Shown in pieces: positions 1 to 42,666 of a DNA stretch of 42,666 nt. The stretch lies in contig JBFMCS010000015.1 of the NCBI GenBank assembly GCA_040754315.1, positions 1,823-44,488 of the forward strand, given 5' to 3'. The notes beneath the pieces were generated by a model that saw nothing but the letters and a program-made list of their open reading frames with translations, was not told the origin of the DNA and made no database searches. The first letter of the stretch is position 1; every line of letters starts with the position of its first letter. The position numbers were made by a program, and so were the translations under genes. This DNA comes from Bacillota bacterium. GTDB taxonomy: Bacteria > Bacillota > Sulfobacillia > DUSP01 > JBFMCS01.

Positions 1-77
<77 letters not shown>

Positions 78-206
78 AGTTCTTCTCCTAGGTCGATCCC
101 TTGCCTCACAGTCCCTCATACGCTGTTTAGTTCAATATTGCACCTTGACAAGGGCATAGGGAAGGGAAGAGTGAAGAAGCGAGGAGCCTGTAGCGACCCG
201 CGAGGG

Positions 207-227
207 GCGTTTGAGCGGGGAGTTACT

Positions 228-234
<7 letters not shown>
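207..234 (+). other. Left strand of the 23S precursor processing stem (pairs with 3206-3233)
   Basis: These 28 bases are the reverse complement of 3206-3233 with one mismatch (A opposite C). They bring the two ends of 23S rRNA together as the long helix cut by RNase III or Mini-RNase III during maturation. The pairing is read directly from the sequence; the processing enzyme is known biology and is not seen here. Confidence 0.85.
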
Positions 235-3213
<2,979 letters not shown>

Positions 3214-3266
3214 GTAACTCCCCGCCCAAACGCTCTAATCCCCTCTTCCCCCCTTTGCCCTAACCT

Positions 3267-3385
<119 letters not shown>

Positions 3386-3393
3386 GCCTTTCT

Positions 3394-3437
3394 AACAGCC
3401 CCCGTTACACACTCTAACGGGGGCTGTTATCTCATTT
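3394..3437 (+). terminator. Rho-independent-type terminator of the rrn operon
   Basis: A perfect 14-bp stem (AACAGCCCCCGTTA at 3394-3407 with its complement at 3415-3428) has a 7-base loop. It is followed by ATCTCATTTCTT, a weak but T-rich tail. It lies 8 bases after the 5S end. Confidence 0.85.
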
Positions 3438-3461
3438 CTTGTGGCATCAGGGGTGCCTTGA

Positions 3462-3992
3462 GTGGGAATCCTACTGTCTTGGGGGATTCAGCTGCGAACA
3501 GCCCTACTTCCCATTGGTATCATCCTAGTCACGGGGCACGCCTTCATTATGGGATTGCCCCCCTTGGCCATGGAGCCTTCGCAACACCTCATCGTGGACA
3601 AGATGAAAAACGAGATGTTCCTTTACGAACAGGGCAGGCTCGTGGAGCGCTTTAACGTGGCTACCGGGCGACGTCCAGACATGACTCCGGAGGGCAGGTT
3701 CTACGTAGTATCAAAGTCGCTGGTTCCCAATGAGCCTGAACAACGGTACCTGTTCGGCACCAGGTGGATGGGATTGGGTGTGCCCGGCGGGGAGAAGGGT
3801 GATGTCTACGGCATTCACGGGACCGGGCAGCCCGGAACCCTGGGCGGCCATGAGTCTGCAGGGTGTATCAGGATGGGCATTCGCGATGCCGAGAGACTCT
3901 ACGACAGGGTCAGGGAAGGGGATACAGTAGTCTACATCATGTCTCACCGGTACTCCATTCTCATCCATCGCGCCATGAACCCTGCCTACTGA
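3462..3992 (+). CDS. L,D-transpeptidase (YkuD domain), membrane-anchored
   Basis: A 176-residue protein starting at GTG. Residues about 8-35 form one hydrophobic segment that would act as a signal anchor, placing the rest outside the membrane. The YkuD domain follows: residues 42-70 hold the opening strands, and the catalytic region has His119 in YGIHGTG and the nucleophile Cys135 in ESAGCIRM, the family's H...S-x-G-C-x-R pattern. Such enzymes make 3-3 cross-links in peptidoglycan or attach proteins to it, using the tetrapeptide stem. There is no LysM or other wall-binding domain. The gene stands alone between the rrn terminator and the arsR promoter. No strong ribosome binding site precedes the GTG, so the exact start is uncertain. 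Confidence 0.88.
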   Translation: MGILLSWGIQLRTALLPIGIILVTGHAFIMGLPPLAMEPSQHLIVDKMKNEMFLYEQGRLVERFNVATGRRPDMTPEGRFYVVSKSLVPNEPEQRYLFGTRWMGLGVPGGEKGDVYGIHGTGQPGTLGGHESAGCIRMGIRDAERLYDRVREGDTVVYIMSHRYSILIHRAMNPAY

Positions 3993-4044
3993 AGACGGGC
4001 CTGGGTCCTTTTACCCCTCAACATTCTTCCTCAATGATAATAGA

Positions 4045-4089
4045 TTGACACCAGTGTCTATATATCCTAATATAGCGATAGCACTATAT
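4045..4089 (+). promoter_or_regulatory. Promoter with two palindromic operator candidates for the arsR-sulfur operon
   Basis: A consensus -35 TTGACA (4045-4050), a 17-base spacer and TAATAT (4068-4073). An inverted repeat GACAC-CA-GTGTC (4047-4058) with flanking A/T symmetry overlaps the -35. A second one, ATATAG-N8-CTATAT (4070-4089), starts in the -10 and runs downstream. Such placement suits repression by the ArsR-type protein encoded just after it; that link is inference. Confidence 0.75.
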
Positions 4090-4104
4090 AACGAGGTGGC
4101 TCTC

Positions 4105-4452
4105 ATGGACACTGGACCCTACCACGATAAGGTGGAGTTGCTTAAGGCTCTGGCCCACCCTACCCGCCTCTGTATTGTCCACGGATTGGTATCCAGGGGA
4201 GAGTGCAATGTAGCTGGTATCCAGCACTGCCTGGAAATGCCCCAGTCCACGGTGTCCCAGCAGCTGGCAATTCTCAGGCTGAAGGGAATAGTCCGGTCAG
4301 AGCGTTCCGGGACCGAGGTAAGGTACTCCGTGGGCAACGACAAGGCCAGGGAGATCGTATCGGTGCTTTTTGAGAATGACGTACCTTTTGTGTGGGACAA
4401 AGCGCAGAAAGGGAGCGCCAGTACAGGGAGGGCTGGAGATGGACGGCAATAG
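4105..4452 (+). CDS. ArsR-family winged-helix repressor
   Basis: The ATG at 4105 is chosen because ACGAGGTGG (4091-4099) precedes it; an upstream in-frame TTG is part of the promoter -35. The 115-residue product has the ArsR fold: N-terminal helices with LLKALAHPTRLCIV, then recognition helix QSTVSQQLAILRLKGIV (47-63), then the wing SGTEVRYSV. Cysteines are at 23, 34 and 42. The classic ELCVCDL metal motif is replaced by GECNVAGIQHC, so sensing of a thiol, persulfide or soft metal is possible but not shown. The stop overlaps the next gene by 14 bases. It most likely represses its own operon (CoA-disulfide reductase/rhodanese, tusA, dsrE). Confidence 0.88.
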   Translation: MDTGPYHDKVELLKALAHPTRLCIVHGLVSRGECNVAGIQHCLEMPQSTVSQQLAILRLKGIVRSERSGTEVRYSVGNDKAREIVSVLFENDVPFVWDKAQKGSASTGRAGDGRQ

Positions 4453-6103
4453 GTTGGTAATCATCGGTGGAGTGGCGGCGGGAACAAAGGTGGCCGCCAG
4501 GGCGCGCAGGGAGAACCCTGAGCTTGACATTACCTTGATTACCAGGGAGAGCCACATATCGTACGCAGGGTGCGGCATGCCATACTACCTGGGGGGTATC
4601 ATCAAGAACAAGAAGGAACTGCTCGTCAAGTCCCCCAGGGAGTTCGAAGCCGAGATGAATGTTAAGGTTCTCACTGAGCATGAGGCTGTATCGGTCCTTC
4701 CTGGAGAACACATAGTGGAGGTCGTCAGCAACAGGACCGGCGAGAAGAGTGCAGTCAGCTTCGATCGCCTGGTGCTAGCCACAGGGGCAACCCCCTTCAT
4801 CCCGCCCATCCCCGGTGCTGGACTAAAAAACGTGTTCACCCTCCGTACCGTTGAGGACGCCGTGGCCATTCGAGACCGCGTTGACGCGGGGCACTGCAGG
4901 AAGGCCGCGATTGTAGGCGCGGGGCTCATCGGGCTGGAAGTGGCGGAGAACCTTCACCTTAGAGGCATTGATGTCTCCCTGGTGGAACTTGATGCCCAGA
5001 TTCTCCCGGGTTATGACCGGGATGTCGCCCGGCTCGTAGAGAAGCACATCAGGGAGCAAGGCGTCACGGTGCACACCGGTACCAGGGTTCTTGGCCTCCT
5101 GGGTGATGGAGAGGTATCGTCTGTTTCCACTGACAAGGGCGATCTCCCGGCAGACACCGTTATCCTCTCGGTGGGCATCAGGCCCAACGCCAGTCTCGCC
5201 GCGGAAGCAGGAATAAGCCTCGGCCCCACAGGGGCCATCAGCGTGAATGGGGCCATGGAAACCAGCGTCCCTGGCGTCTATGCCGTGGGGGACTGCGCGG
5301 AGAATTCCAGCCTGGTTACCGGGGCCGCTGTCTGGTATCCCATGGGATCCACTGCGAACAAGGCAGGGAGAATCGCAGGTACGAATGTTGCCAGGAAAGA
5401 CGGGCCCAAGCAGGTCCTTAAAGGGGTTCTGGGCACCTCCATTGTCAAGGTCTTTGAGTGCACTGTGGCCCGGACAGGGCTCTCCGAGAAGGAGGCCAGA
5501 ATCAAGGGGTTCGATGTGGAGACCGTACTGGCCCCGTCTCCTGACAGGGCCCACTACTACCCCGGTAATAAGGAGATCATTACGAAGCTCATTGCGGACA
5601 AGGCCAGCGGCAAGGTGCTGGGGGGTCAGGTACTTGGAGAGGGTGTTGTTGACAAGCCCATCGACATTCTGGCCACGGCCATAACCTTTGGCGCAACCGT
5701 AAAGGATCTAACCCAGCTTGACCTTGCATACTCTCCTCCATTCTCCTCCGCCATGGCATCTACGCTTGTTGCTGCCAATGTCCTGGAAAACAAGCTGGAA
5801 GGGCGCTTCAGGGGCATTTCCGCGGAGGGCGTCCGGGACAGGGTGGACGACCCCGGCACGGTTGTTGTGGATGTGAGGACCCCTGAGGAGTTCACGCTCT
5901 ACGCCATACCCGGATCCCTCAACATACCCCTGTCGCAGTTGGAGGCAAGGCACCAGGAGATAGACGGCTCCAAGGAAATCATAATAGCCTGCAAGGTGGG
6001 AAAGCGCGCCTACCAGGCGTACCTGACCCTAAAACGGCTGGGTTTTGACAGTGTCGCTGTCCTTGAGGGCGGAGTCAAGGCCTACCCCTTTGAGATGGAG
6101 TGA
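4439..6103 (+). CDS. CoA-disulfide reductase-like flavoprotein fused to a C-terminal rhodanese domain
   Basis: A 554-residue protein. Residues 1-440 are a pyridine-nucleotide-disulfide oxidoreductase: FAD motif VIIGGVAAGTKVAARARR near the start, NAD(P)H motif AAIVGAGLIGLEVAENL, and the second FAD motif PGVYAVGDCAEN. Cys45 in ISYAGCGMPYY is the single redox cysteine typical of CoA-disulfide and persulfide reductases, in place of a CxxxxC disulfide. The last ~100 residues are a rhodanese domain (VVVDVRTPEEF) with active-site Cys518 in CKVGKRA. Known fusions of this kind reduce CoA- or other persulfides with NAD(P)H. The ATG at 4439 sits inside the end of arsR with GGAGGGCTGG before it. Translation is likely coupled to arsR, and tusA and dsrE follow closely. 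Confidence 0.9.
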   Translation: MDGNRLVIIGGVAAGTKVAARARRENPELDITLITRESHISYAGCGMPYYLGGIIKNKKELLVKSPREFEAEMNVKVLTEHEAVSVLPGEHIVEVVSNRTGEKSAVSFDRLVLATGATPFIPPIPGAGLKNVFTLRTVEDAVAIRDRVDAGHCRKAAIVGAGLIGLEVAENLHLRGIDVSLVELDAQILPGYDRDVARLVEKHIREQGVTVHTGTRVLGLLGDGEVSSVSTDKGDLPADTVILSVGIRPNASLAAEAGISLGPTGAISVNGAMETSVPGVYAVGDCAENSSLVTGAAVWYPMGSTANKAGRIAGTNVARKDGPKQVLKGVLGTSIVKVFECTVARTGLSEKEARIKGFDVETVLAPSPDRAHYYPGNKEIITKLIADKASGKVLGGQVLGEGVVDKPIDILATAITFGATVKDLTQLDLAYSPPFSSAMASTLVAANVLENKLEGRFRGISAEGVRDRVDDPGTVVVDVRTPEEFTLYAIPGSLNIPLSQLEARHQEIDGSKEIIIACKVGKRAYQAYLTLKRLGFDSVAVLEGGVKAYPFEME

Positions 6104-6118
6104 AAGGAGGCAGCAGAC

Positions 6119-6343
6119 ATGACAGAGAGGGTCATAAACGCCGAGGGCCTCCAGTGCCCGGGCCCCATCGTCAAGTTATTTGAGGAGGCCCGGAAGTGCT
6201 CCCCTGGAGAAGTCTTGGTAATCCAGGTTACGGACTATGGCTTCAAGAAAGACGTTGTCGCTTGGTGCAAGAAGACGGGCAATGAGCTCTTGGACCTGTC
6301 AGATGACAACGGTGTGCTGGTTGCCCGTATAAGGAAGAGCTGA
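6119..6343 (+). CDS. TusA-family sulfur carrier protein
   Basis: A 74-residue protein with the family hallmark LQCPGP, Cys13 being the persulfide-bearing residue, and the usual beta-alpha-beta ending (VTDYGFKKDVVAWCKKTGNE). An AAAGGAGG site precedes the ATG, and the gap from the reductase-rhodanese gene is only 15 bases. TusA-like proteins carry sulfane sulfur between a rhodanese or desulfurase and an acceptor. Here the donor could be the rhodanese domain next door and the acceptor the DsrE-like protein downstream. It might not act in tRNA thiolation as in E. coli, so no symbol is given. Confidence 0.92.
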   Translation: MTERVINAEGLQCPGPIVKLFEEARKCSPGEVLVIQVTDYGFKKDVVAWCKKTGNELLDLSDDNGVLVARIRKS

Positions 6344-6356
6344 GGGGGAAAGCGAA

Positions 6357-6824
6357 GTGAAAAAGACCATAATCGTCTTTAGCGGGGACATGGACAAGGC
6401 CATGGCTGCCTTCGTCATAGCCACAGGGGCTGCTGCCATGGGAGATGCAGTATCGATGTTCTTTACCTTCTGGGGGCTCAACGTACTGCGTAAGCCCGTT
6501 GCCCCTCGGGTGAAAAAAAGCCCGGTGGAGGCGCTCTTTGGATGGATGATGCCGAAGGGGCCAGGGAGGCTCGGGCTCTCCAAGATGAACTTCGGTGGTC
6601 TTGGAGCCAAGATGATGAAGGTTGTCATGAAGAAGAAGAACGTGCAGACCCTGGAGGAACTCATGAGCCAAGCCAGGGACATGGGAGTGAAGTTGATAGC
6701 CTGCAGTATGTCCATGGATGTCATGGGCCTGGATGAAAGCGAGTTGATTGACGGCATTGAAACAGGCGGGGTCGCCACTTATCTGGGCGAGGCAGAGGAA
6801 GCCAATGTCAACCTCTTTATCTGA
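6357..6824 (+). CDS. DsrE/DsrF-like sulfur-relay family protein
   Basis: A 155-residue protein starting at GTG, 13 bases after tusA, with GAGGGGG upstream. The N-terminus (KKTIIVFSGDMDKAMAAFVI) and the hydrophobic block GDAVSMFFTFWGLNVLRK are typical of the DsrE2-type group. Cys116 in KLIACSMSMDVMG is the likely persulfide-carrying residue. Members of this group accompany TusA and rhodanese in bacterial sulfur trafficking and are often membrane-associated. The gene closes the arsR operon, since the next gene has its own promoter. Its precise partner is unknown. Confidence 0.82.
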   Translation: MKKTIIVFSGDMDKAMAAFVIATGAAAMGDAVSMFFTFWGLNVLRKPVAPRVKKSPVEALFGWMMPKGPGRLGLSKMNFGGLGAKMMKVVMKKKNVQTLEELMSQARDMGVKLIACSMSMDVMGLDESELIDGIETGGVATYLGEAEEANVNLFI

Positions 6825-6850
6825 TCTGCAGGGAGGCATGCCGGAGGGCA

Positions 6851-6879
6851 TTGCATAAGTATGCACTTCCCTGTATACT
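6851..6879 (+). promoter_or_regulatory. Promoter of carA
   Basis: TTGCAT (6851-6856), a 17-base spacer and TATACT (6874-6879) lie 27 bases before the carA ATG. No PyrR-type or arginine-type leader is evident in the short 5' region. Confidence 0.7.
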
Positions 6880-6906
6880 AATGTACAAACCGGGGGAGGT
6901 GCGCCC

Positions 6907-7986
6907 ATGAAGGGATGGCTGGTGCTGGAGGATGGGGAGGTCTATGCTGGCAGGTCTTCCGGAGTGAGCAGGGCAATCCAGGGGGAGCTGGTCTTCAATA
7001 CCGCCATGACCGGGTACCAGGAGATGCTCACAGACCCGTCCTACACCGGCCAGATCCTTGTGCTGTGCTATCCCCTGACAGGCAACTACGGGGTTAATCC
7101 CTTCGACAACCAGTCCAACCGGGTGGCGCCCTCCGCCCTGGTGGTCCGGGAGGCCTGTACCGAACCCAGTCACTGGCAACTCTCAGGAACCCTGGGGCAC
7201 TACCTCCGCGACCGCCAGACACCCTACCTTGAGGGGGTGGATACTCGAGCGCTGGTGAGGCGCCTCCGGAGGATGGGCTCCATGAAGGGGGTCATAGTCT
7301 TCCAGGAACACGCTCCAGACGTGGAAAGGCTCAGCCAAGAGGCATCTGGCTGCCACAGGGCGGACCATGTCAAGGAGGCTACCACCGGGGTACCCTACAC
7401 CCTGGAAGGCGATGGCCCTCACATAGTCGTGCTCGATCTTGGACTGAAGGCCAGCATACTAAGGCATCTCCGGTTGGCCGGAAGCAGGATTACCGTTGTC
7501 CCTGCCTTCACCCGAGCCAGGGAAGTGCTGGGGCTTTCCCCCGCCGGTGTGCTTCTGTCCAACGGGCCGGGTGACCCCAAGGACCTGCCGGAAATCGTCC
7601 ACGAGGTGGGGCACCTGATCGGCCGTGTTCCCTTGCTAGGGGTATGCCTGGGGAACCAGATCCTGGCACTGGCCCTAGGCGCGGACACGTACAAGATGAA
7701 GTTTGGACACAGGGGAGGGAACCACCCAGTCAAGGAAGGCTCCACCGGGCGTATCCTCATAACCTCTCAGAACCATGGCTACGCTGTGAGCGAAGAGAGC
7801 CTCAAGGGCACAGGACTAAAGGTTTTGTACAGAAACCTGAACGACGGTACCGTGGAGGGGCTTGCACATTGGAGGATGCCCGTTGTATCCGTTCAGTTCC
7901 ACCCAGAAGGCGGCCCGGGTCCTCAAGACTCCTCCACCATCTTCAAGGCGTTTATCGAGAGAGGCTCTTCCGCTCTTGCGGGATAG
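6907..7986 (+). CDS. carA: Carbamoyl-phosphate synthase small (glutaminase) subunit
   Basis: A 359-residue protein of normal length for CarA. The N-terminal CPSase small domain has the typical GELVFNTAMTGYQEMLTDPSY. The C-terminal class I glutamine amidotransferase has Cys247 in GVCLGNQ, and His332 and Glu334 in FHPEGGPGP as the triad. It hydrolyses glutamine and passes ammonia to CarB for carbamoyl phosphate used in pyrimidine and arginine synthesis. Two points are odd. No carB follows: the gene has its own promoter and ends in a strong terminator. And the usual CLGHQ is CLGNQ. The ATG at 6907 has CGGGGGAGG before it. Confidence 0.95.
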   Translation: MKGWLVLEDGEVYAGRSSGVSRAIQGELVFNTAMTGYQEMLTDPSYTGQILVLCYPLTGNYGVNPFDNQSNRVAPSALVVREACTEPSHWQLSGTLGHYLRDRQTPYLEGVDTRALVRRLRRMGSMKGVIVFQEHAPDVERLSQEASGCHRADHVKEATTGVPYTLEGDGPHIVVLDLGLKASILRHLRLAGSRITVVPAFTRAREVLGLSPAGVLLSNGPGDPKDLPEIVHEVGHLIGRVPLLGVCLGNQILALALGADTYKMKFGHRGGNHPVKEGSTGRILITSQNHGYAVSEESLKGTGLKVLYRNLNDGTVEGLAHWRMPVVSVQFHPEGGPGPQDSSTIFKAFIERGSSALAG

Positions 7987-7999
7987 ACGACAAAACGGT

Positions 8000-8026
8000 A
8001 ACCCCGGCCTCTCCCGGGGTTTTTTG
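8000..8026 (+). terminator. Rho-independent terminator after carA
   Basis: Stem AACCCCGG (8000-8007) with CCGGGGTT (8014-8021) and a 6-base loop, running into TTTTTG. It separates carA from thiN and shows that carA is a single-gene transcript. Confidence 0.85.
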
Positions 8027-8090
8027 TTGCCATGCGCAGGTAACAGAGGCTGAGGAGCCGAAACCCTTTCCTCAAGGAGGCTTGACTAGG

Positions 8091-8750
8091 GTGCATCAGC
8101 GGGACGCCAAGAGAATAGTCATCATTGCCAACGGAGAGTGCCCGGAGGTGAGTGTGGGCTCAGGAGACTACGTGCTGTGCCTTAACGGGGGAACAAACAG
8201 GGCTTGCCAAGCTGGGGTTCTCCCCCATGCGATAGTGGGAGACCTGGACTCCCTGGGGAGCGAGGCAGCCAAGGTCGTGTTGTCGGGGCAAGTGAACGTC
8301 CTGAGGTACCCGGCCGAGAAGGATAAGACCGACATGGAACTGGGGCTGGAGTTCCTTTGCAGGGCGCTTAGGCCTAACTTGAATGCTGGCCCCGAGGTGC
8401 TCATCCTGGGGGGGCTGGGGCAACGCCTGGACCAGACCCTGGCGAACCTCTTTATCCTAGAAAGGTATGCCCGCAAGGGGTTTCGCTTCATCCTCAGGGG
8501 GCCCGGCGTAGAGGCAAGGGTGCTGGGGGGACCCCAGGAGCTGCACTTTGCATCAGAGCCAGGCAGGATTGTATCACTTCTATCCCTTTCGCGGACTTTG
8601 AAGGGGCTTTCCATAGAGGGACTCAAGTACGAGATCCATGATGTGACGCTGCGCTTCGGTGATACCCGGGGCATCAGCAACGAGTTCATGGGGGGGAAGG
8701 CAGTCATCCGTTTCGAGTCAGGTGTGCTACTCACGGTAAGGGAGGTCTAA
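8091..8750 (+). CDS. thiN: Thiamine pyrophosphokinase
   Basis: A 219-residue protein starting at GTG, with AAGGAGG (8074-8080) ten bases upstream; the in-frame TTG at 8082 is too close to that site. Family motifs are HAIVGDLDSL (substrate- and Mg-binding aspartates), EKDKTDMELGLEFL and the glycine-rich LILGGLGQRLDQTLANL. The C-terminal beta domain (SLLSLSRTLKGLSIEGLKYEI) ends in GISNEFMG, as in other thiamine pyrophosphokinases. It transfers pyrophosphate from ATP to thiamine. A 7-bp hairpin with complementary arms AAGGCCT and AGGCCTT (8782-8788 and 8811-8817) lies after the stop and may be a weak terminator; the rest of 8751-8941 shows nothing convincing. Confidence 0.9.
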   Translation: MHQRDAKRIVIIANGECPEVSVGSGDYVLCLNGGTNRACQAGVLPHAIVGDLDSLGSEAAKVVLSGQVNVLRYPAEKDKTDMELGLEFLCRALRPNLNAGPEVLILGGLGQRLDQTLANLFILERYARKGFRFILRGPGVEARVLGGPQELHFASEPGRIVSLLSLSRTLKGLSIEGLKYEIHDVTLRFGDTRGISNEFMGGKAVIRFESGVLLTVREV

Positions 8751-8941
8751 TAGGGTTGGTCGGCCAAGGGAAAAGATGCATAAGGCCTGGGGTGTAAGCC
8801 CGGATCAAGCAGGCCTTTGACAGGGAGGAGCCGCTCTGGAGGTGATGCCTGAAAGGTTCACTTGTTCACCAGTGTGCAGGCGGCGAGTGCCGCTTGAGAG
8901 CCATCCAGCGGGTCTTGTTAACACAGAAACGGGAGAAGGTG

Positions 8942-11347
8942 ATGTGTGTGGTTAAAGAGATTCCCCCCGAGAGACTCAGGAGGCGGAGCGACCCATCGAG
9001 TTTTCCCTTTGATACCACGGAGAGCATTGCCCTAATCGAAGGGATAATTGGCCAGGAACGGGCCGTGAGGGCCCTTGATTTCGGCTTGAGCGTGTCTAGC
9101 CCAGGCTATAACATCTATGTCTCCGGCCTCACCGGCACCGGTCGCACAACCTATGCCAGGTCGGCTGTGCAGAAGGTGGCTGGCGAGGGCCTGACCCCTG
9201 GTGACTGGGTGTACGTGAACAACTTCGAAGAGCCCGACAGGCCTCTAGCCATTGCGCTGCCCTGCGGGATGGGCCATGGGTTTGCCCAGGAAGTAGATGA
9301 CCTCATTGAAGAGCTCAAGAGAGAGGTCAAGAAGGCCTTTGAGTCCGACGAGTATGCCCGGCGCAAGGATGCGCTCATGAAGAAGTTCCAGGAGGTCACA
9401 CAGCAAGTACTGAACCACACGGAGGCAATGGTGAAGGAGAAGGGGTTCTCGCTGGTGAGAACGACTACCGGTTTTGGCACCATCCCGATGATGCAAGATA
9501 GGGCCATGACCCCGGAGGAGTTCGAAGCCCTTGATGGGGACTCCAAGGCGAACCTGGAGGCCAAGAGCCAGGAGCTCCAGACCGAGATAGCGGCCATGGT
9601 CAGGAAGGTAAAGGACCTGGAGAAGAAGGCCAGGGAGAGGCTGAAGGGCCTGGACGAGCAAATGGCACTCTTTGCCGTTGGCCATCATGTGAATGATATT
9701 AAGGAGAAGTACCGGGACTACCCCAAGATCGGCAAGTTCATGGACAGCCTCAAGGACGAGGTTGTCTCCCACATAGACGACTTTCGGGGCCTAGAGGAAC
9801 AGCCAAGCTCCTCCCCCCAGGCGCCCTGGGCCAGGACCAGGGACCCACAGGCAGTCTTCAACAAGTACAAGGTGAATGTCCTGGTCAACAACGCCGAGTG
9901 CCGAGGGGCCCCTGTCATATTCGAAACCAACCCAACGTACTACAACCTCCTTGGTAAGATAGAATACAAAGGCCAGCTGGGGATAATGGTCACCGACTTC
10001 ACCATGATCAAGCCTGGTGCCCTCCACAGGGCCAACGGTGGATACCTGATCCTCCATGCGGCGGACGTACTGAAGTACCCTCTGGCGTGGGATGGTCTGA
10101 AGAGGACCCTGAGAAACAGGGAGATCAAGATAGAGAACATGGGAGAGCAACTAAGAGCTGACGCAGTGGTGGGACTCCAACCCGAGGCCATTCCCCTGGA
10201 CGTCAAGGTGATCATGATCGGCTCCCCCTGGATATACCAGGCCCTTTATGTTATGGACGAGGACTTCCGGAAGCTCTTCAAGGTGAGAGCGGACTTTGAC
10301 ATGTCCATGGCCCGCACGCAGGAGCACGCGGAGAAGTATGGGGCCTTTATCGGGTCTGTGTGTTCCAGGGAGGGCCTTATACACTTTGACCGGGAGGCTG
10401 TGGCCAGGGTGATTGAGTACAGTTCGAGGCTCGTGGAGGACCAGGAGAAGCTCTCCACACGCTTTAATGACATTGTGGAACTCCTTTACGAGGCCAACGC
10501 CTGGGCCAAGAAGGAACACTCACACGCGGTCAGCGCCAGTCATGTGGACCAGGCCCTGGAAGAGAAGGCCTACCGGTCCATGTTGGTTGAGGAGAAGATC
10601 CAGGAAATGATCCTCCGCGACAAGATCATGGTGGACACCAGCGGGGAGGCGGTCGGGCAGATAAATGGGCTCTCCATCTACGACATGGGCGACTACTCCT
10701 TTGGGAGACCAAGCCGCATTACAGCCAAGGCCTTCATCGGGAGGGCAGGAGTGGTCAACATAGAACGCGAGATCAGGATGTCCGGCACCATTCACTCCAA
10801 GGGCGTCTTGATCCTCGCAGGGTACCTAGGGGCCAAGTACGCCCACAACAAGCCTCTGGCCCTCTCAGCCAGCCTTTGCTTTGAACAGAACTACGAGGGG
10901 GTGGACGGGGACAGCGCGTCCAGCACGGAGCTGTACGCTCTCCTCTCGGAACTTTCCGGGCTGCCTGTAAAGCAAAGCATTGCAGTGACCGGGTCCGTGA
11001 ATCAAAGGGGTGAGATCCAGCCCGTTGGTGGTGTCACCAGGAAGATCGAAGGATTCTTCGCTGTGTGCAAGGCGAGAGGCTTGGACGGGAGCCATGGAGC
11101 CATCATCCCCAGCCGTAACGTAGATAACCTCATGCTCAAAGAGGAGGTCCTTGAGGCTGTCAGGCAAGGGCTCTTCCGGGTCTGGTCAGTGGATACCATC
11201 GACGAGGGACTGGAGATACTCACGGGGGTGCCTGCGGGTATCATGGGTCCAGACGGGGAGTATCCCAAAGACACTGTGCATGGCAGGGTCGACCGGAGGC
11301 TGGCGGAGTGGGCGGAAACCATGTCCAAGCACGGCCCGGGATACTAA
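8942..11347 (+). CDS. Lon-like ATP-dependent protease (AAA_32/Lon-C type)
   Basis: An 801-residue protein. The N-terminal AAA-like module contains YNIYVSGLTGTGRTT, a Walker A in which the usual lysine is arginine, followed by a long helical insert rich in E, K and R (about residues 110-290). The C-terminal Lon protease domain has Ser658 in GDSASSTE and Lys701 in GGVTRKIEGF. The 43-residue spacing matches the Ser-Lys dyad of Lon. This is the YcbZ/LonC-like branch, not classical Lon, because it has no N-terminal LAN domain. The ATG at 8942 is preferred over an upstream TTG because GGGAGA precedes it. It stands alone between thiN and the EF-G paralogue; 11348-11530 downstream shows no clear element. 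Confidence 0.87.
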   Translation: MCVVKEIPPERLRRRSDPSSFPFDTTESIALIEGIIGQERAVRALDFGLSVSSPGYNIYVSGLTGTGRTTYARSAVQKVAGEGLTPGDWVYVNNFEEPDRPLAIALPCGMGHGFAQEVDDLIEELKREVKKAFESDEYARRKDALMKKFQEVTQQVLNHTEAMVKEKGFSLVRTTTGFGTIPMMQDRAMTPEEFEALDGDSKANLEAKSQELQTEIAAMVRKVKDLEKKARERLKGLDEQMALFAVGHHVNDIKEKYRDYPKIGKFMDSLKDEVVSHIDDFRGLEEQPSSSPQAPWARTRDPQAVFNKYKVNVLVNNAECRGAPVIFETNPTYYNLLGKIEYKGQLGIMVTDFTMIKPGALHRANGGYLILHAADVLKYPLAWDGLKRTLRNREIKIENMGEQLRADAVVGLQPEAIPLDVKVIMIGSPWIYQALYVMDEDFRKLFKVRADFDMSMARTQEHAEKYGAFIGSVCSREGLIHFDREAVARVIEYSSRLVEDQEKLSTRFNDIVELLYEANAWAKKEHSHAVSASHVDQALEEKAYRSMLVEEKIQEMILRDKIMVDTSGEAVGQINGLSIYDMGDYSFGRPSRITAKAFIGRAGVVNIEREIRMSGTIHSKGVLILAGYLGAKYAHNKPLALSASLCFEQNYEGVDGDSASSTELYALLSELSGLPVKQSIAVTGSVNQRGEIQPVGGVTRKIEGFFAVCKARGLDGSHGAIIPSRNVDNLMLKEEVLEAVRQGLFRVWSVDTIDEGLEILTGVPAGIMGPDGEYPKDTVHGRVDRRLAEWAETMSKHGPGY

Positions 11348-11530
11348 AGACCCGCTGTGTGACCGGGAGAACCTGACGAGTACGGGTGAGATGTACCTTT
11401 AGAGGAAAGTATAGGGTATGGGTAAGGCCCATGGCCCAGGAAGATAGGGCAGGATTCCCAAACCTCCTGTCGAACGTAGAACGGTGACTTTGCGGGAGGG
11501 CCTTATAGCCACCTTGAGGGAGGAAAGACG

Positions 11531-13624
11531 ATGAAAAGCTATAGTCCCGGTTCTTTGAGAAATATTGGCCTTATCGCTCACGGAGGGGCTGGGAAGACCT
11601 CGGTGGCCGAGGCCATGCTCTTTACTAGCGGCATGACGGATCGCCTGGGCAAGTCCGATGACGGGAACACCGTCATGGACCACGATCCGGAAGAGATAAA
11701 GCGGAAGATGAGCATTTCCCTGAGCATAGCGCCCTGCCACTGGAAGGATACCAAGATAAACATCGTGGATACCCCAGGTTACTTCGACTTCGTAGGCGAT
11801 GTTCGTGCGGGTCTCAGAGTGGTCGACGGAGCCATTGTGGTGGTGGATGCGGTTGCAGGGGTTGAGGTGGGTACGGAACTCTTCTGGGAGTTTGCTGATG
11901 AGTACAGACTCCCTCGCATGATATATGTGAACAAGATAGATAGGGAGAACGCCAGCTTCTCAAACACCCTGGATTCTTTGAGGCAGGCCTTCGGCAACAG
12001 CGTGGTTCCTATGCAGATGCCCATAGGCCACGAGGCCTCCTTCAAGGGCGTAGTAGATCTGGTGTCAATGAAGGCCATGCTAGACAAGGGTGACGGTAAG
12101 GTGCTTGTAGAGGATATTCCCGCGGACCTGGCGGAGCAGGCGAAATCCTTGAGAGAGCCCCTGCTGGAGGCCGCCGCCGAGAGTGATGACGAGCTCATTG
12201 AGAAGTACCTGGAGGGGGAGGAACTGTTACCGGAAGAGATAGTACGGGGACTCCTTAAAGGGGTTTCTAAAGGGCAAGTATTCCCTGTCCTGTTGGGCTC
12301 TGCCATCAGAAACCAGGCGACAGCAGCGCTTTTGGATGCGGTGACATCCATTATGCCTTCTCCCGTGGATGCCGAATCCGTCAAAGGGACGGAGCCCAAG
12401 TCCGGGAATGAAGCGACCCGCGCTGTCAATACCGAGGAACCCTTCTCAGCGCTGGTGTTCAAGACCATGGCCGACCCATACGTTGGAAAACTCACGGTCT
12501 TCCGGGTCTATTCAGGGGTTTTGCGTTCGGATTCCCACGCCTACAACGCTTCAAAGGGGCGAACCGAGAGGATCGGGCAGCTCTTCGTGATGAAGGGAAA
12601 GCACCAGGAAGCTGTTGCGCAGGCCATTGCCGGGGATCTTGCAGCCGTTGCCAAGCTCCAGGAAACGGGTACCGGAGATACCCTGTGCGATGAGCACCAC
12701 CCCATTGTCTACCAACCGGTCTCCTTCCCAGCACCTGTCTATTCAGTGGCCGTTGCCCCCAAAGCCAAGGGGGATGAGGACAAGATAGGTTCTGGGCTAG
12801 CAAGGCTGGCGGAGGAGGACCCCACCTTCAAGGTGGAAAAGAACGCGGAAACCCTTCAAACCCTCATATCTGGTATGGGGGACTTGCACCTGGATGTTAT
12901 CACCGACCGCCTAAAGAGGAAGTTCGGGGTGGATGTCGTGCTAGAGCAGCCCAAGGTGCCGTACCGCGAAACCATCAGGGGCACTGCAAGGGTTGAAGGC
13001 AAGCACAAGAAGCAAACGGGTGGAAGGGGCCAGTACGGTCACGTATTCATCGACATGGAGCCCCTGGGGCCTGAAGCTGAAACGGACTTCGAGTTCGTGG
13101 ACAAGATATTCGGTGGGGCGGTTCCCAGGCAGTACATACCCGCTGTGGAGAAGGGTGTCCGGGAAACCATGCAGGAGGGCGTCATTGCCGGGTATCCAGT
13201 GAGCGGTGTCCGGGTGACCCTGGTGGACGGTTCGTACCACACGGTGGATTCTTCGGAAATGGCATTTAAGATCGCTTCATCCATGGCCTTTAAGAAGGGG
13301 TTCGCCGAGGCAAGCCCAGCACTCTTGGAACCCATAATGAAGGTGGAGGTAACGGTGCCGGACAATTTCATGGGTGATGTTATGGGAGACCTGAACAAGA
13401 AGAGGGGCAAGATCCTTGGCATGGAGCCCAGGGGTACGGTCCAGGTCATCAGGGCAATGGCTCCCTTGTCTGAGATGTTCAAGTACTCCATAGACCTGAG
13501 ATCCATTACCCAGGGCCGGGGGCTCTACACAATGGAGTTCTCTCACTACGAGGAGGTTCCCTCACACCTGGCCCAGGAGATCATAGCGCAGGCTAAGAAG
13601 GACAAGGAAGCCGAGGGGAAGTGA
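11531..13624 (+). CDS. EF-G-like translational GTPase (EF-G2-type paralogue)
   Basis: A 697-residue protein with all five EF-G domains in order: GTPase (about 1-270), beta-barrel (about 300-390), and domains III-V ending in the EF-G-like YSIDLRSITQGRG. The P-loop is AHGGAGKTS, not AHIDAGKTT. The switch I motif RGITI is replaced by RKMSISLS. In switch II DTPGH is DTPGY, so the catalytic His is Tyr84. NKID (G4) is intact. These changes mark a paralogue and not the housekeeping fusA, which normally sits with rpsL, rpsG and tuf. Related EF-G-like paralogues in Bacillota have no settled role. The start has GAGGGAGG 8 bases before the ATG. trxB begins 6 bases after the stop. Confidence 0.88.
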   Translation: MKSYSPGSLRNIGLIAHGGAGKTSVAEAMLFTSGMTDRLGKSDDGNTVMDHDPEEIKRKMSISLSIAPCHWKDTKINIVDTPGYFDFVGDVRAGLRVVDGAIVVVDAVAGVEVGTELFWEFADEYRLPRMIYVNKIDRENASFSNTLDSLRQAFGNSVVPMQMPIGHEASFKGVVDLVSMKAMLDKGDGKVLVEDIPADLAEQAKSLREPLLEAAAESDDELIEKYLEGEELLPEEIVRGLLKGVSKGQVFPVLLGSAIRNQATAALLDAVTSIMPSPVDAESVKGTEPKSGNEATRAVNTEEPFSALVFKTMADPYVGKLTVFRVYSGVLRSDSHAYNASKGRTERIGQLFVMKGKHQEAVAQAIAGDLAAVAKLQETGTGDTLCDEHHPIVYQPVSFPAPVYSVAVAPKAKGDEDKIGSGLARLAEEDPTFKVEKNAETLQTLISGMGDLHLDVITDRLKRKFGVDVVLEQPKVPYRETIRGTARVEGKHKKQTGGRGQYGHVFIDMEPLGPEAETDFEFVDKIFGGAVPRQYIPAVEKGVRETMQEGVIAGYPVSGVRVTLVDGSYHTVDSSEMAFKIASSMAFKKGFAEASPALLEPIMKVEVTVPDNFMGDVMGDLNKKRGKILGMEPRGTVQVIRAMAPLSEMFKYSIDLRSITQGRGLYTMEFSHYEEVPSHLAQEIIAQAKKDKEAEGK

Positions 13625-13630
13625 GGTTCC

Positions 13631-14557
13631 TTGGAGGCGGTTAAAACCTACGAATTGACCATCATCGGGGGGGGGCCGGCTGGCCTCACGGCTGCTATAT
13701 ACTCGGGAAGGGCTCTAGTCAACGCAGTACTCCTGGAACGGGGGCTTCCCGGGGGTCAAGCAGCCACCAGCCACATGATAGCTAACTACCCGGGGTTCCC
13801 AGGCGGGATAGGAGGCCCTGAACTAGCCCAGAAGATGGAGGAACACGCCCGGGAGTTCGGAGTGGAAGTACTCATGGCCGAAGTCTCCTCCGTGGCTCAA
13901 GGTGAGGGCTGGTACCTCATAAAGACCTCTGACGGTGTGATAAAGAGCAAGGCACTGTTGGTGGCCACCGGCTCTCGTCAGAAGCGCCTGGGCGTGCCGG
14001 AGGAGGACGAGCTACGCGGTAAGGGTTTATCGTACTGCGCTACATGCGACGGCGCCTTCTTCCAAGACAGGGACGTTGTGGTGGTGGGCGGCGGTGATTC
14101 CGCCGTCGAAGAGGCCGGCTACCTGACTCGCTTCGTCTCCCGGGTGTACCTTGTCCACAGGAGAGACCAGCTGAGGGCAGCCAAGAGCCTGGTGGAGAGG
14201 GCTAGACAGAACCCCAAGATCTACATGGTCCTTGACTCTGTTGTGACCGGCTTGAAGGGTAAGGACCGCCTTGAGGGTGTTGAGGTGACCAATGTGAAGA
14301 CTCACGAGACACGCACTATCGCCGCAAGCGGGATATTCGTGTACGTTGGGCTTGAGCCGAATACGGAGTTTATCAGGGGCGTGGTTGATATGGACCAGCA
14401 AGGGTACATTATCACAACGCAGGACATGGAGACTTCAGCCCCGGGTGTTTTCGCTGCCGGAGATGTACGCTCGAAGTCCCTGCGCCAGGTGGCGACGGCG
14501 GTGGGCGACGGAGCCCTGGCAGCAGTACAGGCAGGGAGGTTCCTGGAAGGGCACTGA
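13631..14557 (+). CDS. trxB: Thioredoxin-disulfide reductase
   Basis: A 308-residue flavoprotein. The FAD motif IIGGGPAGLTAAIYSGRA is near the N-terminus, the redox-active disulfide is CATC in YCATCDGAFF, the NADPH motif is VVVGGGDSAVEEAGYL, and the C-terminal FAD motif is APGVFAAGDVRSKSLRQV. It reduces thioredoxin with NADPH. The only suitable start is the TTG at 13631, just after the EF-G-like gene, giving MEAVKTYELTIIGGG with the usual short lead before the FAD motif. It is probably co-transcribed with that gene and ends at the hairpin terminator at 14575. Confidence 0.93.
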   Translation: MEAVKTYELTIIGGGPAGLTAAIYSGRALVNAVLLERGLPGGQAATSHMIANYPGFPGGIGGPELAQKMEEHAREFGVEVLMAEVSSVAQGEGWYLIKTSDGVIKSKALLVATGSRQKRLGVPEEDELRGKGLSYCATCDGAFFQDRDVVVVGGGDSAVEEAGYLTRFVSRVYLVHRRDQLRAAKSLVERARQNPKIYMVLDSVVTGLKGKDRLEGVEVTNVKTHETRTIAASGIFVYVGLEPNTEFIRGVVDMDQQGYIITTQDMETSAPGVFAAGDVRSKSLRQVATAVGDGALAAVQAGRFLEGH

Positions 14558-14574
14558 AGTCCTCAGGGCAGGTA

Positions 14575-14602
14575 CCGGTGGCGGTGAGCCACCGGCTTTT
14601 TC
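14575..14602 (+). terminator. Rho-independent terminator after trxB
   Basis: An 8-bp stem CCGGTGGC (14575-14582) with GCCACCGG (14588-14595), a GGTGA loop and CTTTTTC after it. Confidence 0.88.
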
Positions 14603-14648
14603 TTGGCAAACGAGAAACATTGAGTTATGATAGTCAAGGAAAGACAAA
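14603..14648 (+). promoter_or_regulatory. Promoter and CtsR operator of the ctsR-clpC operon
   Basis: TTGGCA (14603-14608), 17-base spacer, TATGAT (14626-14631). Directly after the -10 lies a tandem heptad AGTCAAG-GAA-AGACAAA (14632-14648), which matches the CtsR box pattern RGTCAAA-N3-RGTCAAA at 12 of 14 positions. The box position over the start region would block transcription until CtsR is removed by heat or protein stress. Confidence 0.82.
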
Positions 14649-14708
14649 GTCAGGTGACCCCTTGTCTATGGCGAGGGCCACATCGGGACACATATCTGGG
14701 AGGGACTC

Positions 14709-15167
14709 ATGGGCAGCCTTTCTGACGAGATCGAAGAATATCTCAAGAACATGGTCAGGTCCAGCAACGGGATACTTGTGGTCCAGCGGAACTCGCTCGC
14801 CAAGCGATTCCGCTGCGTTCCCTCACAAATCAGCTATGTCCTGGATACCAGATTCGTGATGGAGCGGGGCTACCTCATTGAGAGCCGGAGGGGAGGGGGC
14901 GGTTACGTCCGCATTGTGAGGCTGAACCTTGGTTCAGCCACCGCTTTACTGGACCTGGTGGGGCAGGTACAAGGCCCGGGCATTTCCGAGGAGGTGGCCA
15001 CCCACATACTGGCACGCCTCCAGGAAGAGCGCTTCATCACTCCTCGCGAGGCTGACCTGTTGAGGGCGAATATGAGTAGGAGCGTGCTGGGAAATTCCCA
15101 AGAAGCTGATCATGTCCGCAAGAGATTGCTGACATCTGTAGTGCAAACCCTGGTGAGGTGGGTGTGA
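14709..15167 (+). CDS. ctsR: Transcriptional repressor CtsR of class III heat-shock genes
   Basis: A 152-residue protein of normal CtsR length. The winged helix-turn-helix half covers LAKRFRCVPSQISYVLDTRF, and the glycine-rich wing is ESRRGGGGYVRI, the heat-sensing loop in Bacillus CtsR. The C-terminal dimer domain has ITPREADLLRANM. It should repress the operon from the box at 14632-14648. The ATG at 14709 follows GGGAGGGACTC. mcsA starts 14 bases after the stop, the classic arrangement. Confidence 0.95.
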   Translation: MGSLSDEIEEYLKNMVRSSNGILVVQRNSLAKRFRCVPSQISYVLDTRFVMERGYLIESRRGGGGYVRIVRLNLGSATALLDLVGQVQGPGISEEVATHILARLQEERFITPREADLLRANMSRSVLGNSQEADHVRKRLLTSVVQTLVRWV

Positions 15168-15181
15168 GGAGGTGAAAGCGA

Positions 15182-15712
15182 GTGTTGTGTGACGAGTGTA
15201 AGCAGAAGCCTGCTACAGTCCATTTCGCGAAGATAGTTGACGGTAACAAGGAGGAGACTCACCTTTGCGAGGCCTGTGCCCAAGCGAAGAGCCAGGTTGG
15301 GTTCGTGGTGGAACCTTGCTTTTCCATAAACCAGCTCCTGGCGGGCCTCGTTTACCACGATACACCCGCGCCTAGGACACGGCGAGAGGAAAAGGAGGGT
15401 CCCTGCCCGAATTGCGGGCTTACCTACGGCGAGTTCGCCCGGCTGGGAAGGCTTGGGTGTGATGTGTGCTACACTCACTTTGATGCAAGGCTCGAGCCCC
15501 TTATCAAGAGGATACACGCTGCGGGGACCCATACCGGAAAGGTCCCCAGGAAGGCCAGTACTGGTGTCCTGCTGCGGCGGGAGATGGACAGACTCAGGGA
15601 AGAACTCACCACGGCTGTCTCCAGGGAGGAGTATGAGAAGGCAGCATCCATCAGGGACAGGCTGAAGGAGCTCGAAGGCCGCAGGGAAGATCGGGGAGAT
15701 GGAGACGAATGA
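15182..15712 (+). CDS. mcsA: McsA, activator of the protein-arginine kinase McsB
   Basis: A 176-residue protein starting at GTG, with GAGGAGGTGAAAGC before it. Zinc-binding CxxC pairs occur at residues 3-6 (CDEC) and 29-32 (CEAC) and again in CPNCGLTYGEFARLGRLGC and CDVCY. The last ~35 residues are a UVR domain (LREELTTAVSREEYEKAASI), which contacts ClpC-type partners. McsA binds McsB and stimulates its kinase activity. The stop overlaps the McsB start by 4 bases, implying translational coupling. Confidence 0.94.
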   Translation: MLCDECKQKPATVHFAKIVDGNKEETHLCEACAQAKSQVGFVVEPCFSINQLLAGLVYHDTPAPRTRREEKEGPCPNCGLTYGEFARLGRLGCDVCYTHFDARLEPLIKRIHAAGTHTGKVPRKASTGVLLRREMDRLREELTTAVSREEYEKAASIRDRLKELEGRREDRGDGDE

Positions 15713-16752
15713 ACAACATCTTCACTAAGGCACTATCCCGCTGGATGGAGGGGGATGGCCCTCACGCCGATACAGTGATATCCAGCCGAGTACGACTGGC
15801 CAGGAACCTGGCGGGAAGGGCGTTTCCCCATAGAAGCAGTCCTGAACAGGCCTCTGAGGTAATTGGTGAGGTCGCCCGGGCCATCGAGAGCATCAATAAA
15901 GAGGGCGGCAATCTCGAGGTCTTCAGGCTAGGGGAATTGGGGTCTCTGGAACGGCAGGTCCTCGTTGAGAAGCACCTTATCAGCCCCCAGCATGCCCAGA
16001 ACCCCCTGGGGGCTGTGGTAATATGCCCGGACGAAGAAGTGAGCATAATGGTGAACGAGGAAGATCACCTGAGAATACAGTGCCTGTTGCCAGGCTTGCA
16101 GCTTGAGGAAGCCTGGGCTATGGCAACCCGGCTCGATGATTCCCTGGAGAACACACTGACCTATGCCTTCGGTGAGCGGCGCGGCTACATTACCGCCTGC
16201 CCCACCAATGTGGGCACTGCATTGAGGGCATCGGTGATGACTCACCTGCCAGCTTTGGTCTTAACCAACAGGATAGGCGGGGTCATCCCAGCCATAAGCC
16301 AGCTGGGATTGGTAGTAAGGGGTCTTTACGGAGAGGGGACCGAGGCCGCCGGGAACATATTCCAGGTATCGAACCAGGTTACCCTTGGCAAATCCGAGGA
16401 GGAGATCATCAGTAATCTTCACGATATCAGCGAGCAGATAATCGAGCAGGAAAAGGCCGCTCGAACCAGCCTCATGGAGAGCAGGGTGGCCTTGGAGGAC
16501 AGGGTTTGGAGGTCCTATGGGATCCTGGCCAATGCCAGGTCCATTACCTCCGAGGAGGCCATCCGGCTCTGGTCCAATGTGCGGCTTGGGGCTGACTTGG
16601 GTCTCCTCCAGATAGACAGGTCGAACCTTAACGAGCTAATAGTGCTTAGCCGCCCGGCCTTTGTATCACGCCTCGCAGGGCGGGAGCTTGCTCCCGCCGA
16701 GAGAGACGAGGTCCGTGCCGCGAACATCAGAGAGAGACTCGGCGGGCAATGA
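15709..16752 (+). CDS. mcsB: Protein-arginine kinase McsB
   Basis: A 347-residue phosphagen-kinase-fold enzyme. ATP-binding arginines are in [11 protein letters not shown] (residues 24-33), the loop NEEDHLRIQ is at 116-124, and the signature [13 protein letters not shown] contains Cys164. McsB phosphorylates arginine on misfolded proteins and on CtsR, marking them for ClpCP. It lies between mcsA and clpC, the standard order. Confidence 0.95.
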
Positions 16753-16774
16753 AGAACGGAGGTATCAAGCAAGC

Positions 16775-19222
16775 ATGTTTGGGAGATTTACGGAGCGGGC
16801 CCATCGTGTGATACTCCTGGCTCAAGAGGAAGCCAGGCAATCGGGCCATGACTTCATAGGTACCGAACACCTTCTCCTGGGGCTCATTCGAGAAGGGGGA
16901 GGCATTGCAGCCCGGGCCCTGGAGAGCCTGGGAATCAGCCTGGAGACGGTAAGGTCAGAGGTGAAGAAACTCATAGGGCATGGACAACCCTCTGCCTCGG
17001 CAGAGATTAGTTTCACCCCCAGAGCCAAGAAGGTGGTCCTGGAGCTGGCATCCGAAGAGGCTCGCTTGCTCGGTCACAACTATGTTGGCACCGAGCACAT
17101 TCTCCTTGGATTGATAAGGGAGGATGAGGGTGTGGCCGCGAGGGTCCTCACATCTCTCGGGGCGGACTTGGAGAAGGTCAGGGCCGAGGTGGGCCAGCTC
17201 CTTCCCACGCAGGGGCAGGCGGCTAGCCCTGGGAGGGCGAAGGCACGCCAGACCAGTCCCACTCCAAACCTGGACACCTATGGACGCGACCTGACGAGAC
17301 TCGCCAGGGAGGGGGAGCTGGATCCTGTCATTGGCAGGGAGAAGGAGATCGAACGCGTCGTGCAGATCCTCTCTAGGCGCACTAAGAACAACCCAGTCCT
17401 CATTGGAGAGCCAGGAGTGGGCAAGACAGCCATAGTGGAGGGCTTAGCCCAGATGGTGGTGGACGGCAAGGTCCCCGAGCTCTTGGCGGGCAAGCGGGTG
17501 GTGACCCTTGACCTGGCGGCTTTGGTGGCTGGCTCTAAGTACCGCGGGGAGTTCGAGGAGAGACTCAAGAAGGTAATGGACGAGATCCGCAACACCAAGA
17601 ATATAGTCCTTTTCATTGACGAGATGCACAACATTGTGGGGGCCGGTGCCGCTGAGGGAGCCATAGACGCATCGAGCATCCTCAAGCCTGCTCTGGCCCG
17701 GGGTGAACTCCAGTGCGTCGGCGCGACCACCCTGGATGAGTATCGCAAGCACGTTGAGAAGGATGCCGCTCTGGAGAGGCGCTTCCAGCCGATAATGGTA
17801 GAAGAACCCTCGGTCGAGGAAACCACTGAGATCCTCAAGGGTCTGAGGGACCGCTACGAAGCCCACCACAGGGTGGAAATCACTGATGCGGCCCTGGAAA
17901 CTGCCGCAAGGCTGTCGGACCGCTATGTCACGGACCGGTTCCTGCCGGATAAGGCCATCGACCTCGTAGATGAGGCGGCATCCAGGGTAAGGCTTCGGTC
18001 CATGGTGGCGCCTGAAGACATAAAACTTCTCGAGCAGCGCCTGGAAGAAGCCCGCAAGGAAAAAGAGGCTGCCATTCAAGGCCAGGAGTTTGAAAAGGCC
18101 GCCCGCATGAGGGACGAGGAACAGAAGATAAAGGAACAGCTGGAGAGCCTCAAGAAGGACTGGGAGCAGCAAAAGGTGCGTTTACAGTCCACGGTGAATG
18201 ATGAAGACATCGCCGACATAGTCTCATCGTGGACTGGAATTCCCGTCTCCCGGCTAGCGTTGACCGAGGCTGAGCGCCTGTTAAACCTGGAGGCGGAGCT
18301 GCACAAGCGTGTGGTTGCCCAGGATGAAGCCGTGCAATCAGTGGCCAAAGCTATCAGAAGGGCTAGGGCAGGTCTCAAAGACCCTCGACGGCCCATTGGA
18401 TCCTTCATCTTCCTGGGGCCCACCGGTGTCGGGAAGACAGAACTGGCAAGAACGTTGGCTGAGGCTCTCTTCGGTGATGAGGACGCCATGGTGCAGCTTG
18501 ACATGTCCGAGTACATGGAGCGGCACACGGTGTCCCGGCTCGTGGGGGCTCCCCCGGGATACGTAGGCTATGAAGAGGGAGGACAGCTTACCGAGGCGGT
18601 CCGGCGTCGCCCCTACTCGGTGATCCTCTTAGACGAGATAGAGAAGGCTCATCCAGAGGTCTTCAACGTGCTGCTGCAAGTACTGGAAGATGGGAGGCTC
18701 ACGGAGGCAAAGGGGAGAACGGTGGACTTCCGGAACACCGTCATCATCATGACCTCCAATGTGGGGGCTGATCTCATCAGGCGGCAAGCCACCGTCGGCT
18801 TCCGGGCCGACCGAGAGGCCGAGACGGGGTACTCGGAGATGAAGGACACCATTATGGAACAGGTGAAGAAGACCTTCCGCCCTGAGTTTCTCAATAGGAT
18901 AGATGAGTTCATCGTGTTCCATGCCCTGACACAAGAGAATGTTTCGGAGATAGTGGATCTAATGCTTGAGAAAGTGGCAAGAAGGCTCAAAGAGATGGGC
19001 ATTGAACTTGACGTATCCGCGGAAATCAAGTCGTACCTGGTTAAAGAGGGTTTTGACCCGGTATACGGTGCAAGGCCCCTCCGCAGGGCAATCCAGAGGT
19101 TCGTGGAGGACCCCCTGTCCGAAGAGGTTCTCAGGGGAAGAGTCAAGGAAAACGACAGAGTCCTGGTTGCGCTGGACTCCGAAGGCCAGCATCTAGTGTT
19201 CAAGCCGGCGAGCGAAGTGTAG
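16775..19222 (+). CDS. clpC: ATP-dependent Clp protease ATPase subunit ClpC
   Basis: An 815-residue Hsp100. It has two Clp-N repeats ([20 protein letters not shown] and [20 protein letters not shown]), AAA domain 1 with Walker [10 protein letters not shown], a UVR-containing middle domain ([20 protein letters not shown]), AAA domain 2 with GPTGVGKTE, and the C-terminal D2-small domain. It unfolds substrates, including arginine-phosphorylated ones, for ClpP. The ATG at 16775 is chosen for its canonical N-terminus; ACGGAGG lies 13 bases upstream. It closes the CtsR operon proper, with disA following. Confidence 0.96.
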
Positions 19223-19257
19223 CCTTGCTCCCAGATACCCAAAGGAGGCAGAGGCCC

Positions 19258-20310
19258 TTGGCGGACCCTGAACTCCTGGAGGCCATCAAGAAGGTAGCAC
19301 CGGGTACTCCCTTGCGTGAGGCCCTGGATAACATCATACGTGCCCGTACAGGTGCCCTGCTAGTGCTAGGGGACGGGCCCAAGATCATGGATCTCGTGGA
19401 TGGGGGGGTTCGGCTTGACGCCGAATTCACCCCATCCCTTCTGTATGAGGTGGCCAAGATGGATGGTGCCATAATTCTCGACAGGAATGTTGAACGGGTG
19501 GTCTACGCCAACGCCAGCCTCTGGCCAAGAAAGGAGATCCCCTCCCAAGAAAGGGGCATCCGGCACAGGACAGGTGAGAGAGTGGCCATTCAGACGGGAG
19601 AGGTTGTCGTCGCCATTTCACAGCGGAGGAACGTTGTAACCCTGTACAAGGGCCAGTGCCGGTACGTGTTAAGGGATATAGAGTTCATCCTAGCCAAGGC
19701 CAACCAGGCACTGCAGACCCTCTCCCACTATCGCTCGGCGGTGGACAAGGTTATTCGAGACCTTGATCATGCGGAGATGGAGTCTTCTGTATGCCTGGGG
19801 GATGTGGCATCAGTGCTCCGGAGGCTGGAGATGCTCTGGAGGATAGTGGAAGACATTGAAAGGTATGTGGTGGAGCTGGGCTCCGAGGGCCACCTCGTCA
19901 AGATGCAGGTGGACGAAATGGTGGGGGACTTGTGGACGGAGCACAGCATGATCATCCGGGACTACACGCTTAGCGACGCAAGCCCTGAGGAAACCATACG
20001 CGAATACAGGTCACATGCAGAAGATGTGCCCCAGGCAAGCCACATCACAGAGTCACTTGGATACAGCATCCGTGCGGACTACCTCAGCCTTCCGGTCTCT
20101 CCCAAGGGTCACCGCGCCCTCAGGAGGGTGCCCAGGCTGCCAGGCTATGCCCGGGAGAACCTCGTCAGGGCATACGGGAATCTCCTGAACATTATGAAGG
20201 CTACCCCACAGGAACTAGACAGGGTGGACGGGATCGGTGAGGCCAGGGCAAAGGCCATAAGCCAAGGGCTGTCACGTTTTCGCCGGGAGGCGGGTCCCTC
20301 CGCCAACTAG
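19258..20310 (+). CDS. disA: DNA integrity scanning protein DisA, diadenylate cyclase
   Basis: A 350-residue protein. The N-terminal DAC domain has MDGAIIL (DGA at 69-71) and the ATP-binding RHRTGER (102-108), which make c-di-AMP from two ATP. A long helical spine follows, and a C-terminal helix-hairpin-helix (LDRVDGIGEARAKAISQGL) binds branched DNA. The TTG at 19258 is preferred because AAAGGAGG (19241-19248) is 9 bases upstream; an in-frame TTG at 19225 has no such site. In many relatives radA lies between clpC and disA; here it does not. The gene converges on the minus-strand gene at 20307-20702, with the stops overlapping by 4 bases. Confidence 0.95.
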   Translation: MADPELLEAIKKVAPGTPLREALDNIIRARTGALLVLGDGPKIMDLVDGGVRLDAEFTPSLLYEVAKMDGAIILDRNVERVVYANASLWPRKEIPSQERGIRHRTGERVAIQTGEVVVAISQRRNVVTLYKGQCRYVLRDIEFILAKANQALQTLSHYRSAVDKVIRDLDHAEMESSVCLGDVASVLRRLEMLWRIVEDIERYVVELGSEGHLVKMQVDEMVGDLWTEHSMIIRDYTLSDASPEETIREYRSHAEDVPQASHITESLGYSIRADYLSLPVSPKGHRALRRVPRLPGYARENLVRAYGNLLNIMKATPQELDRVDGIGEARAKAISQGLSRFRREAGPSAN

Positions 20311-20702
20311 GAGAAATTGAAGAACCTGAGAGTGCTCAGCTTCTTGTGTTCCTTCAGGAGGACATCGTACAGGTTTAGGTGGAGGCTGTTACACAGGGCA
20401 GTGAGGTAGAAGAGGTGATTGCCCATCTCGGTCTCGATGATCTCCTTGCAGTGCTCGCAAAGACCGCCTTCCAGGTGGCTATCCATGTGATTCCTGACTT
20501 CCTCTATGGATACATCCATGGGAGCCGACTGGCGGTTTGCTGCTACCCGAATGCACCCACAGGCGGTGACTGCCTTGGAGACTGCCCGGTTGACGCGGGC
20601 ATTAGCCTCCTGAAGCTTCGACATGATATCTATTACGCTTCTGTGCCGGACCAGGTACTCGTCTACAGTGTGCTGGAAGCCATCACAGAGGATATCCTTC
20701 AT
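20307..20702 (-). CDS. Small helical protein with MazG-like C-terminus, function unknown
   Basis: A 131-residue protein; the ATG at 20702 has AAGGAGTG upstream on the minus strand. The N-terminal half is a helix with KLQEANARVNRAVSKAVTACGCI, and three further cysteines occur in the middle and C-terminal part. The C-terminal half (EMGNHLFYLTALCNSLHLNL, then a K/R-rich tail) looks like the second helix pair of MazG-type nucleotide pyrophosphohydrolases. The upstream metal-binding ExxE-type motif is only partly present (HCKEIIETE). It could be a degenerate or regulatory relative. I recognise the general look from clostridial genomes but cannot name it. It lies between disA and tRNA-Ala. Confidence 0.75.
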   Translation of the reverse strand: MKDILCDGFQHTVDEYLVRHRSVIDIMSKLQEANARVNRAVSKAVTACGCIRVAANRQSAPMDVSIEEVRNHMDSHLEGGLCEHCKEIIETEMGNHLFYLTALCNSLHLNLYDVLLKEHKKLSTLRFFNFS

Positions 20703-20816
20703 GGAGCGAGATCACTCCTTGGGACAGGTTTCGCCGGTTTCGTGGGGCCGGCGGCGAAGCGACTCTTCGTTGTGGGTAGAGGCCTTCGTGGTCATTTCAG
20801 CAGTACCAGACAATCT

Positions 20817-20892
20817 TGGTGGACGGGACGGGATTCGAACCCGCGACCTCCGCCGTGCGAAGGCGGCACTCTCCCAACTGAGCTACCCGCCC
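20817..20892 (-). tRNA. tRNA-Ala (anticodon CGC)
   Basis: A 76-base cloverleaf on the minus strand with encoded CCA (complement of 20817-20819). The anticodon loop is TTCGCAC, closed by CCGCC and GGCGG, so the anticodon is CGC (codon GCG). The acceptor stem contains the G3-U70 pair that defines alanine tRNA. The T-arm sequence GGGTTCGAATCCC is intact. Confidence 0.95.
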
Positions 20893-20928
20893 CTCAGTAC
20901 TACTAGCAGCCCTTGATCACGCCTACAT

Positions 20929-20956
20929 TCTATATCATGTGTTCTCGGACAGTCAA
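20929..20956 (-). promoter_or_regulatory. Promoter of tRNA-Ala
   Basis: On the minus strand: TTGACT (complement of 20951-20956), a 16-base spacer and TATAGA (complement of 20929-20934), about 37 bases upstream of the tRNA 5' end. The insertion-sequence remnant begins just beyond it. Confidence 0.65.
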
Positions 20957-21286
20957 GGGAGCCTCCAGCCGAGGAAGGAGCCAGCGCCATAATCGTCCTG
21001 CGCCCCCAGTCTGTTTCGGCAATACATTCGGTGATTTCTGAGCCCGCTTCAGAGACAACAAGTACATGGGCACTCGGTAAAGCCCTTCAATCATAAACTT
21101 TGGCAACAGTGACGCATCTCCACCCGGTGTGCTGGGGTGGGTGGGGAAGTATTGCGCTTACCCATTTCAGCCCTGGCATCCTATCTAGCCCGCCCAACAC
21201 GCCCTCAAGATAAGCAGTTGCGATGCGTTAATTGGGGAAAGGCACTCATTCCTACCATTTTTGCCTTGCAGAAGTGTCGTGCACCC
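20957..21286 (+). mobile_element. Decayed 3' end of an ISKra4-type insertion sequence
   Basis: This stretch aligns, with many changes, to the last ~330 bases of the complete element at 40595-42666. Shared blocks include CGCCATAATCG, CAATACATTCG, GATTTCTG, CCCGCTTCAG and TACATGGGCACTCG, then the non-coding tail and the terminal TGTCGTGCACCC (21275-21286), identical to the right inverted repeat at 42655-42666. The coding part is frameshifted, so it is non-functional. The left boundary is fuzzy, about 20957-20985. The remaining 21287-21402 before the carD promoter holds nothing I can identify. Confidence 0.85.
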
Positions 21287-21402
21287 TCCAGGCGGGTAGC
21301 CCGGCGTAGGCACGGAACTTGCAGTCAGAGATACCAAGGACAGTGCCATGAAATACTCCCTGCAAAATGGCTACTTTCTAACCCTGGGGGAACAGACGTT
21401 CC

Positions 21403-21431
21403 TTGACACCGCAGGGACCATATGGTATCTT
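21403..21431 (+). promoter_or_regulatory. Promoter of carD
   Basis: Consensus TTGACA (21403-21408), 17-base spacer, TATCTT (21426-21431), 40 bases before the carD ATG. It lies downstream of the insertion-sequence remnant. Confidence 0.72.
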
Positions 21432-21470
21432 CAATTTCAGGGATAGTCACAAGACACAGGAGGCGCACTG

Positions 21471-21947
21471 ATGTTCAAGGTCGGTGACAAGGTTGTTTAT
21501 CCAATGCACGGGGCCGGTGTCATCGAGGCCATCGAAGAGAAGGAAATACTAGGGGAGTACAAGCGTTACTACGTCATGCGCCTGCCAATTGGTGAAATGA
21601 AGGTAATGATCCCGACCAGTAACGTAGAGGGCATCGGCCTGAGAGAGGTGATAGACGAGCAAGAGGTGGAAAAGGTCTTCGATGTCCTGAAGGCCAGCAA
21701 GGGCAAGATGTCCACCAACTGGAACCGCAGGTACAGGGCAAACCTGGAGAAGATTAAGAGCGGTGATATCTATGAAGTCGCCGAGGTTGTCCGTAACCTG
21801 GCCATCAGGGACAAGGAAAAAGGACTATCCACAGGCGAACGCAAGATGCTGGACAGTGCCAGACAGATCCTGGTTAGCGAGTTGGTCTTGGCCAAAGGCA
21901 TAGAGGAATCCCAGGCCAACGTAATTCTTGACGAGGTGCTGGCCTAA
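21471..21947 (+). CDS. carD: CarD/CdnL-family RNA polymerase-binding regulator
   Basis: A 158-residue protein. The N-terminal RNAP-interaction domain is Tudor-like (FKVGDKVVYPMHGAGVIEAI and YYVMRLPIGEMKVMIP). The C-terminal helical domain has WNRRYRANLEKIKSGD followed by DIYEVAEVVRNL, typical of CdnL/CarD, which binds the beta subunit and steadies open complexes at rRNA and other promoters. CACAGGAGGCG precedes the ATG. It has its own promoter and sits before yacL, a common position in Clostridia. Confidence 0.93.
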   Translation: MFKVGDKVVYPMHGAGVIEAIEEKEILGEYKRYYVMRLPIGEMKVMIPTSNVEGIGLREVIDEQEVEKVFDVLKASKGKMSTNWNRRYRANLEKIKSGDIYEVAEVVRNLAIRDKEKGLSTGERKMLDSARQILVSELVLAKGIEESQANVILDEVLA

Positions 21948-22084
21948 GGCCAGTATTGATCCATCCAAAAAGGGGAAGCTAAGCCTGGAAGCCGGCTCCG
22001 CCTGGGTGCACAGGTATTTTTTATGGGGCTCCGGGAGTGTGGAACCCGGGCCAGGACCCTGGAAAAGGAGAGATAGGACTAATA

Positions 22085-23182
22085 ATGTTGAAAGTTCTCC
22101 GCTGGTTCTTTTCCATCCTGGGGTTAGGAATGGGGTTTGCGGCCGCACACTACTTGCTTCCCACGGCCAGCGAGTTCTTCGGGTTTGCCCTAACCCCGTC
22201 AGAGACAGTCATAGCGTTGATTGTTGGCACCGCTGCCGGGCTGGTGATCATGCATTTGATTTCTCCTTGGATTGTCTCCGGAACCGTGGCCCTAGCGGGA
22301 TGGGTAGAAGGTAGGCTTCAAAGAACCCCTTTTCAGGATATAGTGGCGGGAGCCGTGGGCATGATTATTGGACTCATAATAGCTAATCTTCTTGGCTCTG
22401 CCTTTTCGCGACTGCCCGCCCTGGGCACATTCGTGCCAACCATCTTCAGTGTGGTATTCGGCTACTTGGGAATTGTGATTGCCCTGAGGAAGCGAGAGGA
22501 CATCGCGGCCCTACTGCCTTTAATTCCCAAGCTCAAGAGCCGGGAAAAGCAGGAAAAGCCGGCTCTCTGCCAGCCCAAGATCCTGGACACCAGTGTGATC
22601 ATTGATGGGCGCGTAGCCGATATATGCAGGACAGGGTTCATCGAGGGTACCCTGGTGATCCCAGGTTTCGTCCTTGAGGAGCTAAGGCACATAGCTGATT
22701 CCTCGGACACCCTCAAGAGGAACAGGGGAAGAAGAGGCCTGGACGTTCTCAACCGCATTCAGAAGGAAATAGGCACGAACGTTGTTATCCATGACAGGGA
22801 TGTAACAGGGGCATCCGAGGTGGACAGCAAGCTGGTGCGGCTGGCCAAGATCCTTGACGGCAAGGTGCTGACGAACGACTTCAACCTCAACAAGATAGCC
22901 GAGCTTCAGGGTGTGGAGGTCTTAAACATCAACGAGTTGGCCAATGCCGTGAAACCGGTCGTGCTTCCCGGTGAGGATATGGTGGTCCACATTATCAAGG
23001 ACGGCAAAGAGTCGGGGCAGGGCGTGGGATACCTTGACGACGGGACCATGATTGTCGTGGATGGCGGCAAGAAACACATAGGCGAGACCATAGACGTATC
23101 TGTTACCAGCGTGCTTCAGACGGCCGCCGGCAGGATGATATTCGCAAAGCCGAAATCCGCCGCGGAAAAGGCTATTTCCTAA
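22085..23182 (+). CDS. yacL: Membrane-anchored PIN-TRAM protein (YacL type)
   Basis: A 365-residue protein. Four hydrophobic segments fill about residues 1-145. A PIN nuclease-fold domain follows, starting at ILDTSVIIDGRVADI, with further acidic positions in VDSKLVRLA and LTNDFNL. A C-terminal TRAM domain (about 298-356: EDMVVHIIKDGKESGQGVGY) would bind RNA. The architecture and the place between disA and ispD match B. subtilis YacL, whose role is not settled. The ATG at 22085 starts the first membrane helix; an AAGGAG lies about 14 bases upstream. ispDF starts one base after the stop. Confidence 0.9.
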   Translation: MLKVLRWFFSILGLGMGFAAAHYLLPTASEFFGFALTPSETVIALIVGTAAGLVIMHLISPWIVSGTVALAGWVEGRLQRTPFQDIVAGAVGMIIGLIIANLLGSAFSRLPALGTFVPTIFSVVFGYLGIVIALRKREDIAALLPLIPKLKSREKQEKPALCQPKILDTSVIIDGRVADICRTGFIEGTLVIPGFVLEELRHIADSSDTLKRNRGRRGLDVLNRIQKEIGTNVVIHDRDVTGASEVDSKLVRLAKILDGKVLTNDFNLNKIAELQGVEVLNINELANAVKPVVLPGEDMVVHIIKDGKESGQGVGYLDDGTMIVVDGGKKHIGETIDVSVTSVLQTAAGRMIFAKPKSAAEKAIS

Positions 23183-23183
23183 G

Positions 23184-24344
23184 ATGGAACCCTCAAAGGT
23201 TGCCGCCATACTCCCCGCCGCAGGCAGGGGAGAGAGGATGGGACTGGCCCGCAACAAGGTTTGGCTAGACCTTTGCGGGAAGCCAGTCGTTGCCTGGGCT
23301 CTTAGGGTGTTTGAGGACCACCCCTCCATCGATAGGGTGGTTCTTGTGTTGTCCAACGAGGATATGGTGAGAGCCAGAGACCTGGTATCTGCGGAGGGAT
23401 TCCGCAAGGTTCTACTCGCCCAAGGGGGCCAGCTGAGGCGAGAGTCGGTCTGGAATGGCCTGATGTCCACGGAGTCCTTTCACTCATGGATCGTGGTTCA
23501 CGACGCCGCAAGGCCACTGCTAGATCCGAGGCTCATTGATTCTGTACTTAATGCCGCTAGGGAGCACGGGGCGGCTCTATGTGCTGTACCCGTGAGTGAC
23601 ACCCTCAAGCGAATAAGACATGATGGCATGGTTAGGGCCACGGTGCCCAGGGATGGGGTATACCAGGCTCAGACCCCCCAGGCTTTCGCTCGGAATATCT
23701 TGCTCCGAGCTCATGAGGAGTACGCCGGACCTGCCACTGACGACGCCGCACTGGTGGAGGGCCTGGGGGTCGCTGTGGCAATGGTGCCGGGTTCCCAGCA
23801 GAACTTCAAGCTGACGCGTCCCGATGACATCCGGCTAGCTGAGGCCATCCTAAGATCTCAAGGATGTGAGTGGAATCCTATGTGGAGGGTAGGGATTGGT
23901 TATGACATCCACCGCCTGGGTTCTCCTAGGCCGCTCATTCTTGGAGGGGTTGAGATACCTTCCATGACAGGACCGGAGGCACATTCTGATGGCGATGTGC
24001 TGGCCCATGCAATTATGGATGCCCTCCTTGGGGCAACAGGGGAGCCTGATATTGGATGCCTCTTCCCCTCAAGCCAGGAGTTCGAGGGCGCCGACAGCAT
24101 GCAACTACTTCGTCGCGTGACATCACGTCTTATGGAGAAGGGCTGGATAGTGGTAAACGTTGATGCCACGGTCATCCTGGAAAGACCCCGGCTCTCCCCC
24201 TTCTACGGGGATATGAGGGAACGTATTTCGGATGTGGTGGAGGCGCCAGTATCGGTTAAGGCCACCACGAATGAGGGTATCGGGGCCATCGGACGTGAGG
24301 AAGGAGTAGCGGCCATGGTTGTGGCGATGGTAAGAAAATCATAG
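23184..24344 (+). CDS. ispDF: Bifunctional IspD-IspF isoprenoid enzyme
   Basis: A 386-residue fusion. Residues 1 to about 232 are IspD (2-C-methyl-D-erythritol 4-phosphate cytidylyltransferase), with LPAAGRGERMG, HDAARPL and TDDAALVE. Residues from about 235 are IspF (2-C-methyl-D-erythritol 2,4-cyclodiphosphate synthase), with GIGYDIHRLG, HSDGDVLAHAIMDALLGA and the C-terminal TTNEGIGAIGREEG. The two catalyse steps 3 and 5 of the MEP pathway. The genes are separate in B. subtilis; fusion is known in several other bacteria. Translation is probably coupled to yacL. Confidence 0.96.
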   Translation: MEPSKVAAILPAAGRGERMGLARNKVWLDLCGKPVVAWALRVFEDHPSIDRVVLVLSNEDMVRARDLVSAEGFRKVLLAQGGQLRRESVWNGLMSTESFHSWIVVHDAARPLLDPRLIDSVLNAAREHGAALCAVPVSDTLKRIRHDGMVRATVPRDGVYQAQTPQAFARNILLRAHEEYAGPATDDAALVEGLGVAVAMVPGSQQNFKLTRPDDIRLAEAILRSQGCEWNPMWRVGIGYDIHRLGSPRPLILGGVEIPSMTGPEAHSDGDVLAHAIMDALLGATGEPDIGCLFPSSQEFEGADSMQLLRRVTSRLMEKGWIVVNVDATVILERPRLSPFYGDMRERISDVVEAPVSVKATTNEGIGAIGREEGVAAMVVAMVRKS

Positions 24345-24403
24345 AATAGGAATCTTTCCTTTTGGGCACCATGGTGGTGAGTGCCTGGAAGGAGTGAAGA
24401 TTC

Positions 24404-25117
24404 ATGTCGGGTCTCAGGGCCACGATTATATCACTGCTAGTGGCTCTAACAATGGTGCTGTTCCCAGGCTTCTGTGTTTCCCAGGGTGTAGACACCGGAA
24501 TAACGGGAGAGGTTGCCGAAGTGGTGGTGGGAGGTCAGGTTGTGATACGCTTGAGTTCTCCCGCCGGAGGGCTAAATCCCTACCAGAGAGCGGCAGTTAT
24601 CGCCTCCAGGCTCGCCCAGGCATTGGAGAGAGGAAAGACTGACTTCCAGCCTGGGGTAATGGAAGGAGAGGCTGTGGTGGTAGCAGGAGAAAGCCTGGTG
24701 GCCACGGCAGATCCCTCGACTGCCGCCAGCAATGAACTAGAGCCGTCAGACCTGGCTCACCTATGGGCGGACAACCTGAGGACTGCCACAGGGGTGGAAG
24801 GCCTGCAGCCTCTTAAAGTAGAGACGGGGATCGCTTCTTGGTACGGACGTGAGTTCAATGGCAGGCACACGGCGAGTGGCGAGGTCTTCAATGAGAACCT
24901 GGCAACCGCCGCTCATCGCTACCTACCCTTCGGTACTCTTGTAAGGGTGACAAATCTCAACACGAACCTCAGTGTCACCGTGCGGATCAATGACAGGGGC
25001 CCCTTTATCCACGGGCGCATCATAGACCTATCTGCCGGGGCCGCCAGGCTAATCGGGCTATGGAGTTCAGGACTGGCTCCGGTCAAGATAGAGATAATGG
25101 GGGCGGAATCTGGCTAA
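24404..25117 (+). CDS. RlpA-like double-psi beta-barrel protein, secreted
   Basis: A 237-residue protein with a signal peptide at about 1-27 (ATIISLLVALTMVLFPGFCVS). A middle region without a known fold follows (about 30-140). The C-terminal RlpA-like domain starts at GIASWYGREFNGRHTASGE and contains the conserved RINDRGPF and GRIIDLS. Related proteins act as lytic transglycosylases or bind peptidoglycan, and family members occur as spore or wall hydrolases in Bacillota. GGAAGGAGTG precedes the ATG. The gene ends before a strong terminator. Confidence 0.88.
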   Translation: MSGLRATIISLLVALTMVLFPGFCVSQGVDTGITGEVAEVVVGGQVVIRLSSPAGGLNPYQRAAVIASRLAQALERGKTDFQPGVMEGEAVVVAGESLVATADPSTAASNELEPSDLAHLWADNLRTATGVEGLQPLKVETGIASWYGREFNGRHTASGEVFNENLATAAHRYLPFGTLVRVTNLNTNLSVTVRINDRGPFIHGRIIDLSAGAARLIGLWSSGLAPVKIEIMGAESG

Positions 25118-25143
25118 GCCCACTTTTTAGTGACGACTTTTCT

Positions 25144-25174
25144 CACCCTTCGCCTGTCAGGCGAAGGGTGTTTT
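25144..25174 (+). terminator. Rho-independent terminator after the rlpA-like gene
   Basis: A perfect 11-bp stem CACCCTTCGCC (25144-25154) with GGCGAAGGGTG (25160-25170), a TGTCA loop and TTTT after it. Confidence 0.9.
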
Positions 25175-25206
25175 GTGGTAGACTGGTTTCTGAAAGTCTG
25201 CAGTAG

Positions 25207-25236
25207 TTGATGGCCCCCTAGTTGGAGGTATATGAT
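25207..25236 (+). promoter_or_regulatory. Promoter of cysS
   Basis: TTGATG (25207-25212), 18-base spacer, TATGAT (25231-25236). The leader to the ATG is only about 28 bases, so there is no room for a T-box. Confidence 0.65.
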
Positions 25237-25270
25237 CATAGGACGAACACGCTATTAGGGAGGAACACCC

Positions 25271-26677
25271 ATGACCCTCCAGGTCTTTAACAGCATGAGC
25301 CAGGAAAAAGAGGTCTTCATTCCCTTGACTCCGGGCAGAGTAACCATGTACACTTGCGGCCCCACCGTATATGACCACCCGCACATAGGAAACTGGCGCT
25401 GCTTCGTGGTGTTTGATACGGTTCGTCGCTACCTGGAGTACCTGGGGTACGAGGTCAAGTTTGTCCAGAACTTCACTGATATTGACGACAAGGTCATTAA
25501 GAAGGCGGAAGAACTGGGCATCACCACAGAGGCACTGGCAGAGAAGTACATCGATGTGTACCTCCGGGAGGCTCAAACCCTGGGAATACGCAAGGCTGAT
25601 GTGCATCCCCGGGCAACCGAGCACATACCGGAAATGGTGGGCCTGGTGAAGAGTCTGCTGGAGAAGGGGATTGCCTACCAGGTGGATAAGGATGTCTACT
25701 TTGACACCACAGAGTTTACGTCCTACGGGGCCTTGTCAGGCCAAGAGTTGGGTGCTCTCGAGGCAGGAGCCAGGGTTGAAGTGGACCAGAACAAGCGAAA
25801 CCCCCTGGACTTTGTCCTGTGGAAGGGCGAGAAACCGGGGGAGCCTTCCTGGCCTAGCCCTTGGGGTTGCGGAAGGCCGGGATGGCACCTGGAGTGCTCA
25901 GTCATGTCAATGAAGCACCTGGGCGTCACTGTGGACATACACGCGGGCGGCATTGACCTGAAATTTCCCCATCACGAGAATGAGAGGGCCCAGAGTGAGG
26001 CCGTCACCGGGGAGCCCTTTGTCCGTTACTGGCTCCACAATGGCTTCCTCAGCATTGGCGGTGAAAGAATGGGTAAGTCCCTGGGGAACATATCCACCCT
26101 GGAAGCCCTCGCCAAGATCCACAGGCCCGAGGCCATACGGTTCTTCCTGCTATCCGCTCATTACCGCAGTCCACTGGCTTTCAGCCCTGAACTGCTCCAA
26201 TCGGTGGAGAGCAGCCTGGACCGCCTCTACAATGCCGTGTCTGCACTGGAGGCGGCACCGCTGCAGGAGGGCCAGCGGGATCCCTTCATGGAAAGCGCTG
26301 TCTCCCGGGCCAGGAGCGACTTCAGGAACTCCATGGATGATGACTTCAACACTGCCGATGCGCTGGCTTCCCTATTTGACCTAACTAGGGACGTGAATAC
26401 CGCTATTTCCCGGGGTCCATTGCACCCTGATGACCAGGCGGCAGCGCTGGAGGTCTACCGGGAACTGGGAGGGGTGCTGGGCCTCTTGGGTGCCGCTTCT
26501 GATACCTCATCCCTGGACGATATCTCCCAAGGACTACTCGAAACCCTTGTGGAGGTGCGAGGTAGGCTAAGGGACCAGAAGGAATGGGCCCTGGCTGACC
26601 TTATCCGGGATCGCCTCCTGGAGATGGGGATCCATCTTGAAGACACAGGCACCGGGACCAGGTGGAAGAGGAGATAG
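25271..26677 (+). CDS. cysS: Cysteinyl-tRNA synthetase
   Basis: A 468-residue class I synthetase. Zinc ligand Cys29 lies in YTCGPTVYD, HIGN is at residues 38-41, further zinc-site residues are in LECSVMSMKHLG and FPHHENERAQSEA, and the KMSKS-type loop reads GERMGKSLGN. It attaches cysteine to tRNA-Cys. The 5' region has its own promoter, and AGGGAGGAAC precedes the ATG. The stop is 2 bases before thyX. Confidence 0.96.
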   Translation: MTLQVFNSMSQEKEVFIPLTPGRVTMYTCGPTVYDHPHIGNWRCFVVFDTVRRYLEYLGYEVKFVQNFTDIDDKVIKKAEELGITTEALAEKYIDVYLREAQTLGIRKADVHPRATEHIPEMVGLVKSLLEKGIAYQVDKDVYFDTTEFTSYGALSGQELGALEAGARVEVDQNKRNPLDFVLWKGEKPGEPSWPSPWGCGRPGWHLECSVMSMKHLGVTVDIHAGGIDLKFPHHENERAQSEAVTGEPFVRYWLHNGFLSIGGERMGKSLGNISTLEALAKIHRPEAIRFFLLSAHYRSPLAFSPELLQSVESSLDRLYNAVSALEAAPLQEGQRDPFMESAVSRARSDFRNSMDDDFNTADALASLFDLTRDVNTAISRGPLHPDDQAAALEVYRELGGVLGLLGAASDTSSLDDISQGLLETLVEVRGRLRDQKEWALADLIRDRLLEMGIHLEDTGTGTRWKRR

Positions 26678-26679
26678 CT

Positions 26680-27390
26680 ATGAAGGTCACCATCTTGAGA
26701 CACACCCCTGATCCCGAAGGCGCGGTGGCCCTGGCGGCTAGGCTGTGCTATGCTGAAGAATTGCCAGAGGACCTCGCTGAGAGGCTCACCCCGGAGGCCA
26801 CAGCCAGGCTCATAGAGAGACTGAGGGCCCTGGGCCACGAGTCCCCCTTCGAACACGCAACCTTTTCCTTTTCTATATCGAGGGTCAGCCGTGCGCTCAC
26901 ACACCAGCTGGTAAGGCACAGGCTTGCCTCGTACTCCCAGCGTTCTCAACGGTATGTCTCCGAGGAGGCCTTCGAATACGTTACCCCCCCAAAGGTGGAG
27001 AGAAGCCCGGAAGCCGCCCGTATCTATCACGAGGCGGTGGAGGCCTCCCGTAGAGCCTACGCCTCCTTGATTAGGGTGGGGGTAACCCGGGAGGACGCTA
27101 GGTATCTCCTGCCTAACGCCTGCCACTCTGCCATCATCGTCACAATGAACGCAAGGAGCCTCATCAACTTCTTCAGGCTTAGGTGCTGCGGCAGGGCCCA
27201 GTGGGAGATAAGGGCACTGGCCTACCGGATGCTGAGGGAGGCCTGCCGGGTGGCGCCTGTGCTGTTCAATGATTGCGGGCCTACCTGTGCCACGCAGGGC
27301 TACTGCCCAGAGGGGAACATGTCCTGCGGTAGACTGGAGAGGACGCGAAAGGCCGGTGTGTCCCTCAATGGACCAGAAGATTGCCGGTAG
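26680..27390 (+). CDS. thyX: Flavin-dependent thymidylate synthase
   Basis: A 236-residue protein with the ThyX signature RHR-x7-S at Arg79-His80-Arg81...Ser89 (RHRLASYSQRSQRY). It makes dTMP from dUMP using FAD, NADPH and methylene-tetrahydrofolate. The ATG at 26680 has AAGAGGAGA before it. Its position between cysS and rlmB is known in Clostridia, where mrnC usually also lies here. The 3' end overlaps rlmB by 23 bases. Confidence 0.95.
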   Translation: MKVTILRHTPDPEGAVALAARLCYAEELPEDLAERLTPEATARLIERLRALGHESPFEHATFSFSISRVSRALTHQLVRHRLASYSQRSQRYVSEEAFEYVTPPKVERSPEAARIYHEAVEASRRAYASLIRVGVTREDARYLLPNACHSAIIVTMNARSLINFFRLRCCGRAQWEIRALAYRMLREACRVAPVLFNDCGPTCATQGYCPEGNMSCGRLERTRKAGVSLNGPEDCR

Positions 27391-28117
27391 GCGGGCTGTG
27401 ATGGAGGTACTTGTATCCGGCAGGCCGGTGTCCCGTATTCTCTTGGCTGAGGGCATACCCGACCCTGGAGTGGAGCCCATCCTGAAGGCGGCCAGGATTA
27501 GGGGAGTGAGTGTGGAGCGTACGGCCAGGAAGGAACTGGACAGGCTCCTGGGCTCCAAGATGCACCAGGGCGTATTGGCCATGGTTCAGGCAAGGGACTA
27601 CGTTGACATTGAAGACATCCTTGAAGTGGCCAAGGACCAGGGAGAAATGCCCCTGGTGCTCTTGGCGGACAGTGTTCAGGACCCGCAGAACCTGGGAGCT
27701 ATAATTCGTACTGCCGAGGCCGCTGGGGTTCACGGCCTAATCCTGCCCAAAAGACGGTCAGCTGACGTCTCTCCCGGAACTGTAAAGGCCTCTGCCGGGG
27801 CCTCCGAGCACCTGGCGATATGCAGGGTGACGAACCTGCCCAGAGCCATGGATAGCCTAAAGGATCGTGGGATCTGGGTCATAGGAGCGTCACCCCAGGC
27901 ATCTAATGTCTTATGGGAGACGGATCTCAATATTCCCCTGGGCATAGTTGTGGGCGGAGAGCATTCAGGGCTAGGTCGTCTTGTGGTGGACAAGTGTGAC
28001 TTCACCGTGAGCATTCCCATGAAGGGTCATGTGGGTTCGTTGAATGTGTCTGCTGCTACGGCCGTGATGTTATATGAGGTCCTGCGTCAGCGCAGGCATG
28101 CACTTCTTGATTCCTAG
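27368..28117 (+). CDS. rlmB: TrmH/SpoU-family 23S rRNA 2'-O-methyltransferase (RlmB type)
   Basis: A 249-residue protein. The N-terminal substrate-binding domain begins IAGRRAVMEVLVSGR. The SPOUT knot motifs are DPQNLGAIIRTAEAAGVHG (motif 1), VVGGEHSGLGRLV (motif 2) and IPMKGHVGSLNVSAATAVML (motif 3). B. subtilis RlmB methylates 23S rRNA. The ATG lies within the end of thyX. The last codons contain the sigH promoter. Confidence 0.93.
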   Translation: MDQKIAGRRAVMEVLVSGRPVSRILLAEGIPDPGVEPILKAARIRGVSVERTARKELDRLLGSKMHQGVLAMVQARDYVDIEDILEVAKDQGEMPLVLLADSVQDPQNLGAIIRTAEAAGVHGLILPKRRSADVSPGTVKASAGASEHLAICRVTNLPRAMDSLKDRGIWVIGASPQASNVLWETDLNIPLGIVVGGEHSGLGRLVVDKCDFTVSIPMKGHVGSLNVSAATAVMLYEVLRQRRHALLDS

Positions 28118-28135
28118 CCCGTCTGTGGTTATAAT
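28107..28135 (+). promoter_or_regulatory. Promoter of sigH
   Basis: TTGATT (28107-28112), 17-base spacer, consensus TATAAT (28130-28135). The -35 lies within the last codons of rlmB. Transcription should begin near 28142, which puts the ATG at 28143 at the very RNA end and favours a start further in. Confidence 0.8.
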
Positions 28136-28178
28136 GGTATAGATGGACAAAGCCCCTATGAGGACGGAGGCGATGCCC

Positions 28179-28868
28179 GTGAGTATAGCTCCGCAGAGGG
28201 ATATCTACCACCCTTTCGAGGCGCTCGTGGACGAAGAGATAGTGGAGCAGGCCAGGGAGGGGTCTAATCAGGCCCTCGAATACCTGATAAACAAGTATAA
28301 GAACTTCGTACGCGCCAAGGCGAGGAGTTACTTCCTCATAGGAGCTGACCGCGAGGACATCATTCAAGAGGGCATGATAGGTTTGTACAAGGCTATCAGG
28401 GACTTTCGAAGCGACAAGCTCTCATCCTTCCGTGCCTTCGCCGAGCTTTGCATTACCCGGCAGATCATAACGGCCATAAAGACGGCGACTCGCCAAAAGC
28501 ATATCCCCTTGAACTCCTATGTATCCTTGAACAAGCCCATCTATGACGAGGACTCTGACAGGACGCTCCTGGACGTGATCTCTGGGTCCAAGATCACCGA
28601 CCCAGAGGAGCTTATCATTAACCGGGAAGAGTTCGGGGACATTGAGGAGAAGATGGGGGAACTCCTGAGCGACCTCGAGTGGAAGGTTCTCATGTCATAC
28701 CTCGACGGCAAGTCGTACCAGGAGATTGCGGGAGACCTGTCCAGGCATGTCAAGTCCATTGACAATGCGCTACAGCGCGTCAAGAGGAAGCTAGAGCGCT
28801 ACCTGGATAACAGGAATCTCTGCGAAGATGCCCTGGTCGATACGGACCTGGAGAGTAACCGCACTTGA
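28179..28868 (+). CDS. sigH: RNA polymerase sigma factor SigH (Spo0H type)
   Basis: A sigma-70-family protein of about 229 residues with region 2 (EYLINKYKNFVRAKARSYFL, then IQEGMIGLYKAIRDF) and region 4 (LLSDLEWKVLMSYLDGKSYQ then VKSIDNALQRVKRKL). This is the SigH pattern, and the place after rlmB is standard. In-frame starts exist at 28143, 28158, 28173 and 28179. The GTG at 28179 is chosen because CGGAGG (28165-28170) is 8 bases upstream and the promoter suggests transcription begins near 28142. In spore formers SigH drives early sporulation and competence genes. yacP, often between rlmB and sigH, is absent. Confidence 0.9.
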   Translation: MSIAPQRDIYHPFEALVDEEIVEQAREGSNQALEYLINKYKNFVRAKARSYFLIGADREDIIQEGMIGLYKAIRDFRSDKLSSFRAFAELCITRQIITAIKTATRQKHIPLNSYVSLNKPIYDEDSDRTLLDVISGSKITDPEELIINREEFGDIEEKMGELLSDLEWKVLMSYLDGKSYQEIAGDLSRHVKSIDNALQRVKRKLERYLDNRNLCEDALVDTDLESNRT

Positions 28869-28905
28869 TTCTCCCCATCTGCCATCGTACACTATCGTAG
28901 CGAGC

Positions 28906-28980
28906 GCTGGCGTAGCTCAACGGCAGAGCAGCTGATTTGTAATCAGCAGGTTATGGGTTCAAGTCCCTTCGCCAGCTCCA
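28906..28980 (+). tRNA. tRNA-Thr (anticodon TGT), integration target
   Basis: A 75-base cloverleaf with acceptor GCTGGCG/CGCCAGC, discriminator T and encoded CCA (28978-28980). The anticodon stem GCTGA/TCAGC encloses TTTGTAA, so the anticodon is TGT (codon ACA). Its 3' part from 28936 is repeated at 39497-39541, the other end of the integrated element; the tRNA remains complete on this side. Confidence 0.95.
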
Positions 28981-28984
28981 GCAT
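28936..28984 (+). repeat. attL core, 49 bp
   Basis: Identical to 39497-39545. It runs from the anticodon loop of tRNA-Thr (TTTGTAATCAGC) through CCA plus GCAT. Bases just outside differ between the two copies, which fixes the core limits. Confidence 0.93.
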
Positions 28985-29000
28985 AAACCGCAAATCAAGA

Positions 29001-29024
29001 AGGGGTCTCCATCGCGAGACCCCT
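29001..29024 (-). terminator. Hairpin, probable terminator for leftward element transcripts
   Basis: A 9-bp stem AGGGGTCTC (29001-29009) with GAGACCCCT (29016-29024). On the minus strand the stem is followed by TCTTGATTT, a moderately T-rich tail. It would stop int-operon transcripts before they run against tRNA-Thr. Confidence 0.55.
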
Positions 29025-29029
29025 CAAAT

Positions 29030-29054
29030 GTGGCAACCGTGTGGCAACGCAGAG
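29030..29054 (+). repeat. Left pair of putative integrase arm-type sites
   Basis: Two direct copies of GTGGCAAC (29030-29037 and 29041-29048), 11 bases apart, followed by GCAGAG. The whole 25-base block recurs near the right end at 39351-39375 with two differences, in the same orientation. Confidence 0.7.
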
Positions 29055-29056
29055 TA

Positions 29057-29084
29057 GAAGGCCCCCCGCTATGAGAGGGCCTTC
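29057..29084 (+). terminator. Hairpin, possible rightward terminator
   Basis: Stem GAAGGCCC (29057-29064) with GGGCCTTC (29077-29084), a 12-base loop and TTTGCC then TTTCTTCTC on the plus strand. It may end plus-strand transcripts that enter from sigH or tRNA-Thr. The T tract is poor. Confidence 0.45.
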
Positions 29085-29120
29085 TTTGCCTGTTTCTTCT
29101 CAAACCCAGGCTCTTTCCTG

Positions 29121-29603
29121 TTAGTGATTTAGCCCATCATCTTCAGATGGTGGCGAAGCATTGGTAGTCTGCATGTCCGCCCTTTGCTGTTTTCGCCATG
29201 CTGAATACAGCCAGAATAATGCACCCCCCAGGGCTGCGTAGCCTGTGAAGGTGGCGAGGTTTCGCACTGTCCATGCTCTCTTAGGCCAAGCCTCGTATTC
29301 ATCAAGCTGCTTCAGCGCTTCCCATCCTTTGTCGGTGACCATCTCGACATCAAGCCGGCCTGACTCCAGCTCACTTCGAAACTGCAACACCGCCTCCAAT
29401 GGTGGTTCCCCTTGCCACGGCCGAGGTGCCGGTGCCTCGCGCCAAGCGGACACGGCCCAAGTCATCCCCGTCCATCGGTCAACCTTGAAATACATGGGAG
29501 CAGGAGCGGCCGGGACTGTGACGGCAGACCAACGAAACATTATGGCAAGGATTACTGCCAGACAACAGACTATAGGATACCACAGGCCCCCTCTCGCTTT
29601 CAT
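29121..29603 (-). CDS. Two-helix membrane protein of the element, function unknown
   Basis: A 160-residue protein. The ATG at 29603 has AAGGAGG upstream on the minus strand. Hydrophobic segments lie at about residues 8-26 and 115-135, enclosing about 90 residues that include YFKVDRWTGMTW and a charged helix (LEAVLQFRSELESGRLD). The tail is polar and basic, then acidic. It is the last gene before attL, after int, a place where accessory genes often sit. I do not recognise a family. It might be cargo that protects the host or the element, but nothing in the sequence shows that. Confidence 0.75.
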   Translation of the reverse strand: MKARGGLWYPIVCCLAVILAIMFRWSAVTVPAAPAPMYFKVDRWTGMTWAVSAWREAPAPRPWQGEPPLEAVLQFRSELESGRLDVEMVTDKGWEALKQLDEYEAWPKRAWTVRNLATFTGYAALGGALFWLYSAWRKQQRADMQTTNASPPSEDDGLNH

Positions 29604-29652
29604 CCCTGTTTGCCTCCTTGATGGTCAACCTTCATTCTCGGTCGCTCTTCCT

Positions 29653-30828
29653 TCAAGGACCCTCCTTCAAGCCTTGAAGGGCGGCGTTCATCTTCTCCAT
29701 GGCCTGAGTTTTAAGATCCATGCCCACGTGGGTGTAGGTATCCAAGGTGATTGAGATGGTGCTATGGCCAAGGATCTCCTGAACCGTTTTGGGAGACTGG
29801 CCAAGCTCCAGCATCAGGGTAGCGAAGGTGTGCCTCAAGTCGTGAAACCTGACATGGGGGAGACCTGCCTTCCTGAGACACCCGTCGAAGTGCCTGGCCA
29901 TGTTCCTGGGGTCAATGGGCGTGCCAATGGGCGTACAGAATACAAGGCCCTGGTCCCCGTAGGCCGCACCCACAAGAAGGCGTTCCTCGTTCTGGCGGAT
30001 CTTGTGTTTCTTTAAGGCCGCCAGGATGTTGGAGGGCATGGGGATTGTCCTCCTTGAACGGGCACTCTTGGGTTCCTGGAAGACAAGCCGGGTCTTCCTC
30101 TCGCCGTCCTCCTGGTCGTACACCCGGCAAAGCCCCCGTCTCACCGTGAGGGTGCCTGCCTTGAGGTCCAGGTCGTCCCAGCGAAGGGCCAGCAGCTCAC
30201 CTAAGCGCAGGCCTGTCCCCAATGCAAGGAGAAAGGCAGCGGAGAGCCTGTCCCCTTCAACCACTGAGAGGAACTGCCTCGCCTCCTCCTGGGAAAGCGG
30301 CCTGATCTCCTTCTTCTCCTCCTTGGGCCTGGTGGTGGCCTCGGTGACGTTCCTGGCCAGCAGGTTATTCCTGACAGCCTGCTTCAGGGCACCGTGAAGA
30401 ACCGCATGGATGTACCTGACTGTTCTAGAAGAGAGGCCCTCTGCCCGCTTCTCGTTGTACAGGCGTTGGACCATCTCGGGCCGCAGGGCCTTTAGGGGGA
30501 TGTGTCCGATTGCCGGCTTCAGGTGGACCCTGACAAGATACGCGTAGCTGTCCCACGTGGTGGGGCGAAGGTCTGGCCTCTTGTACTCATGGAGCCAGAT
30601 GTCAATCCACTCGCCAACGGTTGTCTTGGTGGGCGCTGTGAAATTGCCGGCCTGGAGATCGACCTGGGTCTTGGCCATCTTCTCCTGAACCTCTTTGCGG
30701 GTTTTGCCAGAGAAGCTGGCCCTCTTCAACTTGCCTGTTTCCGAGTCCCTGCCGGTAGTGAGACGGCCTGCCCATGACCCGTTGGGCCGCCGGTAGATAC
30801 TGCCTTCGCCGTTACTCCTCTTCCCCAT
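29653..30828 (-). CDS. int: Tyrosine recombinase integrase
   Basis: A 391-residue phage-type integrase. It has an N-terminal arm-binding domain (GSIYRRPNGSWAGRL), a core-binding domain (about 68-160, with TVGEWIDIWLHEY) and a catalytic domain with Arg208 (GTGLRLGELLALRW), Lys254 (QEPKSARSRR), His329-x-x-Arg332 (HDLRHTFATLM), His355 (LGHSTISIT) and nucleophile Tyr365 (DTYTHV). All catalytic residues are present, so the element may still move. It overlaps the excisionase-like gene by 17 bases and faces attL in tRNA-Thr. Confidence 0.96.
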   Translation of the reverse strand: MGKRSNGEGSIYRRPNGSWAGRLTTGRDSETGKLKRASFSGKTRKEVQEKMAKTQVDLQAGNFTAPTKTTVGEWIDIWLHEYKRPDLRPTTWDSYAYLVRVHLKPAIGHIPLKALRPEMVQRLYNEKRAEGLSSRTVRYIHAVLHGALKQAVRNNLLARNVTEATTRPKEEKKEIRPLSQEEARQFLSVVEGDRLSAAFLLALGTGLRLGELLALRWDDLDLKAGTLTVRRGLCRVYDQEDGERKTRLVFQEPKSARSRRTIPMPSNILAALKKHKIRQNEERLLVGAAYGDQGLVFCTPIGTPIDPRNMARHFDGCLRKAGLPHVRFHDLRHTFATLMLELGQSPKTVQEILGHSTISITLDTYTHVGMDLKTQAMEKMNAALQGLKEGP

Positions 30829-31012
30829 GTCCGGGGCCCCCTCTCTCTCGCTTCCTCAGGAAAGCCTCCACATCACTTGGCCGGAAACGCCAGGCATAAT
30901 CCAGTTTGATGCCCTTGATCTTTCCATCGGCCAGGTAACGCCTCAAGTGTCTCTCCGACAGGCGCAGGTATCGTGCCACTTCTTTGAGTGTCATCAACTG
31001 CTGGTCCTTCAT
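30812..31012 (-). CDS. Excisionase-like MerR/HTH_17 DNA-binding protein
   Basis: A 66-residue protein with the helix-turn-helix LTLKEV-type opening (MTLKEVARYLRLSERHLRRY) and the wing GIKLDYAWRFRPSDVEAFL typical of excisionases and AlpA. The ATG at 31012 is chosen because AAGGAG lies 9 bases upstream; a GTG at 31030 is also in frame. It overlaps int, so the two are surely co-translated. It probably sets the direction of recombination. Confidence 0.85.
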   Translation of the reverse strand: MKDQQLMTLKEVARYLRLSERHLRRYLADGKIKGIKLDYAWRFRPSDVEAFLRKRERGGPGHGEEE

Positions 31013-31097
31013 GCCGTTCCGCTCCTTCACTGTGTGCTATAATGAAAGGGCAGGGCAAGCCCTATGGGTCTTGCTCGGTACTGGAGGGCGCTTCTCC

Positions 31098-31571
31098 TTA
31101 GCTGGCGGAGGCGTCCTCCTCCTCGTCTTCGAATCGCACACCAGGCATAAGCCTCCTGAGGTCTTCCTTGATCCGAGCTATGTAGTGGGAAGGCTCCTCC
31201 ATATCCTCCAGGGCGAATTGTCCCAGCACCTTGTCCAATGCCGGTCCTGTCTGAATAAGCGTCTCTCCCCGGTCCACGCAAAATTCTCCCTTGGCCATCA
31301 GCTCGGCCAGCTCCATCCCGTCAATTAGGCCTTGTAGGTAGAAGGCCTCGCTCTCCTTGACCGCAAGAGCAGCGTATGTGTTATCCAGATTGAGAACGAC
31401 CCGGTACCCGTCAGCATTGAGCGCCCCCTTCAAGAGATGGCCCAGTTCAACGCATTTCCCCTTTTCCTCCTGGTATTCGGGATCGGTTGCCTCCAGGCGG
31501 TCCAGTGCCACCCCCGTACGCTCAACATAGAGCCTCTCAGCCAGCTTCTTCGCGGCATCAGTCTTAGCCAT
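31098..31571 (-). CDS. Helical protein of unknown function at the head of the xis-int unit
   Basis: A 157-residue, mostly helical, acidic protein with a strong start: ATG at 31571, AAAGGAG upstream, and a promoter at 31619-31647. Its middle (KESEAFYLQGLIDGMELAEL) loosely resembles the small helical proteins with an F-x-x-G-x-x-x-G helix found in clostridial mobile elements (DUF6809-like), but the match is weak. The tail is EDEEEDASAS. Being first in the xis-int unit, it might regulate excision. No DNA-binding motif is visible. Confidence 0.75.
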   Translation of the reverse strand: MAKTDAAKKLAERLYVERTGVALDRLEATDPEYQEEKGKCVELGHLLKGALNADGYRVVLNLDNTYAALAVKESEAFYLQGLIDGMELAELMAKGEFCVDRGETLIQTGPALDKVLGQFALEDMEEPSHYIARIKEDLRRLMPGVRFEDEEEDASAS

Positions 31572-31618
31572 TCCAATTGACTCCTTTCATGTGGTATGGG
31601 CTGCCCTGCCCTACCCAT

Positions 31619-31652
31619 ATTATACCACGGCTTGCAAGGACATGCAAGGACA
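31619..31652 (-). promoter_or_regulatory. Promoter of the xis-int unit with tandem 10-bp repeat
   Basis: On the minus strand TTGCAT (31642-31647), 17-base spacer, TATAAT (31619-31624). The -35 region lies in two exact tandem copies of TGCAAGGACA (plus strand, 31633-31642 and 31643-31652), which could be a binding site for a regulator. Confidence 0.72.
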
Positions 31653-32234
31653 CCATATGTTGTATTGTGCCAAGAAAGCTTGTCAGAAGCCAGCCCCGTT
31701 GTCGCACCGTTGCCACCGGCCCCCAAAACAGGCCATCTAGCAGGAACATCCCGTGGGTGAAGTGATATGTAGTCATGAGGTTAAGGCTCCCGGAGGAGGG
31801 GAAGGGCGCGCCCTGAGGCGCAAGAACCTGTCCGGCGCTGAGGTTGTGGGGGCACTTAAAGGAGCCTCGCCAGCAGGTACTTTTCAATGGCGCCCCCTTC
31901 TAGAGCCCTGGAGGGGCATTCCTCCCGGGGCCATGTTAGGGTATTCACTGCCCCCACGGACCCCTTCAGAGCGACCGAAGAGTGGTGTCTCCCGGAGCTT
32001 AGCGGCCATCTCCTGAGAGGGGGTATCGCCTGGCGGCTACGCCCACTCCTCGGTGGCGGGGCCATCATGCCGCGGCGCCGGTGGCCGCCCCGGTTCGACG
32101 TGGGCAGCCCGGCCCCCCCGGGGGGCCTTGGAAAGAACCCCCCCTCACGCATGCGCCTAAGGTTTTTCTTAGCGGCTCCCGGAAAAATTCCGCAGGAGAA
32201 TCGCGGCAACTCGTTGAACCCCACGATGGTTGGT
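31653..32234. other. Non-coding 0.58-kb gap with clustered short hairpins
   Basis: No reading frame here looks like a protein on either strand: the open frames are arginine-, proline- and glycine-rich, lack start signals and conserved motifs. Short palindromes cluster here: GGGCGCGCCC near 31804, a GGCC-rich C/G hairpin near 32111-32127, CTAAG-GTTTTT-CTTAG near 32157-32172 and CGGAAAAATTCCG at 32180-32192. A GTTGCCAC (reverse of the arm-type site) is at 31709-31716. It may be a decayed gene, a structured RNA or a DNA site such as a packaging signal. Confidence 0.5.
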
Positions 32235-32525
32235 CTATGCAGGCCACCGGTCTCCCGCCGCCACCGGGGGATGCAGGAACCGCGCCAAGCCCGGCTCCTC
32301 GGCGATCTCTTCAGCCTGGATTTCGGCTGGCATCTCATGGAAGTGGAATCTTATCACTCCCACGAACGGGTCACGCTCCCGCGCCTCGGCCAGCAGGCGT
32401 TCGGAACGCCGGGTAAGCTTCGCGCCGCCACCCTCGACTCCCGCGTAGACCAGGACAAGCAGCGCCTCGCTGTCATCCGGGCTGAACTTGTCCTCAAGCC
32501 AACGTATACGGCCCTTAAGTACCAC
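32235..32525 (-). CDS. Small phage-like protein, coupled to the upstream gene
   Basis: A 96-residue protein starting at GTG one base after the stop of the gene at 32527, so the two are translationally coupled. The opening VLKGRIRWLEDKF is a short amphipathic helix seen at the start of many small phage proteins of unknown role. The middle LLVLVYAGVEGG is a beta strand, and IRFHFHEMPAEIQAEEIAEE follows. I do not recognise a family. In some prophages a pair like this precedes terminase, but here no terminase follows. Confidence 0.6.
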   Translation of the reverse strand: MVLKGRIRWLEDKFSPDDSEALLVLVYAGVEGGGAKLTRRSERLLAEARERDPFVGVIRFHFHEMPAEIQAEEIAEEPGLARFLHPPVAAGDRWPA

Positions 32526-32526
32526 T

Positions 32527-32859
32527 TCAACTCACCCCCCGCATGACGGCGGCCTTGACCTGCTTCTCCAGGGCCTCCACCCGGCCCTCAAGATCTGCAA
32601 CCTCCACGGCCCGCAAAGCCGTAGAAGCAACATAAGCGAGACACCGGGCCCTCTGGAGCGCATCGGCGTCAGAGGCCTGCACATCATAGATGGCCTGGCG
32701 AAGCAAATCCAGCACATCCTCGGCGGTTTTCAATCGAATTGAGTTTGGAAAACGGCTGGTGACGCTGGCCTTTCCATCCTTTGAACCCACTTGAACCTTC
32801 TTTTGCCGCGCCCACTCACGGGCATATTCACGGTGTTTTGCCTTGTCCTTGTAGGGCAT
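32527..32859 (-). CDS. Small phage-like protein with basic N-terminus and coiled coil
   Basis: About 110 residues from the ATG at 32859 (MPYKDKAKHREYAREWARQK), with GTGAGGTGG upstream; an in-frame start at 32874 is also possible. The basic first 20 residues are a common opening of small phage and HNH-associated proteins. The rest is helical (AEDVLDLLRQAIYDVQASDA) and ends in a short coiled coil (LEGRVEALEKQV). The overall plan resembles small-terminase-like or DNA-binding phage proteins. No defined family is claimed. Confidence 0.65.
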   Translation of the reverse strand: MPYKDKAKHREYAREWARQKKVQVGSKDGKASVTSRFPNSIRLKTAEDVLDLLRQAIYDVQASDADALQRARCLAYVASTALRAVEVADLEGRVEALEKQVKAAVMRGVS

Positions 32860-32910
32860 ACTCCACCACCTCACAGTTTTTCGATAGACACTGGGCTTAT
32901 GTCCTCTGGA

Positions 32911-33510
32911 CTAGCCAATGGCCTTCAGCACCTTCTTGAGAAGGGCCACCGCCTGGGGATGTTTTCGCAGTTCCTCCAGGTCAAGCACAGTGGCCTTCTT
33001 GCGCTTAAGGTCCCCGCTCGCATGGTCGTACCAGAGATGGCCAACCTGGAGTTTCCCGGCCTTCTCGAAGTAGGCCAGGTACACACGGCCCGTCCGGACC
33101 TCTTCACCGGCCTCCTGCTCCCAATAAGAAGGTTCTGAGTAAGGTTTCTGCCTTGCGGGTTCAGCCACGGCCTTAGCCTCCTTTTTCACTGTTGCCACCT
33201 GCTCCTTAGGGCGGGCCTTCCCCACGAACTCCTCTAGTAGCCTCCAGCACTCCTCGGACCCGGCGATCTCCTCAGCGTATAGGATTACCGGTTTGCCGCG
33301 CCGCTCTTCGTCAACCGCCGGCTCATACCAATAGGTATACATCCTCAGTGCTTTCTGTTCCCGGTAGAACTCCAGCCTAACCCTGCCTCTCAGCTCGACA
33401 ACCCGAGGCTTCTCCTCCAGGGCCGGGTCCCCCCCTGGCGCAAACTGATGCTGGTTGCCCACTCCCACAGGGTTTCTGACGTAAGAAACCGTCCTCAACA
33501 CACAACTCAC
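32911..33510 (-). CDS. Unknown protein with two copies of one domain
   Basis: A 199-residue protein with a GTG start; a stop in frame just upstream limits the start. Two segments, about residues 42-100 and 136-199, follow the same pattern: GRV-x-L-x-(F/Y)-(Y/F), then L near +13, a WY pair, a D/E-K/R-rich turn, V-(I/L)-x3-EE and LL-(E/K)-(E/K)-(F/V)-(V/L). The linker between them is rich in K, E and A. I know no family with this pattern. The gene lies between the Q-rich protein and the two small coupled genes. Confidence 0.72.
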   Translation of the reverse strand: MSCVLRTVSYVRNPVGVGNQHQFAPGGDPALEEKPRVVELRGRVRLEFYREQKALRMYTYWYEPAVDEERRGKPVILYAEEIAGSEECWRLLEEFVGKARPKEQVATVKKEAKAVAEPARQKPYSEPSYWEQEAGEEVRTGRVYLAYFEKAGKLQVGHLWYDHASGDLKRKKATVLDLEELRKHPQAVALLKKVLKAIG

Positions 33511-33577
33511 TACTGAACTGGGCTATGACGTTCTTCCTGTGCTTTTGAACTGCATCAGGCAACATTGCCAAGGCGCA

Positions 33578-35212
33578 TCACCTCATCCACGGTGCCAGCG
33601 GTTGTTGGCTCATGAGGCCATACTGGTTCCAGATCCCCGGCCAGTAGTTCGCCTGTTGCCCACCAAGAGGCGGCGTCCCTCCCCTTTGGGCTCCAAACCG
33701 GCCTTGGAGGTAGTCCACGTACTCCTGGATCACCTGGTTCAACGGGGCCTGTCCCGTGAGAACCCGGACATCCTCCTGGGCCATGGCTGTGGCATTCTGG
33801 TAAATGGAGGTCATGTCCACCGGCTGCGGCTGCATATACTGGCCCACCGCAAGCCGTTCGCCCTCGGTCAACTGGCTCATGGTGTACCCCTGCTGCAACT
33901 TCTGGTAGGCCTGGTTAGCCAACACCTGCTGCGGCGTAACCCGGCCCGCAAGGGCCACTTGCTGCTGCTGGAGGCCCAGCTGGGCCTGCCGGTAGTCCTG
34001 TTCCCACTGGGCTTGCTGCTGCGCCAAGCCGAACTGCTGGCTGAACTGCTGCTGCTGGGCGCCGAACCTTTGCTGTTCGAGCCCGAACTGCTGGCCGAAC
34101 TGTTGCTGCTGCATCCCCAGGCCCGCCGCCTGGAGGCCGTACTGCATGGCGCCCATCTCAGCCTGCTGCCTCATCTGGGCCTCGCCAAGTCCCGCCTGGA
34201 CCCCCAGGGTGCCAAACTGCTGTATGGCACTCAACCTCTGCTGGGCAAAGCCCATCATGGCGTTGAACATCTGGGTCTGGAGGCCCCTGAATTGCTCGGC
34301 GATTACCGCCTCTTCAGCGAGAAGGGCTCCCGTCCTGAACCGCTGCTCCACTTCCAAGGCTATGCCGGACTGGAGGAGGCCCCGGCGGTTGAGGTCTGCC
34401 TGGAGCCGTTCCCTCTCCACGCCGATGGATTCACGGAGCAGGGCCAGGGCATTCTGCGTTGCCGGGTCCATACCGCCCATGGCCTGCTGGAACATGGACA
34501 TCATCCGGGATTCGGCTTGGTCAAAAGCCGCCAGGGTCTGATCAAGATACTTCATCGCAAACATTTGGAGGCTCGGGGTCGTGGCTTGCGAGCTGATTTG
34601 TTGGGCTGCCTTAACGCCGCTCCAGATTGCCGCTTCATAGTCAAACGGCTGGCCCGCCGCGCCATCCTGGGCGCCGTACCGCATCTGTTCCTGCTGCCAT
34701 GCCTGGTCTATTATCGCCCTGCGCCCCGCCATGTCGTCCGTATAGCCTCCAGCTACCCCGGTTCCACCCGGCCCGGCCTTCGCAGGGCCACGCTCAAGAA
34801 GCGGGCTTGCCTCGCCTGTACCAACCCCGGCTCCAGCGCCGGGCGTTGATATGGGCTGCCCTGCGGGGGGTATGCCGTGGAGCATCTGGCGGAGGTCCCT
34901 CTCGATCTTTGCCCGGGGGTCTACCCCAGCCCAGCGATCTACCCCGGCCCCGGCCCCCTGCTTCACTCCGGTTGGGGATGGAGATGCCGGTGGTGTTGGC
35001 GTCGGCGTGGTCACAACGGGCGGGGGAGTCTTAATCAGGTTCTTCCCCGTAGGCGTTGACGGTATAGTCTCCGCCCGGCCTGTATATCCCGCAGGCCCAG
35101 GCCCCGACACCGCTTTCTGCTTGCGCTTCCACTCGGGCTCAACATCCATCCGGCCCCGGCTTGCCGCTTGCTGCTTCTGCCAACCCTGTAACCCCAGAAC
35201 ACCCATGGCCAT
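33578..35212 (-). CDS. Glutamine-rich helical protein, virion- or ejection-protein-like
   Basis: A 544-residue protein with AGAGGAG before its ATG. Residues about 1-115 are Pro/Thr/Gly-rich and disordered (TPTPTPPASPSPTG). Residues about 170-330 are helical (LQMFAMKYLDQTLAAFDQAE). About 335-430 is extremely Q-rich with a near-repeat (QQQQFGQQFGLEQQ and QQQQFSQQFGLAQQ), and the tail (about 440-544) is mixed and aromatic. This composition resembles internal virion, ejection or tail-associated proteins of podoviruses, though I cannot assign a family. It is the only structural-like gene in the element. It has no signal peptide or membrane helix. Confidence 0.75.
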   Translation of the reverse strand: MAMGVLGLQGWQKQQAASRGRMDVEPEWKRKQKAVSGPGPAGYTGRAETIPSTPTGKNLIKTPPPVVTTPTPTPPASPSPTGVKQGAGAGVDRWAGVDPRAKIERDLRQMLHGIPPAGQPISTPGAGAGVGTGEASPLLERGPAKAGPGGTGVAGGYTDDMAGRRAIIDQAWQQEQMRYGAQDGAAGQPFDYEAAIWSGVKAAQQISSQATTPSLQMFAMKYLDQTLAAFDQAESRMMSMFQQAMGGMDPATQNALALLRESIGVERERLQADLNRRGLLQSGIALEVEQRFRTGALLAEEAVIAEQFRGLQTQMFNAMMGFAQQRLSAIQQFGTLGVQAGLGEAQMRQQAEMGAMQYGLQAAGLGMQQQQFGQQFGLEQQRFGAQQQQFSQQFGLAQQQAQWEQDYRQAQLGLQQQQVALAGRVTPQQVLANQAYQKLQQGYTMSQLTEGERLAVGQYMQPQPVDMTSIYQNATAMAQEDVRVLTGQAPLNQVIQEYVDYLQGRFGAQRGGTPPLGGQQANYWPGIWNQYGLMSQQPLAPWMR

Positions 35213-35246
35213 TTCCCACCACTCCTCTCACCTTCGAAGAAAGACT

Positions 35247-35318
35247 TTACCCCCGGACCAGCAGCCCGCAAAGTAGACCCATGAAGCCGGCCAGCACAGC
35301 AATAGGCCGTATCCTCAC
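35247..35318 (-). CDS. Tiny single-helix membrane peptide
   Basis: A 23-residue frame starting at GTG, with GGGAGGTG about 8 to 10 bases upstream. It is basic at the start (MRIRP), then a hydrophobic run (IAVLAGFMGLLCGLLV), then RG and stop. It fills the 144-base gap between the nuclease and the Q-rich protein. It looks like a one-helix membrane peptide, perhaps holin-like or toxin-like, but such a short frame can occur by chance. Confidence 0.35.
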   Translation of the reverse strand: MRIRPIAVLAGFMGLLCGLLVRG

Positions 35319-35356
35319 CGGCGCATCACCTCCCAATCTTCGACGTGAACAGGTCT

Positions 35357-35905
35357 TTAACCACTGGCGCACTCCTTATGGGGATGCCGCAGGCCCTCCA
35401 GGGCGTGGCGGTAGAGATTCTCATGTATCCACCGCGCCGACAGGTCTGGGGCAAGGTAGATCACCGGGAAGCCATACCTGTGTGAGAAGGCCGTAAGGCT
35501 TGCCAGGAGTGCCTTTGGGTTATACTGGGAACGGTAGTCGCCGCGCACTATCTTGCCGAAACCGTCAGCATCCTCCACCAGGAGTGCGAAAAAGTCCAGC
35601 TGCCGGCCACGGATACATTCATTCTCGAACCGGGTCCTGTCCTTCAGGGTCTCCACCAGCTCATCAACGCTGCCCTTTCTCTCGATGGCCGCCGCGAAGT
35701 AGGTCTTGCGGAAAAACCCCAGCCCCGGGCATGCCGGGAGCATGATGGAGTAGTCCCCGGTTTCGAGGCTGCGCCGGTGGTGGGGTATCCCCTGGCCATC
35801 CAGCCAGGCAAGGATGTGGCCGTTCTCCTGCTCCCTGGTGTCATGGAGCACGGTTAGTGAGGAGGCCAGCTCCTCGCGCTCCTTATCGGTGAAGTGGTAA
35901 TGCAT
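35357..35905 (-). CDS. ERCC4-type (ERKxxxD) nuclease
   Basis: A 182-residue protein from the ATG at 35905, with GGAGGG 8 bases upstream; the frame is open further up, but that part overlaps the helicase gene and lacks sense. Motifs of the XPF/Mus81-like nuclease fold are all present: DTREQE (Asp22, Glu25), LETGDYSIM (Gly50-Asp51-Tyr52), AIERKGSVDEL (Glu75-Arg-Lys77, Asp81) and the helix RTRFENE. Such single-domain nucleases in phages and plasmids act on branched DNA during replication or recombination. It is 19 bases after the helicase gene and likely one operon with it. Confidence 0.88.
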   Translation of the reverse strand: MHYHFTDKEREELASSLTVLHDTREQENGHILAWLDGQGIPHHRRSLETGDYSIMLPACPGLGFFRKTYFAAAIERKGSVDELVETLKDRTRFENECIRGRQLDFFALLVEDADGFGKIVRGDYRSQYNPKALLASLTAFSHRYGFPVIYLAPDLSARWIHENLYRHALEGLRHPHKECASG

Positions 35906-35924
35906 CGGGGTTCCCTCCCCCCCC

Positions 35925-37820
35925 TCAGAAGAGCACATCAGCGTCGTCCGGGCACACCAGGTTACCAGAGGCCGGAACGGGGCCACGTGAATATCTGCCG
36001 GAAGTAGTTGGGATCCTACCTCCCAGAAACGGCCCAACCGTCCCAACGTCCTCCTCGGGGGGTTCTTCCTCCACGCTGTCCTCCGGCCAGGAATCATCGA
36101 TCTCGTCATTAGAATAAAGGTGTTTTCTTTGGTCCCGTTGGGTCCGTTGGGTCCGAAACCCGCCTACCTGCGGCTTTGTCGGGACCATGTCCGGACCCAT
36201 CCCATTTTCTTCCAGGCCTTTAGGTCCGCCTTTAGTCCCGCCCTCTTCCCTGCTAATGCCCAGCGTAGGTGGCCCGTCTTCCTCGTCCGGACCCATCGGA
36301 CCTATCGGACCCAAAGAAAATGACTCTATTCTAATTAGCCGCCTTCTAGACGCCGGCTCGCGTTCACCAAAGACTACCTCCACCCCCGCCTGCCTTAGAC
36401 AGGAAGCCGCACGCCTTAGCCGATTCGCCATTTGCCGCGGCCCATTGGGCCAATGTTTTGTCTTCCGCATTTTCTCAGGAACATACCCCTCCAGGACTTC
36501 CAGTAACTCGGTAGCCGTCCCGGCCCACTCAGACCGCATCTCCATCATCTCCCGCACTGCGCTTGCTACCGTATCGGCCTCGAAGATGCTCTCCACTGCG
36601 CCTGCCCGGTTGTCACTGTAAGCGGCCAGGAAGGCACCCTTTGGCCAAGGAAGCGTCCCCTCCGCAGCGGTGACCCATTCGGCGAAGTCTGCCATGCGGG
36701 GTAACGCGGGCAGATTCACGCCGGGCAATTCCCGTAGGGCCACGCAAACAGCCTCCAGGAGCGCCCCCAGGATACGCGGACTGGCCTTTTTGAAGTCATT
36801 CCATAAGTCTGCTTCGGGCTTGCGCTCCTCCTTCGCTATGGGCGGCAGGTGCAGAATGATGGAACGGTCCATGAGGTCGCCGCGGGTAATTATGTCTTCG
36901 ATGCCGTTCGCTATGACGGGCCGCTGTGCATCGAAAAGGATCTCGTCGGCATCACTGTACAGCTCCCGGGTTCCAAAGCCACCCCCTGTGGCCAGCCTGC
37001 AAAGGGCGTCGGACAGCCAAAATCTTAACCCACTTAGGTTGTCGAAGGCCAACGCCCAGTTATTCGTGGCCGCGATCATCAGGTCCCGCTCCTCCCTGGG
37101 GGGGGTCCGAACGTTCACCGCCGCCGGGTCCAACAGGCATTTCAGTATGCGGGCCACCGTGGACTTCCCGCTTCCCTGTTCGCCCTGGAGGACCAGGACG
37201 GGGTAGGGGCCAGTAGGCCTCAAGGCCGCTACCAGCCATGACACCAGCAGGAGCCAGTCCCGGTCCTGTTCCAAATTCACGAAGCCCCGGAGATCGTTCA
37301 CCGAACCCCCCCCGACAGGAACTGGCAGGGGCAGCATCCCCCGTGGCCGGCGGAAGTACACGGGCGGGCTTTCAGATATGCGCCAGCCCGTAGCGGTAAC
37401 TTCAATCACCTGCCAAGCGGCATTGGCCAAATCCAGATATATGGTGCCGTCCTGTTCGGCCAAGCGGGTATAGACTTCTTCTTGTTTACCTGCCACCTCC
37501 GCTCGGGCTTCGATGAGGCCAAGTGCATCCTGCAGGGCTTGCCCTCCGGGGGGCTTGTCGTGGGCATCGGCGAACCTTCGTATCAGCCAACGCCTAAATG
37601 TCTTGCCCCTTAGAGGCCAGACTTCGCGGTGGCCGCCCACGGGCATAGCGGCGAACACCTCTCCCTTGGGGGTGCAAATGAACCCCACGCCCTCGGCCAA
37701 CCTGATCAGGATCTGGGCCTGGTTCAGCTTCTCTTCTTCATTAGTGACAGGGGCACACTCCTCCAGGCCCACTTCCAGTAGGGCCTTCTCTTCGGCGGTC
37801 AGCAACTTACTTACTACCAA
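35925..37820 (-). CDS. SF3/D5-like replicative helicase of the element
   Basis: About 631 residues. The TTG at 37820 is favoured since GGAGG is 8 bases upstream; a GTG at 37829 touches that site. The N-terminal ~190 residues have no known fold. The ATPase core begins SWLVAALRPTGPYPVLVLQG and has Walker A GEQGSGKST at about 213-221, Walker B-like ALAFDNLSGL, and sensor-like RPVIANGIEDI and DRSIILHLPPI. This is the phage/plasmid P4-D5 primase-helicase group. A helical region to about residue 480 follows. The last ~120 residues are low-complexity (GPIGPMGP, TQRTQRDQRK, acidic stretches). The DNA for that tail contains the iteron inverted repeat at 36108-36335. The start overlaps the CHC2 gene by 7 bases. 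Confidence 0.85.
   Translation of the reverse strand: MVVSKLLTAEEKALLEVGLEECAPVTNEEEKLNQAQILIRLAEGVGFICTPKGEVFAAMPVGGHREVWPLRGKTFRRWLIRRFADAHDKPPGGQALQDALGLIEARAEVAGKQEEVYTRLAEQDGTIYLDLANAAWQVIEVTATGWRISESPPVYFRRPRGMLPLPVPVGGGSVNDLRGFVNLEQDRDWLLLVSWLVAALRPTGPYPVLVLQGEQGSGKSTVARILKCLLDPAAVNVRTPPREERDLMIAATNNWALAFDNLSGLRFWLSDALCRLATGGGFGTRELYSDADEILFDAQRPVIANGIEDIITRGDLMDRSIILHLPPIAKEERKPEADLWNDFKKASPRILGALLEAVCVALRELPGVNLPALPRMADFAEWVTAAEGTLPWPKGAFLAAYSDNRAGAVESIFEADTVASAVREMMEMRSEWAGTATELLEVLEGYVPEKMRKTKHWPNGPRQMANRLRRAASCLRQAGVEVVFGEREPASRRRLIRIESFSLGPIGPMGPDEEDGPPTLGISREEGGTKGGPKGLEENGMGPDMVPTKPQVGGFRTQRTQRDQRKHLYSNDEIDDSWPEDSVEEEPPEEDVGTVGPFLGGRIPTTSGRYSRGPVPASGNLVCPDDADVLF
36108..36335. 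repeat. 48-bp inverted repeat with 9-bp iterons inside the helicase gene: candidate replication origin
   Basis: The left arm 36108-36155 and the reverse complement of 36288-36335 match at 39 of 48 positions. Each arm starts with ATTAGAATA, passes through TTTTCTTTGG and ends in three 9-bp iterons of the type TTGGGTCCG. Between the arms, near 36203-36228, a third partial copy (CATTTTCTT...TAGGTCCG) occurs. AT-rich plus iteron structure inside a replication gene recalls the lambda ori in gene O and satellite-phage origins. Confidence 0.65.
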
Positions 37821-38380
37821 GGCAACCACCTCCGGGAAAGCCGCCAGCCATGAACCTGTTCCTCGGGGTCGCGGGAGGACAAGAGGTCCAAGACATGCTC
37901 GATGAAACCCACATCGGCAACAAGACCTGGGACTTCTTTCATGTTGTGCGGACGTATTCGGTGGAGTGCCCGAAAGAGAAGGCAGAGGTCCTGGTAGACA
38001 GCGTTCGCCTTGTCCTTGAAAGCCCGCGCCAATTGCTGTTCCTCCAGGACCGCCGGGTTAGGCCGGTGTCGGGTCCTCCCGGAGGACCGCAAGAGGCCGA
38101 AGTCCACGCCTATCCGCTTGGCCGCCTCCAGGGAAGAGATGCCCAGGAGAGTCGAAACGAAGTCCACGGCATCTCCGTGGGCCTGACACCCAAAACAATG
38201 AAAGCGCTTGTCCTCGAACACCACGAAGGAAGGCGCTTGTTCAGGGTGGAAAGGGCAAACGCCAGACCACCGAGAACCGCGCCTCCGAAGGCCCAGAGTG
38301 GGTGCATAGAAGGAGATCACGTCATGGAGTCCAACTTGCTTGACCGCCTCAAATATGGTAATCTGGCATTGAGGAAGCAA
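37814..38380 (-). CDS. CHC2 zinc-finger protein (DnaG N-terminal domain only)
   Basis: A 188-residue protein starting at TTG, with GGGAGA just upstream. The CHC2 zinc ribbon of DnaG-type primases is clear: Cys42, His45, Cys62 and Cys65 in VCPFHPEQAPSF and FHCFGCQAHGD, followed by the usual AVDFVSTLLGISSLEAAKRI. The TOPRIM catalytic core of DnaG is absent. The C-terminal ~90 residues are helical and unlike DnaG. It likely recognises DNA for priming together with the helicase encoded next, whose gene overlaps its end. Confidence 0.88.
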   Translation of the reverse strand: MLPQCQITIFEAVKQVGLHDVISFYAPTLGLRRRGSRWSGVCPFHPEQAPSFVVFEDKRFHCFGCQAHGDAVDFVSTLLGISSLEAAKRIGVDFGLLRSSGRTRHRPNPAVLEEQQLARAFKDKANAVYQDLCLLFRALHRIRPHNMKEVPGLVADVGFIEHVLDLLSSRDPEEQVHGWRLSRRWLPW

Positions 38381-38419
38381 TATCTCCCGCCCCCCTAGCC
38401 CGGCGTGCAGACCGGGCTG

Positions 38420-38626
38420 CTACTTTAAAACCCGTTTTTCGGCTTCGGCCTCAATCCAGCGTTCAAGCCCTACTGTTGGAACCCTGAGAGCACGGCCAAG
38501 GCAAAGCACAGGAGGGCCATCCTTCCGGTGTGCCAAAGCGTAGGCATGATTCCGGGAAATGCGAAGGATTTTGGCCATCTCCGGTATTGTGAGCAAGAGC
38601 CCCCTGGTGTCGCGCTGCTCCATCAT
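38420..38626 (-). CDS. AlpA/excisionase-like helix-turn-helix protein
   Basis: A 68-residue protein with GGGGAG upstream of its first ATG. The helix-turn-helix is LTIPEMAKILRISRNHAYAL and the wing ends GRALRVPTVGLERWIEAE, the HTH_17/AlpA pattern. It is a second protein of this type besides the one next to int. In P4-like satellites AlpA-type proteins activate the integrase or replication genes. It begins 6 bases after the Xre gene stop. Confidence 0.85.
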   Translation of the reverse strand: MMEQRDTRGLLLTIPEMAKILRISRNHAYALAHRKDGPPVLCLGRALRVPTVGLERWIEAEAEKRVLK

Positions 38627-38632
38627 CCCACA

Positions 38633-39232
38633 TTACTCCCCGCTGGGTTCCTTGAAGCACTCGGTGAAACGCGCCCGGATCTCCTCGAGCTTGTGCTCCC
38701 GACTTTCTTTGATCTGCTTTCTAAGATGAACAATCGCTTGCTTTGATAGGGCGTCTCTCTTCCTCTTTAATTCCTCGGGGGGCACCTCGTGGCCTGGAAC
38801 CCTCAAGAGCCGTGCCCACCTGAACACGACCCCGAGATTCTCCTTGATTCGGCGAACTGCCCACTCCAGCCTGGGATGAGCCTTCTCATCGCCGCCGGCA
38901 GCCTCCAGCGCCGCGTGAAGGGCACCCAACGCAGGGGAATATTCCGCGTGGAAGAGTTCGAAGGCCCAATCCTCCGGGTCGTAGGCGGCAACATCCACTA
39001 GGATGTCAATCCACATCGCTAGTACCCTGAACTCCTCGTGGTTCCTCATCAGCGCGTCAGGTTCGATGCCGAAAATGGCCCCGAGCTTTTGGGCCGACTT
39101 CCCGCTCAGTTTCTGTTGCCCCCGTTCTAGCTGAGATAGGAAAGGTTGGCTTATGCCCACCCGTTGGGCCAGATCCTGCTGGGTCAGCCCCCGAGTTTTC
39201 CGCAGTTGCGCCAGATCAATCACGGCCGACAC
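38633..39232 (-). CDS. Xre-family regulator of the element
   Basis: A 199-residue protein. The N-terminal helix-turn-helix (about residues 5-58) is LRKTRGLTQQDLAQRVGISQ followed by PFLSQLERGQQKLSGKSAQKL. The remaining ~140 residues are helical and charged, with no protease (LexA-type) or toxin motif visible. As first gene of the leftward operon with palindromic sites in its promoter, it is probably the repressor that keeps the element quiet. There is no divergent gene beside it, unlike typical phage immunity regions. Confidence 0.88.
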   Translation of the reverse strand: MSAVIDLAQLRKTRGLTQQDLAQRVGISQPFLSQLERGQQKLSGKSAQKLGAIFGIEPDALMRNHEEFRVLAMWIDILVDVAAYDPEDWAFELFHAEYSPALGALHAALEAAGGDEKAHPRLEWAVRRIKENLGVVFRWARLLRVPGHEVPPEELKRKRDALSKQAIVHLRKQIKESREHKLEEIRARFTECFKEPSGE

Positions 39233-39266
39233 CTCCCAAGCCCTTATAACGAACCCTCTAATGAGA

Positions 39267-39294
39267 ATTATAACTTATAATGTTTGCATGTCAA
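39267..39294 (-). promoter_or_regulatory. Promoter and palindromic operator of the Xre-led operon
   Basis: On the minus strand TTGACA (39289-39294), 16-base spacer, TATAAT (39267-39272). A perfect palindrome ATTATAA-C-TTATAAT (39267-39281) covers the -10, and a further half-site TTATAAC lies at 39244-39250. This fits self-repression by the Xre protein. Confidence 0.78.
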
Positions 39295-39350
39295 GCGTCG
39301 TACAACCAAATTCCCCTCTTGAATTTCATGTTCCTCTGCGCCCCGGTTTG

Positions 39351-39375
39351 GTGGCAACCCGGTGGCAACGCAGAG
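39351..39375 (+). repeat. Right pair of putative integrase arm-type sites
   Basis: GTGGCAAC at 39351-39358 and 39362-39369, 11 bases apart, then GCAGAG. The block repeats 29030-29054 with two differences, same orientation, 122 bases inside the attR core. Confidence 0.7.
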
Positions 39376-39496
39376 GGGAGAACATTATACGGAGAGTGAT
39401 TGAGTGTGATGAGCCCGCCCAAGAAGGACCTGCCCAACCCAACGGAGAATTGCCCCAAGGGAGAGGGTGGGACGAGACGGGATGGCTATGTTGAGT

Positions 39497-39545
39497 TTTG
39501 TAATCAGCAGGTTATGGGTTCAAGTCCCTTCGCCAGCTCCAGCAT
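39497..39545 (+). repeat. attR core, 49 bp
   Basis: Identical to 28936-28984: the 3' half of tRNA-Thr from the anticodon loop to CCA plus GCAT. The 5' half of the tRNA is absent here, so this is the element-generated copy. Confidence 0.93.
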
Positions 39546-39695
39546 CAAAGTTTAACTCTTCTTTTCTAATTTGATGTTGCTATGCGAGAGAAGGCACTAG
39601 TCTGATTATCAAAGATTATCACCATTAGCCTTGTCGACGCACAGAGAGAGTGCGCGCCGTTACTACAGGATTTACCTGGATTGAGGAGGTCTATT

Positions 39696-40544
39696 TTGGC
39701 TGATTCATGCGTGAATGAGATGGTGCATTACGAGACCGTTCGAGGCGATTACTTCGAATTTGCCAAAGAGATACCCAATAATTCAATCGACCTAATACTC
39801 ACAGACCCTCCATATAATCTTAGTCAATACTCCACAGGTAACATGCATTTTCAATGGCGCAAGACCATAAACAATGACTTGGCAGGATGGGACCAAGTAG
39901 CATTCAACCCCGCCAACTTGCTTGATGAGTTTATGCGCATATTGAAACCTACTGGCAACATATTTGCGTTCTGCACCTACAATCTTATTGGAAAATGGCA
40001 TGAGGCATTCGATCCCAAGTTTGACACGTTTCAGTACATGGTATGGCATAAGACTAACCCTGCTCCTAAAGTCCGGCGTGCCGGTTTCCTAAACAGTTGC
40101 GAGCTGATTGTGTGTATGTGGAACAAAGGTCACACATGGAATTTCACCAGGCAAGGCGAGATGCACAATTTCGTGGAAACACCTATATGCATGGGCAAGG
40201 AAAGATTGAAGAAACCAACACACCCCACGCAGAAGCCCGTGAAAGTCCTGAAGAAGATAATAGAGATTGCGTCTAATCCTGGCGATCTTGTCTTTGATCC
40301 ATTCATGGGCGTAGGTTCAACGGGAGTTGCTGCTTTAGAGTTGGGCCGTAGGTTTCTTGGTATTGAGATAGACCAGGAGTACTTCGATGCGGCTGAGGAG
40401 CGGATTAGGCAGGTTGTGGAGATGCAGCGGTTACATCTATGTGTGAACAGAGCCCAGACACCTCCAGCATCATCAACGGTTGTACTCAAGAAACCCAGAC
40501 AGAAGAGCAAAGACCCCGAGCCAGAACAGGTAAGGATGTCTTAG
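39696..40544 (+). CDS. DNA adenine methyltransferase, beta class (DPPY)
   Basis: A 282-residue protein. The TTG at 39696 is chosen since GAGGAGG (39683-39689) lies 6 bases upstream. Motif IV is LTDPPYNL near the N-terminus and the AdoMet motif DPFMGVGSTG lies near the C-terminus, the beta-class order of N6-adenine or N4-cytosine methylases. The region between would carry target recognition. It lies outside the attR core and is visibly more AT-rich than its neighbours, suggesting separate acquisition. No restriction endonuclease is seen, though one could lie beyond the window. Two copies of GATTATCA (39604-39611, 39614-39621) upstream might be a regulatory site. Confidence 0.88.
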   Translation: MADSCVNEMVHYETVRGDYFEFAKEIPNNSIDLILTDPPYNLSQYSTGNMHFQWRKTINNDLAGWDQVAFNPANLLDEFMRILKPTGNIFAFCTYNLIGKWHEAFDPKFDTFQYMVWHKTNPAPKVRRAGFLNSCELIVCMWNKGHTWNFTRQGEMHNFVETPICMGKERLKKPTHPTQKPVKVLKKIIEIASNPGDLVFDPFMGVGSTGVAALELGRRFLGIEIDQEYFDAAEERIRQVVEMQRLHLCVNRAQTPPASSTVVLKKPRQKSKDPEPEQVRMS

Positions 40545-40629
40545 GTTCTTAGTTGTTCACGAGCCCGATACTTGCCTCACTTGCTGTTGGCACCGGGTGC
40601 ACGACACCATTGTGGATTTCAAGGATTTC

Positions 40630-40658
40630 TTGACAGGGAGTTGCTTTTTTGTTATGCT
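40630..40658 (+). promoter_or_regulatory. Promoter of the insertion sequence
   Basis: TTGACA (40630-40635), 17-base spacer, TATGCT (40653-40658), inside the left end. Confidence 0.7.
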
Positions 40659-40685
40659 GCTGACAGCGGTTAGGACTGTCAGGAG

Positions 40686-41123
40686 GTGAGCGCCCTGGAA
40701 GACCTATCTGAAATCGAAAGACTGACCCATCACAGAGACCATCTTAAAGCCGAAATCGCCAAGATTGGCGACATGCGTCCCGGTTCACTTATTCCCCGCT
40801 TTCGCAAGTGCGGGAAACCGACCTGCCACTGTGCAAGGGAGGGATCGACAGGACATGGGCCAAGCTGGTCGTTGACCAGGGAAGTAAAGGGTAAGACAGT
40901 CACTAAGATCATTCCCTCAGATGCTGCCGTGGAGACCACAAAACAACAGTTATCGGAGTTTAAGCGATTTCGTAAGTTGAGCCGTGAACTCATAGAAGTC
41001 AGCGATAAACTATGTGATACCAAACTTGCGGAAGCCAAGGCCGAAGCGGGGGCAACGGCCAAAAAGGGGGCATCGAAAACGAGATCGAAGCTGAGGTCAC
41101 CAGGGAACTCAACACCCTCTTGA
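40686..41123 (+). CDS. First reading frame of the ISKra4-type element (DUF6788-like)
   Basis: A 145-residue protein. Its core MRPGSLIPRFRKCGKPTCHC is the small zinc-binding-like motif of the DUF6788 proteins found just upstream of ISKra4 transposases, followed by a long basic helix (TTKQQLSEFKRFRKLSRELI). The start is unsure: GTG at 40686 lies in the AGGAGG itself, while the CTG at 40695 is 8 bases from it. Its last ~18 residues, after the heptamer at 41063, are probably bypassed in the fused product. Confidence 0.82.
   Translation: MSALEDLSEIERLTHHRDHLKAEIAKIGDMRPGSLIPRFRKCGKPTCHCAREGSTGHGPSWSLTREVKGKTVTKIIPSDAAVETTKQQLSEFKRFRKLSRELIEVSDKLCDTKLAEAKAEAGATAKKGASKTRSKLRSPGNSTPS
41063..41069 (+). 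other. Putative -1 programmed frameshift heptamer A AAG GGG
   Basis: In the first frame the codons read A-AAG-GGG, an exact X-XXY-YYZ heptamer. The second frame (-1) is open from just after a TGA at 41015-41017, with no good start codon before the TTG at 41120, so slippage within this window would give a fused protein of about 587 residues. Confidence 0.6.
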
Positions 41124-42448
41124 GTCCGGCCATCGCTAGCGGGCTCGACCTGGAAAACCTAGAGACTGAGGCGAGGAGAATTGCTCTCCGCACCGCCGCT
41201 AGATTCCTGGAAGATAAACTTAACAACGATCATTCAGACCATGCAGGGGAGAGGATACCCTGCATTTTTTGTGGTCAGGATGCCCGCCACATTGAGCGGC
41301 GGCCCAAGACCTTCACTACCACTTTGGGCGACATCATCCTCGCCCGTTCCTACTACTACTGCCCCGCCTGCGGTAACGGTTGGTGCCCGAGAGATTGGGC
41401 ACTGGGCTTCAGTGATTCTTCATTGTCACCGGGGGTGACCCGCATGATCGCCCTGGTAGCGTCGGCAGGCTCTTTCCTGGAGGGCTCCAGACTCCTGGCC
41501 GAATTGGCCGGGATCTTCGTTGGCGCCAAGCAGGTTGAACGCACAGCCAAAAAACTCGGCGTCACCATTGCCGCCGATGAGGTGGCCGTCGTCGAGGAAA
41601 AACCGAACCCGAGCGATATCATGTACGCCGGGGTGGACGGAACCGGTATCCCTATGCGCCCGAACGAGGTGGCCGACAGACCCGGCAAGCAGGCCGACGG
41701 GTCATCGAAGACCAGGGAGGTCAAGCAGTGCGTTGTCTGGACCGCCGATGATCGGGACGACGAGGACAATCCGGTGCGCGACCCGGGATCGGTGAGCTAT
41801 TCAGCCGCCATAGAAAGCTGCGCCTGGGATAACACCTGCAAAAACACCCCGCCTTTCGCCCTTCGGGTCGAACGGGAATTGAAGAGGCGCGGTTTCTTCC
41901 TCGCCCGGCGCCAGGTCTTCATCGGCGACGGGGCCCCATGGATCTGGAACCTCGCTTCCATGATCGTCCCGGAGGCCATCCAGATCGTCGACTTGTACCA
42001 CGCCAAGGAGCACCTCAGCCAACTCGCCAGCAGCATCTTCGGTGTCGACACCGACCTGGCCAGGAAGTGGGCGGCTGATCGCCATCATGAACTGGAGTCT
42101 GGGAACCTCGATGCCCTCTTACAGGCAATCCACTGTCAGAATACACACGATGGAGACATCGGTTCCATGGCCTCAAGGGAGTTCGAGTACTTCAGCAATA
42201 ACCGCCAACGGATGCGATATGACTACTTTCGATCCCTCGGCCTCTGCGTGGGTTCCGGCGTGGTGGAATCCGGCTGCAAGGTGGTCATCACCCAGCGCCT
42301 CAAAAGATCGGGCATGTTCTGGAGCCTGAAGGGAGCCAACGCCATAATCGCCCTGCGCTGTAGCCTGTTCAGCAATACATTCGATGATTTCTGGGCCCGC
42401 TTCAGGGCCAACAACTACATGGGCACTCGCAAAGCTCTTCTATCATAA
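41120..42448 (+). CDS. ISKra4-family DDE transposase
   Basis: 442 residues if started at the TTG 41120 that overlaps the stop of the first frame; probably longer by fusion. An N-terminal zinc region has CIFCG and CPACGNGWCPRD. The catalytic acids fit the family: Asp173 in YAGVDGTGIPM, Asp270 in FIGDGAPWIWNL and Glu383 in VVESGCKVVITQRLK. The C-terminal part ends ALRCSLFSNTFDDFWARFRA. The gene is intact and probably active. Confidence 0.93.
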   Translation: MSPAIASGLDLENLETEARRIALRTAARFLEDKLNNDHSDHAGERIPCIFCGQDARHIERRPKTFTTTLGDIILARSYYYCPACGNGWCPRDWALGFSDSSLSPGVTRMIALVASAGSFLEGSRLLAELAGIFVGAKQVERTAKKLGVTIAADEVAVVEEKPNPSDIMYAGVDGTGIPMRPNEVADRPGKQADGSSKTREVKQCVVWTADDRDDEDNPVRDPGSVSYSAAIESCAWDNTCKNTPPFALRVERELKRRGFFLARRQVFIGDGAPWIWNLASMIVPEAIQIVDLYHAKEHLSQLASSIFGVDTDLARKWAADRHHELESGNLDALLQAIHCQNTHDGDIGSMASREFEYFSNNRQRMRYDYFRSLGLCVGSGVVESGCKVVITQRLKRSGMFWSLKGANAIIALRCSLFSNTFDDFWARFRANNYMGTRKALLS

Positions 42449-42666
42449 GTCTTTGCTAATAGCAACGACCCCCAACCCGCTGTGCAGGATTCGGTGGGGA
42501 GGTATTGCCGCTCGCCCATTTCAACCCCGGCCCCAACTCGCCTCCAAGATGAGGAGTAGGCCTACAACACGAGCTCCGCTGTTCTCTTGCCCAGCCCCGG
42601 TATTGTCTCAAGCCTCAGCAGGGCCTATTCCTGTCATTTATTTACTCACAGAATTGTCGTGCACCC

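Follow-up and report, generated by a model that had tools for sequence, protein, structure and literature searches.

An ArsR-type repressor gene that heads a run of sulfur-handling genes raises the question of what the repressor senses and what the genes behind it do. In the window, the whole 42,666-base stretch of DNA analyzed here, four genes follow one another on the + strand: arsR (4105–4452), encoding a 115-residue ArsR/SmtB-type repressor; a gene for a 554-residue CoA-disulfide/persulfide reductase with a C-terminal rhodanese domain (4439–6103), whose start overlaps the end of arsR by 14 bp; a tusA-type sulfur carrier gene (6119–6343; 74 residues); and dsrE2 (6357–6824; 155 residues, GTG start). 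Their Pfam domains, HTH_5 in the repressor, Pyr_redox_2, Pyr_redox_dim and Rhodanese in the reductase, and TusA and DrsE_2 (PF13686) in the last two proteins, all score above the curated cut-offs. The gene content and order given in a preliminary description of this DNA therefore stand, as do its residue numbers for the flavin-side C45 and rhodanese C518 of the reductase, Cys13 of TusA and Cys116 of DsrE; the DsrE gene is present, but its type is refined to DsrE2. The repressor had been started at the TTG at 4045. That TTG, however, forms the first bases of the −35 box TTGACA (4045–4050, +), and, judged from the sequence, the true start is most likely the ATG at 4105, which follows a GAGG at 4093–4096.

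The best PDB sequence match of the reductase–rhodanese protein is A. fulgidus Npsr (6pfz, E = 1.1e-122), and C45 and C518 align with cysteines of both 6pfz and 3icr. The protein has the architecture of the CoA-persulfide reductase/Npsr enzymes, with FAD and NAD domains, a C-terminal rhodanese, and both a flavin-side and a rhodanese cysteine; it scores 424.4 bits against TIGR03385, the CoA-disulfide reductase equivalog, below the cut-off of 578.8. The TusA protein scores 69.8 bits against PF01206 (cut-off 28.6), with Cys13 in a CPGP at residues 13–16, and lies below the NCBIfam TusA equivalog cut-off (36.3 versus 78). DsrE2 scores 216.7 bits against PF13686 (cut-off 25) and falls below the NCBIfam SulfCarrDsrE2 cut-off (98.6 versus 210). 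Proteins of the TusA and DsrE2 types carry sulfane sulfur and act in its trafficking.

The association of these genes extends well beyond the window. We collected 108 ArsRs of the same subfamily (101 matches in a 398-genome sample of the phylum, six class relatives and one MAG) and called an ArsR linked when a reductase gene followed it on the same strand at a distance of no more than 400 bp. By this definition 66 of the 108 are linked, with the proviso that many of the loci counted share families or genera. The other 42 have no reductase within that distance, although in one it lies at 860 bp and four members sit directly behind a DsrE2 domain; of 35 genomes that encode an ArsR of this subfamily, 11 lack any reductase match at E ≤ 1e-40. 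The full set of reductase, rhodanese, TusA and DsrE2 accompanies 47 of the 66 linked pairs, and in at least 36 of these 47 all four domains form one polypeptide (the split copy in the window was outside that check). When class loci were instead chosen by their reductase (30 loci, the best 30 of about 105 reductase matches), TusA or DsrE2 was found in 7/7 loci with this ArsR and either one in 0/23 without it (Fisher test). Among 20 next-tier ArsRs, no reductase, TusA or DsrE2 match was found within stretches of roughly 10 kb. The catalytic cysteines are invariant in the aligned linked relatives of the reductase (C45 in 66/66, C518 in 63/63) and in the aligned relatives of TusA (Cys13, 50/50) and DsrE2 (Cys116, 48/48). 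The ArsR–reductase–TusA–DsrE2 arrangement is thus not a chance one: the linkage, the frequent four-domain fusion, the invariance of the catalytic cysteines and an operator common to many of the loci (described below) speak for one functional system and support the proposal that an ArsR repressor governs a persulfide-handling unit. A peptide-pattern scan of genome contigs returned a single locus, L043, a lone ArsR in a Desulfuromonadales-labelled MAG with no reductase in its 10 kb.

What might this repressor sense? The window ArsR contains exactly three cysteines (numbered from the ATG): C23 in α2 (codon 4171–4173, +), C34 in the α2–α3 turn (4204–4206, +) and C42 at the end of α3 (4228–4230, +), with none after residue 42. 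As first described, it lacks a classic metal motif: there is no CxC (C34 and C42 are separated by seven residues), no His in residues 79–94 and no α5 DxHx10HxxE site. Nor does it have the vicinal cysteines of RexT, since C42 is flanked by His41 and Leu43. Across the subfamily, C23 is kept in 103/108 members, C34 in 88/108 and C42 in 97/108, and 106/108 have two or more of the three. C23 and C42 occur together in 93/108 members and in 62/66 linked ones; C34 was rejected as the primary sensor core because it is lost in 20/108 members, 17 of the 66 linked ones among them. The 11 members without C42 include five with His in its place, none of them linked to a reductase. A profile with the cysteines masked to X gave, compared by eye, the same 101 top matches as the unmasked one, so the conserved cysteines are not an artefact of the search. 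As controls, the 20 next-tier ArsRs contain neither C23 (0/20) nor the C23–C42 pair (0/20), and 22 other class ArsRs have C23 and C42 in 0/22.

An AlphaFold2 model of the repressor (mean pLDDT 87.8) adopts the ArsR/SmtB winged-helix fold. Foldseek placed SqrR first (38–40% identity over about 90 columns), with SqrR, PagR and HlyU as the best matches and structural Z values of 15–16 to HlyU and SqrR; by sequence (phmmer), the closest solved relatives are SqrR, PagR and BigR, and RexT is absent among the 25 matches at E ≤ 1e-3. Membership in the SqrR/BigR group was nevertheless rejected, because both of its sensor cysteines are missing. In the phmmer alignments the α2 sensor position is occupied by His26, with a cysteine three residues earlier, and the window ArsR has no sensor cysteine in α5 or a C-terminal extension; in 83/108 members no cysteine follows residue 42 in the aligned part. 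The repressor also scores 83 bits (cut-off 55) against NF033788, the metalloregulator ArsR/SmtB subfamily, a broad fold-level model that says nothing about the inducer.

The region ahead of arsR contains a candidate promoter, TTGACA–17 bp–TAATAT, that matches 10 of 12 bases, with the −10 box (4068–4073, +) lying inside the operator-like, AT-rich palindrome TATATCCTAATATAGCGATAGC (4061–4082, +). A promoter scan alone was not above chance (one found versus a shuffle mean of 1.5), and the call draws its weight instead from relatives: the spacing seen here, with TTGAC starting exactly 16 bp ahead of the operator, recurs in 22 of 57 linked relatives. The operator motif scores 18.6, and a matrix scan of all 42,666 bases of the window gives no other site above 9 bits. 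It exceeds the 99% shuffle level in 57/65 linked and 20/41 unlinked subfamily members, is recovered in 56/65 linked members under five-fold cross-validation, and is found upstream of 0/23 class reductases without this ArsR. Moreover, it precedes 10/12 complete modules that have no arsR in front, compared with 2/18 lone reductases (p = 1.2e-4), and 6/8 versus 2/18 (p = 0.003) once four modules that are followed by arsR are left out. The same operator type also lies ahead of 10/20 next-tier ArsR genes, many with CVC metal-type motifs, which indicates a general ArsR operator type, and it was therefore rejected as a feature peculiar to this subfamily. Of the two palindromes originally noted at the promoter, then, the AT-rich one is conserved; the other, GACACCAGTGTC (4047–4058), is self-complementary in 10/12 bases, but GACA 12-mers of this kind occur in only 2/66 linked upstream regions, and it was rejected as an operator. 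A wider regulon in the window's own genome was also rejected: the pattern TATATCNTAATAT, with one mismatch allowed, occurs at four places versus three for the reversed control, the three further places score 4.9, below 2 and 2.2 bits by matrix, and no site above 9 bits was found in 92,470 further bases of this genome (from partly overlapping loci).

Collectively, these data make it probable, in our judgement, that the locus encodes a sulfane-sulfur-released ArsR repressor over a persulfide-reducing relay that runs from DsrE2/TusA to rhodanese to CoA to flavin and releases H2S. The repressor would occupy the palindrome across the −10 box of the operon that encodes it, until sulfane sulfur, in the form of CoA persulfide, polysulfide or a similar compound, forms a bridge between two of its cysteines and releases it. 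C23 (helix α2) and C42 (helix α3) would be the most likely pair and C34 a spare. DsrE2 (Cys116) and TusA (Cys13) would gather and carry sulfane sulfur, the rhodanese domain (Cys518) would accept it from them, and bound CoA would swing it over to Cys45 beside the flavin, where NAD(P)H would reduce it to H2S and persulfides would be cleared from CoA and the thiol pool. The preliminary description had the chain start at the reductase. In the characterized enzymes, as far as the accessible parts of the reports go, the order is the reverse: the rhodanese Cys takes the sulfane sulfur first, CoA carries it to the flavin-side Cys, and it leaves as H2S (PMC7969121, PMC9405070). Such rhodanese-first chemistry makes the reductase more likely the end than the start of the relay, with DsrE2 and TusA feeding in, and both E. 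faecalis CoAPR and A. fulgidus Npsr are reported to reduce persulfides (PMC9405070, PMC7969121). Which way the sulfur flows, what releases the repressor, which cysteines form the bridge and the role in detoxification rather than respiration are inferred; persulfide sensing by this ArsR is plausible. Several observations count against the explanation: the operator type shared with half of the next-tier ArsRs and so not specific to the subfamily; the C42-to-His replacements, which would be easier to reconcile with metal coordination than with a sulfur bridge; the 42 members without a nearby reductase and the 11 genomes without any match at the threshold given above; and the reductase score under the CoA-disulfide reductase cut-off. 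A further one is that the fused B. fragilis protein BF638R_0572 is tied to diamide resistance, a thiol-oxidation phenotype, rather than to persulfides in the accessible account (PMC6158253).

That phenotype suits a thiol-oxidation switch, in which the ArsR would sense oxidants (disulfide stress or peroxide) by forming a disulfide and the reductase would keep CoA reduced. In its favor, the reductase falls in the CoA-disulfide-reductase superfamily; in a bmoR background, B. fragilis reportedly becomes more sensitive to diamide when the fused homologue is lost (PMC6158253); and the ArsR cluster that senses peroxide and includes RexT reportedly has NADH oxidoreductase genes nearby (PMC10509353). 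We nonetheless consider this unlikely. The ArsR is accompanied by the sulfane-sulfur carriers TusA and DsrE2, it lacks the RexT-type vicinal pair, its closest solved relatives are SqrR, PagR and BigR rather than RexT, and A. fulgidus Npsr is reported to be inactive on CoA-disulfide (PMC7969121).

A role in growth on elemental sulfur or polysulfide, or in delivering sulfur to biosynthesis, would also be in keeping with trafficking proteins such as TusA and DsrE2, and sulfur respiration has been proposed for Npsr-type enzymes (PMC7969121). But no DsrC was found in the window's own genome (100% complete by completeness estimate), so that the acceptor which TusA/DsrE chains usually feed in Dsr systems is absent and a Dsr-type acceptor was rejected; the operon contains no biosynthetic acceptor gene, and the characterized chemistry ends in soluble H2S release. 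Respiration or delivery in place of detoxification therefore appears improbable. Least of all do we expect a metal or metalloid sensor that binds As(III), Cd(II) or Zn(II) through C23, C34 and C42 (with the His variants): the clustering of the cysteines in α2–α3, the His at position 42 in 5/108 and the sharing of the operator type with CVC-type ArsRs would fit one, but neither an α3 CxC nor the α5 motif is present, loss of C34 in 20/108 members (17/66 linked ones) leaves two cysteines, and the linked genes handle sulfur.

If the repressor is indeed released by sulfane sulfur, the likely role of the operon is to remove excess reactive sulfur from small molecules under its own control, and the conserved cysteine set could represent a new kind of sulfur sensor. 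The ArsR persulfide sensors known so far are described, in the accessible part of the survey, as having one common cysteine geometry and as characterized largely in Proteobacteria (PMC10509353). A broader reading, which we put forward tentatively as a possibility, is that this phylum-wide subfamily forms a new persulfide-sensor class with an α2 (C23)–α3 (C42) bridge instead of α2–α5, coupled directly to the DNA-reading helix pair, and that it acts in cis and in trans as a chief regulator of the reductase–rhodanese–TusA–DsrE2 relay in the anaerobes of the phylum. If true, sulfane-sulfur sensing would have been acquired more than once among ArsR proteins, the fused or split system would gain a defined regulator and operator, and a persulfide regulon would become predictable from sequence in many anaerobes. 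A literature search, mainly of open-access papers, returned no experiment on this ArsR subfamily and no description of this ArsR together with the reductase operon.

Comparison with known systems shows where the window differs. The SqrR/BigR/HlyU/SoxR-type sensors (SSN cluster 4) share with it the winged-helix fold and the linkage of a repressor to sulfur genes (PMC10509353), but sense through cysteines in α2 and α5, whereas the window ArsR has one cysteine a helical turn earlier in α2 and another at the end of α3. RexT, a peroxide-sensing ArsR, resembles it in fold and in thiol chemistry in the α3 region but uses vicinal Cys40–Cys41 (PMC8960804). In Enterococcus faecalis, CstR, a CsoR-family protein of unrelated fold, is likewise a sulfane-sulfur-responsive repressor of a CoA-persulfide reductase with rhodanese, CoAPR; TusA and DsrE2 are not mentioned in the accessible part of that account (PMC9405070). 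Nor, in its accessible part, does the account of A. fulgidus Npsr mention an operon, TusA or DsrE (PMC7969121). BF638R_0572 of Bacteroides fragilis, by contrast, joins CoA-disulfide-reductase, rhodanese, TusA and DsrE2 in a single protein in the same domain order that the window spreads over three genes, and is repressed by the co-encoded BmoR, a MarR-family rather than an ArsR protein (PMC6158253). The YrkD (CstR-like) cluster of Bacillus licheniformis, which differs in its CsoR-type regulator and oxidative SQR/PDO pathway and for which the accessible text mentions no CoA-persulfide reductase, has a sulfane-sulfur sensor in control of homologues of DsrE, rhodanese and TusA, like the arrangement proposed here (PMC9918477).

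The gene calls and family matches confirm the set proposed for 4045–6824 in the preliminary description (ArsR, reductase-rhodanese, TusA and DsrE), with the DsrE gene being dsrE2. All four genes lie on the forward strand: arsR (4105–4452), the CoA-disulfide-reductase/rhodanese gene (4439–6103), which overlaps arsR by 14 bp, tusA (6119–6343) and dsrE2 (6357–6824). The ArsR start had been placed at TTG 4045, but this TTG forms the first three bases of the −35 box TTGACA, and the ATG at 4105, preceded by GAGG, is the better start. TTGACA, a 17-bp spacer and TAATAT form the sole promoter-like site in the region, a count that by itself is not above the shuffle mean. Upstream lies an rRNA operon that includes 23S (227–3215) and 5S (3268–3384) genes, followed by an L,D-transpeptidase frame matching the YkuD family (3462–3992); carA (6907–7986) comes after dsrE2. 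The latter is probably the last gene of the operon, because TTGCAT-17 bp-TATACT before carA (6851–6879, by eye and below the promoter-scan cut) suggests a separate promoter. The source genome comprises 2.92 Mb in 65 contigs and is 100% complete by the tool's figure.

A search of 154 genomes of the class with the window ArsR gave seven strong matches, all seven adjoining a reductase, and the whole set of ArsR, reductase, rhodanese, TusA and DsrE2 was present at five. At one class locus (L048) the contig stops after TusA; at another (L049) the ArsR frame is broken, the DsrE2 match partial and the TusA match absent. A profile built from the class ArsRs and the one of stretch L043, run against 398 genomes sampled evenly from the phylum, returned 101 matches of at least 96 bits in 95 genomes, with the next score only 85 bits. 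Stretches of 12 kb (less at contig ends) around the 100 matches other than the window, together with the window, six class relatives and L043, gave 108 ArsRs, 66 of which have a reductase within 400 bp downstream on the same strand (linked). Among these, rhodanese is found in 63, TusA in 49, DsrE2 in 48 and all domains in 47. At least 36 of the 47 complete sets fuse the four domains in a single open frame of ~800–860 codons, whereas the window operon is the split form. At L167 the reductase lies 860 bp downstream, beyond the limit; at L176, L184, L187 and L188 the ArsR is located behind the DsrE2 domain; and three unlinked ArsRs have a contig end no more than 700 bp away. All aligned copies retain the catalytic cysteines (C45, 66/66; C518, 63/63; TusA Cys13, 50/50; DsrE2 Cys116, 48/48). 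When class loci were instead picked by reductase (the best 30 of ~105 matches), TusA or DsrE2 accompanied 7/7 with a subfamily ArsR and 0/23 without.

Among solved proteins, A. fulgidus Npsr (6pfz, E = 1.1e-122) and the CoADR-rhodanese of B. anthracis (3icr) are nearest to the reductase, and C45 and C518 align with the catalytic cysteines of both; the E. faecalis CoA-persulfide reductase (8a56) ranks lower. Because the enzyme scores below the cut-off of the NCBIfam CoA-disulfide reductase model (424.4 versus 578.8 bits), we label it CoA-persulfide-reductase/Npsr-type by architecture, its activity being predicted.

The PDB sequence neighbors of the window ArsR are PagR, SqrR and BigR. A predicted model (76-row alignment; mean pLDDT 87.8, poor beyond residue 90) retrieved SqrR first in Foldseek, with HlyU/SqrR at Z 15–16 and CadC and CzrA so close behind that the inducer cannot be read from the fold alone. 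According to PMC10509353, the ArsR persulfide sensors known so far have one Cys in α2 and another in α5. In contrast, the window ArsR has His26 at their α2 position and no Cys after residue 42; its C23 lies one turn earlier in α2 (model helix 19–31) and C42 at the end of α3 (36–43). Both are about equidistant from the α2–α3 turn and thus, on geometric grounds, could face each other across the helices. They are jointly kept in 93/108 members and 62/66 linked ones, C34 is kept in 88/108, and 106/108 retain two or more of the three cysteines, with C23 of L244 not assessable since its frame is cut before position 24. Among the 20 next-best ArsR matches, C23 occurs in none and a Cys at the C42 column in one, via a misaligned insert; both residues are absent from all 22 other class ArsRs. 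Masking the three cysteine columns left the 101 top-ranking places of the profile search unchanged (compared by eye), though the margin narrowed (90.0 versus 89.0 bits) because two matches were shortened. Five unlinked ArsRs (L219, L223, L230, L231 and L241) have C23 and C34 with His at 42 and, judged by sequence, are a possible metal-binding offshoot.

From 65 linked upstream regions we derived the 22-bp motif TATATyntAATATTanrATATA (score 1117, versus ~500 for shuffled sets). At the 99% level of shuffles it is present in 57/65 linked regions (56/65 cross-validated) and 20/41 unlinked regions, which lay outside the training set. The predicted operator in the window, TATATCCTAATATAGCGATAGC (4061–4082), covers the −10 box; no other site in the window exceeds 9 bits. 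In 22/57 the site is preceded by a TTGAC that starts exactly 16 bp upstream, as in the window, and none lies in range in 12/57. Held-out class reductases without a subfamily ArsR had the motif in 0/23. A reductase match is present in 24 of the 35 genomes that had contributed an unlinked ArsR, and among 30 of these reductase loci the motif occurs in 10/12 with TusA and DsrE2 versus 2/18 without (p = 1.2e-4). Four of these ten modules come from one genus, with arsR behind the module; minus them the counts are 6/8 versus 2/18 (p = 0.003). Counting against specificity, 10/20 next-best ArsR genes have such a site, and the operator type is therefore common to ArsRs of other clans. Collectively, these counts show the module under a predicted ArsR-type operator, and we infer that the subfamily ArsR binds it.

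In enzymes of such build, the rhodanese Cys accepts sulfane sulfur, which CoA then delivers to the cysteine beside the flavin, and H2S is released (PMC7969121, PMC9405070). By analogy with this rhodanese-first chemistry, DsrE2/TusA would pass sulfane sulfur to the rhodanese domain, CoA would carry it to Cys45, and H2S would leave. This likely direction is the reverse of the chain first proposed, which began at persulfide reduction. We regard persulfide clearance under a sulfane-sulfur-responsive repressor as the probable function, the readings considered here partly overlapping and their probabilities not being intended to sum to one. Sulfur respiration or sulfur delivery appears unlikely, as no DsrC is encoded in the source genome and the usual Dsr end-acceptor is thus absent. 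Sensing of oxidants by the ArsR is an equally unlikely reading, and metal sensing is more doubtful still.

The enzyme set or parts of it are already known under other regulators. In B. fragilis the set occurs as a single protein under the MarR-type BmoR (PMC6158253); the E. faecalis CoA-persulfide reductase is under CstR (PMC9405070), the B. licheniformis DsrE/rhodanese/TusA homologues are under the CstR-like YrkD (PMC9918477), and a Caldicellulosiruptor TusA and CoA-disulfide-reductase operon is assigned to the Rex regulon (PMC8579813). No description of this ArsR subfamily together with a reductase-rhodanese-TusA-DsrE2 operon emerged from our literature searches, and there is a credible chance that the sensor geometry in the ArsR is new.

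L043, on a contig labelled Desulfuromonadales MAG, encodes a lone subfamily ArsR (4971–5249; C34 and C42, Lys at 23) adjoining a selB-like gene (named by eye), with no reductase in its 10-kb stretch and no operator (motif score −2.2). Upstream of the arsR-reductase pair at L093 (2–1287; the same place as L152), membrane protein, TusA-like and small protein frames resemble, by eye, sulfur/selenium transport sets. The class also has another ArsR-DsrE2 arrangement, seen at L040/L050 (G038:C34), where a DsrE2 69% identical to that of the window lies beside another ArsR (33% identical) with no reductase, and in similar pairs at L060 and L062. Within the window, 28906–40544 looks like an integrated element at a tRNA, its frames named by eye from translations: a tyrosine-recombinase-like frame (29653–30828, minus strand) lies near tRNA-Thr (28906–28980), and frames resembling a primase/helicase, an XRE regulator and a DNA methylase come after it. 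At the window's end (40686–42448), two adjoining frames resemble, by eye, an insertion-sequence transposase pair.

Follow-up and report, generated by a model that had tools for sequence, protein, structure and literature searches.

Replication origins inside initiator genes are already known, as are iteron origins that lie beside self-loading helicases. The lambda origin, for example, lies in gene O. In pSK41/pT181, the origin likewise falls inside rep, and the part of the protein that this DNA encodes can be dispensed with (PMC5703833). Among helicases, SaPI Rep and Cch2 use a C-terminal domain to bind iterons located directly downstream of their own genes, probably as two hexamers (PMC7581432). 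According to PMC3583192, the iterons of pFP1 and pFP11 are bound by the Rep protein of the respective plasmid, and the propagation of pFP11 in linear mode is taken there as bidirectional replication. Propagation of pWTY27 in linear mode is interpreted in the same way, and its RepA both binds iterons and protects a long inverted repeat of GTTCCCAC-type units (PMC3583192).

Here, we describe an inverted array of short iterons in the 3′ coding region of a helicase gene from a Bacillota bacterium, found in a stretch of 42,666 nucleotides that we refer to as the window. The locus is similar to SaPI Rep and SCCmec Cch2 in the fold class of the helicase, its C-terminal winged-helix/DNA-binding domain, the short iterons that mark the 3′ end of the gene, and its residence on an integrative element. 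It differs from them in its 9-bp CGTC-type iterons, two inverted tandem arms, inner copies, outer boxes, and usually intragenic position. With lambda O and pSK41/pT181 it would share an origin within the coding sequence of the initiator; by position the repeats do lie inside the helicase ORF, where their own initiator would bind them. Those initiators are unrelated, non-helicase proteins, however, and the site here is in the C-terminal tail rather than central. The comparison with lambda gene O, drawn in the first-pass annotation of this DNA, thus holds for location and not otherwise, the closest working analogues being SaPI Rep and SCCmec Cch2. Unlike the window array, the iterons of pFP11, pFP12, and pWTY27 are intergenic and are not arranged as 9-bp tandem repeats.

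Results

The helicase and its host element

The helicase gene resides on an integrative element of ~10.6 kb (window positions 28936-39545), which we recognize from the intact 49-bp direct repeats of the tRNA-Thr 3′ end that bound it and from the adjoining tyrosine integrase (Table 1). On its two sides the gene is flanked by an ORF for a DnaG-type zinc-finger protein and by an ERCC4 nuclease gene. No structural phage genes were recognized among the element proteins scanned, and a 544-aa Q-rich protein (33578-35212, − strand) has no PHROG match. To the right of the element, we observe an apparent DNA methyltransferase with a DPPY motif (39681-40544, + strand) and a 442-aa ORF resembling a transposase (41120-42448, + strand).

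Table 1. Features of the helicase gene, its iteron array, and the surrounding element, in window coordinates
Feature	Position	Strand	Basis or detail
Left attachment repeat, 3′ part of tRNA-Thr	28936..28984	.	49-bp direct repeat; tRNA prediction
Tyrosine integrase of the element, beside the left repeat	29653..30828	-	Pfam PF00589
Initiator-type hexameric helicase gene, 634 aa, GTG start	35925..37829	-	ORF, structural model, and structure matches
Arm 2, inverted	36108..36155	+	outer box ATTAGAATA 36108-36116, AT-rich spacer, three iterons 36129-36155
Inner iteron GGTCCG	36192..36197	-	31 bp to the other inner iteron; 42 bp to arm 2
Inner iteron GGTCCG	36223..36228	+	within the third partial copy of the first-pass annotation, 36203-36228
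Arm 1, nearest the winged helix	36288..36335	-	outer box ATTAGAATA 36327-36335, AT-rich spacer, three 9-bp iterons 36288-36314
C-terminal winged-helix coding region, residues 434-503, proposed iteron reader	36321..36530	-	secondary structure of the model; partial Mantel against iteron sequence
DnaG-type CHC2 zinc-finger protein, like a truncated primase, immediately upstream of the helicase	37814..38380	-	Pfam PF01807 4.5e-20
Right attachment repeat, copy of tRNA-Thr 3′ part	39497..39545	.	49-bp direct repeat

A Pfam scan gave no match for the helicase protein. Its AlphaFold (AF2) model, with a pLDDT of 82, comprises a helicase core, a winged helix at residues 434-503, and a disordered tail at residues 521-634. 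The best structural match to the model is the SaPI5 primase-helicase (7ola; Z of 20.9 over 375 residues). Further matches include poxvirus D5/E5 (Z ~18), AsfvPrimPol, and NrS-1, with SCCmec Cch (5dgk) also present in the Foldseek list. Across the structural alignment, the helicase and SaPI Rep share ~10% sequence identity. As modeled, the protein joins a D5/SaPI-like AAA+ core to a C-terminal winged helix, the combination seen in SaPI-Rep/Cch-type proteins, and the iterons are at the 3′ end of its gene, as they are at or directly beyond the gene end in that group. On the predicted structure, we therefore assign it as a D5/SaPI-Rep-like AAA+ hexameric helicase.

An inverted iteron array in the helicase tail

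The array is built around two arms of 48 nt that are complementary at 39 of 48 positions (81%) and separated by a gap of 132 nt. In each arm, an AT-rich outer part (ATTAGAATA-A/G-AG...TTTTCTTT) is followed by three 9-bp units, which read TTGGTCCCG, TTGGGTCCG, and TTGGGTCCG in one arm and CGGACCCAT, CGGACCTAT, and CGGACCCAA in the other. In all of these respects, and in the positions of the arms, the first-pass annotation was accurate. It had also placed them in the tail of the element's own helicase gene, and they do lie in the C-terminal coding part, where the protein is predicted to be disordered. As a description of the whole, however, two arms fall short, the array being larger, with inner iterons and an outer box. 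The third partial copy reported between the arms is present but is not the sole one, being one of at least two inner iterons of the GGTCCG variant that characterizes the window, and a half-site GGTCC lies between the arms at 36182 (− strand). The inverted-repeat score of the window tail is 25.5, compared with maxima of 13.0 among codon-order shuffles (n = 300) and 20.5 among synonymous-codon shuffles (n = 300).

The array in homologous helicases

Four full-length relatives of the same class, at 52-58% identity, each carry an inverted 9-bp repeat array whose repeat sequence differs. A single-protein query of genome contigs and viral contigs returned no matches; a query with an alignment succeeded, yielding loci from many phyla, 55 of them on viral contigs and 80 in genomes. 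Among cultured phages, members of the helicase family are almost absent, with Zeta1847 the only one. With an array called where at least four copies form a 9-bp tandem repeat on both strands, we find one in 112 of 143 homologue tails, versus 5 of 143 codon-shuffled tails and 12 helicase-core segments. Homologues do not lack the arms: at ≥50% identity, 62 of 64 have tandem iterons of 9 bp that occur on both strands and closely follow the winged helix. Consistent values come from two simpler measures, an exact 7-mer repeated at a lag of 9 (116 of 144 homologue tails versus 7 after codon shuffling) and the best inverted repeat (median score 14.5 in the tails versus 9.0 in the adjacent helicase core).

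The array falls within the ORF in 89 of 110 loci. Array copies occur after the stop codon in four loci (L146, L047, L051, and L055), and the stop codon lies inside the array in two more (L030 and L041). In L025 and L114, the stop codon is found just before the array and the tail continues in frame, so that these look like nonsense or error cases; both were left out of the evidence for non-coding arrays. The tail of one homologue (L151, 4001-5923) has two successive arrays, the second of which is very similar to the tail of L129, a locus of the same bin, as though the helicase gene had captured it through recombination. Repeated arrays are apparent in L156 as well.

Several homologues are encoded on plasmids. 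On the Streptomyces plasmids pFP11, pFP12, and pSTS2 and on an S. alfalfae plasmid, GCGTCCC/CGTCCCC iterons are present on both strands downstream of the helicase gene and outside its ORF; in pFP11, the GCGTCCC iterons lie on both strands ~0.5 kb past the gene. The window thus shares with pFP11-type repA/iteron replicons a homologous Rep gene beside CGTC-core iterons. Given this adjacency to the iterons, the RepA described for pFP11 may be the helicase homologue CDS. The pWTY27 repeat GTTCCCAC, taken from its published description, resembles a CGTTCCC variant found in the helicase family. Streptomyces sp. F11 carries both pFP11 and pFP12 (L167 and L169), with diverged helicase homologues and iterons of GCGTCCCT versus CGTCCCCC, and so offers a natural test of specificity. 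The archaeal plasmid pH6Ac (L160) has CGCCTC copies on both strands within its primase-helicase gene. Upstream of that gene, at 943-1009, it also has a separate array of six exact tandem copies of the 11-bp TTCGAGCAAAG. In two Methylobacterium plasmids (L162 and L161), the helicase homologues have short tails and a repeat scan shows no obvious array; the origin of these plasmids may differ. In pH6Ac, pFP11, and the S. alfalfae plasmid, strand-biased genes dominate the cumulative GC skew, which proved uninformative.

Conserved boxes in the two arms

Oriented on their common core, the iterons share the form CGTC(C/A)(G/C)C plus two loosely conserved bases. The exact CGTC core is found in 87 of 110 loci, compared with ~8% estimated by chance when the freedom of register and strand is taken into account. 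Iteron bases 5-6 vary by lineage (CG, AC, CC, AG, CA, AT, GC, and others) and are uniform within a locus, although this uniformity is partly built in, as the detector takes the best repeated 6-mer of each locus (the controls use the same detector). In the 70 loci with two clean arms, arm 1 and arm 2 each contain 2-3 units, and the median outer distance is 173 bp. Both arms display an outer box ~19 bp outside the first unit, pyrimidine-rich and then (A/G)GA(A/T), and they further share a G-run at −10 to −8 and an A/T at −2. Short sequence boxes conserved in this way are as expected for protein binding. The 31- and 42-bp spacings of the inner iterons in the window recur in homologues, whose recurrent inner spacings of 31 and 41-42 bp would lie near whole helical turns.

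These boxes bear on the possibility that a long stem-loop, in RNA or single-stranded DNA, is the functional feature, for instance as an mRNA control element or an origin of the pRN1 type. The window strand does fold far better than its shuffles, with z of −7.8 as RNA and −6.6 as DNA. Plasmid pRN1 requires a stem-loop 3′ of its helicase/winged-helix Rep (PMC4234260), and this Rep, ORF904, resembles our helicase in its domains and in acting 3′ of its own gene; the authors of the pWTY27 study also suggest that RepA may recognize a folded-back inverted repeat (PMC3583192). The pRN1 stem-loop is variable in sequence, however, whereas our loci conserve the sequence boxes but not the stem, and pairing is not maintained through sequence change. 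Across the 70 loci, spacer bases in and out of stem register score 0.56 versus 0.51 at position 8 and 0.32 versus 0.42 at position 9, and the arm flanks beyond the boxes match little above the between-locus background. The tandem 9-bp periodicity and the inner copies would be superfluous for a stem, and in pFP11-type plasmids an opposite-strand gene lies between the array and the helicase gene. Although the window itself folds well, we reject the hairpin as the feature selected across the family, as the spacers are not complementary between arms, and we consider a functional stem-loop unlikely.

The helicase winged helix as the candidate reader

Iteron distance correlates with winged-helix distance when distances in the remainder of the protein, the ATPase core and the N-terminal part, are controlled for (partial r of 0.165, p of 0.002), a correlation that could partly reflect the adjacency of the winged-helix codons to the array. 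No correlation is seen with ATPase core distance (p of 0.35). Mutual information between iteron bases 5-6 and protein columns gives only a slight winged-helix excess, with wing residues 490-493 near the top. The neighbors of the window helicase rarely accompany the array elsewhere (the ERCC4 nuclease at 1 and the zinc-finger protein at 1 of 62 array loci), which makes the helicase its natural partner.

In plasmids, iteron-like arrays also act as parS sites or operators. The iterons could accordingly be operators or a partition/centromere-like site rather than an origin, all the more as we infer the binding of the helicase here. Against this, inspection of the ORFs of the window element revealed no ParA or ParB. 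The array accompanies the helicase amid differing neighbors and usually lies within or immediately beyond the helicase gene, far from promoters, and its sequence tracks the helicase winged helix. An operator or partition role is, in our judgment, decidedly unlikely.

Selection on the DNA of the array

An alignment of homologues was predicted at first pass to show conserved arm DNA alongside a drifting protein tail, and this outcome was borne out. In 20 alphaproteobacterial homologues, pairwise identity at 4-fold third bases is 0.907 in the iteron columns versus 0.524 in the helicase core, and the maximum obtained by resampling the core is 0.686. Third-base identity was 0.900 when half of the sequences served to define the columns and the remaining half to test them. 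In the same homologues, amino-acid identity declines from 0.83 to 0.45 in the tail. This pattern of silent-site conservation indicates that selection acts on the DNA of the array. The converse idea, that GPxGPxGP-like peptides are selected in the tail and the DNA repeat is a by-product, would fit the LGPIGPMGP encoded by arm 1 and the similar tripeptide runs of homologues. Arm 2, however, encodes the unrelated RTQRTQRDQR in another frame, homologues encode VRN, SSP, VTT, DAD, and other runs, and the arrays persist past stop codons. We reject a protein-level explanation because of the silent-site conservation and regard it as very improbable.

A dispersed MITE, which the inverted arms with their AT-rich edge superficially resemble, or a chance inverted repeat has next to no likelihood: the 351-bp region and the tandem iteron each occur once in the 2.92-Mb genome, which holds none of the dispersed copies that the first-pass annotation had named as evidence against an origin, and the arms are nowhere else; none of the 300 shuffles reaches the observed score, and the position is conserved in homologues.

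Discussion

Taken together, the family-wide array, the constraint on its DNA, the link between iteron and winged helix, the predicted fold of a self-loading initiator helicase, and the plasmid homologues lead us to regard the array, with considerable confidence, as the site bound by the helicase that the element itself encodes and, very probably, as the origin from which the element replicates; binding, loading, and replication at the array are inferred. The origin proposed in the first-pass annotation for this single locus is supported by the DNA-level conservation, by the occurrence in homologues, and by the single genomic copy, and from sequence comparison it appears to widen to a family-wide array, usually in the 3′ coding tail.

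By analogy with the known systems, the most likely mechanism would be one in which the winged helix recognizes the two arms, two hexamers are loaded, and the AT-rich flanks are opened. After excision, the C-terminal winged helix of the helicase would read the iterons, and two hexamers would assemble on the two opposed arms. These would then open the flanks and travel away from each other, so that replication would be bidirectional, with primers supplied either by the host or by the primase-like zinc-finger protein of the element. The protein tail would be a disordered by-product that tolerates the DNA signal, and the lineage-variable iteron bases 5-6 would set specificity between co-resident elements.

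We see an even chance that these loci constitute a very widespread and apparently undescribed class of origin, in which one helicase family, distributed over bacterial integrative elements, viral contigs, plasmids, and one archaeal plasmid, carries inverted 9-bp iterons (outer GA box, CGTC core, and two-base specificity code) in the DNA that encodes the disordered tail of the helicase itself. With this geometry, two hexamers would be loaded head to head, and compatibility between co-resident elements would depend on the two-base code. Our search of the literature available without subscription found no description of the array.

If this reading is true, the origins of a large and mostly unstudied class of integrative elements and plasmids could be read from the 3′ end of the helicase gene in many phyla. 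Initiator-origin specificity and incompatibility would become testable through the link of the iteron dinucleotide to the winged helix, and the odd repetitive tails of many annotated helicases (VRNVRN...DADDADD, GPIGPMGP...) would be explained. The intragenic site would also keep initiator and origin together on horizontal transfer.
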